From assembly GCA_903854195.1 (NCBI GenBank), contig CAINVO010000003.1, positions 1 to 41,362 on the forward strand: a stretch of DNA of 41,362 bases, read 5' to 3'. Every line of letters starts with the position of its first letter. The stretch's first letter is position 1. The position numbers and the translations under genes were made by a program. The notes beneath the pieces were generated by a model. The model was not told the DNA's origin. It did no database searches and was given only the letters and a program-made list of their open reading frames with translations. Below are positions 1 through 41,362 of the stretch, piece by piece. This DNA is from an uncultured bacterium. GTDB taxonomy: Bacteria > Patescibacteriota > Minisyncoccia > Phycocordibacterales > CAINVO01.

Positions 1-165
1 ACTCTAACCACCCCATCTCTCCCCGGCACCTACTACCTAACAACTCCATCTTCTCCAATACCCCTAGGTATTGAAGTAACAGCACAAGTAGCAATCCAAA
101 CACCAACTACTCCAGTTAAGAAGAGTGGGGGAATCTGGAGCTTCATCACCAACCTGTTTCATTAA
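1..165 (+). CDS. C-terminal end of an exported or surface protein (partial)
   Basis: An open frame runs from the first base to a TAA stop at 163-165 and gives 54 residues. It is rich in Thr, Pro and Ser (for example TPSSPIPLG and QTPTTPVKK) and ends in a short hydrophobic tail, GGIWSFITNLFH. A Thr/Pro-rich stretch with a hydrophobic end fits a surface-anchored or secreted protein, but the family cannot be named from this piece. The 5' end lies outside the window. The next gene starts 54 bases downstream in the same direction. Confidence 0.6.
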   Translation, partial: TLTTPSLPGTYYLTTPSSPIPLGIEVTAQVAIQTPTTPVKKSGGIWSFITNLFH

Positions 166-218
166 CAGGCTAGTGGTAATTTGTTACAATATTATTAACC
201 AATCAAAACATTAACAAC

Positions 219-614
219 ATGATCAATATCCAATCAGGAATCCTAGACAAGACACGCATGGTATCAAACATACTGATGCTCATCCTTGTAGCAGGAAACA
301 TATACTTCAGTATTCAATACATCCAATACACAAACGACATCCGTGCACAGGAAGAACAAGCTGCAGCAGACAACGTAAAGTTTGCCTCACGTCTCCAATC
401 TGCAAGATTCCTTCGTGAATTCATTGATATCGTACTTAACACTAAAGGTACTATCTCCTATGATGATCGTGTAAAGCTAGAGAGTGATATCAGACAGATA
501 CAAGATCCAGACCTTACCTCACAGTGGAACAAGTTTGTTGCAAGTAAAGACAGCAAGACTGCACAGGATGGAGCTGTTAAACTCATGTCCTTGCTTAGTG
601 CGAAGATGATTTAG
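219..614 (+). CDS. Small single-pass membrane protein, hypothetical
   Basis: This 131-residue protein is of unknown family. Residues about 15-32 (VSNILMLILVAGNIYFSI) form one membrane segment close to the N terminus. The rest is a charged, mostly helical domain with many Gln, Glu, Asp and Lys residues, so the likely topology is an N-terminal anchor with a helical domain on one side of the membrane. No enzymatic motif is visible. It follows the preceding secreted protein on the same strand and may share its transcript. Confidence 0.6.
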   Translation: MINIQSGILDKTRMVSNILMLILVAGNIYFSIQYIQYTNDIRAQEEQAAADNVKFASRLQSARFLREFIDIVLNTKGTISYDDRVKLESDIRQIQDPDLTSQWNKFVASKDSKTAQDGAVKLMSLLSAKMI

Positions 615-704
615 GGAATGGTTTTTAATAAGTGTTTTCCTGATTTAGAATCAAACCAAAGGAAACATTTTTCTATCAACTAACACCAAAATATTTTCTT
701 AATA

Positions 705-732
705 TTGATTTTTTTAATATTTATGCTATAAT
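705..732 (+). promoter_or_regulatory. Sigma70-type promoter for the ABC transporter gene
   Basis: TTGATT (705-710) and TATAAT (727-732) are separated by 16 bases, and the -10 box is preceded by TGC, making it an extended -10. A short hairpin (TAGAC/GTCTA, about 739-755) follows in the untranslated leader before the start at 782. Confidence 0.65.
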
Positions 733-781
733 ATTAGCTAGACTTTTTTGTCTAAAAAAACCAATTTCAAAAACAACACAA

Positions 782-2689
782 ATGAAGGAAGAAAAAATGG
801 AAAAAACAAAAGAAAAGGGCACATTGAAAACCATGAAAAGGTTCTTCATTACCACATGGAGATCGCTAAAAGAGGCATATAATATTGCCCCTTTTAGCAC
901 TGTCTCTATCGCCGTCATGACAACCGCAGTGTCTCTGGTACCTTTGCTTCAAGCAAATATCATGGGGCAGCTCATCAACAAACTCATAGAGATTATCAAA
1001 AATCATTCACCCATAAGTTGGGCAATGTTTTTTGTTCTCTCATACGCTGGAGTCTGGGCTCTTTCGCTCATCCTTTCAGCTGTAAGATTGTATGTTGATA
1101 AAAAATTCACTACGGAGCTCGAGCATGGTCTTGAAATAAAAGTGATGCGAAAACGGGCAGAAATTGATCTTGGGCATTACGAAAACCCTGAGTTCCAAAA
1201 TCTACTCGAACGAGCATTCAATCGTAGCATTTGGCCAATGTTTGAACTTGCAGAAATGCAGTTTAGTAATATTGCTAATATTGTAACGATCCTTTTGTCT
1301 TCAACCTTTACAATCGCTTTTAGTCCGGAAGTTTACATTGTTATTCTTCTTACGTCTCTACCTAGATTTTTTGTTGAGCTCCAATATGGAAATCACACAT
1401 GGACTATCTGGATGGAGAATAGCGAAAGACAAAGGAAGTACAACCACTTACGTCACCATTTTACTGGCAAAGTAGGTGTGGTTCAAACAAAACTACTTCA
1501 GGCAAGTGAGTACATGCTTGATATTATTACTAAGATTCAAACGTCATTTAGAAATGACCAACTAAAGGTTGATCGACGACGCCTTATCTACACAATTGTT
1601 GCAGGACTTATTGCAGCATGTGGATATTTCTTTGGTCTATACATAATTATCAAAGACGTATACTACGGCAGCATTGCTCTTGGAACAATGACATTCTTGA
1701 TTAGTGCGCTTGGGCAAATGGTTGGAGCAGTATCTAGTCTTTTACAGGATATTGCAAAGCAGAATGAGAAATTCTTATTTGCTGAGGAAATGTTCCAGGT
1801 GTTAGACACCAGACCATTTATCAAGAGAGCTGAGAACCCAATAAAACTTGATTTATCAACTGCACCTAAAATTGAATTTCAAGATGTTTGGTTTAGATAT
1901 GGCGGTAAAAGCGAAATGGATGGTGATAGAGAATATACACTAAAGGGTATTAATCTTGTCATTGAGGCCGGAGAAATTGTAGCTCTTGTTGGTGATAATG
2001 GAGCAGGAAAAACAACCCTTATAAAACTTCTTTCACGAATATATGACCCTACAAAGGGAAGGATATTGGTGAGTGGAGTTGATTTGCGGGATGTGGACCT
2101 TGATGAATGGTCATCATACCTATCAGTCTTTCTACAAGATTGGGTGGGGTATGACTTCACGACGAGAGAGTCAATTGCAATGGGTAGAAGCTCCGATGAT
2201 ATTTCTCAGGAGAAAGCTGAAAGGGCTGCCGACCTATCAGAGGCAAAGGGCTTTATCGAAACATGGTCAAAGGGTTTTGATACTCAGCTTGGTAGGGAAT
2301 TTGGAGGTGAAGAACCATCAAAGGGTCAGAACCAAAAAATTGCTCTCGCTCGAGCACTGTATCGTGAAGGGTTCGTACTTATGCTTGATGAGCCAACCGC
2401 CTCGGTAGACGGCACGTCTGAATCACGAATCTTTGAACGTATTAGCGAACTTGCAGGTAGCAGAACTCTTATACTGATCACTCACCGTTTCAATACTGTG
2501 CGTGGTGTAGACAAGATTGTTGTCTTGAGCGATGGTGTAGTTTCCGAAGTAGGGAACCACAATGAGCTTATTGCAAGAAAAGCTCTTTACTCAAGACTCT
2601 TCAACGAGCAAGCCAAGGGATACGCACTCTCATCTGATGAGGAATCGGCTGGGGTGAAATCACGAGAGGAAGAAGAGGTGGGTTACTAA
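782..2689 (+). CDS. ABC transporter, fused permease and ATPase (exporter type)
   Basis: The 635-residue protein has an N-terminal transmembrane domain (about residues 35-330, several hydrophobic segments) followed by one ATPase domain, so it is a half-transporter that would act as a dimer in the cytoplasmic membrane. The ATPase carries a Walker A motif GDNGAGKTT (about 404-412), a Q-loop (VFLQDW), a Walker B motif VLMLDEPTAS (about 533) and an H-loop (ITHRF, about 566). The signature motif reads PSKGQ instead of the usual LSGGQ. The substrate cannot be deduced; MsbA-like, peptide or drug export are all possible. The start may be 782, or ATG at 797, which has AAGGAAG just upstream. The gene has its own promoter and a strong terminator. 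Confidence 0.9.
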   Translation: MKEEKMEKTKEKGTLKTMKRFFITTWRSLKEAYNIAPFSTVSIAVMTTAVSLVPLLQANIMGQLINKLIEIIKNHSPISWAMFFVLSYAGVWALSLILSAVRLYVDKKFTTELEHGLEIKVMRKRAEIDLGHYENPEFQNLLERAFNRSIWPMFELAEMQFSNIANIVTILLSSTFTIAFSPEVYIVILLTSLPRFFVELQYGNHTWTIWMENSERQRKYNHLRHHFTGKVGVVQTKLLQASEYMLDIITKIQTSFRNDQLKVDRRRLIYTIVAGLIAACGYFFGLYIIIKDVYYGSIALGTMTFLISALGQMVGAVSSLLQDIAKQNEKFLFAEEMFQVLDTRPFIKRAENPIKLDLSTAPKIEFQDVWFRYGGKSEMDGDREYTLKGINLVIEAGEIVALVGDNGAGKTTLIKLLSRIYDPTKGRILVSGVDLRDVDLDEWSSYLSVFLQDWVGYDFTTRESIAMGRSSDDISQEKAERAADLSEAKGFIETWSKGFDTQLGREFGGEEPSKGQNQKIALARALYREGFVLMLDEPTASVDGTSESRIFERISELAGSRTLILITHRFNTVRGVDKIVVLSDGVVSEVGNHNELIARKALYSRLFNEQAKGYALSSDEESAGVKSREEEEVGY

Positions 2690-2712
2690 CCTGCATTTCC
2701 TTAAAAAACTAA

Positions 2713-2750
2713 AATAGCCGCCGACACCAGGTGTCGGCGGCTATTATTTT
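2713..2750 (+). terminator. Intrinsic terminator after the ABC transporter
   Basis: A perfect 15-bp stem (AATAGCCGCCGACAC with its complement, 2713-2727 and 2731-2745) with a CAG loop is followed by a T-rich tract. It separates the transporter from aspS. Confidence 0.85.
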
Positions 2751-2796
2751 TATATTACGTTACAAATACTCACATATTTAAATTATGCAATATTTT

Positions 2797-2817
2797 TGCT
2801 ACAATAGCCTACATATG
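2797..2817 (+). promoter_or_regulatory. Extended -10 promoter next to the aspS start codon
   Basis: TGC-TACAAT (box at 2800-2805) lies 9 bases upstream of ATG 2815. Transcription would begin about at the start codon, giving a leaderless or nearly leaderless message. No ribosome binding site is present. This supports ATG 2815 over the longer frame opening at 2785. Confidence 0.55.
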
Positions 2818-4266
2818 CAACCAACAACAACCCGCACATACATTAAAGACGCAAAGGCTCATTTAGGCCAAGAAATAAGCATTTCTGGATGGGTTTCGAT
2901 ACGTCGAGACCAAGGAAAACTTATTTTTATGGACTTTCGTGACCGTACCGGATACATTCAGGGAGTTATTTTACCAAATGCCACAGAAGCTCATGAGGTA
3001 GGCTCAAAAGTCCGATCAGAATGGGTTGTAAAGGTCACAGGCAAAGTGAATGCTCGACCTGAAAGAAACATCCAGCCAGACAAACAAAATGGAGATATTG
3101 AGCTTGAGATTTTATCTATCACAGTTTTGAATGAATCAGAAACTCCTGTTTTTGATATCAGTCAAGGAATAGACACAAGAAATGTTGGAGAGGATGTACG
3201 ACTTGAACATCGCTACCTAGATTTACGTAGTGATCGTTTGCAAAAAAATATTCGCATGCGCCACAAGGTAACAAAACTAATTAGAGACCTCTTGGATGAA
3301 CAAGAATTTATTGAAATTGAGACTCCTATACTTACAAAATCTACCCCTGAAGGAGCACGTGACTATATTGTACCTTCACGTTTAGATCGTGGTCTTTTTT
3401 ATGCATTACCTCAATCTCCACAACAATACAAACAACTTCTTATGACATCTGGCGCCGAAAGATATTTTCAAGTTGCACGATGTATGCGAGATGAAGACAC
3501 TCGAGGAGATCGCCAGCCAGAATTTACTCAAATAGACATGGAGATGAGTTTTGTTGAACAAAATGACATCATGGCTCTAAATGAAAAACTTCTAATCGAA
3601 ATCGTCACAAAACTTTACCCCGAAAAACGTATTCAAGAAATTCCATTCCCACGCATTACTTACAAAGATGCCATTGAAAAATACAGCAGCGACAGACCAG
3701 ACGTTCGTGAAAACAAAGAAGATCCAAATCTTCTAGCTTTTTGTTGGGTGATAGATTTTCCATTTTTTGAAAAAACAGACAAGGGTGAAAATGGCAGTAC
3801 TTGGACATTTACCCATAATCCATTTTCAGGCGCAAAAGCTGAACATGAAGAATGGCTGATGAATGCGGGTAAAGATGCAGAATCAGATAAAAAAATTGGA
3901 GATATTCTTACAAGCCAATATGACATAACACTAAATGGTTATGAAATAGGAGGTGGAAGTATACGTAATCACAACCCAGAAAAACTCCTCAAAGTTTTTG
4001 AAATTATGGGTTACACAAGAGAATCAGTAGAGCAAAATTTTGGTCATATGCTTAAGGCTTTTAGACTAGGAACTCCTCCACATGGTGGTATTGCTTGGGG
4101 TTTTGACCGTCTAATGATGCTTCTTCAAAACGAACCGAACATCCGAGAAGTCATAGCTTTTCCAAAAACAGGCGAAGGTAGAGATCTCATGATGAATAGT
4201 CCCGCAGAAGTTTCAGGTGAACAACTTCGTGAGCTTGGTATACAGGTAAAGAAGTTGGAAAAATAG
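2815..4266 (+). CDS. aspS: Aspartyl-tRNA synthetase, short form without GAD domain
   Basis: This class II synthetase charges tRNA-Asp (or tRNA-Asp and tRNA-Asn) in the cytoplasm. From the chosen ATG the protein is 483 residues: an OB-fold anticodon-binding domain (about 1-105, GWVSIRRDQGKLIFMDFRD), then the catalytic core with motif 2 (RYFQVARCMRDEDTRGDRQ, about 216) and motif 3 (GGIAWGFDRLMMLL, about 424). In ordinary bacterial AspRS of about 590 residues, a GAD domain sits between the DKPDLRFG-type segment and WVVDFPLFE. Here SSDRPDVRENKEDPNLLAF runs almost directly into CWVIDFPFFE, so the insertion is missing. The alternative start at 2785 lies upstream of the -10 box and is rejected. Confidence 0.95.
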   Translation: MQPTTTRTYIKDAKAHLGQEISISGWVSIRRDQGKLIFMDFRDRTGYIQGVILPNATEAHEVGSKVRSEWVVKVTGKVNARPERNIQPDKQNGDIELEILSITVLNESETPVFDISQGIDTRNVGEDVRLEHRYLDLRSDRLQKNIRMRHKVTKLIRDLLDEQEFIEIETPILTKSTPEGARDYIVPSRLDRGLFYALPQSPQQYKQLLMTSGAERYFQVARCMRDEDTRGDRQPEFTQIDMEMSFVEQNDIMALNEKLLIEIVTKLYPEKRIQEIPFPRITYKDAIEKYSSDRPDVRENKEDPNLLAFCWVIDFPFFEKTDKGENGSTWTFTHNPFSGAKAEHEEWLMNAGKDAESDKKIGDILTSQYDITLNGYEIGGGSIRNHNPEKLLKVFEIMGYTRESVEQNFGHMLKAFRLGTPPHGGIAWGFDRLMMLLQNEPNIREVIAFPKTGEGRDLMMNSPAEVSGEQLRELGIQVKKLEK

Positions 4267-4276
4267 AAACATAAAA

Positions 4277-5023
4277 ATGTCTGAAAATTTATTTCAAATA
4301 AAAACAGAAATATTCGAAGGGCCACTTGATTTACTCTTATCACTTGTTGAAAAAAGAAAATTATTTATCAACGATATTTCATTGGCGAGGGTAACTGATG
4401 ACTATATTAGTTATGTAAACAACATCGAAGGATATTCGATTCCTGATCGTGCCAACTTTATCGTAGTTGCATCTACACTTCTTCTTATAAAATCACGTTC
4501 TTTACTACCAACACTTACTCTTACAGATGAAGAACAGGGGAGTATTGAAGACCTTCAAGCAAGATTAAAAGAGTATCAAAAAATCAAAGACCTATCGAGA
4601 CACGTCAAAGACCTTTTTGGAATAAATCCGATTTATCAACGGGACGGAAAACTAGCAATAGAGGCAGTTTTTTCACCGTCAGCGGAGCTTTCACCAAAGG
4701 AAACTGGGTTGGAAAATCTATTAAACTCACTAAAATTTGTAATCCAAAGCTTACCTAAAAAAGAAATTATCCCAAAAGCTGTAATTAGGAAAGTTGTGTC
4801 ACTAGAAGAAATGATGGATAACCTTTCAAAACGCATCACTTCAAGCCTAAAAATGAGCTTCCGTGATTTTGCAAAAGTAGGCAAGGAGGAGAAAGTAAAT
4901 ATAATAGTAAGTTTCCTTGCCCTGCTTGAATTAGTAAAGCAGGGAATGATAAAGGTTACGCAAAGTGCAATGTTTGATGAAATAGAAATTGAAAGCAATG
5001 AGATAGGAACACCACGATACTAA
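4277..5023 (+). CDS. scpA: Segregation and condensation protein A
   Basis: This is the kleisin subunit that bridges the SMC dimer and binds ScpB in chromosome condensation. The 248-residue protein begins with the family motif F-E-G-P-L-D-L-L-L-S-L-V-E (about residues 13-26) and DISLARVTDDYISYV, followed by the SMC-binding N-terminal helices. It ends with a winged-helix region (IIVSFLALLELVKQGMIKV). It starts 10 bases after aspS and is followed by scpB after 67 bases, the usual ScpA-ScpB pairing. Confidence 0.93.
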   Translation: MSENLFQIKTEIFEGPLDLLLSLVEKRKLFINDISLARVTDDYISYVNNIEGYSIPDRANFIVVASTLLLIKSRSLLPTLTLTDEEQGSIEDLQARLKEYQKIKDLSRHVKDLFGINPIYQRDGKLAIEAVFSPSAELSPKETGLENLLNSLKFVIQSLPKKEIIPKAVIRKVVSLEEMMDNLSKRITSSLKMSFRDFAKVGKEEKVNIIVSFLALLELVKQGMIKVTQSAMFDEIEIESNEIGTPRY

Positions 5024-5090
5024 TGATAAAATAAAACGTAATACGATTTAGGGCACTAAACAATCTCAAAATAAAGTAAATAGAAATAAA

Positions 5091-5648
5091 ATGAAAATAG
5101 ATCAAACAATAGAAGCAATACTTTTTTGGAAAGGGGAGCCAATAAGCAAAAAGAAACTTGCTGGTATTTTGAAGTGTGATGAAAGTTCACTTGATGCAGG
5201 GTTGTCAGCCCTCGAATCAAGACTAAACGATCCTCAAAACCCTAGTGGATTAACTCTGGTGTGCAAAGAAGACGATGTGACTCTTGGTACAAAGCCAGAG
5301 GCATCCGAGCTCATCAAGGAACTGACCAAAGAAGAACTAACCAAAGACCTTGGGAAAGCAAGCTTAGAAACATTATCTATTGTTCTTTACAAAGGGCCAA
5401 TTGCTCGTCGTCAGATTGATTACATAAGAGGTGTTAACTCAAATTTTATTCTAAGAAATTTAATGGTGCGTGGACTTGTTGAAAAAATACCCACACCAAA
5501 TGATCAGCGAAGTTTTCTTTATAAACCAACAATAGACTTATTAACCCTACTTGGGATTTCAAAAATAGATGATCTACCTGAATACTCCTCAATGGCAAAT
5601 GAAATATCCGAAGTAATCGAAGCTCAGGAAGAACAAAACAACGAATAA
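5091..5648 (+). CDS. scpB: Segregation and condensation protein B
   Basis: This winged-helix protein binds the ScpA kleisin as a dimer. The 185-residue length is normal for the family. It has the typical start IDQTIEAILFWKGEPISKKKLAG and the conserved second-domain segment ETLSIVLYKGPIARRQIDYIRGVNSNF, close to the bacterial consensus [23 protein letters not shown]. It is transcribed with scpA and lies 4 bases before the carboxypeptidase gene. Confidence 0.93.
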   Translation: MKIDQTIEAILFWKGEPISKKKLAGILKCDESSLDAGLSALESRLNDPQNPSGLTLVCKEDDVTLGTKPEASELIKELTKEELTKDLGKASLETLSIVLYKGPIARRQIDYIRGVNSNFILRNLMVRGLVEKIPTPNDQRSFLYKPTIDLLTLLGISKIDDLPEYSSMANEISEVIEAQEEQNNE

Positions 5649-5652
5649 CAAG

Positions 5653-6591
5653 ATGTCTTACCGAACTCGAACGATAATCAACTTCATAATCCTCATAATA
5701 GTTTCATCAGCTATCTGTGCCTTTACGGTGTCTGCCATACAACAGATCAACCCCCCATTTCCAGAAATAAAACCAATATTTATAGCACACGGTATACAAG
5801 CCAAAGCATTGTATGTTTATTCTCCGTCTACGGGAGAAGTTATTTATCAAAAAAATTCATCAACTATTTTACCATTAGCATCATTAACTAAAATAATGAC
5901 AGCCCTTGTGGCAGAACAAATTAGAAACGAGCCAGTAAGCCCTGAAGTTGCTAATGCATTTAAAATGGGAAATCCAGAGACAGTTCCTATTTCAGAAAAA
6001 GCGTTAAAACTAGACGGGGATCAAGGTCTCAAAAATGGTGAGGTGTGGTCTATTGATGAGCTTATAAAACTTATGCTTTTGTCATCTTCAAATGACGCAG
6101 CTGCAGCTATTAGACAACATCTAAATGATTATCTTTTTGTAAATGAAATGAACGATCTTGCAAAGCGCTTAAATTTAAACACATTATCATTTACAAATGA
6201 AACGGGTTTAGACAACAGCACTGAAACTATTCCAGGAGATACTGGCACAGCAAAAGATATGGCAAAACTTTTCAACTATTTTGTCACTAAATACCCTGAC
6301 ATTGCAGCAGCTACGCGACTACAAAGTTCTCAATTTATTTCTTTATCAGGATTTTCACACGTGGAGGATAACACCGACAAAGCCATCCCAAGAATACCGA
6401 CGATTATGGCTTCAAAAACTGGATTTACCGATCTAGCTGGTGGAAATCTAGTTTTTGAATTCAAAAGTGAAACCAAGATAAACAGAACTCCTAAAGATAT
6501 AATAGTAGTAATTCTTGGATCAACAAAAGAGGGGAGATTTTCTGACGCTATCACACTTAAAAACTCCGTAAACAACTACCTCGATAATTAA
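5653..6591 (+). CDS. D-alanyl-D-alanine carboxypeptidase (penicillin-binding, S11 type)
   Basis: This serine carboxypeptidase trims the terminal D-Ala of peptidoglycan stem peptides outside the membrane. An N-terminal membrane anchor or signal (about residues 8-30, IINFIILIIVSSAICAFTVSA) is followed by the three active-site motifs of the family: SxxK as SLTK, SxN as SSN (in LMLLSSSNDAAAAI), and KTG in ASKTGFTDLAGG. The 312 residues lack the long C-terminal beta domain and amphipathic anchor seen in E. coli DacA. It is embedded in the division and wall cluster. Confidence 0.92.
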   Translation: MSYRTRTIINFIILIIVSSAICAFTVSAIQQINPPFPEIKPIFIAHGIQAKALYVYSPSTGEVIYQKNSSTILPLASLTKIMTALVAEQIRNEPVSPEVANAFKMGNPETVPISEKALKLDGDQGLKNGEVWSIDELIKLMLLSSSNDAAAAIRQHLNDYLFVNEMNDLAKRLNLNTLSFTNETGLDNSTETIPGDTGTAKDMAKLFNYFVTKYPDIAAATRLQSSQFISLSGFSHVEDNTDKAIPRIPTIMASKTGFTDLAGGNLVFEFKSETKINRTPKDIIVVILGSTKEGRFSDAITLKNSVNNYLDN

Positions 6592-6596
6592 TTTTT

Positions 6597-6605
6597 TGTT
6601 ATAAT
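6597..6605 (+). promoter_or_regulatory. Extended -10 promoter for leaderless mraY
   Basis: TGT-TATAAT (box 6600-6605) ends 6 bases before the mraY ATG at 6612, which places the expected transcription start on or beside the A of the start codon. It would act as an internal promoter in the cell-wall cluster. Confidence 0.6.
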
Positions 6606-6611
6606 ACGGCC

Positions 6612-7670
6612 ATGATTACAGATGTTATTAAAATCTTTACCCCAGCAGTTTTATCATTTTTTATTGGCATAGGCATTACACCATTCTGTAGTGCCATTTT
6701 TTATAAGAAGAAATTATGGAAACAAAGTTCACGTAGTAAACAAAACGTTGACGCAATGTCTACAGACTTTCAGAAAATTCACAACGAAAAAGGTGAGCTC
6801 AATACACCGAGAGTTGGTGGTGTGATTATTTGGCTATCAGTTCTACTTACAAGTATATTTTTTGTACTATTAGATCTTTTTGCGGCTAATGATTTTTCTG
6901 AAAAAATGAATTTTATTAGTAAAAATCAAACACTACTTCCACTTTTTGCATTAATATTTGCTTCACTTATTGGACTTCTTGATGACCTACTGCAAATATA
7001 CAGCAGCAGCAAACTGGCAGTTTGCGATGGTATTTCTAGAAAATACCGAATACTTGTTGTTGTATTAATCGGCGCAGTAGGAGCATGGTGGTTCTATTCA
7101 AAGCTTGGAGTGCTTTCTGTTCACATACCATTTGATGGTGACTTATATTTAGGATTGTTTTTTATCCCGTTCTTTATCCTTGTAATGCTCGGTGTCTTTT
7201 CTGGATCAGTAATTGACGGAATAGATGGTTTGGCTGCTGGAGTAATGATACCTTCATTCGTTAGTTATATGATCATTGCTTTCGCACAAAATCAAATAGA
7301 CCTTGCGGCGTTTTGCGGAGTAATTGCTGGCGGATTATTGGCTTTTCTTTGGTTTAATGTACCGCCTGCACGATTTTATATGGGAGAAACAGGTATGCTT
7401 GGACTTACAGTTACTCTATCAATAATTGCATTCCTAACTAGAGAGGTTCTACTTTTGCCGCTTATCGCTTTTCCTCTTTTTGCAACATCTCTTTCTTCTA
7501 GTATTCAAATGTTCTCAAAAAAATATTTTAAGAAAAAAGTTTTTCGCATTGCGCCGATTCATCACCACTTTGAGGCAATAGGTTGGCCATCATACAAAGT
7601 TACAATGAGATTTTGGATTATAGCAGTTGTATTTTGTATGATTGGTACAGTTGTAGCCCTAATTGGATAA
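6612..7670 (+). CDS. mraY: Phospho-N-acetylmuramoyl-pentapeptide transferase
   Basis: MraY transfers phospho-MurNAc-pentapeptide to undecaprenyl phosphate, giving lipid I, in the cytoplasmic membrane. The 352-residue polytopic protein carries the catalytic acidic motifs of the family: LLDDLLQIY (about 117-125), VIDGIDGLAAG (about 198-208) and the histidine motif APIHHHFEAIGWP near the C terminus. It has about ten hydrophobic segments. Its neighbours, ftsW and murG, act in the following steps. An extended -10 promoter lies directly before its ATG. Confidence 0.95.
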   Translation: MITDVIKIFTPAVLSFFIGIGITPFCSAIFYKKKLWKQSSRSKQNVDAMSTDFQKIHNEKGELNTPRVGGVIIWLSVLLTSIFFVLLDLFAANDFSEKMNFISKNQTLLPLFALIFASLIGLLDDLLQIYSSSKLAVCDGISRKYRILVVVLIGAVGAWWFYSKLGVLSVHIPFDGDLYLGLFFIPFFILVMLGVFSGSVIDGIDGLAAGVMIPSFVSYMIIAFAQNQIDLAAFCGVIAGGLLAFLWFNVPPARFYMGETGMLGLTVTLSIIAFLTREVLLLPLIAFPLFATSLSSSIQMFSKKYFKKKVFRIAPIHHHFEAIGWPSYKVTMRFWIIAVVFCMIGTVVALIG

Positions 7671-7683
7671 TTAAAGAATAATA

Positions 7684-8805
7684 ATGGGAATATCAAACAA
7701 GAAAAAAGTAGACAAGCCGTTTCTCATATCATTGATTATTTTAGTTGTAGCTGGCTTTTTTATTTTCAGTTCAGCATCATTAGGACTTCTTAGTTCAAGC
7801 AGCTCCACATTTAACTCTGTAACATTCAATCAGATTGTATTCGGACTGATACTTGGCGGAATATCATGCGTTATTGCATCATATATACCTTTTCAATTCT
7901 GGAAAAAGAATTCATTTTGGATTTTTCTTTTTTCATGTTTTACAATGATACTTGTTTTTATTCCTGGACTAGAGTTTTATCATGGTGGGGCACATAGATG
8001 GTTTCATATTGGATCATTCAATGTCCAACCTGCGGAATTTTACAAAATTGGAGTCGTATTTTATCTTGCAGCATGGTTCACATCAGTAAAAGATAAAGCC
8101 TCAACATTTAAATACGGCACATTACCTTTTATAATTATTACTGTCATATCAGCTGGGCTATTATTAGCTCAGCCAGATACCGATACATTCTTTGTTGTTT
8201 CTTTGGCTGGACTTGGCATATTCCTAACAGCTGGTGGCAAGTGGAGAGACATTTTCAGTTTGATACTTGTTGGCATTGTTTGTTTAGTTGTGCTGGCATT
8301 TGCAAGACCATATGTCATGCAACGTATAAAAACATTCATGGATCCAGCTAGTGACCCCCTCGGTAGTGGGTATCAAGTCCAGCAATCCTTAATTGCCATT
8401 GGGTCAGGTGGAATGGTAGGTAGAGGTTTTGGGCAGAGTATACAAAAGTTTAGTTTCTTACCGGAACCAATCGGCGACTCTATTTTTGCAGTAGCAGCCG
8501 AGGAATTCGGTTTTATAGGCTCAGTTGCAATCATACTACTCTATCTATTCTTCACATTTAGAGGGTTCAAAATAGCAGGCAAGGTGCAAGATTCATTTGG
8601 TAGACTAGTGACCGTCGGAATTGTTATACTCATAATATCGCAATCATTAATAAACATGGCGGCAATGCTTGCGATTATGCCACTTTCCGGAACACCACTC
8701 ATCTTCATAAGCCACGGAGGGACCGCTATGCTTTTTGCTCTTTTTTCCGTTGGGATAGTTTTAAATATTTCACGCTTTCAATCACAGTCACAGTCGCAAA
8801 AATAA
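7684..8805 (+). CDS. FtsW/RodA/SpoVE-family peptidoglycan polymerase
   Basis: This SEDS-family glycosyltransferase polymerises lipid II in the membrane. The 373 residues contain about ten membrane segments and family signatures such as GGAHRWFHIGSFNVQPAEFYKI (family: GARRWI..G..QPSE..K), AQPDTDT and ISHGGTAMLFALFSVGIVLNI at the C terminus. Position between mraY and murG favours FtsW over RodA, but the sequence alone does not decide this. No separate promoter is visible; the gap to mraY is 13 bases. Confidence 0.9.
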   Translation: MGISNKKKVDKPFLISLIILVVAGFFIFSSASLGLLSSSSSTFNSVTFNQIVFGLILGGISCVIASYIPFQFWKKNSFWIFLFSCFTMILVFIPGLEFYHGGAHRWFHIGSFNVQPAEFYKIGVVFYLAAWFTSVKDKASTFKYGTLPFIIITVISAGLLLAQPDTDTFFVVSLAGLGIFLTAGGKWRDIFSLILVGIVCLVVLAFARPYVMQRIKTFMDPASDPLGSGYQVQQSLIAIGSGGMVGRGFGQSIQKFSFLPEPIGDSIFAVAAEEFGFIGSVAIILLYLFFTFRGFKIAGKVQDSFGRLVTVGIVILIISQSLINMAAMLAIMPLSGTPLIFISHGGTAMLFALFSVGIVLNISRFQSQSQSQK

Positions 8806-8829
8806 AATAATAAATTTACAAAATAAGTC

Positions 8830-9954
8830 ATGAAAATTCTATTTACAGGAGGAGGTACTGGGGGACACTTTTATCCAATCATTGCAATATCAGAAGAGAT
8901 AAGAGAAATCACCAAGGAACAAAAACTGCTCGCTCCAAAGCTCTACTATATGGCCCCAACACCTTACAATCCTCGTGAGCTTTTTGATCATGAAATAACT
9001 TTTATCAGAACACCAGCTGGAAAAATGCGTAAATATTTTTCAATACGCAATTTCTTTGATTTATTTAAAACAGGTTTTGGAATAATTGGCGCAGTCGTAA
9101 ATATATTTTTTATTTTTCCGGATGTTATTTTTGGAAAAGGGGGATATGTTAGTTTTCCCGCATTAGTTGCAGCAAAATTATTTGGTATACCAGTAATCAT
9201 TCACGAATCTGACAGTGTTCCAGGAAGAGTCAACTTATGGGCAGGAAAATTTGCAGTAAGAGTGGCTTTATCATACAAAGAAGCTGGAAAATACTTTAAA
9301 GAAGATAAAATTGCTGTTACAGGCAATCCAGTTAGAAAGGATATTACAAACCCAGTAAGCAGTGGGGCATATGAGTATCTTGAACTTGAAAAAGATATAC
9401 CCGTAATTTTGATTCTCGGAGGGTCACAAGGAGCTGTACTTATCAACGAAGCAATTATCGACACACTACCTCGACTTGTAGAAAAATATCAAATCATTCA
9501 CCAAACTGGCAAGAACAATATTAATGAAGTTAAGAATACTGCCGATGTTGTATTAGCTGGTAGTGATTTCAAAAATAGATACAAGCCATTTGATTATTTA
9601 AACTCACTGGCTCTTAGAATGTCTGCCGGAGTTGCTCAAATTGTAATATCACGAGGAGGATCAACTATTTTTGAAATTGCAGAATGGGGTCTACCAAGTA
9701 TTTTAATTCCTATCACAAACTCAAACGGCGACCATCAAAGACAAAATTCATATAACTATGCGCGTTTTGGTGCAGCTGAAGTTATCGAAGAATCCAACCT
9801 TAGCCCAGAAATTATTTTTTCTGAAATAGAAAGAATCTTGGGAAACAAGGCACTTAATGATAAAATGCGGGCGGCTGCAAAAGGCTTTTCTCATCCAAAG
9901 GCAGCAAGAACAATTGCTCAGGAAATTATAAACATAGCCCTAAAACACGAATAG
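8830..9954 (+). CDS. murG: UDP-GlcNAc:lipid I N-acetylglucosaminyltransferase
   Basis: MurG adds GlcNAc to lipid I to make lipid II at the inner face of the membrane. The 374-residue GT-B protein begins with the phosphate-binding loop FTGGGTGGHFYP and contains FGKGGYVSFPALVAA, HESDSVPGRVN, TGNPVR and ILGGSQGA, plus the donor-binding ISRGGSTIFEIAEWGLPSILIP in the C-terminal half. All the expected motifs are present and the length is normal. It is followed by gltX after 10 bases. Confidence 0.95.
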   Translation: MKILFTGGGTGGHFYPIIAISEEIREITKEQKLLAPKLYYMAPTPYNPRELFDHEITFIRTPAGKMRKYFSIRNFFDLFKTGFGIIGAVVNIFFIFPDVIFGKGGYVSFPALVAAKLFGIPVIIHESDSVPGRVNLWAGKFAVRVALSYKEAGKYFKEDKIAVTGNPVRKDITNPVSSGAYEYLELEKDIPVILILGGSQGAVLINEAIIDTLPRLVEKYQIIHQTGKNNINEVKNTADVVLAGSDFKNRYKPFDYLNSLALRMSAGVAQIVISRGGSTIFEIAEWGLPSILIPITNSNGDHQRQNSYNYARFGAAEVIEESNLSPEIIFSEIERILGNKALNDKMRAAAKGFSHPKAARTIAQEIINIALKHE

Positions 9955-9964
9955 ACTGAAAAAT

Positions 9965-11326
9965 ATGTCAAAAATAATCACTCGTTTTCCACCGAGCCCA
10001 ACTGGATATCTTCACATTGGCCGCGCCAGAACTGCGCTTTTTAACTATTTATTTACCCAGAACAAAAAAGGTGAGATGGTCTTTCGTATAGAAGACACTG
10101 ACAAGGAGCGTTCTAAAAAAGAGTTTGAAGATATTATTATTGAAACACTTTCATGGCTCGGTATTCATTATGATAGTGGACCTTTCAGACAATCTGAAAG
10201 AACTGACACGTACAAAACATATCTCCATAAGATGATAGAAAGTGGACATGCTTATATTTCTAAAGAAACAGAAGGTGCAAATCCAGAAGTTGTGCGTTTT
10301 AAAAATCCTAATAAAAAAATCCAATTTACTGATCTTATTCGTGGAGAAATTATTTTTGACACAACTGACCTAGGTGATTTTATTATTGCAAGAAGTATAA
10401 ATGATCCTCTATACCATCTCGCTGTAGTTGTAGATGATTTTGAGATGGGAATTACTCACATTTTGAGAGGTGAAGATGGTATTTCAAATACGCCAAGGCA
10501 AATTCTTATTCAAGAGGCAATAGGGGCACCAAGACCTGTTTATGCTCACATTCCACTCATTCTTGCTCCAGATAAATCAAAGCTTTCTGGTCGTCACGGA
10601 GCCGTTTCTACAACAGAATATAGAGATAAAGGGTATCTCCCAGAGGCCATTGTAAACTACCTAGCCCTACTTGGATGGAACCCAGGCACAGACCAAGAAA
10701 TATTTACTATGCAGGAACTGATAGAACAATTTGATATTACAAAAGTTCAAAAAAGTGGAGCTATGTTTAATCTAATTAAATTAAATTGGGTAAACAAAGA
10801 GCATCTAAAGAAAATGTCCGAGGGTGATTTTAGGGCTGGCGTTGAATCAAGATTACCAGAAGAAATGAAGACTCGAGAAAAATTTTCTGAAATTTTTTCC
10901 AAACTCATTCCGATAATTAAGGAGAGAATATCATTTTTTGGTGAGGTAGACGATATGGTTCAGACAGGTGAACTTGATTATTATTTTTCAGCTCCTGTTT
11001 TTTCAACAGATGAGTCAAAAGCATCTATATCACCTCCAGAAAAAATGAGAAAAGACAAGATCGTAACAAACGAAAGTACCGCAAAAATATTAGAGCAAAT
11101 TGTGTCCACTATTTCCAGTATGCCTGATCTGGATTTTTCTCAAGAAAAAATAAAAGAAGCCTTATGGCCTTTTGCAGAGGAACAGGGTAGGGGGATTGTC
11201 CTTTGGCCTATGCGTTATTCTCTATCTGGTAAGGAAAAATCGCCTGATCCCTTTACCCTAGCCTCAATACTTGGAAAGATTGAGACAATCTCTCGTCTAA
11301 AAAATGCAATTGAAGCCATTTTATAA
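9965..11326 (+). CDS. gltX: Glutamyl-tRNA synthetase
   Basis: This class I synthetase charges tRNA-Glu (and, in organisms with GatCAB, tRNA-Gln). The HIGH motif appears as PPSPTGYLHIGRARTALFNYL (residues about 8-28), and the KMSKS-type loop is DKSKLSGRHGA. The 453 residues include a helical anticodon-binding C-terminal domain ending in RLKNAIEAIL. No zinc-binding Cys cluster is seen. It is co-directional with murG and lies 14 bases before the peptidase gene, so probably shares its transcript. Confidence 0.94.
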   Translation: MSKIITRFPPSPTGYLHIGRARTALFNYLFTQNKKGEMVFRIEDTDKERSKKEFEDIIIETLSWLGIHYDSGPFRQSERTDTYKTYLHKMIESGHAYISKETEGANPEVVRFKNPNKKIQFTDLIRGEIIFDTTDLGDFIIARSINDPLYHLAVVVDDFEMGITHILRGEDGISNTPRQILIQEAIGAPRPVYAHIPLILAPDKSKLSGRHGAVSTTEYRDKGYLPEAIVNYLALLGWNPGTDQEIFTMQELIEQFDITKVQKSGAMFNLIKLNWVNKEHLKKMSEGDFRAGVESRLPEEMKTREKFSEIFSKLIPIIKERISFFGEVDDMVQTGELDYYFSAPVFSTDESKASISPPEKMRKDKIVTNESTAKILEQIVSTISSMPDLDFSQEKIKEALWPFAEEQGRGIVLWPMRYSLSGKEKSPDPFTLASILGKIETISRLKNAIEAIL

Positions 11327-11340
11327 TAGAATAGGTAGTA

Positions 11341-12717
11341 ATGCGTAAAAAATTTTACACTTGCACGTTTGTTCTTTTGATTCTCTTAATTTGTAGCATT
11401 CTAAAGCAGCAAAACAATGTTGCACATGCAGACACAACAGCTACGGCTGGCACAGTTGTGGTAGCCACAACAAACACTACTCAAACAACCACTAGCAGTA
11501 CCGACGCCGCAAACGAGGCTGCACTTAAGCAACAGATTGACGACAGAAACCAAAACATTGCCCAACTTCAACAGGAAATTGCCACATATACTGCGCTAGC
11601 TGACAAGACAAGTGCAGAAGCAAACACACTTCAGAAAAGTATTAAATCTCTAGAAGTGACGAGAAAAAAACTTGATTTAAGCATTGATCTTGCTAAAAAA
11701 AAGATTGCCGCAACAACCCAGGATATTAAGACTCTAGGTAATGATATTTCTAGTAAGCAGTCAAATATACTAGACAACCAAAAAGCACTTGGGCAGCTAA
11801 TAAATTCTATGGCTCAGAATGAGCAAATTAGTATTGTGGGTACTGTACTAAGTAAAGGATCATTATCTGATGCCCTACAAGTTATTGATCAAATTTCTAC
11901 TGTCACATCATCACTTAAAAAAAGTACGGATGATTTATCCCAAGCAAAATTTAGTCTTGAAACAGCGAAAACTCAGAACGAAGTGAAGAAAAATGACTTG
12001 GTAAAACTAAGTGGATCACTGCTAGATCAACAAAAATTAGTTAATATTACCCAGCAGCAAAAGAATCAGCTTCTTACAGATACAAAAAGTAAGGAGTCAA
12101 ATTATCAAAAAATAGTTGCAGATAAAGTTGCAAAAGAAGCCGCACTTGAAAAGGATGTATATGATTTTGAAGCAAAATTAAAATATAAAATTGATCCAAA
12201 CACTTTGCCGTCAGCTGGATCAGCACCATTTTCTTGGCCCACAGACAACGTTAAAATCAATCAATTTTTTGGTAAGACAGTTGGAGCAAGTCGGCTATAT
12301 GCATCGGGCTCACATAATGGTGTAGATTTTAAAGCTAGTCTTGGTACGCCAGTACACGCTGTCCTTTCTGGAGTAGTATTAGGAACTGGAGACACTGACC
12401 TCACTTGTCCTCGCGCATCGTTCGGACGATGGATTTTAATAAAAAATGATGATGGACTAGCCGAAATATTTGGCCACCTATCTCTTATAAAAGTAACAAG
12501 TGGTCAAAGGGTATCAACCGGTGATATAATCGCATACAGTGGCAATACTGGATATTCTACGGGGCCACACCTGCATATTAGTGTTTATGCAGCAAACTCA
12601 GTCAACATACAAACTAGACCAAGTGCAGCTTGTTCTGGCAAAACATACACGATGCCAATTGCACCTGTAAACGGATATTTAGATCCTATGCTATATTTCC
12701 CATCATACAACGGGTAA
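11341..12717 (+). CDS. EnvC-like exported M23 peptidase with coiled coil
   Basis: The 458-residue protein has an N-terminal signal or anchor (about 6-24, TCTFVLLILLICSILK) and a Thr-rich linker. A long coiled coil follows (about 60-275, heptad-like QQIDDRNQNIAQLQQEI onward), then a C-terminal LytM/M23 domain (about 300-450). The M23 metal-binding residues are visible in SHNGVDFKASLGTPVHAV (HxxxD) and GPHLHISVY (HxH), with GHLS before it. Intact ligands suggest an active glycyl or peptidoglycan endopeptidase rather than a degenerate activator like EnvC. It would act outside the membrane in cell separation. Confidence 0.9.
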   Translation: MRKKFYTCTFVLLILLICSILKQQNNVAHADTTATAGTVVVATTNTTQTTTSSTDAANEAALKQQIDDRNQNIAQLQQEIATYTALADKTSAEANTLQKSIKSLEVTRKKLDLSIDLAKKKIAATTQDIKTLGNDISSKQSNILDNQKALGQLINSMAQNEQISIVGTVLSKGSLSDALQVIDQISTVTSSLKKSTDDLSQAKFSLETAKTQNEVKKNDLVKLSGSLLDQQKLVNITQQQKNQLLTDTKSKESNYQKIVADKVAKEAALEKDVYDFEAKLKYKIDPNTLPSAGSAPFSWPTDNVKINQFFGKTVGASRLYASGSHNGVDFKASLGTPVHAVLSGVVLGTGDTDLTCPRASFGRWILIKNDDGLAEIFGHLSLIKVTSGQRVSTGDIIAYSGNTGYSTGPHLHISVYAANSVNIQTRPSAACSGKTYTMPIAPVNGYLDPMLYFPSYNG

Positions 12718-12798
12718 AGAGATTCAAATACTGGACCATACAGCCGACCTCATACAAACAAAGAAGTCATAAATTATAAATTTTAATTTAAAAAATAA

Positions 12799-14739
12799 AT
12801 GTGCGGAATTGCAGGATTTATAACAAATAAAAAAACACCCGAAAGCGAAATTTTGCTTAAGTCTATGGTTGATATAATCAAACATAGAGGACCAGATGAT
12901 GATGGACTTTTTCATGATGACAATGTCGCTCTTGGAATGAGAAGACTTTCTATTATTGATATTGGTGGGGGAATGCAACCAATATCAAACGAGGATGGCA
13001 GCAAAATTATTTTCTTTAATGGAGAAATATACAATTATCAAACTCTCCGATTAGAACTAAAACAACTAGGGCATATTTTTAAAACTGACGGAGACACCGA
13101 GGTTATCCTACATGGATACGAAGAATACGGTCCAGAAATTGCATCAAAACTTAGGGGTATGTTTGCATTTAGTATTTACGATAAAGTTACAGAGACACTT
13201 TTTATTGCAAGAGATTATTTTGGTATAAAGCCTTTATATTACCGAGTTCAAACTGACACTGACACAAACACTATAAATGATAGTATATCATCTAGAAAAT
13301 TTGTAAGTTTCGGTTCTGAAATTAAAAGCTTGCTTTGCGACAAAACATACACACGCAAAGTAAACACTAACGCTGTATACAACTATCTATCATTTCAATA
13401 CAACCCGCTTGAGGAAACAATGTTTAAAGATATTTTTTCCTTGCCACCTGCAAACCATATAACTATAGATTTAAAAACTGGGAATTTTACAAAAAAAGAA
13501 TACTGGGATTACAAATTTAATTCTGAAAAAATTCCTACAGAATCCACAGAAAGTGATCTAGAAAAAATTGAAGAGGATTTTAAAAAAGTTATTCTTGAAA
13601 AAATGCGAGACAGTGTAAAAGCTCATATGATAAGTGATGTACCGGTCGGTGCGTTTTTAAGTGGAGGAATAGACAGTGCTGTGATAGTCACCCTCATGGA
13701 TGAAATTGGAAAAACCAATGGATACAAAGACGGGAAAGTAAAAACATTTACTATTGGATTCAACGAGGTTAGTGAACACAGTGAAGCAAGTGTAATCGCA
13801 AAAAAACTTGGCACAGACCACCACGAAATCACAGTTGCTTTTGATGAATATTTTAATGAACTACCCAAAATTGCTTGGCACTTTGATGAGCCGGTAGCTG
13901 ACCCATCCGCCGTCGCACTATACTTTTTGGCGAAGGAAGCACGCAAGCATGTCACTGTAGTCCTTTCAGGAGAAGGCTCTGATGAACTTTTTGGTGGATA
14001 TAATATTTATCGAGAACCATTTGACCTTGCACCAATTGCAAGTCTTCCAACTTGGATTAAATCATCATTTATAAAACCACTCATAAATCTTCCATTTGAT
14101 TTTTATGGCAAAAATTATTTAAAGCGCACACTTAAAACTCTTCAAGAAAGATATATTGGAAATGCTTATATTTTTAAAGCAGATGAGGTAGGGGAGATAT
14201 GGAAAAACAATCCTACTGACACAATAAAGAGATTGTCCCTCTCACCTCTTTATGAAAAAGTTTCAGGCCAGACTGATTCTGCAAAAATGCAGTATATCGA
14301 TCTTCATACTTGGTTACCTGGAGACATCCTCGCTAAGGCTGATAAAATGACCATGGCAAATTCACTTGAAGCCCGTGTACCATTTCTTGATATAGAAATT
14401 GCAAAACTTTCAGAAACAATTCCAGAATTTCTAAAATATAAAAATGGCAACACAAAATATATTCTTCGTCAGGCCATGAAGGATATTCTACCTAGTGAAA
14501 CATCTGAAAGAAAAAAACTTGGCTTTCCAACACCCATAAAGCACTGGTTGAAAAATACACCTGATGCAGATAAAATTAAAAAAATTATTTTAGAGAATTC
14601 TTTTATTAGAGAAACATTTAACTTGCCTATTATTGAAAAATTATTTCAAGACCATCAATCAGGCAAAAAAGATACCAGTCGAAAAATTTATGTTATCCTC
14701 ATGTTGGCTCTTTGGCATAATGCTTACTTTCAGATCTAA
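12799..14739 (+). CDS. asnB: Asparagine synthetase B, glutamine-hydrolysing
   Basis: It converts aspartate, glutamine and ATP to asparagine and glutamate. The 646-residue protein starts MCGIAGF, so Cys2 becomes the N-terminal nucleophile of the glutaminase domain (about 1-215, with NGEIYNYQTLR and DGDTEVILHGYEEYG). The synthetase domain follows with the PP-loop SGGIDSAVIV (about 288) and the conserved LSGEGSDELFGGY (about 391). EARVPFLD and the KLGFPTPIKHWL segment complete the family pattern. No terminator separates it clearly from the small gene downstream. Confidence 0.95.
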   Translation: MCGIAGFITNKKTPESEILLKSMVDIIKHRGPDDDGLFHDDNVALGMRRLSIIDIGGGMQPISNEDGSKIIFFNGEIYNYQTLRLELKQLGHIFKTDGDTEVILHGYEEYGPEIASKLRGMFAFSIYDKVTETLFIARDYFGIKPLYYRVQTDTDTNTINDSISSRKFVSFGSEIKSLLCDKTYTRKVNTNAVYNYLSFQYNPLEETMFKDIFSLPPANHITIDLKTGNFTKKEYWDYKFNSEKIPTESTESDLEKIEEDFKKVILEKMRDSVKAHMISDVPVGAFLSGGIDSAVIVTLMDEIGKTNGYKDGKVKTFTIGFNEVSEHSEASVIAKKLGTDHHEITVAFDEYFNELPKIAWHFDEPVADPSAVALYFLAKEARKHVTVVLSGEGSDELFGGYNIYREPFDLAPIASLPTWIKSSFIKPLINLPFDFYGKNYLKRTLKTLQERYIGNAYIFKADEVGEIWKNNPTDTIKRLSLSPLYEKVSGQTDSAKMQYIDLHTWLPGDILAKADKMTMANSLEARVPFLDIEIAKLSETIPEFLKYKNGNTKYILRQAMKDILPSETSERKKLGFPTPIKHWLKNTPDADKIKKIILENSFIRETFNLPIIEKLFQDHQSGKKDTSRKIYVILMLALWHNAYFQI

Positions 14740-14757
14740 TGTTAAAATATTAACATA
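14740..14757 (+). promoter_or_regulatory. Extended -10 promoter inside an inverted repeat
   Basis: TGT-TAAAAT (box 14743-14748) lies 8 bases before the ATG at 14757. The same bases form the inverted repeat ATGTTAA-AATA-TTAACAT (14740-14757), so it may also be a binding site. A leaderless message is expected. Confidence 0.4.
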
Positions 14758-14990
14758 TGAAAAATAAAACGACGTCACAGGATGGCTTTATAAGCATTAT
14801 TGGAATCATCCTGGGCATAGTTGCCTTACTTATTCTCTTGCATTTTCTTAATATCAACCTTACCGACGTTTTATCATCAAACTTAGCTAAACAGATATTT
14901 GGCTATATATGGTACCTAATGAAAATAGTTTGGAATGATGTTTTGCTTATAATAGCGTTTGTTAAGAGCATGGTTGCAAGTCTAAATTAA
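14757..14990 (+). CDS. Small membrane protein, hypothetical
   Basis: The 77-residue protein has two hydrophobic segments: about residues 10-28 (FISIIGIILGIVALLILLH) and about 45-70 (IFGYIWYLMKIVWNDVLLIIAFVKSMV). No family is recognised. It is the last chromosomal gene before the left boundary of the mobile element, and a strong terminator follows it. Confidence 0.6.
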   Translation: MKNKTTSQDGFISIIGIILGIVALLILLHFLNINLTDVLSSNLAKQIFGYIWYLMKIVWNDVLLIIAFVKSMVASLN

Positions 14991-15044
14991 TAGACAAAAC
15001 ATTTATGCAGGTGTAGAAAAGGTGATAGGTATAAAATCACTACC

Positions 15045-15076
15045 AAAAAGGCCGCTCAACAGATGCGGCCTTTTTT
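15045..15076 (+). terminator. Intrinsic terminator left of the integrated element
   Basis: The stem AAAAAGGCCGC/GCGGCCTTTTT (15045-15055 and 15065-15075) with a 9-base loop is followed by T residues. It closes the chromosomal transcription unit 32 bases before the left repeat. Confidence 0.85.
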
Positions 15077-15107
15077 GTTTATTTGATATAGGGAAGGGTT
15101 TAAATAG

Positions 15108-15131
15108 ATTATAGTGTCGCAAAAGATATAT
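15108..15131. repeat. Left attachment site of the element
   Basis: The 24-bp core contains TGTCGCAAAAGATATAT and is identical to 33715-33738. Bases immediately outside differ on both sides (G versus C before, A versus T after), so the repeat is exactly delimited. Only one half of the inverted arms is present here. Confidence 0.85.
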
Positions 15132-15617
15132 AGATGGATTTTGTAAAGAGGGTTAAAACAGCATTAAGGCTGGCCGTGAAAACGTGTCAGCTTTTTTGCT
15201 TGGGGAAACATGCAGACGGTGCCAGAGACCATTATTAGCGTCTCGTTGGGTTCATCGGTCTGCATGTTTCCCTGCACAAATCAGGGATGGTCGATTTTAT
15301 TAACCAATCACTTTTCTATGCCAGAAAAACATGAAATGGAATATGTGCCGGTGGAATGTGAAGCTCGGGCAAATCGTTCTCGTGGCCTCCGAATCATTTT
15401 GGAACAACTGCTCCTGCGGCTTCTTCGTAATTCGTGCATATGTCCTTTCTGTTTGCGGGTACTGGAAACTGAGGCACAAGAAAAGGTGATCGAGTTTTTA
15501 TTTGTTCGTAACCGGTCGGTGCTCGTCGCGACGGTTCATGCTGGGGGATGTATCTACGTGATCTCTCCTGGGTCAACCAAAGCGAAGTGTGCCTTCCTGG
15601 TGGCAAGCACAACAAAA
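15132..15617. other. Structured intergenic stretch with a 15-bp inverted repeat
   Basis: A perfect 15-bp inverted repeat, GGGAAACATGCAGAC at 15203-15217 and its complement at 15258-15272, surrounds a smaller GAGAC/GTCTC stem (about 15224-15243). Together they would fold into one hairpin of about 70 bases. A frame stays open on + from 15210 into the replication-gene fragment, but its first 136 codons show no family resemblance, so I do not call them as protein. The stretch between the repeat and 15617 holds nothing else recognisable. Position beside the replication-protein remnant suggests a replication or transfer origin, which is inference. Confidence 0.5.
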
Positions 15618-15785
15618 TTGGCAAAGCAACGGATCGTTAATACCAAATTTTGGGATGACTCATATATCACGAGGCTAACCCCGACTGAGAAACTCCTTTT
15701 CCTATATCTCATTACCAACCCGCTTACAAATATTTCTGGTGTCTATGAGCTACCCCTAAAACGGGTAGCTTTTGACACTGGCTTT
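15618..15785 (+). pseudogene. 5' fragment of a plasmid/phage-type replication protein
   Basis: From TTG 15618 the frame reads LAKQRIVNTKFWDDSYITRL, continuing with TPTEKLLFLYLITNPLTN and ISGVYELPLKRVAFDTG. That is the typical N terminus of helix-turn-helix (DnaD-like) replication or primosomal proteins of phages and plasmids. Homology stops around 15783, where the DNA changes into an IS66 transposase fragment on the other strand; the frame ends in unrelated residues at 15896. The family usually continues for 150 or more residues, so this is a truncated remnant. Confidence 0.6.
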
Positions 15786-16428
15786 TCTTCGGCCACCGCG
15801 CCTTCTGGCGAAGCAATCGTAGGCCTCGTAGATGGTCTCCTGCCGGTAAAGCGGGAGGTGATCGCAGTACTTTGCCACCACGATTTGGGCGACTAGGCCG
15901 GGAGCGGCAATGCCGCGCTCCAAGATCGTCTTGGGAAGGGGCGCGTTGATTGGAACCGCATCCACCGCTCCGCGCTCCACGTACTTGGGACGAAGGGTGC
16001 GCACTTGGAAGAACCGGGCGGGCTCGAAGTCGATCCGGGTGCTGACTTCCCCCTTGGGATCAATGCACCGCCAGCGATTGGGGGCCGCCTTGACCGGCTC
16101 GGGAAGGAGGACTTCCTCCACCACCGGAAGATGTTCCGGGATGCGAGGCTGGCGTTCTGGGCGAGCCGAGACTTTTTTCGGCTGGGGCAGCTCAGTCTCC
16201 GTTGGCTGCGAGCCGTATCCTTTTCCCATTGCAGGTCCCGGAGTTTCCATCTCCTGCAACAGGAGCTGCAATTGGTCGGGGCTGAGCTTTTCGCTCTTGG
16301 CTCCAAAGAGCCGACGAGCCAGAGCGTCGAGCTTCTGGCGAAGCAGTTTGATCTCAATCGCTTGGCGAGCCAACTCCTCGTCCTTCTGCTTGATCTGCTG
16401 GAGAAGTTGGGTTTCGCGGATCGAATGT
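15785..16428 (-). pseudogene. IS66-family transposase fragment (TnpC)
   Basis: On the minus strand the frame reads QLLQQIKQKDEELARQAIEI (helical N terminus), RQKLDALARRLFGAKSEKL, a zinc-finger or linker region, LVAQIVVAKYCDHLPLYRQE and TIYEA. This order matches the N-terminal half of IS66 transposases. The DDE catalytic domain is absent: the sequence runs into other DNA at about 15785, and at about 16428 it joins an unrelated small gene. It is GC-rich compared with both sides. No terminal inverted repeats or IS66 accessory genes (tnpA, tnpB) are present, so it is a dead fragment probably brought in from another phylum. Confidence 0.8.
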
Positions 16429-16584
16429 TCTATTTATCTCGTTTATCGCTTCAATGTCTTTAAGGCGTTGATTCAATTCAGCAAGTCCCTTGGCTGCATC
16501 AGCCAATGAAATTTCGATACTCTTAATGAGACCGACTTGCAATAAACGCTCGTTTGGTGTAAAATAATCGTTAGCAATAGTCAT
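16354..16584 (-). pseudogene. Small helical protein, fused at its end to the IS66 fragment
   Basis: The first about 52 residues (MTIANDYFTPNERLLQVGLI, then IKSIEISLADAAKGLAELNQ) look like a genuine small helical protein in AT-rich DNA. After about residue 53 the frame enters IS66 DNA read out of frame (DPRNPTSPADQ), so the natural C terminus has been lost. The gene shares an almost identical upstream element with the 22134-22406 gene, and the two have a similar segment (NERLLQ versus DEYLLQ). The family is unknown. Confidence 0.45.
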
Positions 16585-16590
16585 TTAAAG

Positions 16591-16645
16591 TTCCTATTGT
16601 AGAGTTAATAGCTCCCCTCACTGTTCAAACCAGTGGGGGTTTTTT
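16591..16645. promoter_or_regulatory. Conserved leader or terminator hairpin, copy 1
   Basis: CTATTGTAGAGTTAATAGCT followed by CCCC and a hairpin (CCCTCACTG...CAGTGGGGG) with a T-run in the + direction. On the minus strand this is the upstream region of the small gene starting at 16584. A second copy with three differences over about 26 bases, but with a different stem sequence, lies at 22415-22478 before another small minus-strand gene. Confidence 0.55.
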
Positions 16646-17014
16646 GACGTAATTTTGGTACTAGGGCATAGTAAGCCTTTTTGCTTATCGTTTGACACCG
16701 AAGCGCCAGAAAATGCGCCACCTCTATAATCACCGCAAACCTTTTGCGGGAAGCCTTTAATTTTTGCCTAAAAATAGAGTTTTGGTATCACTTAGAAACA
16801 CACCCTCAATCCCAGTTTCCTTGTGTAAGGAATTCACTTAAATCAAAGGGAAATCGGTAGGTTTCTGCCGCAGCGTGAAATTTTGCGACAGGTTTTGTAT
16901 CTTTTCTCACGGTGATGATTATGAGAAATAAGGGCAAGGAAAATTTTTACGCGTTCAAGTTCGGATGGGATGAACTCCTCAAGGGCATTCGGTGATTTCT
17001 TTTTCGGTTTGCAA
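16646..17014. other. Intergenic stretch, no gene recognised
   Basis: I see no coding region, RNA gene or long repeat here. It contains short inverted motifs (for example CCGCAAACCTTTTGCGG, 16731-16747) and two poly-T stretches. It lies between the truncated small gene and the 3' end of a minus-strand membrane protein. Confidence 0.4.
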
Positions 17015-17548
17015 TTACTTTTGACCCGCTTTCAGATGAAAATTCAACGCGTCGGGAGGGGGCGCAGGGGTGGGAGCGGGCGACTCTTCCGGTGCTGGAG
17101 ACGGTGTAGATTCAGATTTTACAGTGGCGGCATGATCCAGAAGCTTTTTTTGGATCTCGGAAATTAAGGTTTCAAATCGAGTCATTACAAATTGCTGCAT
17201 TGCCGACTTTCCATTCGACACCTTAGAAAGCTCCGCTCGAAGCTCGGCAAAATCTTTGGACTCAGAATACCTCTGGAGAAACTGAGGTTTGTTTGCCGCT
17301 TGAGAATATTCAGGAGGAAATTGTCCTGTTCCTTTGAATTGGATCACGAGGCGTTGAGCATTCCCGTAATTCGTATTCAATCGGGAAATCCGATCCATGA
17401 GCGTGGCGGGTTCACGATAGCGAGCAGAATCAATCGTCGGTTCCCGTTGGTTATATAACCACCCGGCAACGCCAAGTCCTGCCACAAATAAAATACAGCC
17501 GACCGTTTTTGAGAAACGGGTGAGAGTGTTCCAAAGGAATCGAATCAT
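17015..17548 (-). CDS. Membrane-anchored protein with Pro-rich tail, hypothetical
   Basis: The 177-residue protein has an N-terminal membrane segment (about 14-31, TVGCILFVAGLGVAGWLY), a charged helical middle and a Pro/Ala/Ser-rich tail (SPAPEESPAPTPAPPP). No family is recognised. Its start overlaps the end of the upstream frame by 4 bases, which implies translational coupling in a minus-strand operon with the LprI-like region. Codon use and base composition differ from the host genes, so a foreign (possibly verrucomicrobial) origin is suspected. Confidence 0.5.
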   Translation of the reverse strand: MIRFLWNTLTRFSKTVGCILFVAGLGVAGWLYNQREPTIDSARYREPATLMDRISRLNTNYGNAQRLVIQFKGTGQFPPEYSQAANKPQFLQRYSESKDFAELRAELSKVSNGKSAMQQFVMTRFETLISEIQKKLLDHAATVKSESTPSPAPEESPAPTPAPPPDALNFHLKAGQK

Positions 17549-18419
17549 AAGCCGAGTGATTGCTCCCGAATATGTTTAATCATTATTACAACCGGCAAAT
17601 TTTGAATAATTTTTAAAGCCGCCTGATACTCTGGGATTGCCTCCGAACCTTTCCCCTCCTTTTCCAGTGACCTGGCCTTTCGATAATGATCCAAAAAATC
17701 CGGAGCTACTTTTTCAAAAAGATGCCCCCACGCTTCCGCCGCCTGCCAAAGCGGGAGATATTCGGCTGGCACATTTTTGGGTTTGCTACTCAATATTTTA
17801 TGAATAGTGAGATCAGCTTCTTCAACACTTCCGGTTTTCAGTTGGTGCGAAAAATTTACCCATTTCATCAAAAGTTCGATTCCGGCGATTTCATTCGAGC
17901 CTGACTGGAGAAGTTGAGAAGATTTTCCCAGACGCGAAAATCCACGCTAACTCAGATTGGCGCAGTAATTCCTGACCCTGGGGAGACAGCTGGCCAATGC
18001 ACTCGGCATAAATCGCAGTCAGCTTTTTATCTGTGTCTTTCCATGCCTCAGGAGATTCCTGAAAAGAGATTGGCCCACCTAAAAAAAAAGGCCTCCAAGA
18101 GACGGATGTGCTGGTTTTCCTCCTTCAGAGTCTGAAGTTTCATGCCCTCGGAAGTAAAATATCCGGCGTTCTGTTGCGCTACGAGCGCTGCGTAGGTTGC
18201 CTCTCTGAATTTTATCCATGCTGTATGGGCCTCTCCCAGTGCCAACTGATCACGCATGGGAAGACTGCCAACGGCTCGTTGAAACGTGGTGTTGAGCCGA
18301 ATGTCTGTTTCCGAATATGGGTCGGTGGCTTCATTTTGCTGTGCTGAGGCGTGCCGCCAAAAAAACACAAGAATAATGGGAAAAAACCAATTTCGTCTGT
18401 TAGCCGTAAATGGCAGCAT
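17545..18419 (-). pseudogene. Exported LprI-like (DUF1311) protein broken by two frameshifts
   Basis: The frame from 18419 starts with a signal peptide (MLPFTANRRNWFFPIILVFF) and a DUF1311/LprI-like repeat (LNTTFQRAVGSL, HTAWIKFRE). At a run of nine A/T bases (18081-18089) it shifts; the next frame gives a second LprI-like repeat (LTAIYAECIGQLSPQGQELL, RQSELAW). Near 17925-17940 the reading shifts again into a TPR-like helical part (ADLTIHKILSS, EGKGSEAIPEYQAALKI) ending at 17545. Both shifts equal one extra base. Either the gene is decaying or the assembly has indels. LprI-family proteins inhibit lysozyme at the cell surface in other bacteria; function here is unproven. Confidence 0.6.
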
Positions 18420-18518
18420 GGAAAGGAGTTACTCCTAACCATTGGTGAAAATATTGTCGAGATTGATTGATGAAATATTTTTATTTTCTCTCTCCTGAAC
18501 AAGTGCTAATGTTTTTTT

Positions 18519-18728
18519 ATGAAAACAGGGATGCACTGGCAGCGCATCGCAGAGCGCCTCGCCGAAGCTGGCTGGTCGTGGAAGCATTGCGAACGCACAC
18601 ATAAAAAAAGAAATTTGGTGCATTTGATCGAGGCACATAATCTCGATGGGGAAGTCCATTGTGTGGTCGCAGACTCAATAAATGAAGGATTTCATGCCCT
18701 TAAAAACTCAATAAAGGCGGCGAAGTAA
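18519..18728 (+). CDS. Small plasmid-type protein with GWSW motif
   Basis: The 69-residue protein contains WQRIAERLAEAGWSWKHCE and ends in a DGEVHCVVADSINEGFHALK segment. This pattern is familiar from small accessory proteins of plasmids and conjugative elements (consensus W..IA..L...GWSW....DG....V.AD), whose function is not known. It is followed by two other genes that commonly travel with it, the TLLHNHF-type gene and the RadC cluster. Confidence 0.55.
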   Translation: MKTGMHWQRIAERLAEAGWSWKHCERTHKKRNLVHLIEAHNLDGEVHCVVADSINEGFHALKNSIKAAK

Positions 18729-18813
18729 TCTGCTCGGATTTAGGGAGAAATAGATTTTGCGTACCGCTCCTTTTCTCCGTGAATTTTAAAGAAAAAAAGA
18801 AGGAACGGAAAAT

Positions 18814-19198
18814 ATGACAACGACAGCAAAAATGCACGTAATCCAATTTAATGAATTGCCTGATATTAGCGAAGTTGACCCCGTCAGCGAAAAAGAAAGG
18901 GGATGTCTTGAAGCCGTCAGACAAGTCATTGACGCGCATGGCTGCATCACCAGGTTCGGAGTCACACTTCTTCACAATCATTTTCATCTCGCGGAGGACG
19001 AGATTCTTGTTGAAACATCCAATAGCGAGGATCGCAGCCTTGTCAGTCCGCCCGCGCAAGATAAACGAGGTTGATTTAGGGCGGCTTGTTGAGACTTACT
19101 GGCGCTGGGACAAGAACTTTGTGAACGGCTGTGAGAAATTCTGTCCGACCGACAGAAGGGGCGATCATTTGGGTTACAAAGACCACTACCCAACTTAA
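18814..19198 (+). pseudogene. Plasmid accessory protein (TLLHNHF type) with a frameshift
   Basis: The frame starting at 18814 gives CLEAVRQVIDAHGCITRFGV, TLLHNHFHLAEDEILVETSN and then stops at 19074. The next frame continues with LGRLVETYWRWDKNFVNGCE and GDHLGYKDHYPT to 19198. Together they match a single protein of about 128 residues known from plasmid accessory regions. The switch lies at about 19030-19065. It is either a real mutation or a one-base sequence error. The gene stands between two other typical plasmid-accessory genes. Confidence 0.55.
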
Positions 19199-19301
19199 CC
19201 AAGAGAGGCCTTCCTTCCAGCCCTGGTGTCAGTGTGTAGATTCCCTTACTATTCGAAGGGTGTAGTGGTACAATGGGGTTCTTATAATAACTATAAGAGC
19301 A

Positions 19302-19550
19302 ATGCCATCTAATGAAATCATTTTTCAGCATCCAGAGCTTTCGAAAAACGAGGTCTTTTTCATTAATGCCAATACAGAAGGGTTTTTAATGATGGAGTTC
19401 AGGACTAAGCGCAGAGGGGTTCAGGCTTATGATGGATGTGGAAATAAACTCCTCAGTGCTGATTGGTTTCCGGTGTTCTTACAATTGTCGGAATTAAAAA
19501 AGCTTAACTTGTCGCTCTCTGATATTAGAAGGCAGGCCAATAGTTTGTGA
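19302..19550 (+). CDS. Hypothetical small protein
   Basis: The 82-residue protein (MPSNEIIFQHPELSKNEVFF) belongs to no family I recognise. It is a mixed alpha/beta-looking, soluble protein with no signal peptide. The region before it contains TACAAT (19268-19273) and TATAAT-like boxes that could serve as a promoter. A bidirectional terminator separates it from the convergent gene at 19624. Confidence 0.5.
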   Translation: MPSNEIIFQHPELSKNEVFFINANTEGFLMMEFRTKRRGVQAYDGCGNKLLSADWFPVFLQLSELKKLNLSLSDIRRQANSL

Positions 19551-19589
19551 AATCCGGATACGACGGCATCAAAATAAATTTCAAAGAAA

Positions 19590-19626
19590 AACACCCTCTC
19601 CATTTCAGAGAAGGTGTTGTTTTTTA
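19590..19626. terminator. Bidirectional intrinsic terminator
   Basis: AACACC.CTCTC and GAGA.AGGTGTT (19590-19617) pair around a CATTTCA loop, followed by a T-run on + and an A-rich flank on the other side. It serves two convergent genes. Confidence 0.75.
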
Positions 19627-19923
19627 ATAATCATCTGGGAGAAGTACGGTGGTCACCGATCTATCATGCTCGGTGATCAAGTAGAACTTCACGCCTGCCG
19701 CCGTGTGATACACAGAGAGCAAGCGGCTTTGCACTTGAAGAGCTTCTTCGTTTGCTTGCCAGTCCTCTTCACCAACGTCACCCCAATCGCCATAAGCATG
19801 GCGGAGGATTGCTTCCCAGATTTCATCTGGTGAGATTGCCTGGATTGCATTTGATGTTGCAACGATTGTTCCGAGACGGAATTTCGGCACTTCGTCTTTT
19901 GGATTTGGCTTAATACTCATCAT
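19624..19923 (-). CDS. Plasmid-related protein, GDWGDV family (copy 1)
   Basis: This 99-residue protein carries the family pattern AYGDWGDVGEEDWQANEEAL and ends FYLITEHDRSVTTVLLPDDY. Such proteins are common beside RadC in integrative elements, and the role is unknown. It lies 8 bases downstream of the RadC remnant on the same strand. A diverged paralogue is at 29108-29392 in the same element, sharing CGDWGDVDEDTRNRNEMAL and a similar ITTRGRSATAIMLPEDE end. Confidence 0.65.
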   Translation of the reverse strand: MMSIKPNPKDEVPKFRLGTIVATSNAIQAISPDEIWEAILRHAYGDWGDVGEEDWQANEEALQVQSRLLSVYHTAAGVKFYLITEHDRSVTTVLLPDDY

Positions 19924-19931
19924 CGCCTCCT

Positions 19932-20185
19932 TTACACAATTCCTGCCTCGCGGAAGGAAAAGTATTTATTATGTCCAACAATGATGTGGTCGGTGACTTC
20001 GATACGAAGGATCTTTCCGGCATCCACCAAAGTGCGGGTTGTTTTCATGTCAGCATCCGAAGGCTGTGGGTCGCCACTGGGGTGGTTATGCATCAAAATG
20101 ACTGCATAAGCTGCCCCAATGACCGCCGCCCTAAAGACCTCGCGGGGATGTGCGATTGTCTCGTTGACCGACACTCTAATCTTTG
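19932..20185 (-). pseudogene. RadC / JAB-domain protein, C-terminal fragment
   Basis: The frame reads SVNETIAHPREVFRAAVIG, AAYAVILMHNHPSGDPQPS and LRIEVTDHIIVGHNKYFSF. The JAMM metal motif HNHPSGDP-x(2)-SD is intact, but the N-terminal part of the domain (and any HhH region) is missing. It is cut at about 20175-20185 where a permease fragment begins on the opposite strand. RadC-type JAB proteins are frequent in mobile elements and were historically called DNA repair proteins; their true role is unclear. ATG 20174 could still start a short product. Confidence 0.75.
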
Positions 20186-20475
20186 TCGGTTGGCTCTTCT
20201 ACGCAGCTGGCGCTTGCGGCGTCTTTATACTACGACATAAAGAGCCGCACACACCTCGTCCGTTCAGGGTTCCTGGTTATCCTCTCATTCCAGCGGCCTT
20301 TGTCATATTCGCAAGCGTATTTCTCATTCTGACAGTATATAACGACGTTGCCGCTTATCGAGCAGCTGTCGCGGATGGGAGACCTGCTATTATAAACTGT
20401 GCCTTTGGCGTATTTCTTGTTTTGCTTGGCTCTCCGATTTATTTATTCTATCGGTCAAAACGGCAGCCAAAATAA
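20173..20475 (+). pseudogene. APC-family amino-acid permease, C-terminal fragment
   Basis: The + frame ends in the typical last segments of APC permeases: IFVGWLFYAAGACGVFILRH, then PRPFRVPGYPLIPAAFVIFA and LGSPIYLFYRSKRQPK before TAA. RPFRVPGYP is a hallmark of the family. About 300 or more N-terminal residues are missing, and the fragment joins RadC DNA at about 20170. It cannot work as a transporter. It is probably a foreign fragment captured during recombination, or a chimeric assembly join. Confidence 0.75.
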
Positions 20476-20550
20476 CCTCAATTTTGAAATGCATTCTTCG
20501 TCTGTCTCCGAAGGGATACCCTGTGTATAAATTGCGGCCTTGATTGTTAG

Positions 20551-20964
20551 TTAAAGATCTCTAAATCTTACATTGCCTTTGTGACCAAAAATGTCCAACA
20601 TTAGTGATTTATGAGATCCAAAATGAATTCGTATTGTATTATATTCGGTTAGATGGTGTTCCAGTAAGTCAAAAAATTGCAAAGTTTTCTCACTCGATGC
20701 TAAGTTGCGCGAGAGGTGACCGAAAGGGTAGATAACCACTGTTCTTATACCGGTATCTTTACTAAACGAATTTATTTCAAGTACTAGCTTACGAACGGTA
20801 TCTTGAATATTATCACAATTCTCTACTGTTATTAACACGACAATAGACTTGCGAGTGACATATTCTCGTCTTGTTATAGGTTCGGGATTCACACCAACAG
20901 GCCGCGTGGCTAGTTTCTTTATCTTGGTTTCGAAATTTCTTGTGCTTAAAAGTAGTGACTTCAT
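20551..20964 (-). CDS. Stand-alone archaeal-type threonyl-tRNA synthetase editing domain
   Basis: From ATG 20964 the 137-residue protein matches the whole N-terminal editing domain of archaeal ThrRS (tRNA-Thr_ED, D-aminoacyl-tRNA deacylase fold): MKSLLLSTRNFETKIKKLA, SIVVLITVENCD, RTVVIYPFGHLSRNLAS and IRIHFGSHKSLMLDIFGHKG. H83 and K119 correspond to the conserved His and Lys of the family's pocket; a conserved acidic residue near the end (GHPxSE in archaea) is not seen. The archaeal domain removes Ser wrongly attached to tRNA-Thr. There is no synthetase part. ATG 20994 is less likely because it lies inside the upstream tRNA-like sequence. Confidence 0.75.
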   Translation of the reverse strand: MKSLLLSTRNFETKIKKLATRPVGVNPEPITRREYVTRKSIVVLITVENCDNIQDTVRKLVLEINSFSKDTGIRTVVIYPFGHLSRNLASSEKTLQFFDLLEHHLTEYNTIRIHFGSHKSLMLDIFGHKGNVRFRDL

Positions 20965-20968
20965 AGGG

Positions 20969-21042
20969 TATGCAGGGTGGGCAATGAACCGCACATCTTC
21001 TTACGTATAAGGTAAGCGCTTTGTCATTTAAGCTACCCGCAT
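20969..21042 (-). tRNA. tRNA-Ile(UAU)-like sequence, T-arm degenerate
   Basis: Read on minus from 21042: acceptor ATGCGGG pairs fully with CCTGCAT (20970-20976, one G-T wobble); D-stem GCTT/AAGC has loop AAATGACA; anticodon stem CTTAC/GTAAG carries the 7-base loop CTTATAC, which places T33, anticodon TAT (codon AUA, Ile) and A37 correctly. The variable region is AAGAT. The T-arm (GTGCGGTTCATTGCCCAC) has TTC but only partial pairing, and the D-loop lacks G19. CCA is not encoded (ACCC follows). The total is 74 bases. It ends 5 bases before the editing-domain ATG. It could be a divergent working tRNA, a tRNA mimic or a decayed gene. Confidence 0.55.
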
Positions 21043-21049
21043 AGTTTTA

Positions 21050-21079
21050 ATATTACACTAGATCAATACTTGGTCGCAA
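21050..21079 (-). promoter_or_regulatory. Promoter for the tRNA-like / editing-domain unit
   Basis: On the minus strand TTGCGA (21074-21079) and TAATAT (21050-21055) are 18 bases apart. The -10 box ends 7 bases before the first base of the tRNA-like sequence, so the RNA would start almost exactly at the acceptor 5' end. Confidence 0.45.
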
Positions 21080-21124
21080 GTTAGTAAAAAAACTTATGTG
21101 GTATACAAATGCGCACGGATCGCA

Positions 21125-22006
21125 TCAATTATACCATGTAAAGAAATCATCCAGTTCGTGCTCTGAGGCGAAGCAAAAGAGGGAAGTGGCACGGCCATTT
21201 TCGGCTTCATTGCAAATTTTCTTGATCCCCTCCATTCGCTTTTTAGCGGGAGAAATGAAAATTACTTGAAAGCCGGGGATGTCGTATCGGTCTCTCAAGA
21301 TTTTGCCCCTGCGGGTTTGGCTATACGCGAGTGCCTTCCGTCTGATAGATGAATGACGAAGGGTTTTCCGATGAAGCGGCATCGTGCCTCTGTCAACTTC
21401 AAGAAAGTAGTAAAAGCTTCGGATGCCCGTGTCAGTTATTGCCACAACTGAAAAGGTGGCATCGGGGATAACGCCGACTCTTTCACTGGTCTTTCCAGAT
21501 TTAATCGTGGTACGCCACTGGATACGATTGGATTTGCTTTCGTTTGGAAGTGAACCCAAAAGTTCCTCCTCACTCACAAACCGAAACCCGTGTCTGTTGC
21601 ACCCAGCCTTCAACGAAATGAGGGCACCCGAGACAGAGAGGGAATGTAAAAGAAAAAGGGAAGAAACTCGATTCCATACATTTCCAGAAGCCGTTCTTCC
21701 ACAACAATCCTCATCATGCCTGAATGATTTCCTGGTAGGGCAATACACCAATTCTGAAATTTGTCTGGCAAACCGTAATGGCATTTGAGCGGACGGGCGG
21801 TTAAGAAACCCGGAGTGATATAGTCGCTGCAAGCGTCGCGCAATATTTTGCCTGCTCCCAGGTATGAGAGAAAGGATGTGGCTGGTAGTGAGAAAGCGAT
21901 ACCGGCAGACAGCGGAAAGAATCTCCCGGTCACGGGTAGTCAAGCGGATACTCGGGAAATCCGATACGCGCTTAAAACGTGGCCTCCGGGCTACGTTTTT
22001 ATTCAT
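21125..22006 (-). CDS. Replication-relaxation family protein
   Basis: The 293-residue protein begins with a winged-helix domain of the Replic_Relax family (LTTRDREILSAVCRYRFLTT, SHILSLIPGS.QNIARRLQRL, YHSGFLNRP). The C-terminal part has the family's nuclease-like segment YYFLEVDRGTMPLHRK followed by SSIRRKALAYSQTRRGK. Such proteins are encoded on plasmids and integrative elements of Gram-positive and CPR bacteria and are linked to replication or mobilisation; the biochemical role is poorly known. It is expressed from a leaderless-type promoter and followed by the editing-domain unit on the same strand. Confidence 0.8.
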   Translation of the reverse strand: MNKNVARRPRFKRVSDFPSIRLTTRDREILSAVCRYRFLTTSHILSLIPGSRQNIARRLQRLYHSGFLNRPSAQMPLRFARQISELVYCPTRKSFRHDEDCCGRTASGNVWNRVSSLFLLHSLSVSGALISLKAGCNRHGFRFVSEEELLGSLPNESKSNRIQWRTTIKSGKTSERVGVIPDATFSVVAITDTGIRSFYYFLEVDRGTMPLHRKTLRHSSIRRKALAYSQTRRGKILRDRYDIPGFQVIFISPAKKRMEGIKKICNEAENGRATSLFCFASEHELDDFFTWYN

Positions 22007-22012
22007 CTCACA

Positions 22013-22021
22013 ATTATACCA
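22013..22021 (-). promoter_or_regulatory. Extended -10 promoter, leaderless start
   Basis: On minus, TGG-TATAAT (box 22013-22018) ends 6 bases before the ATG at 22006, exactly the spacing seen for mraY on the chromosome. Confidence 0.6.
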
Positions 22022-22073
22022 AATTTTATGGAGTGTAATTTGAAAAGCGCCAGATTTTCAAAATGGAAAAAAT

Positions 22074-22106
22074 AAGGACGCCTTTCGTTTGAGGGAAGGC
22101 GTCCTT
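22074..22106 (-). terminator. Intrinsic terminator of the small gene at 22134-22406
   Basis: A perfect 11-bp stem (AAGGACGCCTT/AAGGCGTCCTT) is followed on minus by TATTTTTTCC. It isolates the small gene from the replication-relaxation gene. Confidence 0.8.
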
Positions 22107-22133
22107 AATGTTTGGAAGGCTTAGGAATATCAT

Positions 22134-22406
22134 TTACATTCCATAAATAATGTAATCGTCATGCAAGCATTCGGGTGCTTTCACAGAGACTTTTCGGCTT
22201 TTATTTATCGCATAGATCACCTTGTCAATTTCTTCCCGCACCCATTGAATTTTGTTATAGGCGAGGTCGCTGGACATTATGTTATCCTCGTCTCGAAGCT
22301 GCCCACAGCATGACTCCACGCCTCCTAGGCTTTGCTTAATTCGAGACTGTTGCAATAAATACTCATCTGTGTTACACTGGTCTTTATCGATAGAGTTTAT
22401 TTTCAT
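22134..22406 (-). CDS. Hypothetical small helical protein
   Basis: The 90-residue protein (start MKINSIDKDQCNTDEYLLQQ) has several Cys residues and helical segments such as YNKIQWVREEIDKVIYAINK. No family is recognised. It forms its own transcription unit: a conserved hairpin element lies upstream (22415-22478) and a terminator downstream (22074-22106). The truncated gene at 16354-16584 shares this upstream element and a short similar segment, so the two may be paralogues. Confidence 0.5.
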   Translation of the reverse strand: MKINSIDKDQCNTDEYLLQQSRIKQSLGGVESCCGQLRDEDNIMSSDLAYNKIQWVREEIDKVIYAINKSRKVSVKAPECLHDDYIIYGM

Positions 22407-22414
22407 TGAGACAA

Positions 22415-22478
22415 TTCTATTGAAGGGTTAATAGCTCCCCACGACTCTGCTGTTTACAGAGTCGTGGGATTTTTTTTT
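22415..22478. promoter_or_regulatory. Conserved leader or terminator hairpin, copy 2
   Basis: CTATTGAAGGGTTAATAGCT plus CCCC repeats the element at 16591. It is followed by a 12-bp stem (CCCACGACTCTG/CAGAGTCGTGGG) and a run of nine T on +. Read on minus, the hairpin precedes GGGGAGCTATTAACCC and the gene start at 22406; read on +, it is a strong terminator for RNA coming out of the gene's antisense strand. Confidence 0.6.
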
Positions 22479-22790
22479 GGATAAATATCGGCAGTCGCAA
22501 GGGATTAAGGTCCCTTAACTATCAGAGTTGTATTACAAGCTGCCGGAATCCTATTTGAGAAATCCAAGCATAATTCACATATGAGACTGTGAAGGGATTA
22601 AGCTTGGAGAAGGAATTATGTTTCGTCGGTTTTTTATGCTCCAACAGAGTTGGATCATGCGGTGGGTGACGAGGCCGCTCTTTTATAATTGAGCCCGCTA
22701 CTGCCTCAAATATGAATACTGTCGAAAAAACATCAAGGATTATACTTTCTGCCTAAAATGCGAATTCATTTGCGGTATTACTTAATTTTA
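22479..22790. other. Intergenic stretch with short repeats
   Basis: No gene is supported. It contains the short inverted repeat AAGGGATTAAGGTCCCTT (22499-22516), and AAGGGATTAAG recurs at about 22592-22602. AAGCATAATT and AAGCTTGGAG flank the second copy. The 3' end of the coupling ATPase lies on its right side. Confidence 0.35.
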
Positions 22791-24089
22791 TTATCTTCCT
22801 TGCTCCCTCCATTTCTCCATCCACCTCTCAATTTTCTCTTCCACTTTCCTCCGCTCCGCGCAATATCGCTCTCGCGATGCGGCGATGATCGCATCCCTCG
22901 CGCCAGTTCGCTCTGAATCATCAAGTTCCGTTCTTCCCCGAAACGGTTGAATGCGTCCGTCAATCGGGCTTGGCTTCACCAGAATGTGGAATTTCTCAAG
23001 ATCGACAAACTGGCTCGCTGAAAACGCCTCCCCAAATTCTTTTGCCATGATCTCCGCATCCGGTGATCCAAGCTGAAAGGCAATCGTAGTGCCGACGTTT
23101 CCAAAAACAGCATCGCGAATCTCCGGATCAACCTGGCTCGTGAATTGGTGAGAGAGCACAAGTAAAAGCCGAAATTTCCGGGCTTCAGACAAAATCGAGG
23201 CGAAGGCCGTTGTCGAGTACGATTGGAATTCGTCGATGATCAGGGTAAAGTCGCGTCGCGACGACTCTGGCTCCGCACCCCGACGCATGGCGGCGTGTTG
23301 AAATTCCGAAACCAGAAGGGAACCGATCAGATTGGATGGCCCCTCACCGAGGGCACCTTTTGAGAGGTTGGCAATAAAAATACGGCCATGATCCATAATG
23401 AAGGGAATATCGAGTTTGCATTTCACCTGGCCTAAAATGTTCCGAAGAGCGGGGTTGGTGGCGAGCGGGGCAACCTTGTTCAGTACCGGGGAAATCACCT
23501 CTTGTCGAAACCGTTGATCGTAATTCTCAAATTCCATTTCCCAAAATGCTTTTACGAACGGGTCTTTGATCTGGCGCACTACCCACGCCCGGTATGCGTC
23601 ATCAGTCAGCATTTTTGGCAGTCCTAAAATACTTGTGTGCTCGGCATCAAGGAGAGCCCGCACCGAATTCAGCAGAACGTATTCCAAACGGGGACCCCAT
23701 GAATCTCCCCAAACATTTTTGAATGCGGAAACGATACCGGATGCTGTGCGCGGGCGTTCGTCAAAGGGAACATTGGCAAGAATATTCCAAGCGATGGGGA
23801 AGGATAGATCGCCAGGATTCAAATACACGACACGTGATGCCAGGCGCGAAGGCAATAAATCTAGAAGTTCCTCAGCCACGTCGCCGTGTGGATCGAGAAT
23901 TGCAACGCCATGCCCCTCCTCTGCCAATTGCAGGAAAATACTCCGAAGAAGACTTGTCTTCCCGGTGCCACTCTTTCCGATGCAATACAGGTGCCGACGT
24001 AGACCCTCCTCGGAAATATGAAATGGGGCTTCGACACCGCCCCAGCCCTGGCGCAAGCCAAGGCGAATGTGGAAATGAATATCGGACAT
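22791..24089 (-). CDS. TraD/VirD4-like coupling ATPase
   Basis: The 432-residue protein is a type IV coupling protein of the compact CPR/Gram-positive kind without N-terminal membrane segments. It has Walker A GKSGTGKT (residues 38-45), LDPHGD just after it, Walker B FTLIIDEFQS and the TraM-recognition-type segment LLLVLSHQFTSQVDPEIRDA followed by GNVGTTIAFQLGSPDAE. The long form VirD4 would be about 600 residues with a membrane anchor. It probably pumps element DNA to a transfer channel or drives DNA processing. GGAGG lies 14 bases before ATG 24089. Confidence 0.88.
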   Translation of the reverse strand: MSDIHFHIRLGLRQGWGGVEAPFHISEEGLRRHLYCIGKSGTGKTSLLRSIFLQLAEEGHGVAILDPHGDVAEELLDLLPSRLASRVVYLNPGDLSFPIAWNILANVPFDERPRTASGIVSAFKNVWGDSWGPRLEYVLLNSVRALLDAEHTSILGLPKMLTDDAYRAWVVRQIKDPFVKAFWEMEFENYDQRFRQEVISPVLNKVAPLATNPALRNILGQVKCKLDIPFIMDHGRIFIANLSKGALGEGPSNLIGSLLVSEFQHAAMRRGAEPESSRRDFTLIIDEFQSYSTTAFASILSEARKFRLLLVLSHQFTSQVDPEIRDAVFGNVGTTIAFQLGSPDAEIMAKEFGEAFSASQFVDLEKFHILVKPSPIDGRIQPFRGRTELDDSERTGARDAIIAASRERYCAERRKVEEKIERWMEKWREQGR

Positions 24090-24090
24090 A

Positions 24091-24210
24091 TTTCAGAGAC
24101 AGCCTCCATTCCGAAACTTTCCGCGCCACCCTTGATATGCACAGAAAAGTAAAGCTACCGACATGCGGATTGTTTTCGAGTCGGGAAGGTAATCGAAACT
24201 GTCTCTGAAA
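24091..24210. repeat. 12-bp inverted repeat upstream of the coupling ATPase
   Basis: TTTCAGAGACAG (24091-24102) and its exact complement CTGTCTCTGAAA (24199-24210) enclose 96 bases. Shorter CGAAAC motifs lie next to both arms. It abuts the start codon of the coupling ATPase. Possible roles are oriT or an operator for the nearby XRE protein; neither is shown by sequence alone. Confidence 0.5.
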
Positions 24211-24296
24211 CCCGAAAGCCCTATGCCTTCGGTGACAAGTCCACCTATATTATACCGCGAAGGTCGGTATCAGCGCGAAAATGTGAGGATCAAGGA

Positions 24297-24554
24297 TTAC
24301 GATTTTCCGCACTTGGCCTTCTTCATCGCATCCTTCAGGATTTTGCTGAGATCAATTTCCAGTGCCTCGGTGATGCGAAGAAGGGTATCAATGGTAGGAA
24401 GCCTCTCTCGTTTCTCTACGCGCATCACCATTGTGCGGCTGAGTCCGGAGCGCGTGCCGATTTCGTTCAATGAGAGCTTCTGGCGAAGTCGGGCTGCCTG
24501 AATCATCTGAACCAGATGCGTAATGGTTGCTTCGCGTTCGGAATTTTTCGGCAC
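24297..24554 (-). CDS. XRE-family transcriptional regulator
   Basis: An 85-residue helix-turn-helix protein: IQAARLRQKLSLNEIGTRSG, LSRTMVMRVEKRERLPTIDT and LLRITEALEIDLSKIL form the five-helix XRE/Cro fold. It likely represses a nearby unit of the element. AAAGGAGGTG lies right at the annotated GTG start (24554), almost overlapping it, so the true start may be slightly downstream; the next in-frame ATG is at residue 17, which would cut into the first helix. Confidence 0.85.
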   Translation of the reverse strand: MPKNSEREATITHLVQMIQAARLRQKLSLNEIGTRSGLSRTMVMRVEKRERLPTIDTLLRITEALEIDLSKILKDAMKKAKCGKS

Positions 24555-24893
24555 ACCTCCTTTTACGCAGAAATTTCCTTGCTTGCGGATATGACTATAG
24601 GCACTCTTTGCGCATGATCACCTGACGCATCCATCCTGATCCGCAGGCAAAGTCTGCCATATCCTCATAACTTCGAACCCGCCCACCCGATATTCTAGAA
24701 ATCGGCGGGGGATGGGGAGTCCCATCAACACCGGTATTGATGGCTGAAAATATGCGTTCCTGACACGCCAAGGCACCCCCTTGTGCAAAAAGCTTTTGTA
24801 TGATACAATGTAGCTAGGTGTGTGACATGTGACTGACGCTTTCGCGTCACGAACAAATATGGATTTTTGAAAATCAAAGAAAGGAAAACAAAA
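24555..24893. other. Intergenic stretch with promoter for the PEP-CTERM gene
   Basis: A promoter on + is visible: TTGTGC (24781-24786), 17 bases, TACAAT (24804-24809). A small hairpin (TGACGC-TTTC-GCGTCA, about 24834-24849) lies in the leader. Around 24680-24720 there are GC-rich short inverted motifs (CGATATTCTAGAAATCG). No gene is supported. Confidence 0.5.
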
Positions 24894-25616
24894 GTGAAAA
24901 ATAAAAGCAATTGTATTATTGCAGTAATCTTTGTCGCGTTCATCGCGGCACTGTTGCCCTCTCCGGTAAACGGACAGGGAGCGAGCGGTACGGCAACGTA
25001 CATCACGCATGATCAGTGGAGTTCCTTAGGAGGATTGGGAAATTTCACGGGTTTCGCGGCGGATGTTAACGGTGATTCAAGTATTGGTATTATGGGAATC
25101 GGCGCTCCCAATAATTTCAATCTTGGACCCAATCCAACAACCTGGGATCCGTTTTGGAATCAAACCTTAAACTACTCAATCACTCGTGATGAGACAGCAA
25201 AATATACATTCACGATTTCAAGTGGGGTGGTTCCAATCGCGTCGGGGACCTATAGTGCAACCAGTACTTTCAATGCATTGGTTGTTATGGCCGCGACACA
25301 CCCATTATTTGGTTTTGTGTCGTTAACGAACATCACGATCAATGGCATTTCGGTGCCAAATTCTGATATAGTTACAGATTCAAGTACCTCATTCCAAGCT
25401 GTGACCATTCCGATTTCTTCTGATAATTTTACCAGCTTCACGGCTCAATATGAGCCGGGGAGTTACAATTTTCTTGGAACAAATCCAACCACGACCGCGA
25501 CTATTCTTGTGGTATCTGGGGCAAATATCGAAGTTGTGCCGGAACCAAGCACGGTCATGCTCATGGTCGGTGGACTCGCCCTCATCGCTTCGCTGAAGCG
25601 GAAAAATGGGAAGTGA
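24894..25616 (+). CDS. Secreted PEP-CTERM sorting-domain protein
   Basis: From GTG 24894 (GAAAGG 9 bases upstream) the protein is 240 residues: a signal peptide (SNCIIAVIFVAFIAALLPS...NGQG), a Thr/Ser/Asn-rich beta body, and the C-terminal sorting signal VPEPSTVMLMVGGLALIASL followed by KRKNGK. PEP-CTERM proteins are cut and anchored by exosortase and are typical of Verrucomicrobia, Planctomycetes and some Proteobacteria. No exosortase is in the window. An in-frame TTG at 24867 is less likely. The gene probably entered the element from such a donor. Confidence 0.85.
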   Translation: MKNKSNCIIAVIFVAFIAALLPSPVNGQGASGTATYITHDQWSSLGGLGNFTGFAADVNGDSSIGIMGIGAPNNFNLGPNPTTWDPFWNQTLNYSITRDETAKYTFTISSGVVPIASGTYSATSTFNALVVMAATHPLFGFVSLTNITINGISVPNSDIVTDSSTSFQAVTIPISSDNFTSFTAQYEPGSYNFLGTNPTTTATILVVSGANIEVVPEPSTVMLMVGGLALIASLKRKNGK

Positions 25617-25634
25617 CTTCATCACAAAAACACG

Positions 25635-25673
25635 CAGCCGGATCTTTAGGAAACTAAAGTCCGGCTGTTTTTT
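25635..25673 (+). terminator. Intrinsic terminator after the PEP-CTERM gene
   Basis: CAGCCGGA.CTTTAG and CTAAAG.TCCGGCTG (25635-25667) form a long stem with a GAAA loop, followed by a T-run. It lies between convergent genes. Confidence 0.8.
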
Positions 25674-26286
25674 ATGGATAATAGCATTCGGTAAGAAATG
25701 GAGGAATGTTCAATTTAAAGCTGCCTCCTCCGCAATTTTGATTAATTCCATCCATATACCAAGTTAGTTGGTAGCCATCAATAGTGCTCCCGTAACAAGA
25801 GCCGGTTCCTGATGTGCATATAGAATATCCTAATCCATGCATTGTACTTGCCCCATTAGACAAAGGGTCAGTCATGCCGGGAGAACCAGGTAAATATTTT
25901 GTTTTCAACAAATTGGTTAAAGCAGTGCTTCCAGTATAGAACCCAAGACACGAGTCTGCATCAGATTCACCAACACAATAATAATTGCCAGCGATTCCAG
26001 TCCCATAATTTGGGTAAGCGCCATTGTCGCTTTTATATAATTCCAAGGCATTGGCATATTGCTTCACAAGCTGCAAGCGCTTCGCATTCTGCGCTCTGAT
26101 CCGCGCCTGAGAAAGGCTCGCCAAAATAATGACGGAAAGAAAGGCGATGATCGTAATCACTACCATGAGTTCGATTAGTGTGAAACCCGAATGAAAACCG
26201 ACGCGCGTAGCGACGACTTTTGTATGAGCGATTTTATTTATCGGAGTTGGGAATTCTCTGTGTTGATCGCTCATATATATTTTCAT
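25672..26286 (-). CDS. Type IV pilin-like protein (pseudopilin)
   Basis: The 204-residue protein has a leader ending in HSGFTLIELMVVITIIAFLS: prepilin peptidase cuts after Gly, Phe becomes N-terminal and Glu5 is present. The hydrophobic helix continues as VIILASLSQARIRAQNAKRL, then a Gly/Ser/Cys-rich globular part follows with six or more Cys residues. CPR cells use such pili for attachment and DNA uptake. A second pilin of the same type is on the chromosome at 34027-34617. The leader before the cleavage site is long (about 34 residues), so an internal start is possible. Confidence 0.88.
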   Translation of the reverse strand: MKIYMSDQHREFPTPINKIAHTKVVATRVGFHSGFTLIELMVVITIIAFLSVIILASLSQARIRAQNAKRLQLVKQYANALELYKSDNGAYPNYGTGIAGNYYCVGESDADSCLGFYTGSTALTNLLKTKYLPGSPGMTDPLSNGASTMHGLGYSICTSGTGSCYGSTIDGYQLTWYMDGINQNCGGGSFKLNIPPFLTECYYP

Positions 26287-26296
26287 ATTTGCGATT

Positions 26297-26596
26297 TTAT
26301 TTGTAGAGGCCTTGTCTCAGGCCGTCGGCATATTGCTCGACGGTTATCACCTGGCCATTCCTTAGAATCACCCGATGATCTAAATATTCCATTCTATACA
26401 TGAACAGGGCTACGATTGCATAGCAGGCGAAGATAGTTCCATAGATAACAAGCATTGCCTGCTTTTCGGTTTTCACAATTTTGTAGTTGAGCAAAAGTTT
26501 TGCAAATCTTGGAGTGGTAGGTTCACCAAGATGAAAGAAGTGAATTTTACGAGAAAGAAAATGAAATCTGTTACCATCTGATTTTCCTTTTTCCAT
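26297..26596 (-). CDS. Single-pass membrane protein, hypothetical
   Basis: The 99-residue protein has one membrane segment (about 47-66, AMLVIYGTIFACYAIVALFM) and a short outer domain EYLDHRVILRNGQVITVEQY. No family is recognised. It is read just upstream of the pilin gene with a 10-base gap, suggesting a joint transcript. An extended -10 box (TGG-TAAAAT, 26603-26608 on minus) ends 6 bases before ATG 26596, so the message would be leaderless. Confidence 0.6.
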   Translation of the reverse strand: MEKGKSDGNRFHFLSRKIHFFHLGEPTTPRFAKLLLNYKIVKTEKQAMLVIYGTIFACYAIVALFMYRMEYLDHRVILRNGQVITVEQYADGLRQGLYK

Positions 26597-26775
26597 GTCT
26601 CCATTTTACCAGAGTTAAAGGGAAATAGAAAACGGGGTGGTGTGGAGAGAGTGGGTGTGGATTGTTCGAATGCGATGCGAGCTAGTTGCGTCGGTGCTAA
26701 TAGTGTGTTACACTCGCAATTGGGATTCTTAGAGGTTAGCCAAACTCAATAATAGCACCATAAAAGGAGGTGAAA

Positions 26776-27024
26776 ATGAAAAAGCAAGATAGATACATGC
26801 CGAACCCGAATTTCGGGGGACGTAAAGAGCGAGACGGATTTGTCTGCTCATCCATCACAAGGAAGACATGCCTTGGACAAAATTGCGTCGCAGTGAAACA
26901 GGATGCCACTGGTATCCATATCCGCGACACGAAGGATGGAAGAGACACAACCCTCTCCTTCAATAAGGGAGAGTGGAATGCCTTCGTTGAAGGCGTCAAG
27001 AAGGGAGAGTTCGATCTCCGTTAA
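26776..27024 (+). CDS. DUF397-domain protein
   Basis: The 82-residue protein ends IHIRDTKDGRDTTLSFNKGE followed by WNAFVEGVKKGEFDL, almost the DUF397 consensus V.VRDSKDP....L.F...EW.AFL.GVK.GEFD, and has SSITRKTCLGQNCVAVKQ matching the SS.......CVEVA part. DUF397 proteins are otherwise best known from Actinobacteria beside XRE regulators. A near-perfect AAAGGAGGTG ends 4 bases before ATG 26776, which decides the start over GTG 26770. A partial, deleted copy of the gene's 3' end is at 29405-29450. Confidence 0.8.
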   Translation: MKKQDRYMPNPNFGGRKERDGFVCSSITRKTCLGQNCVAVKQDATGIHIRDTKDGRDTTLSFNKGEWNAFVEGVKKGEFDLR

Positions 27025-27031
27025 CACACGA

Positions 27032-27066
27032 AAGGGGGCGGGTCCAATCCCTACCCCCTTTTTTTT
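27032..27066 (+). terminator. Intrinsic terminator between DUF397 and hydrolase genes
   Basis: AAGGGGG.GGG and CCC.CCCCCTT pair around TCCAATC, followed by eight T. It stops only 6 bases before the hydrolase ATG (27073). The same arrangement recurs at 29451-29480. Confidence 0.75.
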
Positions 27067-27072
27067 AATATT

Positions 27073-27543
27073 ATGAAAAAATTTATCGCACTAGATGCAA
27101 ATGAATACAATTTAAAAAAGGGTATAATCCCAGTGTCTCTGTCATGGAAAACCAAAACTATAAAAGGCTGGTGCGATCAGGTTAAGATGACAAAAGAGGA
27201 TATTATCATAGGCCACTCGATAGGCGGAGCTGTTGCGCTTATGGTTGCAAGTAAAACTCCACCAAAGGAGTTACATCTATATTCTCCCACTCCTATATTT
27301 TTCGAGTTTTTAGAGTTGTATAAAAAATACCCTGATAAAAATAAAAAGGATCGTTTCAAGGAATTCGTTCGCATCCCAAATGTTAAATGCCCAGTGTTCA
27401 TTTATATAGGAGGGGACGAAGATCCATTTATGAAAGTCGGTGCTCAAATCATCGCAAGATCAATTAAAAATTCAGTTCTTAAAACAATAAAAGGGAAGGA
27501 TCACATGAGTGTTATTCCTAGTTCGATAGCAACTATCCGTTAA
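27073..27543 (+). CDS. Alpha/beta hydrolase (copy 1)
   Basis: This 156-residue single-domain hydrolase has the nucleophile elbow GHSIGG (Ser49) in DIIIGHSIGGAVALMVAS, a likely acid in YIGGDEDPFM (about 114-117) and the catalytic His in KGKDHMSVIP (H144). Short RBBP9-type or thioesterase-like hydrolases have this size. There is no signal peptide, so it is cytoplasmic. It is very similar to the hydrolase at 29486-29959, nearly identical at DNA level around the nucleophile. It starts 6 bases after a terminator T-run, so its expression depends on read-through or on a promoter I cannot see. Confidence 0.8.
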   Translation: MKKFIALDANEYNLKKGIIPVSLSWKTKTIKGWCDQVKMTKEDIIIGHSIGGAVALMVASKTPPKELHLYSPTPIFFEFLELYKKYPDKNKKDRFKEFVRIPNVKCPVFIYIGGDEDPFMKVGAQIIARSIKNSVLKTIKGKDHMSVIPSSIATIR

Positions 27544-27687
27544 TAATATTACGTTGATAAAACGGATTATGTTTTCGTGTAAATTCACTTACTTAAGAAA
27601 ATATTCGGATAATGCTACAATAAATTCATTCTGCCAAAACGAATTTACGAATTAGATATAAAAGCGGAAATCTCGACGACACTAGAC

Positions 27688-28350
27688 GTGGCGGGTTTTT
27701 TTCTATTGAAAAAAGAAGTAGGAGAAAAACATGTGCTGTACAAACAGTTTAATGAGAATCGCGATTCTGTATTGATGCAAACAAATCCAGACGCCCATAC
27801 CGACAAGGCTTACATCGAAAAAGTGGTCGAACAAAAATATAGGACCGATACGGCTATAGAAGTTGCGCAAGATAGTGTATCGAAAAAACTCCATCAAATA
27901 CTCCGAGAATTTTTGATGGAATCTTCCGTCTTATTTTTAAACCAAAAGATATGCCATTTTGATAGGATCACGGTCTATCCGACAATCTGGGGTGTGGGTA
28001 TCCAAAACATGAAAGAGAATGCGGTTTCATACCCAATCTCCAAAAACAATACTGACGAAATGATTTATGTAGTTCTTCACGAACTAATGCACACATTCTT
28101 TTTTTGCTATTTAAATACGAATTGCTCGGTAAAGCTTGAACCTGATAGTGGTTGCGATTCGTGGAATATGTCAGAAGTTTTCAATACTATTGTTCTGAAT
28201 TCCCCAGTGTTCCGAAAATTCTATCCAAAATTCGTACCAGTTAATTATCCAGAACATAATGAAATCCTAAACACCATCCGAGGGCAGATAGGGAATGGGC
28301 CATTAGACATTGCAGTGTTTCTCAATGCCTATAGTAAAATATTAAATTAG
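27688..28350 (+). CDS. HExxH metalloprotease-like protein 1
   Basis: The 220-residue protein contains MIYVVLHELMHTFFF, a zinc-binding HExxH motif, and 28 residues later SWNMSEVFNTIVLNSP, where Glu is a likely third ligand (gluzincin-like arrangement). The family is not recognised. It is paralogous to the next gene and to a remnant at 29961-29999. No signal peptide is seen. GTG 27688 is taken as start; TTG 27706 is the alternative. TACAAT at about 27619-27624 could be its promoter. Confidence 0.65.
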   Translation: MAGFFLLKKEVGEKHVLYKQFNENRDSVLMQTNPDAHTDKAYIEKVVEQKYRTDTAIEVAQDSVSKKLHQILREFLMESSVLFLNQKICHFDRITVYPTIWGVGIQNMKENAVSYPISKNNTDEMIYVVLHELMHTFFFCYLNTNCSVKLEPDSGCDSWNMSEVFNTIVLNSPVFRKFYPKFVPVNYPEHNEILNTIRGQIGNGPLDIAVFLNAYSKILN

Positions 28351-28364
28351 ACCTAGCAGGCATC

Positions 28365-29018
28365 ATGCTCATAAAAATAAACAAACAATTAGATAAGGAG
28401 GTCTATTTAGCATTTTATGATGGGGTTGTTGGAGGTACAGATTTTGGTAAAATAATCAAAGACACCCACCCAACAATCACGAAGGAAAATTACAGCGAAT
28501 ATATTGATAATTATTACGCGGAGAATGCTGAGGAGTTACAGTCCATATTGATCGAGACCCAACAGTGTTTTGCTGATATTAAGGACGCCCTATTTTCTCA
28601 ATTACAAAAATATTTCGAATTCGATTTCATCAACGAAGATTACACTTGCAACCTCTCAATTTTTAATTGCAACCCACGATATATCGAAACAAAAACTTTT
28701 CAGGTATTTTACCGAAGGCGGTATGATTTAAGGAAAGAGGTTATTGCCCATGAGTTAACGCATTTTGCTTTTTATGATTTCTGTTTCAGTCTTGGTATAA
28801 AAGATAGTGGGGAACTGTGGGAGCTATCGGAAATCTTTAATGTTATTATTCTAAATTTGGAACCTCTCCGTAGCGCAATCGGTGACGAGGAGCTTTTGTT
28901 CTATCCAGATCTCAAAGAAAAACTGAACGCCATCAGGTTGATTTGGGATGAAGAAACGGGGATCAAGGAATTTATCCTACATAGTTTGGAAGTTTTAAAA
29001 GGGTCACACGACAAATAG
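28365..29018 (+). CDS. HExxH metalloprotease-like protein 2
   Basis: The 217-residue protein has EVIAHELTHFAFYDF (HExxH) and LWELSEIFNVIILNLEP, with the same SExFNxIxLN motif as its neighbour 14 bases upstream. The two differ strongly in the N-terminal 130 residues, where this one has many Glu, Asp and Tyr, so they may act on different substrates or form a heterodimer. Function is unknown. It is transcribed with protein 1. Confidence 0.65.
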   Translation: MLIKINKQLDKEVYLAFYDGVVGGTDFGKIIKDTHPTITKENYSEYIDNYYAENAEELQSILIETQQCFADIKDALFSQLQKYFEFDFINEDYTCNLSIFNCNPRYIETKTFQVFYRRRYDLRKEVIAHELTHFAFYDFCFSLGIKDSGELWELSEIFNVIILNLEPLRSAIGDEELLFYPDLKEKLNAIRLIWDEETGIKEFILHSLEVLKGSHDK

Positions 29019-29107
29019 GATGGTTGTATTTCAATAGGGTTACTTTTTTCTTCCATAGGTGAATACTGAATACGTCTGTGATACAATCAATCCAGACGTT
29101 ATCTATT

Positions 29108-29392
29108 ATGGTGAAAATTGTTGAAAAGCAAAAGTTTCCCATGGGAGAATTGCTCATAACATCTAGCGCAACATCATCACTGCCCGGAAAGGAACTGATT
29201 GCGTCACTCGCACGTCATTTGTGCGGTGACTGGGGCGATGTCGATGAAGATACGCGGAACAGAAACGAAATGGCCTTGCGGAATAATGAAAGATTGTTTT
29301 CACAATTCCGAACAAGACAGGGGATTACGTTTCAAATTATCACAACGCGCGGACGCTCAGCAACGGCAATAATGCTGCCAGAAGATGAGTAA
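29108..29392 (+). CDS. Plasmid-related protein, GDWGDV family (copy 2)
   Basis: From ATG 29108 the 94-residue protein has LARHLCGDWGDVDEDTRNRN, FRTRQGITFQIITTRGRS and ends ATAIMLPEDE. It is a paralogue of 19624-19923. GTG 29078 would add ten residues but overlaps the TACAAT box at 29082-29087 that probably drives the gene. It stands alone here, without RadC. Confidence 0.65.
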   Translation: MVKIVEKQKFPMGELLITSSATSSLPGKELIASLARHLCGDWGDVDEDTRNRNEMALRNNERLFSQFRTRQGITFQIITTRGRSATAIMLPEDE

Positions 29393-29404
29393 ATATTCCA
29401 CGAA

Positions 29405-29480
29405 CTCTCCTTCAACAAGGGAGAGTTCGATCTCCGTTTACACACGAAAGGAGGCGGGTTCAATCCCCACCTCTTTTTTT
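29405..29480 (+). pseudogene. Remnant of a second DUF397 gene 3' end with its terminator
   Basis: The 46 bases at 29405-29450 copy the 3' end of the DUF397 gene (26953-27032), except that 36 bases between two AAGGGAGAG repeats (26965-26973 and 27001-27009) are missing. The downstream terminator (29451-29480) is conserved too. It is the front end of a duplicated DUF397-hydrolase block. Confidence 0.75.
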
Positions 29481-29485
29481 ATAAT

Positions 29486-29959
29486 ATGAAAAAATTCATC
29501 GCCTTAGACGCAAATAAATACAAATTAAAAATGGGCATAGTTCCTGTCTCTTTGACATGGAAGACCAAGACGATACAAGGTTGGTGTGATCAAGTGGAAA
29601 TGACAAAAGAGGATATTATCATAGGTCACTCGATAGGCGGAGCTGTTGCGCTTATCGTTGCAAGTAGAACACCTCCAAAAGAGTTACATCTATATGCCCC
29701 CACTCCTATTTTCACAGAGTTTTTAGAATCATTTAAAAAACATGCAAGTCGGCAACTGAAAAGTAGAGTCAAAGAACTTAAATCTATTCCCAAAGTGTCA
29801 TGCCCAGTTTTTATTTATATCGGTGACAAAGAGCATCCGATAATGATAGCCGACGTAAAAACAATATCGAAACATATTCCTGGCTCCGTCTTTAAATTGA
29901 TAAAAGGGGCTGATCATATGACCGTCATTCCTAATTCAATTGCAACTATCGACAATTGA
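29486..29959 (+). CDS. Alpha/beta hydrolase (copy 2)
   Basis: The 157-residue protein is a paralogue of 27073-27543, with the same start MKKFIALDAN, nucleophile GHSIGG and KGADHMTVIP with the catalytic His. The middle (residues about 80-130) has diverged, including the acid region, now YIGDKEHPIM. Retention of the catalytic Ser and His while the flanking genes of the same block have decayed suggests selection for this enzyme. Confidence 0.8.
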   Translation: MKKFIALDANKYKLKMGIVPVSLTWKTKTIQGWCDQVEMTKEDIIIGHSIGGAVALIVASRTPPKELHLYAPTPIFTEFLESFKKHASRQLKSRVKELKSIPKVSCPVFIYIGDKEHPIMIADVKTISKHIPGSVFKLIKGADHMTVIPNSIATIDN

Positions 29960-29960
29960 T

Positions 29961-29999
29961 TTTGCCGATGAAATTATTTTTGTAGTTTTGCACGAGTTG
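29961..29999 (+). pseudogene. Remnant of a third HExxH protein gene
   Basis: Right after the hydrolase stop the DNA encodes ADEIIFVVLHEL, matching TDEMIYVVLHEL of the 27688 gene around its zinc motif. Beyond 29999 the similarity ends in GC-rich DNA. It is the tail end of the duplicated block. Confidence 0.65.
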
Positions 30000-30470
30000 A
30001 AACCCCTCGTTCGCGCCTCCGGCAATTGCCGGTGGCGCGATAACAAAATAGTTGTGGTGGCAGGTCTGCCCACCCCCCTTTGATTTTGCGGAGGGCAAGG
30101 AATGCAGTCTCGAAGCAAAGGCAAAGCGTGTGTGCGGCGGGGGAGAGAGCCCCGTCGTTCCGCGACAGAGGAGTGGAAGTAGTTACAAACTAGTTCCCCA
30201 GGTGTCGGTCCCGGCCTTGCGGGCCGACTTTCTCCAGTTTTGGTGTCGCCTGTCCGATAGGTCAAGGACAACACCCGGTTAGCCGAAGGAGAACTGGAGA
30301 AAGTCGGGCCGCAAGGCCGACACCTGGGAATTAGTTTTACCCTTGCCTTGCAAGGGTTTTCCGTCGTCATGGAGGCAATTGCCTCTACATACATAGTTTG
30401 TAGGGGTTGGATGCCGGGGGAGGTTGGCTTATTACAGGCGGATTTTTCGTTTCTGCGTAACGATGGGACC
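30000..30470. repeat. Palindrome-rich intergenic region
   Basis: There are three kinds of structure. (1) A 30-bp palindrome with one mismatch pair at 30011-30040, centred on GGCAATTGCC. (2) A large imperfect inverted repeat: arms 30188-30239 and 30292-30336, about 45-52 bases each, loop 52 bases; each arm also folds by itself (GTCGG...CCGAC). (3) GAGGCAATTGCCTC at 30372-30385, again with GGCAATTGCC, and CCTTGCAAGG at 30346-30355. Open frames in this region are short and unlike known proteins. It may be an origin, a transfer region or the remains of a palindromic mobile repeat. Confidence 0.7.
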
Positions 30471-30473
30471 ATA

Positions 30474-30605
30474 TTGACAGCGTTAATAGATAGGGTACTA
30501 TTTAAAGCATCACCAATAGCACACTGTTTGTGCTAAGAAAAGTTGTGATGAGCTCATTGCGGAAATAGTTGGGTAGATCCCAACAACAATCAAATAGTTA
30601 GTTCT
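30474..30605 (+). promoter_or_regulatory. Promoter and structured leader of the graspetide locus
   Basis: A consensus TTGACA (30474-30479), 16 bases, and TACTAT (30496-30501) form the best sigma70-type promoter of the element. The leader of about 100 bases holds hairpins AGCACA/TGTGCT (30519-30535) and GTTGGG/CCCAAC (30569-30585). No Shine-Dalgarno sequence precedes ATG 30606. Confidence 0.6.
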
Positions 30606-30845
30606 ATGAAAACATCATCATTGCAAAATACTCGAATCGGTTCAAACCACCTGCGCGGCCAAATATCGCCATTTGCAGGCAGGTTTGCAAAAATAGTTCA
30701 TGCTTACCCTAACAATGTTAGGATTTATTCAGAGCGGAGCCAGACATCAAGAGGAAACCTCGATGTATTGCTCCACCCCGCACTCGCATCAAACACCACT
30801 TTTAACACAAATGGTGGAGACGCGGAGGGCGACGAATCGATTTAA
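30606..30845 (+). CDS. Probable graspetide (microviridin-like) precursor peptide
   Basis: The 79-residue peptide lies just before an MvdC/MvdD-type ATP-grasp ligase. Residues 22-27 read PFAGRF, which resembles the leader-helix motif PFFARFL bound by microviridin ligases (established for microviridins). The C-terminal part, residues 64-78, is TTFNTNGGDAEGDES: Thr/Ser on the left and Asp/Glu on the right, the composition needed for side-chain ester or amide rings (T64, T65, T68 with D72, E74, D76, E77). Precursor role is inferred from motif, core and neighbour. An HPr-like fold was considered (HLR at 15-17) and judged less likely. Confidence 0.6.
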   Translation: MKTSSLQNTRIGSNHLRGQISPFAGRFAKIVHAYPNNVRIYSERSQTSRGNLDVLLHPALASNTTFNTNGGDAEGDESI

Positions 30846-30867
30846 CATTTTGGTGCAGCCCAAACAA

Positions 30868-30902
30868 TGAGGGGGAGACAAACTCTCCCCCTCATTTTTT
30901 TT
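30868..30902 (+). terminator. Terminator or attenuator between precursor and ligase
   Basis: A perfect 11-bp stem TGAGGGGGAGA/TCTCCCCCTCA with loop CAAAC and eight T follows the precursor stop. It would give much precursor mRNA and little ligase by read-through, a common arrangement in RiPP operons. Confidence 0.85.
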
Positions 30903-30917
30903 AAACGATGATCTATT

Positions 30918-31868
30918 ATGATTCTTATTGTTACAAATAAAGAAGATGGACATGCTGATATTGTCATTAGGAGATTGAAGTCTCTTGATGCCGAGTTTTT
31001 CAGATTAAATACTGATAGTTTGCATAACTATTTAGTATCAATTCAGAAACAGGGAAGTTTTCTAAAAAACAGCAAGACTGGTCGCACCATCAAACTGTCT
31101 TCGATCAAAAGTATTTGGCTTAGAAGACGAACTGCACTAAAACTGCCTGAACTTAATGCAGATTTTCGACTATTCGTTGAAAGTGAATGGAGTCACTTCC
31201 TTAGAAATCTCTGGATGCAGTTCGACGATGTATTATGGATGAATCATCCAGAAGCCATAGAAAATGGCAGAAACAAAATGGCTCAACTGCGAATAGCTGA
31301 AAAGATCGGCTTTCAAGTCCCTGAAACCATTTATTCCAATTCTGCCAAAGAAATCATGGCTTTTCAAAAAAAGCATGGTTGTTGCATCTACAAACCACAT
31401 GACGGGTGGTCATTTGGTAGTAAGAAAAAACGGGCGGTATTTACGTCAATTATTGGAGAGCCCGTCACGCTTGAAATGGCTGAAGAATTAGCAGTCTGCC
31501 CGGGGATATTTCAACCATACGTGCGCAAACTGTACGAGCTCCGTATTACGGTTGTTGCAAATGAAGTATTTGCAACAAAAATTGATTCCCAAGCGAGTCA
31601 GAAAGCGAGAACTGATTGGAGAACTGAAGATTATACAAAGCTCCATCATGAGGAGTATCAATTAAGTCCGTCAGATCGAAAAAACTGTCTTGAAATGGCA
31701 AGCAAACTAAATTTAAAATTTGCTGCTATTGATGCGATAGTTACTCCTCAAAACCAACTCGTGTTTTTAGAAATCAATTGTAACGGTCAGCGGGCATGGA
31801 TTGAGGCAATGACGAAACAGCCAATATCTGCAGCAATTGCAAAATGCCTAATTGGAGGTAAATATTAA
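30918..31868 (+). CDS. MvdC/MvdD-family ATP-grasp ligase (graspetide macrocyclase)
   Basis: The 316-residue protein matches graspetide ligases over its whole length: N-terminal domain with the hallmark SIWLRRR (W67, R69, R70), LWMNHPEAIENGRNKMAQLR (about 106-125; Lys120 of the pre-ATP-grasp/ATP-binding region), IAEKIGFQVPETIYSNS, IYKPHDGWSFG, and the Mg-binding end FLEINCNGQRAW (about 285-297). The family uses ATP to join Thr/Ser hydroxyl or Lys amine side chains to Asp/Glu carboxylates in a precursor peptide. The small RiPP partner is directly upstream. No N-acetyltransferase or second ligase is present. RimK-type ligase is the alternative reading, but the IWxRR motif favours graspetide ligase. 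Confidence 0.85.
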   Translation: MILIVTNKEDGHADIVIRRLKSLDAEFFRLNTDSLHNYLVSIQKQGSFLKNSKTGRTIKLSSIKSIWLRRRTALKLPELNADFRLFVESEWSHFLRNLWMQFDDVLWMNHPEAIENGRNKMAQLRIAEKIGFQVPETIYSNSAKEIMAFQKKHGCCIYKPHDGWSFGSKKKRAVFTSIIGEPVTLEMAEELAVCPGIFQPYVRKLYELRITVVANEVFATKIDSQASQKARTDWRTEDYTKLHHEEYQLSPSDRKNCLEMASKLNLKFAAIDAIVTPQNQLVFLEINCNGQRAWIEAMTKQPISAAIAKCLIGGKY

Positions 31869-31874
31869 ACAATT

Positions 31875-31920
31875 CAGCCGCGCCTTGAAATTCAATGAAT
31901 TTCCTGGTGCGGCTTTTTTA
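31875..31920 (+). terminator. Terminator after the ATP-grasp ligase
   Basis: AGCCGC.CC and GG.GCGGCT enclose a second stem GAAATTC/GAATTTC (31875-31913), followed by TTTTTTA. It ends the graspetide unit. Confidence 0.85.
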
Positions 31921-31935
31921 TGTTAGAATCACGGC

Positions 31936-32412
31936 ATAAATAAGAAGTTGTTAACCATCTTCAATAAGGACCAAAAAGATCGTGAAGATTCGCTTATTTG
32001 TAATGATGGAAAATTACTCACAAAAAACGATGTTGCCCGAAAAAAAATAGTACGTGAATTTATTCGTAAAAATGACCTTTCGTCTGCTGAAGATTATTTC
32101 ATGGCGGGAATGATTTTTCATCATGGGAGAAGCATTCGAGATTCGACTACGGCGGTTAGACTATTAAAGAAAAGTCATGAGATGGAGTTTCCTAAGGCGT
32201 TAGCGTTATATGCCATGTGCCTAGATCGTTTGCTTATCAAGCAAGGACATAAGCAAAAATTCGGGACCCAATATCGAAGGAAGCATTCTAAAAGCGAATG
32301 GATAATATTACCTATTGATTCAAGTACTACCGATACAGAAAGGAAAAAATACAACATTCTTCCTTTAAAGAAATTAATTGCTAATGTTAAGAAGCTGAAT
32401 AGTAAAAAGTAA
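31936..32412 (+). CDS. DUF6624-like protein, possible AUA start
   Basis: The protein has the DUF6624 pattern: DYFMAGMIFHHGRSIRD, ALALYAMCLDRLLIKQGHKQ, KFGTQYRR and PIDSSTTDTERKKYNILPLK. Function of the family is unknown. TTG 31948 gives 154 residues. An extended -10 box (TGT-TAGAAT, 31924-31929) ends exactly 6 bases before ATA 31936, which is in frame (INKKLLTIF); this is the spacing of the leaderless ATG genes, so either AUA is used or an ATG has mutated. The gene lies between the graspetide ligase and the integrase. Confidence 0.7.
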   Translation: MNKKLLTIFNKDQKDREDSLICNDGKLLTKNDVARKKIVREFIRKNDLSSAEDYFMAGMIFHHGRSIRDSTTAVRLLKKSHEMEFPKALALYAMCLDRLLIKQGHKQKFGTQYRRKHSKSEWIILPIDSSTTDTERKKYNILPLKKLIANVKKLNSKK

Positions 32413-32466
32413 ATGTATGTGGCTGTACATTTGCATCTTTTCGTGTCTTGCGATACAGTACGGGCC

Positions 32467-32489
32467 GACAGGTTAGTGCGCAACCTGTC
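32467..32489. repeat. Perfect 8-bp inverted repeat upstream of the integrase
   Basis: GACAGGTT and AACCTGTC with a 7-base loop (AGTGCGC) lie 93 bases before the integrase ATG. It could be an operator or a terminator without T-run. Confidence 0.4.
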
Positions 32490-32581
32490 AAGGTTGTCTT
32501 GTCTGAGTTAGAGGTTCAAAAAATTTTTGTTTCCAACTAAATTCAGGTGAGACGTTCATTACAAGTCTAATCAAGACACAC

Positions 32582-33547
32582 ATGAAAACGATGTTACATC
32601 GTTGGTGGCTGGATGCGGCCCATAAATATAATGCGATCGCACCAGCTAGAGCCAACACAAACGAAGCCTTAGTCGATGAGTACATTGCGTGGAAAAAATC
32701 CTATTCAAAATCTGCGCATAAAGTATATCGACCTTGGGTAAGGCGGTTTCAGGCATTTGTAAACAAGCCGCCGGAAAAGGTAACGCATGGCGATTATGTA
32801 GCATTTGCAGAAAGTTTACAGGGGAGTCATGCACCCCGTGGAATCGAATTTGCGTTAAATGTGGTGCATAATTTTCTCAGATATTTTTCAGAACAGGGGA
32901 GACTCAATGTTCCTCTGTATCTGATCCGTGTGCCAAAAGGGGCGTCTAATTCCCACTCGGCAATTACCGAAGAAGAGTATCAAAAGATTATCACTGTCAT
33001 GCATTCTATGAACCCGGTTCCCTTGCGAGATCTCGCCATTATCATGCTTCTTCACGATACGGGACTTCGTATCGGAGAAATGATGAGCCTTGAAATCGAT
33101 TCCATTGAAGAGGACAATTCAGCGGTGGTGCGTACCGAAAAAACAATCCGCCTCCGTCGGGTTTATTGGAATCCAGAAACCGATGCAGTTCTGCATAGAT
33201 ATTTAGTGGAACGAATTAATGTCGGGCCTGAAGATACCGAATTTCTTTTCGCCACCAAACGCATGAACGCAAAGAGTGGAAGTCTGAGCAGCCGATCAGT
33301 TCAAAGAAGTTTTCAACGCATTCTCAGCCTCGCAGGCATCAACCGAAAACTATGTCCGCATTCATTCAGACATAGCTTCATCCAGCGACTGGCAAAGCTC
33401 GGCGTGCCAGATGCGATCATTTCTCAGCTTGTTGGGCACAGCACTCCGCTGACAATCTCGCATTATACAAAACTCAGCCGACCGGAACTTGCAGGAATTG
33501 CGCGGAGACAACTGGCATATGCACAAACCGGCGGACTGGCGGCATAA
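32582..33547 (+). CDS. Tyrosine recombinase / integrase (XerC/D-like)
   Basis: The 321-residue protein has an N-terminal SAM-like core-binding domain (YIAWKKSYSKSAHKVYRPWV) and a catalytic domain with the full set of residues: Arg in DTGLRIGEMMSLE (about 162), Lys in VRTEKTIRLRRV (about 186), HSFRHSF (about 260-266), GHSTP and the nucleophile Tyr in SHYTKLSRPE (about 295). It integrates and excises the element; attR is 167 bases past its stop. Size and order match XerC/XerD and short phage integrases. No excisionase gene is recognised. Confidence 0.92.
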   Translation: MKTMLHRWWLDAAHKYNAIAPARANTNEALVDEYIAWKKSYSKSAHKVYRPWVRRFQAFVNKPPEKVTHGDYVAFAESLQGSHAPRGIEFALNVVHNFLRYFSEQGRLNVPLYLIRVPKGASNSHSAITEEEYQKIITVMHSMNPVPLRDLAIIMLLHDTGLRIGEMMSLEIDSIEEDNSAVVRTEKTIRLRRVYWNPETDAVLHRYLVERINVGPEDTEFLFATKRMNAKSGSLSSRSVQRSFQRILSLAGINRKLCPHSFRHSFIQRLAKLGVPDAIISQLVGHSTPLTISHYTKLSRPELAGIARRQLAYAQTGGLAA

Positions 33548-33714
33548 GGCAAAAATTTAAATACAAAGTTCATTTAGTTATCCACAACAATGAGGCACTT
33601 GTCGAAAAATATTGGGTCATGTATACTATAGGCAGCGATCTTCGAAAGGAAACAAATACACGGCCAGCCTCTATAGGAATAACCCCGCAATTCAAATGCG
33701 GGTTATAAAATGAC
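33548..33714. other. Integrase-to-attR spacer
   Basis: It holds a perfect DnaA-box-like TTATCCACA (33578-33586), a TATACT promoter-like box (about 33620), and a hairpin AACCCCGCA/TGCGGGTT (about 33680-33703). Such elements could include a directionality-factor site. No coding region is supported. Confidence 0.4.
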
Positions 33715-33738
33715 ATTATAGTGTCGCAAAAGATATAT
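33715..33738. repeat. Right attachment site (attR), with dif-like palindrome
   Basis: This is the 24-bp repeat identical to 15108-15131. Here the core continues into the chromosomal flank as TGTCGCA (33722-33728), 12 bases, TGCGACA (33741-33747), a near-symmetric tyrosine-recombinase site. On the complementary strand its centre reads CGCACAATATATCTTTTG, which matches E. coli dif at 14 of 18 central positions. Confidence 0.8.
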
Positions 33739-34026
33739 TGTGCGACATGATTATATTCTGCTTCCAATATCCCCTTATTAAACAAGGACGCCAAACGAAA
33801 GTTAGCTAGTCTCTTATACTCCTACAAAAAATACTCCCCTTTGGCTTGGTATTGAATCGAGGAATTCTTCCTTTTAATTTTTTACAAAAAGAAGGCTTGG
33901 TTGAAAATTTTTACAGTATTCGATAAATTTTACTTGCTTCTAATTTCTAAAATATTAGAGAGAGGGTGAATCATACCTTACAATTTTAAATACCCAACTC
34001 CTATTCCCTGTCCTTTCCCTAAGGGA
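33739..34026. other. Chromosomal intergenic stretch right of attR
   Basis: AT-rich DNA between attR and the pilin 3' end. I see no coding region, RNA gene or strong terminator in it apart from the right arm of the attachment-site palindrome. Confidence 0.4.
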
Positions 34027-34617
34027 TTAATCAATTGAACCATAATAGGAAATGCCATTTTGATTATCTTGAATATCTGAACACTTACACCCACCTGTAA
34101 TTTGATATCCTCCACATCCGGAGAAAGCTCCAGAAACGTTTTTGTGTGTATTAAGTGAGTCTTGTTCTAGGTTTGCACCAAGTATATAGCAGGTACCATT
34201 TTTTACCGGGAAGTATCCGGATCCTATACAAGTTAATCCACCTGCAAAACTATCACCACAACCGATATTTTTACTGAGGGGATCCTGTGGTAGTGACGGC
34301 ATGTATCCACCCGTAACTAACGCTTTAAGTGTAAGTGTGCCGTAGTCCCAACCAGCCCAGATGGTTTTATCTACTGGTATGCCAATGCCCACATTCCAAA
34401 ACGTCTGGTGAAAATCACCATATGATGGGTAATGTCCGTTTGCACTGTAGTACATTTCCAGGGCATTTCTCATTTGGACCAAACCTTCAATACGTTGAGT
34501 ATCTCTCGCTTTTACTCGTGCTGTATTCAAACCTGTAAAAACAATAGACGACAAGAAACTAATTATAGAAATTACTACTAGGAGTTCAACCAGAGTGAAG
34601 CCGCTACTCAATTTCAT
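34027..34617 (-). CDS. Type IV pilin-like protein (pseudopilin), chromosomal
   Basis: The 196-residue protein has a short leader, MKLSSG, then FTLVELLVVISIISFLSSIV with Glu5 and the hydrophobic helix. LNTARVKARDTQRIEGLVQM and RNALEMYYSANGHYPSYGD follow, the standard CPR pilin layout, and a Cys-containing globular C-terminal region. Prepilin peptidase would cleave Gly6/Phe7. It belongs to the type IV pilus or competence pseudopilus. It resembles the element-borne pilin at 25672-26286 in the N-terminal 60 residues only. Confidence 0.9.
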   Translation of the reverse strand: MKLSSGFTLVELLVVISIISFLSSIVFTGLNTARVKARDTQRIEGLVQMRNALEMYYSANGHYPSYGDFHQTFWNVGIGIPVDKTIWAGWDYGTLTLKALVTGGYMPSLPQDPLSKNIGCGDSFAGGLTCIGSGYFPVKNGTCYILGANLEQDSLNTHKNVSGAFSGCGGYQITGGCKCSDIQDNQNGISYYGSID

Positions 34618-34737
34618 AGTGTTAAAATTTTAGCATATTGAATATATTACTGAAAGAGTTTATAGGATTCTGCACTCAATACAAGGATGAATCTTGTCAT
34701 CATCTTAAATAAAATTCAAACAATCCGAGGATGAAAC

Positions 34738-35466
34738 CTACAACTTCTTAAACAATAGTTTAAAAATCTTTTTCTGAAACTCAGCAATCATTTTATTTTT
34801 AATTGTGATTGTGGTTTTTGTATTGAAATCAATAATAGAAACTTTATCACCATAAATGATCTGAGTGATATTATAGTCAAACAAGTCAAAATCTGACGGA
34901 ACAGCCTTTACTGCCCTACCCAGTTTTTTATTATGAAGATGTCTTGAGGTGTGATTAGTAATAATCCATCTCTCCAGGCCTTTCTCATCTCTAACTCGTC
35001 TATAGTCTTTGGGAACATAACGTTCTCTGTTTAGTGCCATAGCAGAACTATATCTAAAATACATATCACCTTTTTTTAGGCTATGAACAACATCACTGTA
35101 GACTGAAGTAATTGCTTTGCCGCCCTCAGCATAACTTACTATTGGTTTTTTCTCACTGGACTCATATGTTTCATAGAGACCTTGTATTTCCAAATTAAAC
35201 TCACTTTCCAAATTCGTGAAAAGTCTTTCAAGCTTATCAGGAGACTCAGCAGTGTATTTTTTATACTTACCCTTTGGCATAACACCAATCACACCCTTTT
35301 CTATAAGCATTGGGAGGGTGTGGTAAACCATTGGTCTATGATGGCCTGTTTTTCTTACTATATCTGAAATAGATGATGGCCCCATCTCAAGGAGTGCCTT
35401 ATATATATCACTTTCCTTTTTATTAAACCCTATCTTTTCCAAAATTGATTTTTTATCTTTACTCAT
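34738..35466 (-). CDS. TrmB-family helix-turn-helix regulator
   Basis: From ATG 35466 the protein is 242 residues. The N terminus is the TrmB winged helix: ILEKIGFNKKESDIYKALLE, MGPSSISDIVRKTGHHRPMV and YHTLPMLIEKGVIGVMPKGK. The C-terminal half (about 100-240) resembles the effector or phospholipase-D-like part of CPR TrmB-like proteins. TrmB proteins are best known in Archaea as sugar-responsive regulators and are common in CPR genomes. The longer frame from 35508 adds 14 residues with no ribosome site. The target is unknown; the divergently read phosphatase gene is a candidate. Confidence 0.8.
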   Translation of the reverse strand: MSKDKKSILEKIGFNKKESDIYKALLEMGPSSISDIVRKTGHHRPMVYHTLPMLIEKGVIGVMPKGKYKKYTAESPDKLERLFTNLESEFNLEIQGLYETYESSEKKPIVSYAEGGKAITSVYSDVVHSLKKGDMYFRYSSAMALNRERYVPKDYRRVRDEKGLERWIITNHTSRHLHNKKLGRAVKAVPSDFDLFDYNITQIIYGDKVSIIDFNTKTTITIKNKMIAEFQKKIFKLLFKKL

Positions 35467-35693
35467 ATATTTATTATTTACCAGAAGTTGTATCTTTTTA
35501 GTACACATTTACAATACCACAGAACCCCGTATTTACAAGGTTAGATCACTCATTACCAACTAGCCGCCATAAAACAATACGAAAAACCAACCGATTTATT
35601 ATCAGTTAATTTTCAAGGTATATATTTGAATCAGAAGATATATCAAGAGATATAACAGAACCTTAAAATAATTAATAGGATAAAAGTAATAAC

Positions 35694-36623
35694 ATGGAAA
35701 CAAAAACAACAAAAATAGATTGGAAAGTTATTGATTTAAACGCCAAAATGATCGAGATTGTCCGAAAAGCAATTGTCATCATAAATGAAGAAGCTGACTG
35801 CTTCGTAGCAGAAGAAAAGGCACACTACGACCCAACTAAGGAGGATGTAATTACGAGTGGTGACAAACTTGCACAAGCAATGTACATCGATGAACTACGT
35901 AAGCATTTCCCCACCTTCGGCATTATTGCCGAAGAAAAGGAGTTAACCATCCCCTGCACAGAAAAAGATGAGGACATCTACTTTACGGTAGATCCACTTG
36001 ATGGCACAAAGGCGTATAAGCGTCGCCAATCTCAAGGTGTTGGAACAATGATTGCCTTAGTCAAAGATGGTGAAGTCATTGCGGCATATGTTGGAGACAC
36101 CAACACTGGAGAGATTTATGGGTACGGTCCAAACAATATAAACGTCCTCCGTATGCGTCCTAACATCATAAATGGTATCTATACTGCAAAACGTATAACA
36201 ACACTCGCAATTGATAGCACAGAGCCTCTAGCAATGCAGTATGTTGCACTTCGTGATCACCCAACAAAGCATCCTGTCATTCTTCAAAATATGGCGGCGC
36301 TCGATGAACAAATTCGACTATTTAAAAATATAGAAATTTGTGGAGGAAGTATTGGTATACACATGGCACGTCTATGGAAGGGTGAAATAGGAGCAACCTT
36401 TTTCAACCCATCTTTTGAAACACCGTGGGACCAGGCTCCGATTGTTGGCATTTGCAAGAAACTTGGTTTCAAGTTCCTAGCAGTAAAAAATAATGAAATA
36501 GTTGAGGAAGACCCGAAGCTTATAAAAAAAATAATGGAACGGCCTTACTACTACATCATCCTACATGAAAGCCGGATACCCGAACTTCAGAATTGGGTAA
36601 AAAAGACAAAGGATATACAATAA
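35694..36623 (+). CDS. Inositol-monophosphatase-family enzyme (CysQ/IMPase-like)
   Basis: The 309-residue protein has the metal-binding motifs of the family: FGIIAEEKE, FTVDPLDGTKAY (the DPxDGT motif, about 103) and ETPWDQAPIVGICKKLG (WDxAP). These bind Mg ions that activate water for phosphomonoester cleavage. Substrates in the family include inositol phosphates, fructose bisphosphate and 3'-phosphoadenosine 5'-phosphate; the sequence does not decide. The C-terminal about 40 residues (RPYYYIILHESRIPELQNWV) look like an extra segment. The downstream HAD-like gene starts 34 bases later. Confidence 0.85.
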   Translation: METKTTKIDWKVIDLNAKMIEIVRKAIVIINEEADCFVAEEKAHYDPTKEDVITSGDKLAQAMYIDELRKHFPTFGIIAEEKELTIPCTEKDEDIYFTVDPLDGTKAYKRRQSQGVGTMIALVKDGEVIAAYVGDTNTGEIYGYGPNNINVLRMRPNIINGIYTAKRITTLAIDSTEPLAMQYVALRDHPTKHPVILQNMAALDEQIRLFKNIEICGGSIGIHMARLWKGEIGATFFNPSFETPWDQAPIVGICKKLGFKFLAVKNNEIVEEDPKLIKKIMERPYYYIILHESRIPELQNWVKKTKDIQ

Positions 36624-36657
36624 ACACATCAACTAACTAAATCCAACCTATAAAAAT

Positions 36658-37164
36658 ATGACAAATCAACCTCCAGACAACACTAGAGATGCACAAGTGT
36701 CCCAGATTACCCCAGTTCTTGGGATTGATCTTGGTGACACTGTGGTTTACCGAACAGAAGATGGTGGTAGACCTCAAATGCCAAAAGCTTTTGAAACCAT
36801 CAGACATCTTCGTGAAAAAATCTTTGGAAATAATATTTATATTGTATCCAGGGTCACAAAAATCGAGGACAGCCTCAGACTGATGAAATGGTTAAATGAT
36901 AACAATTTCTTTGAGTTGACTGGGGTCCTTCCCGCTAACGTAAACTTTTGTTTACTTCGCGAAGAAAAAGCTCCAATTTGCAAGAAGCTTGGTGTCACCC
37001 ACTTTGTGGATGACCGTCCTGAAGTGTTGAGCTATATGACTTCAGTTCCCCATCGCTTCCTTTTCAAAGGGATCGAGGAGGACTACCAGAAGTTTAAGGA
37101 CGAGCTCATCAATGTTGTACGAGTGCAAGGCTGGGAAGAGATTGGGAAGATATTACTGTCCTAG
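36658..37164 (+). CDS. HAD-like hydrolase/5'-nucleotidase-type protein
   Basis: The 168-residue protein has a HAD-like layout: motif I LGIDLGDTVVY, motif II IYIVSRVTK (Ser), a Lys region (EEKAPICKKLG) and motif IV THFVDDRPEVL. In motif I the canonical DxDxT reads DLGDT, so the second Asp (general acid/base) is displaced or lost. A catalytic role is therefore uncertain. It probably shares a transcript with the IMPase-like gene and ends at a strong bidirectional terminator. Confidence 0.65.
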   Translation: MTNQPPDNTRDAQVSQITPVLGIDLGDTVVYRTEDGGRPQMPKAFETIRHLREKIFGNNIYIVSRVTKIEDSLRLMKWLNDNNFFELTGVLPANVNFCLLREEKAPICKKLGVTHFVDDRPEVLSYMTSVPHRFLFKGIEEDYQKFKDELINVVRVQGWEEIGKILLS

Positions 37165-37180
37165 AGAACATAAAAAAACA

Positions 37181-37218
37181 AAACCCTTTGCGAATGACTT
37201 CGCAAAGGGTTTTATTTT
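37181..37218. terminator. Bidirectional intrinsic terminator
   Basis: A perfect 14-bp stem AAACCCTTTGCGAA/TTCGCAAAGGGTTT (37181-37194, 37199-37212) with TGAC loop and T-rich (A-rich on the other side) flanks serves the convergent HAD-like and SLT genes. Confidence 0.85.
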
Positions 37219-37224
37219 TCATGT

Positions 37225-37764
37225 TTACTTGATAGCAAAAGTATTGCCATACTCAGCTTTGGCTGTGTCGGTTTTTCCCCAACATGGTGATGATGATACC
37301 CAAGGGTATGCACCTTCTTCGTTATATAATCTACGAGCATAACGCAGGTTTCCAGCAAGAGTAGAAATATCCATTCCTAGATCCTGTGAAGCTTTCAAAT
37401 GGTAACGTTCGTTAATCTGAAAAGCACCTACATCCTTGTTATTAACCTTCCCTAAATACAAACTACCATCTTTATTATATTGACGGTAATGAGACTCACA
37501 TCTGGATATCTCACTCATAAGTGGTATATCTTTGAAGTATTCGTCTACGATTGATTGTACTTTTTTACTATCTATTAGGGTTGATTCGTTGTTTCTATAA
37601 GCTTCTGAACTTGAGCTTATTTTCAACGTATCGTCAGTATCTGTTGTAGTAGCGGTTGCAATGTTTGGTGTCATTGCTACGGCTGTTGTCGTGGGACTTG
37701 CAAGTTGAGTTGTCGGATCGACAAACATTGTCTGCTGATTGACAGTAACGCCAGTCATAAACAT
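37225..37764 (-). CDS. Secreted SLT/lysozyme-like transglycosylase
   Basis: The C-terminal half has the lysozyme-like SLT fold: MSEISRCESHYRQYNKDGSL with the likely catalytic Glu, NKDVGAFQINERYHLKASQD, and YARRLYNEEGAYPWVSSSPC. It would cleave peptidoglycan glycan strands outside the cell. The N-terminal region is a Thr-rich linker. ATG 37764 is the first legal start, but the codons before it read FRKRLILPITIGLA, the core of a signal peptide. Adding one A in the A5 run at 37797-37801 would join this to ATG 37832 (MSEGRVHYHLEK), so a one-base indel is suspected. Full gene then 37225-37832. Confidence 0.8.
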   Translation of the reverse strand: MFMTGVTVNQQTMFVDPTTQLASPTTTAVAMTPNIATATTTDTDDTLKISSSSEAYRNNESTLIDSKKVQSIVDEYFKDIPLMSEISRCESHYRQYNKDGSLYLGKVNNKDVGAFQINERYHLKASQDLGMDISTLAGNLRYARRLYNEEGAYPWVSSSPCWGKTDTAKAEYGNTFAIK

Positions 37765-37832
37765 GGCAAGTCCTATGGTAATGGGTAAAATAAGCCTTTT
37801 TCTAAATGGTAATGCACGCGTCCTTCACTCAT

Positions 37833-38000
37833 TCGTATTGCGTACTTGCACGGGATTTTAATAAACCTGTCTGTAGTCCTTTGGAAACGTCGGCGACCTT
37901 ACGGTCTCAGTCATCCTCTTGGGCTGTCAGCTAGTAAATTAAAAAACCACAGCTAATGTGGTTATGTCTACATACTAGCAAGAAAAGCACTAAATGTCAA
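37833..38000 (-). promoter_or_regulatory. Promoter and structured leader of the SLT gene
   Basis: On minus, TTGACA (37995-38000), 17 bases, TAGTAT (37972-37977) form a strong promoter. The RNA starts with a hairpin AACCACA/TGTGGTT plus T-run (about 37946-37965). It then carries a conserved-looking structured part with GACCGTAAGGTC (GNRA-type tetraloop hairpin, about 37892-37903) and several G/C-rich short arms. The leader is about 130 nt if ATG 37832 is used. It may be a riboswitch or attenuator controlling a wall hydrolase. A DnaA-box-like TGTGGATAA lies at 38007-38015. Confidence 0.5.
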
Positions 38001-38214
38001 TGAAATTGTGGATAAAATGGACTTTAAATCTTTATTTAAATGGCTAATTATATAGGTTTTTTCACTGATATGCCCTTTACATTACACTAACTATATTGCA
38101 TAGTTTTTAGGGTTTTTTTACTGGACTTTTTTTATGACCCTACATCCAAAAAAAAGGACCTCAGGGACACCAATTCCCCACCCCAAACATCACCTAGAAC
38201 CTAGCAAATATTGT

Positions 38215-38562
38215 TTAATGACAATTTTTTGAGGGTAAATATCCTTTTTCTTCAGCCTCAGCAGCAGACTTAAAGGTTAAAACATTTTCCGGCCTTGTTT
38301 TCTTACTTCCATCACACCAAGGAAGCCTATATGTCCTACCCGTCTTACTTGCAAGAACTGGTGCCTCGTTACCAGACATCACTTTTCCATTAAGACCTTC
38401 ATCTGCTGTAGTAAAAACAATGGATACCTCATCATAATCGACATTTTTTGAGTAATACAGCCAAGAGGCAAAACCCACCAAAAGCAAGACTATGACAAAA
38501 AATATCAGAAAAGTCATAAGCCTCAACATATTGATTTTTTTTGACCTATGGGGTATACTCAC
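38215..38562 (-). CDS. Membrane protein with Ada-like zinc-binding-type C terminus
   Basis: The 115-residue protein has one membrane segment (about 15-36, LMTFLIFFVIVLLLVGFASW) and a small outer domain ending YRLPWCDGSKKTRPENVLTF, KSAAEAEEKGYLPSKNC. The last part follows the pattern Y..PWC.G.K...PEN...F.S.EEA...GY.P.KNC of small Ada-like metal-binding domains, frequent in CPR. With only two Cys here, metal binding is uncertain. Role unknown. Confidence 0.65.
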   Translation of the reverse strand: MSIPHRSKKINMLRLMTFLIFFVIVLLLVGFASWLYYSKNVDYDEVSIVFTTADEGLNGKVMSGNEAPVLASKTGRTYRLPWCDGSKKTRPENVLTFKSAAEAEEKGYLPSKNCH

Positions 38563-38626
38563 AGAACATTATTTTAAACGGCGGCTACGGAGCTTCCATA
38601 AAGAAAACATAAAGAATTAAAAAGTC

Positions 38627-38899
38627 ATGGCAACAAAAAAGGCCGGTGGTACCGCAAAAAACCTAACAGATTCAAAACCAAAATTTCTTGGAGTGAAGCT
38701 ATATCACGGAGAGACTGCTAAATCTGGCTCTATCATCATTCGCCAGCGTGGCACAAAAGTTCTCCCTGGTAAAAATGTAGGTCTTGGAAGAGATCACACT
38801 ATCTTTGCTCTAAAAGCTGGTAAAGTTGAATTCAAAAACAAACGAAAAACAAACGTAGATAACACAACAAAAGTTTTGAAGATTGTAAACGTTATCTAA
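38627..38899 (+). CDS. rpmA: 50S ribosomal protein L27
   Basis: The 90-residue L27 has the conserved core [20 protein letters not shown] followed by [20 protein letters not shown] and [11 protein letters not shown]27 sits near the peptidyl transferase centre. The N terminus, [18 protein letters not shown], is the usual basic tail with Met removed. There is no L21 gene beside it (rplU-rpmA is the usual pair), so the gene stands alone here. Confidence 0.95.
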
Positions 38900-38929
38900 T
38901 CTGACACAAACTCAAAACCTAGAAGCTAG

Positions 38930-38957
38930 AAAAACCCCAAATGGGGTTTTTCTTTTG
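38930..38957 (+). terminator. Intrinsic terminator after rpmA
   Basis: AAAAACCCC/GGGGTTTTT (38930-38938, 38943-38951) with AAAT loop, followed by CTTTT. Confidence 0.8.
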
Positions 38958-38998
38958 TGTATTAAATTTTTATATTGAAACAATGAGCAACAAACAAA

Positions 38999-39026
38999 AC
39001 AAAAGCCCCCTAAAAGGGGCTTTTGT
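38999..39026 (-). terminator. Intrinsic terminator after rplI
   Basis: ACAAAAGCCCC/GGGGCTTTTGT stem followed on minus by TTTTG-rich DNA. It also faces the rpmA unit and may act in both directions. Confidence 0.7.
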
Positions 39027-39054
39027 GAATGAACGGTTTGAGAATATTTATTGA

Positions 39055-39498
39055 CTATTTTGCCTCGATAGATAGAACGAATGAAGCTTTCTTGTCTCTA
39101 ACTTCGATATCAATAGTATGTTCCCCTACTTCTTTTAGATGGTTCTCAAGGTTGATGAAGTTTGCTGAAATATCAAGACGTGTTTGTTCTTTGATAGCTG
39201 CGATGATCTCTTCCTTATGGATAGCCGCAAAAAGATGTCCTTTTTCATTTGCCTTTTCAGTCAAAACAATGCGAACACCGTTGATATCCTTAAGGTTTTT
39301 AATAAGAAGGTCTTCCTGAACTTTTTTATCCTGAGCTTCAGAAATTTTTAGAGTCTCAACACGAAGAAGTGTTTTTGGAGTAGCCATTTCTACAAGACCT
39401 TTTGGAATAAGCATGTTTGAAGCATGCCCATCTGCAACCTCTTTTACATCAAACTTTTTACCTAGTTTTGCGATATCTTTTAGAAGAATTACTTTCAT
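39055..39498 (-). CDS. rplI: 50S ribosomal protein L9
   Basis: The 147-residue L9 begins MKVILLKDIAKLGKKFDVKE and VADGHASNMLIPKGLVEMAT, the N-terminal rRNA-binding domain with its family signature. A long connecting helix and a C-terminal domain (about 80-147) follow. The length is normal. L9 binds 23S rRNA and limits frameshifting. It is read on minus with the S41 protease gene upstream. Confidence 0.95.
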   Translation of the reverse strand: MKVILLKDIAKLGKKFDVKEVADGHASNMLIPKGLVEMATPKTLLRVETLKISEAQDKKVQEDLLIKNLKDINGVRIVLTEKANEKGHLFAAIHKEEIIAAIKEQTRLDISANFINLENHLKEVGEHTIDIEVRDKKASFVLSIEAK

Positions 39499-39602
39499 AG
39501 AAATTTTATTAAATCTTTAATTTTGTTAATTTAAACTGTTTTTATATGGCCCGTTTGGCCGCTTTTGACTGTTTTACCGCTTTCTTGAGCCCTATTTATA
39601 TC

Positions 39603-40883
39603 CTAATTTTGCCAATTATGCAACAAATCTATAGCCTTTAACATCTGAGGATCATTGTCCTTTGTCAGCACAAGATCATCAGGAATTTTGACAATATAGT
39701 CTGGAGTAAGGCCATTCGCAGATATTGATAGACCGTTTGGTGTAAGCCATCTTGCAATTGTCACCTTTAGATTGGTATCTGGAGTGACAGGGATAAGTTC
39801 TTGTACAGAACCCTTTCCAAAAGACTGTGTTCCAACAAGTTTTGCCTTACCTTGCTCATGCAATGCTCCGGCCATTATTTCAGATGCCGACGCAGATCCT
39901 CCGTCAATCAAAATAACCATTTTCAAATTGTCATTGAAGACATTGTAACCCTTACTTCTGACAACATCGGTTGGCTTACCTGATTTTACACCATAATCCT
40001 CTTGAACAATTGTTTTACCTGATGGCAAGAACCAACTGGACATATCTACAGCTGCGTCAAGATATCCTCCTGGATTTCCTCTAAGATCAAGGACCAATTT
40101 GTCAGCGCCAGACATAATAAATTGTCTCAAAGCGTTACGGAAAAGATTTGGAGCATCCGCCGTAAAACTAAAAACTCTAATAACAAACACATCACTGCCG
40201 ACTTTTTCAGTCTCAAGCGTAGGAATATCAATAGTGTCACGAACAACACTTATATCCATGGGTTTCTTTGCTCCATCTCGAAAAACAGAAAAAACCACAG
40301 TTGTACCCTTTTTACCTCTAATCATCTTAACCGCCTCATCAATACTCATATCATTCGTAACGGTAGCATCTATTTTTAAAATCTTATCACCAGACTTTAG
40401 ACCAGCTTTATCAGCAGGTGTACCTTTCAATGCAGAAATAACTGTCAAAACACCATCCTTCTGCCCAAGTTCCATTCCAACCCCTTCAAAATTACCACTT
40501 ATTTCACTTTGAAAAATAGCAGACTCGGCTGGTGGAAAGAAAACCGTATAAGGATCACCTAAAGAATCAACCATACCTTTTATTGCACCATAAACACGAT
40601 CCTGATTTGTGGCGTTTACTATTGGAGTAGTACTTGCATGTTTTGTTGGTACATATTTTTCATCAATTTGAGCCCAAGTCTTCCAGAAAATAGAAAAATC
40701 GACATCAGCTGGCTGACTGTCAGTTTTATTTATTACCCCTGCAGCAATCGGACCACTAGTAAGTAATTGTTGTCGCCCTGACAAAACTCCAACCTCGAAT
40801 ATACTGAGCATTAAAACAACCACAACAACACCTGCAACAATTTTTCCAATTATTGTAGAGAAAAAATCAGATAAAGATTTCAT
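39603..40883 (-). CDS. S41-family C-terminal processing peptidase (CtpA-like)
   Basis: The 426-residue protein has an N-terminal membrane anchor (about 12-33, IGKIVAGVVVVVLMLSIFEV), a PDZ domain (about 110-195, GVGMELGQKDGVLTVISALK and GTPADKAGLKSGDKILKID) and the S41 catalytic domain. The catalytic Ser lies in DGGSASASEIMAGALHEQGK and the general-base Lys in VGTQSFGKGSVQ. It would cut unfolded or tail-marked proteins outside the membrane. Divergent from corA, 59 bases apart. Confidence 0.93.
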   Translation of the reverse strand: MKSLSDFFSTIIGKIVAGVVVVVLMLSIFEVGVLSGRQQLLTSGPIAAGVINKTDSQPADVDFSIFWKTWAQIDEKYVPTKHASTTPIVNATNQDRVYGAIKGMVDSLGDPYTVFFPPAESAIFQSEISGNFEGVGMELGQKDGVLTVISALKGTPADKAGLKSGDKILKIDATVTNDMSIDEAVKMIRGKKGTTVVFSVFRDGAKKPMDISVVRDTIDIPTLETEKVGSDVFVIRVFSFTADAPNLFRNALRQFIMSGADKLVLDLRGNPGGYLDAAVDMSSWFLPSGKTIVQEDYGVKSGKPTDVVRSKGYNVFNDNLKMVILIDGGSASASEIMAGALHEQGKAKLVGTQSFGKGSVQELIPVTPDTNLKVTIARWLTPNGLSISANGLTPDYIVKIPDDLVLTKDNDPQMLKAIDLLHNWQN

Positions 40884-40927
40884 ATATCTTATGATTGTCT
40901 CAAAAATTTACTCCCTGGTCAAACTGC

Positions 40928-40942
40928 TATATAATTATGAGC
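40928..40942 (+). promoter_or_regulatory. -10 box next to the corA start
   Basis: TATAAT (40930-40935) ends 7 bases before ATG 40943, again a leaderless-type arrangement. ATG 40937 is only 1 base after the box and therefore unlikely to be the start. Confidence 0.5.
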
Positions 40943-41362
40943 ATGATACAACGTCACACATATAAAGGTTTGGTCTGGGTAGATCTTGAAACACCCACTC
41001 CAGATGAAGTAAGAGACACTATTAAAGAATTTGGAGTTTACCCACCGGTAGCTGATGAGCTCGTCAACCCAACATTAAAACCAAAAGTTGACCTTTACCA
41101 AAATTGTATTTACCTTATCCTTCATTTCCCTGCTATCGACCATCACAATCCAAAAGGTTCGAGACAAGAAATTGATTTCATAATCGGCAAGGATTTTTTA
41201 ATAACAACTCACTATGACAGCATCGACCCGCTTCATCGTTTTTCAAAAGTTTTTGAAGTTAGATCAATACTAGAGAAAGGAGAACACAGCGAACATGCTG
41301 GTTTTATTTTTTACTCAATGATTAAGGAGATGTACAGCTTCTTACTTGAAGAATTAGAATAT
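40943..41362 (+). CDS. corA: CorA-family magnesium/divalent cation transporter, N-terminal part
   Basis: The frame is open to the window end (140 residues). It reads YKGLVWVDLETPTPDEVRDT, then IKEFGVYPPVADELVNPTLK, PKVDLYQNCIYLILHFP and DFIIGKDFLITTHYDSIDPL, the soluble N-terminal domain of CorA. The two membrane helices with the GMN motif would lie beyond the window. The start is set by the -10 box spacing. Confidence 0.88.
   Translation, partial: MIQRHTYKGLVWVDLETPTPDEVRDTIKEFGVYPPVADELVNPTLKPKVDLYQNCIYLILHFPAIDHHNPKGSRQEIDFIIGKDFLITTHYDSIDPLHRFSKVFEVRSILEKGEHSEHAGFIFYSMIKEMYSFLLEELEY

What the first reader, a model, noticed from the sequence alone, without database searches (positions are those of the whole stretch)
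30474..31920. Two-gene graspetide (microviridin-like RiPP) locus in a CPR mobile element
Seen: an ATP-grasp protein with SIWLRRR, WMNHP and an LEINCNG metal end directly follows a 79-residue gene whose residues 22-27 are PFAGRF and whose C terminus is TTFNTNGGDAEGDES. They share a strong promoter and are separated by a perfect terminator hairpin. Known: microviridin ligases MvdC/MvdD bind a PFFARFL helix in the leader and link Thr/Ser/Lys side chains to Asp/Glu in the core. Inferred: this is a graspetide system with an uncommon single-ligase architecture and a core unlike the classical TxKxPSD microviridin core. A modified-peptide system on a mobile element of an ultra-small, host-dependent bacterium would be new to me.
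Basis: partly seen in the sequence, partly recalled or inferred. Interest (0 to 1): 0.92.

Follow-up and report, generated by a model that had tools for sequence, protein, structure and literature searches.

The report
Graspetide gene cluster on mobile element
A tiny, probably host-dependent bacterium of the candidate phyla radiation carries, on an 18.6-kb integrated mobile element, genes that most likely make a ring-stitched peptide of the graspetide family; such clusters are already known from these bacteria, so this is a well-supported new member rather than a new kind of system.

Summary
A 79-aa precursor (30606-30845, PFAGRF leader helix, Thr/Asp/Glu-rich C terminus) is followed by a perfect terminator hairpin and a 316-aa ATP-grasp enzyme (30918-31868). 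By profile, tree and predicted fold (top PDB matches MdnC-MdnA, CdnC, AMdnB, PruB, MdnB, PsnB) the enzyme is a graspetide synthetase, not RimK. The nearest relative, in a Parcubacterium (47% identity), has the same order and a homologous precursor in which S62, T64, T68, D72, D76 and E77 are all conserved, giving a core T-x3-T-x2-G-D-x2-G-D-E. The locus is larger than stated. A DUF6624-like gene follows the ligase; this partner recurs at 16 of 34 CPR graspetide ligases. Two zincin metallopeptidases and two alpha/beta hydrolases lie upstream. The cluster is cargo at the integrase end of an 18.6-kb element bounded by 24-bp perfect repeats (15108-15131, 33715-33738). Graspetides in CPR (Makarova 2022) and DUF6624 co-occurrence (Carter 2026) are published, so this is a new member of a known kind. 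The additions are a defined mobile-element setting in CPR, a precursor pair that fixes the core, and a recurrent stem-loop behind the precursor. Chemistry, export and target are inferred, not shown.

The parts
15108..15131 (+). left att-like direct repeat ATTATAGTGTCGCAAAAGATATAT
   Evidence: 24-bp perfect repeat; only two copies in the genome even with 3 mismatches
33715..33738 (+). right att-like direct repeat, 168 nt behind the integrase gene
15108..33714 (.). integrated mobile element (18.6 kb), GC 0.443 against 0.37 in both flanks
   Evidence: Replic_Relax and TrwB/HerA-like ATPase genes inside
32582..33547 (+). tyrosine recombinase/integrase, 321 aa
   Evidence: Pfam PF00589 101 bits; PHROG integrase
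30606..30845 (+). graspetide precursor, 79 aa: leader helix PFAGRF (22-27), core region about 58-78 with conserved S62, T64, T68, D72, D76, E77
30866..30902 (+). stem-loop plus T run between precursor and ligase (terminator / expression step-down)
30918..31868 (+). graspetide synthetase (ATP-grasp macrocyclase), 316 aa; K159, R209, D233-W-R235, D272, E285, N287 present
31948..32412 (+). DUF6624-like partner protein, 154 aa (TTG start), divergent subfamily with FGTQ motif, H59, D93-R94, R132
29486..29959 (+). alpha/beta-hydrolase-like gene, 157 aa; possible accessory gene (homologue directly upstream of a Zambryskibacteria ligase, L070)
27073..27543 (+). tandem duplicate of the alpha/beta-hydrolase gene
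28365..29018 (+). zincin-like metallopeptidase (HELTH); candidate leader peptidase; homologue directly upstream of a Woesebacteria graspetide pair (L094)
   Evidence: E 2.5e-16 to L094
27688..28350 (+). zincin-like metallopeptidase (HELMH), paralogue of the former
   Evidence: E 3.2e-13 to L094
30474..30501 (+). promoter-like box TTGACA-16-TACTAT upstream of the precursor
   Evidence: not above chance frequency

Best explanation
This is a graspetide (omega-ester/amide-linked RiPP) gene cluster carried as cargo by an integrative mobile element in a Parcubacteria-type CPR bacterium. The precursor is transcribed in excess; the stem-loop behind it lets only part of transcription reach the synthetase (inferred). 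The leader helix PFAGRF docks on the ATP-grasp synthetase (inferred from the MdnC/CdnC family). The synthetase phosphorylates the side-chain carboxylates of D72, D76 and/or E77, and the hydroxyls of T64, T68 and perhaps S62 attack them, giving two or three macrolactones at the C terminus with loss of 18 Da each (inferred). The DUF6624-like protein, a small helical-repeat (TPR/Sel1-like) fold, acts as an obligate or helper partner of synthetase or precursor (inferred from recurrent adjacency). As no C39 peptidase was found in the assembly, one of the two upstream zincins may remove the leader. The product probably serves in competition or interaction with other cells, as mobile-element cargo does elsewhere (speculative).
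For: Synthetase: TIGR04187 214 bits, MvdC 199, MvdD 175 against RimK 44 (all below curated cut-offs); Pfam MvdD pre-ATP-grasp domain above cut-off; PDB hits CdnC, MdnC, AMdnB, MdnB; AF2 model pLDDT 91.7 whose 32 best PDB matches are all graspetide synthetases, best MdnC bound to its precursor (E 6.6e-29, TM 0.87), RimK only from E 2.7e-15. Catalytic residues conserved. Precursor: homologue in L025 scores 71 against shuffled mean 21.8, sd 3.9, 0 of 5000, with all candidate ring positions but T65 and E74 kept. Tree: window and L025 ligases pair with support 100/94. Partner: DUF6624-like gene beside 16 of 34 CPR ligases; the independent Pfam search for DUF6624 leads back to a ligase in 6 of 8 loci. 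Stem-loop behind the precursor in 7 of 11 CPR loci. Element. C39 absent in the 94%-complete genome.
Against: The close precursor family has only two known members, so the conservation test rests on one comparison. The ligase has two unusual residues in the metal-binding stretch (NCNGQR where most have NPNGQW), which could alter or reduce activity. All NCBIfam scores are below the curated cut-offs. No export gene was identified. L025 has a hairpin without a T run, so the terminator role is not general. The adjacency figure for DUF6624 uses an HMM seeded partly from these loci. No expression, chemistry or excision data exist.
Confidence: 0.88

Rival explanations
1. The ATP-grasp enzyme is a RimK/LysX-type amino-acid or peptide ligase that adds amino acids to a small acidic carrier protein, and the 79-aa protein is a carrier, not a RiPP precursor.
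For: The ATP-grasp fold is shared; RimK-family models match weakly (44 bits) and RimK structures match the model at TM about 0.65-0.70; an acidic C terminus is also typical of LysW-type carriers.
Against: Graspetide models score about five times higher; 32 graspetide synthetase chains rank before any RimK; the MvdD pre-ATP-grasp domain and DWR motif are present; the precursor has a PFxxxF helix as in microviridin leaders and conserved Thr as well as Asp/Glu.
Confidence: 0.03
2. The locus is a graspetide cluster, but the DUF6624-like gene, zincins and hydrolases are unrelated element cargo; the functional unit is precursor plus ligase only.
For: The DUF gene is on the opposite strand in several loci (L002, L016, L031, L081), is missing at about half of CPR ligases, and DUF6624 also occurs without a ligase nearby (L107, L113; Caulobacter). 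Zincins and hydrolases recur in only a few loci.
Against: DUF6624 adjacency is far above chance in both directions (16 of 34 against about 0.0004 per 3 kb; 6 of 8 in reverse) and is independently reported for other graspetide groups (PMC13097080); Makarova 2022 lists zincins, alpha/beta hydrolases and the 'cluster 23' family at CPR loci.
Confidence: 0.3
3. A decaying remnant: the NCNGQR change, absence of a Shine-Dalgarno and rarity of the family mean the ligase no longer works.
For: Substitutions at P288 and W292, which most homologues keep; no Shine-Dalgarno seen in the sequence.
Against: All ATP- and metal-binding residues and the DWR motif are intact, the reading frames are full length, the AF2 model is confident, and the core residues of the precursor are kept at 38% overall identity.
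Confidence: 0.08

Closest known systems
CPR graspetide loci, branches 1 and 2 of Makarova et al. 2022 (PMC8939145)
   Same: CPR hosts, Phhx(1,2)h leader motif, TxxxT...D..D cores, single ATP-grasp ligase, associated 'cluster 23' protein of unknown function with conserved His and Arg, zincins and alpha/beta hydrolases nearby
   Different: This precursor family and its core (T-x3-T-x2-GD-x2-GDE) were not compared with their supplementary list, which is not held; the text read describes no mobile-element setting
Graspetide group 42 (DUF6624-associated, candidate phyla) of Carter et al. 2026 (PMC13097080)
   Same: DUF6624 co-occurrence, uncharacterised candidate phyla
   Different: The window's DUF gene is too divergent for the Pfam model; group assignment could not be tested
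Microviridin system MdnA/MdnB/MdnC
   Same: Ligase fold and active site, aromatic PFxxRF-type leader helix, C-terminal Thr/Asp/Glu core
   Different: One ligase instead of two, no TxKxPSD core, no acetyltransferase or C39 transporter seen in the locus
Chryseoviridin ligase CdnC (7mgv)
   Same: Best PDB sequence match (123 bits), ATP-grasp graspetide synthetase solved with leader and core peptide
   Different: About 30% identity; different precursor and organism
P2-like prophage graspetide pair in IMG/VR locus L106
   Same: Precursor plus ligase directly beside an integrase gene at the edge of a mobile element
   Different: Proteobacterial-type phage; no DUF6624 gene; ligase 29% identical

Membership tests
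graspetides (omega-ester/amide-containing RiPPs) | ATP-grasp synthetase of the MvdC/MvdD/PsnB lineage with pre-ATP-grasp domain and intact ATP/Mg site | tested here: met
graspetides (omega-ester/amide-containing RiPPs) | short precursor beside the synthetase with a leader helix (Phhx(1,2)h) | tested here: met
   PFAGRF at 22-27, 72 nt upstream of the ligase
graspetides (omega-ester/amide-containing RiPPs) | core with conserved hydroxyl donors and Asp/Glu acceptors | tested here: met
   S62, T64, T68, D72, D76, E77 conserved in the only close homologue; one comparison only
graspetides (omega-ester/amide-containing RiPPs) | side-chain ester or amide rings in the product | not testable with these tools
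   needs co-expression and MS/MS
microviridins proper (group 1) | TxKxPSD core | tested here: not met
   the core has no TxKxPSD
microviridins proper (group 1) | two ligases MvdC and MvdD | tested here: not met
   one ligase in the genome
RimK-type ligases | best match to RimK-family models or structures | tested here: not met
DUF6624 (PF20329) | 31948-32412 reaches the family's score cut-off | tested here: not met
   no Pfam match; but it aligns with clear members over its length, with the invariant residues kept, so it is a divergent relative
integrative mobile element | integrase gene and flanking direct repeats | tested here: met
   excision and an empty site not shown (the same-genus genome is broken there)

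The most novel reading that the evidence does not exclude
A mobile element of CPR bacteria spreads a graspetide weapon or signal whose synthetase depends on a DUF6624/TPR-like partner protein, and whose leader is removed by a dedicated zincin instead of a C39 transporter-peptidase, so that an ultra-small, host-dependent bacterium gains and loses peptide warfare by element exchange.
Probability: 0.2. Interest if true: 0.68.

Novelty: new member of a known kind. Interest (0 to 1): 0.42.

Why it matters
CPR bacteria make few known secondary metabolites and live on other cells, so a ring-stitched peptide on a moving element is a concrete, testable candidate for how they compete with each other or act on their hosts. 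The locus also offers a small, expressible set (precursor, ligase, DUF6624-like protein) to ask what DUF6624, a common but uncharacterised companion of graspetide synthetases, does.

Tried and rejected
Precursor homologues in viral contigs: none. A class-wide profile search with the precursor pair found only the genome of L025 again (by coordinates) and a chance match. DUF6624 relatives in PDB by sequence: none. Fold search of its confident model (pLDDT 94) gave only weak TPR/Sel1-like matches, none with E below 0.1, so no catalytic function can be read off. Empty integration site in the same-genus genome G380: contigs end in the neighbourhood. Defence-system library: no credible match. The large palindrome at 30197-30330 was considered as an integron attC site; it is single copy in the genome and no gene-cassette array was seen, so this was dropped. 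The stem-loop was first counted as 8 of 11 loci in my notes; the correct count is 7 of 11.

Full report
Observation. The two genes exist as described. The precursor is 30606-30845 (79 aa, PFAGRF at 22-27, C terminus TTFNTNGGDAEGDESI) and the ligase 30918-31868 (316 aa). Between them lies a 13-bp perfect stem with a T run. The promoter-like box at 30474 is real but not above chance frequency. Among 345 small ORFs in the window only this one combines a Phhx(1,2)h leader and a TxxxT..D..D tail.

Host. The genome is 814 kb in 45 contigs, 94% complete. The organism is therefore a Parcubacteria-type member of the CPR (Patescibacteria).

Ligase. Profiles put it with ATP-grasp RiPP maturases (TIGR04187 214 bits, MvdC 199, MvdD 175) and far from RimK (44), although below each curated cut-off. 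The MvdD pre-ATP-grasp domain is present. CdnC, MdnC, AMdnB and MdnB are the best solved relatives by sequence. The AF2 model (pLDDT 91.7) matches 32 graspetide-synthetase chains before the first non-graspetide ligase (ArgX, then RimK), with MdnC bound to MdnA first. Active-site residues are kept; NCNGQR in place of the usual NPNGQW is an oddity. In a 107-row tree the window ligase pairs with the Parcubacteria ligase L025 (100/94), then with a same-order CPR ligase, L017 (95/85).

Precursor. L025 (VMFQ01000004.1, Parcubacteria group bacterium Gr01-1014_33; ligase 47% identical) carries MVSGQLIPFVAGFIEEGSVEEGTEVPRSYSEDAQMGIWNEGDLLNPVYLSPTQLHTPRGDHIGDEA just upstream. It is homologous to the window precursor over its length (score 71 against shuffled 21.8, sd 3.9; 0 of 5000). 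P22, F23, F27 of the leader helix and S62, T64, T68, D72, D76, E77 of the core are identical; T65 and E74 are not. This predicts two or three ester rings. No third close homologue was found.

Other CPR loci. Upstream of more distant CPR ligases I found small peptides of the same design. Examples are PFGAKY...NTNTGTGTSQPDADHD (L008, L011), PFILLFLE...TTSGTWNDIDGADAA (L009), PFILGYLE...TTSGTPGDIDCFDET (L006), PFPLQFAEP...TTTSVETGTGGHGDTD (L028), PFAALFADF...(L094) and the conserved pair PLGILLSEE...PTSAWWTGGP (L016, L131). Some CPR ligases showed none that I could recognise. A strong stem-loop follows the precursor in 7 of 11 loci tested (window, L025, L006, L009, L017, L028, L094), with unrelated sequences and only sometimes a T run. 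It is absent in two pairs of near-identical loci. This fits a device that keeps precursor mRNA more abundant than ligase mRNA (inference).

Third gene. 31948-32412 is homologous to a gene beside the ligase in L025 and many other CPR loci. Clear members match Pfam DUF6624 (L070 91 bits, L016 86, L005 63); the window copy is a divergent relative that Pfam misses. A DUF6624-like gene lies beside 16 of 34 CPR ligases. Searching 98 relatives with the Pfam model alone led back to a ligase in 6 of 8 loci. The fold is predicted with confidence (pLDDT 94) and resembles TPR/Sel1 helical repeats only weakly. Invariant Gln, His, Asp-Arg, GTQ and Arg positions suggest a binding or catalytic site. A partner-protein role is likely, because partner-dependent graspetide synthetases have now been shown (MirB-MirC, PMC13097080), but it is untested.

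Upstream genes. On the same strand lie two paralogous zincin-like genes (27688-28350, 28365-29018), homologous to a gene directly upstream of the Woesebacteria pair in L094, and a duplicated alpha/beta-hydrolase gene (27073-27543, 29486-29959) with a homologue directly upstream of the Zambryskibacteria ligase L070. No C39 peptidase is found in the assembly, so a zincin is the best candidate for leader removal.

Mobile element. A 24-bp perfect direct repeat at 15108 and 33715 is present exactly twice in the genome. It encloses 18.6 kb with GC 0.443 against 0.37 outside, a tyrosine recombinase next to the right repeat, a replication-relaxation protein and a TrwB/HerA-like ATPase. The graspetide genes are directly beside the integrase. 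Graspetide ligases on phages and plasmids of other bacteria exist; L106 shows the same place beside an integrase. An empty site or circular form was not found.

Known or new. Makarova et al. 2022 reported CPR graspetide loci, the leader motif, TxxxT..D..D cores, zincins, hydrolases and the associated 'cluster 23' protein. Carter et al. 2026 reported groups from candidate phyla and frequent DUF6624. That 'cluster 23' is the DUF6624-like family is my inference from the conserved His and Arg. The locus is therefore a new member of a known kind. The additions are the defined element, the precursor pair, the stem-loop pattern and the reciprocal DUF6624 linkage in CPR.

Noticed in passing
window 26996-27327 and 29412-29740: Tandem duplication (84-87% identity) of an alpha/beta-hydrolase gene together with a leader of about 75 nt that contains a terminator-like hairpin, which suggests regulated read-through.
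   Followed up: partly
window 30197-30330: Large imperfect palindrome (141 nt folded as DNA, z -12.75) in the gap between hydrolase and precursor; single copy in the genome.
   Followed up: partly
window 20551-21043 (-): tRNA-Ile gene read with anticodon TAT beside a gene matching the threonyl-tRNA editing domain (PF08915), both inside the mobile element.
   Followed up: no
window 29078-29392 and 19627-19965 (-): Two copies of a gene of about 104 aa (GDWGD motif) within the same element.
   Followed up: no
L016 and L131: The DUF6624 gene sits on the opposite strand between the precursor (PLGILLSEE...PTSAWWTGGP) and the ligase.
   Followed up: partly
L106:5744-8169: P2-like prophage carrying a graspetide precursor and ligase directly beside its integrase.
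   Followed up: partly
L006:2426-3442: Two DUF6624-like genes, on opposite strands, beside one CPR ligase.
   Followed up: no
L105; KF114876.1:59120-60070: A graspetide-type ligase is annotated only as RimK-like in a Leptospira phage (LE1); some plasmid records also label such enzymes RimK.
   Followed up: no
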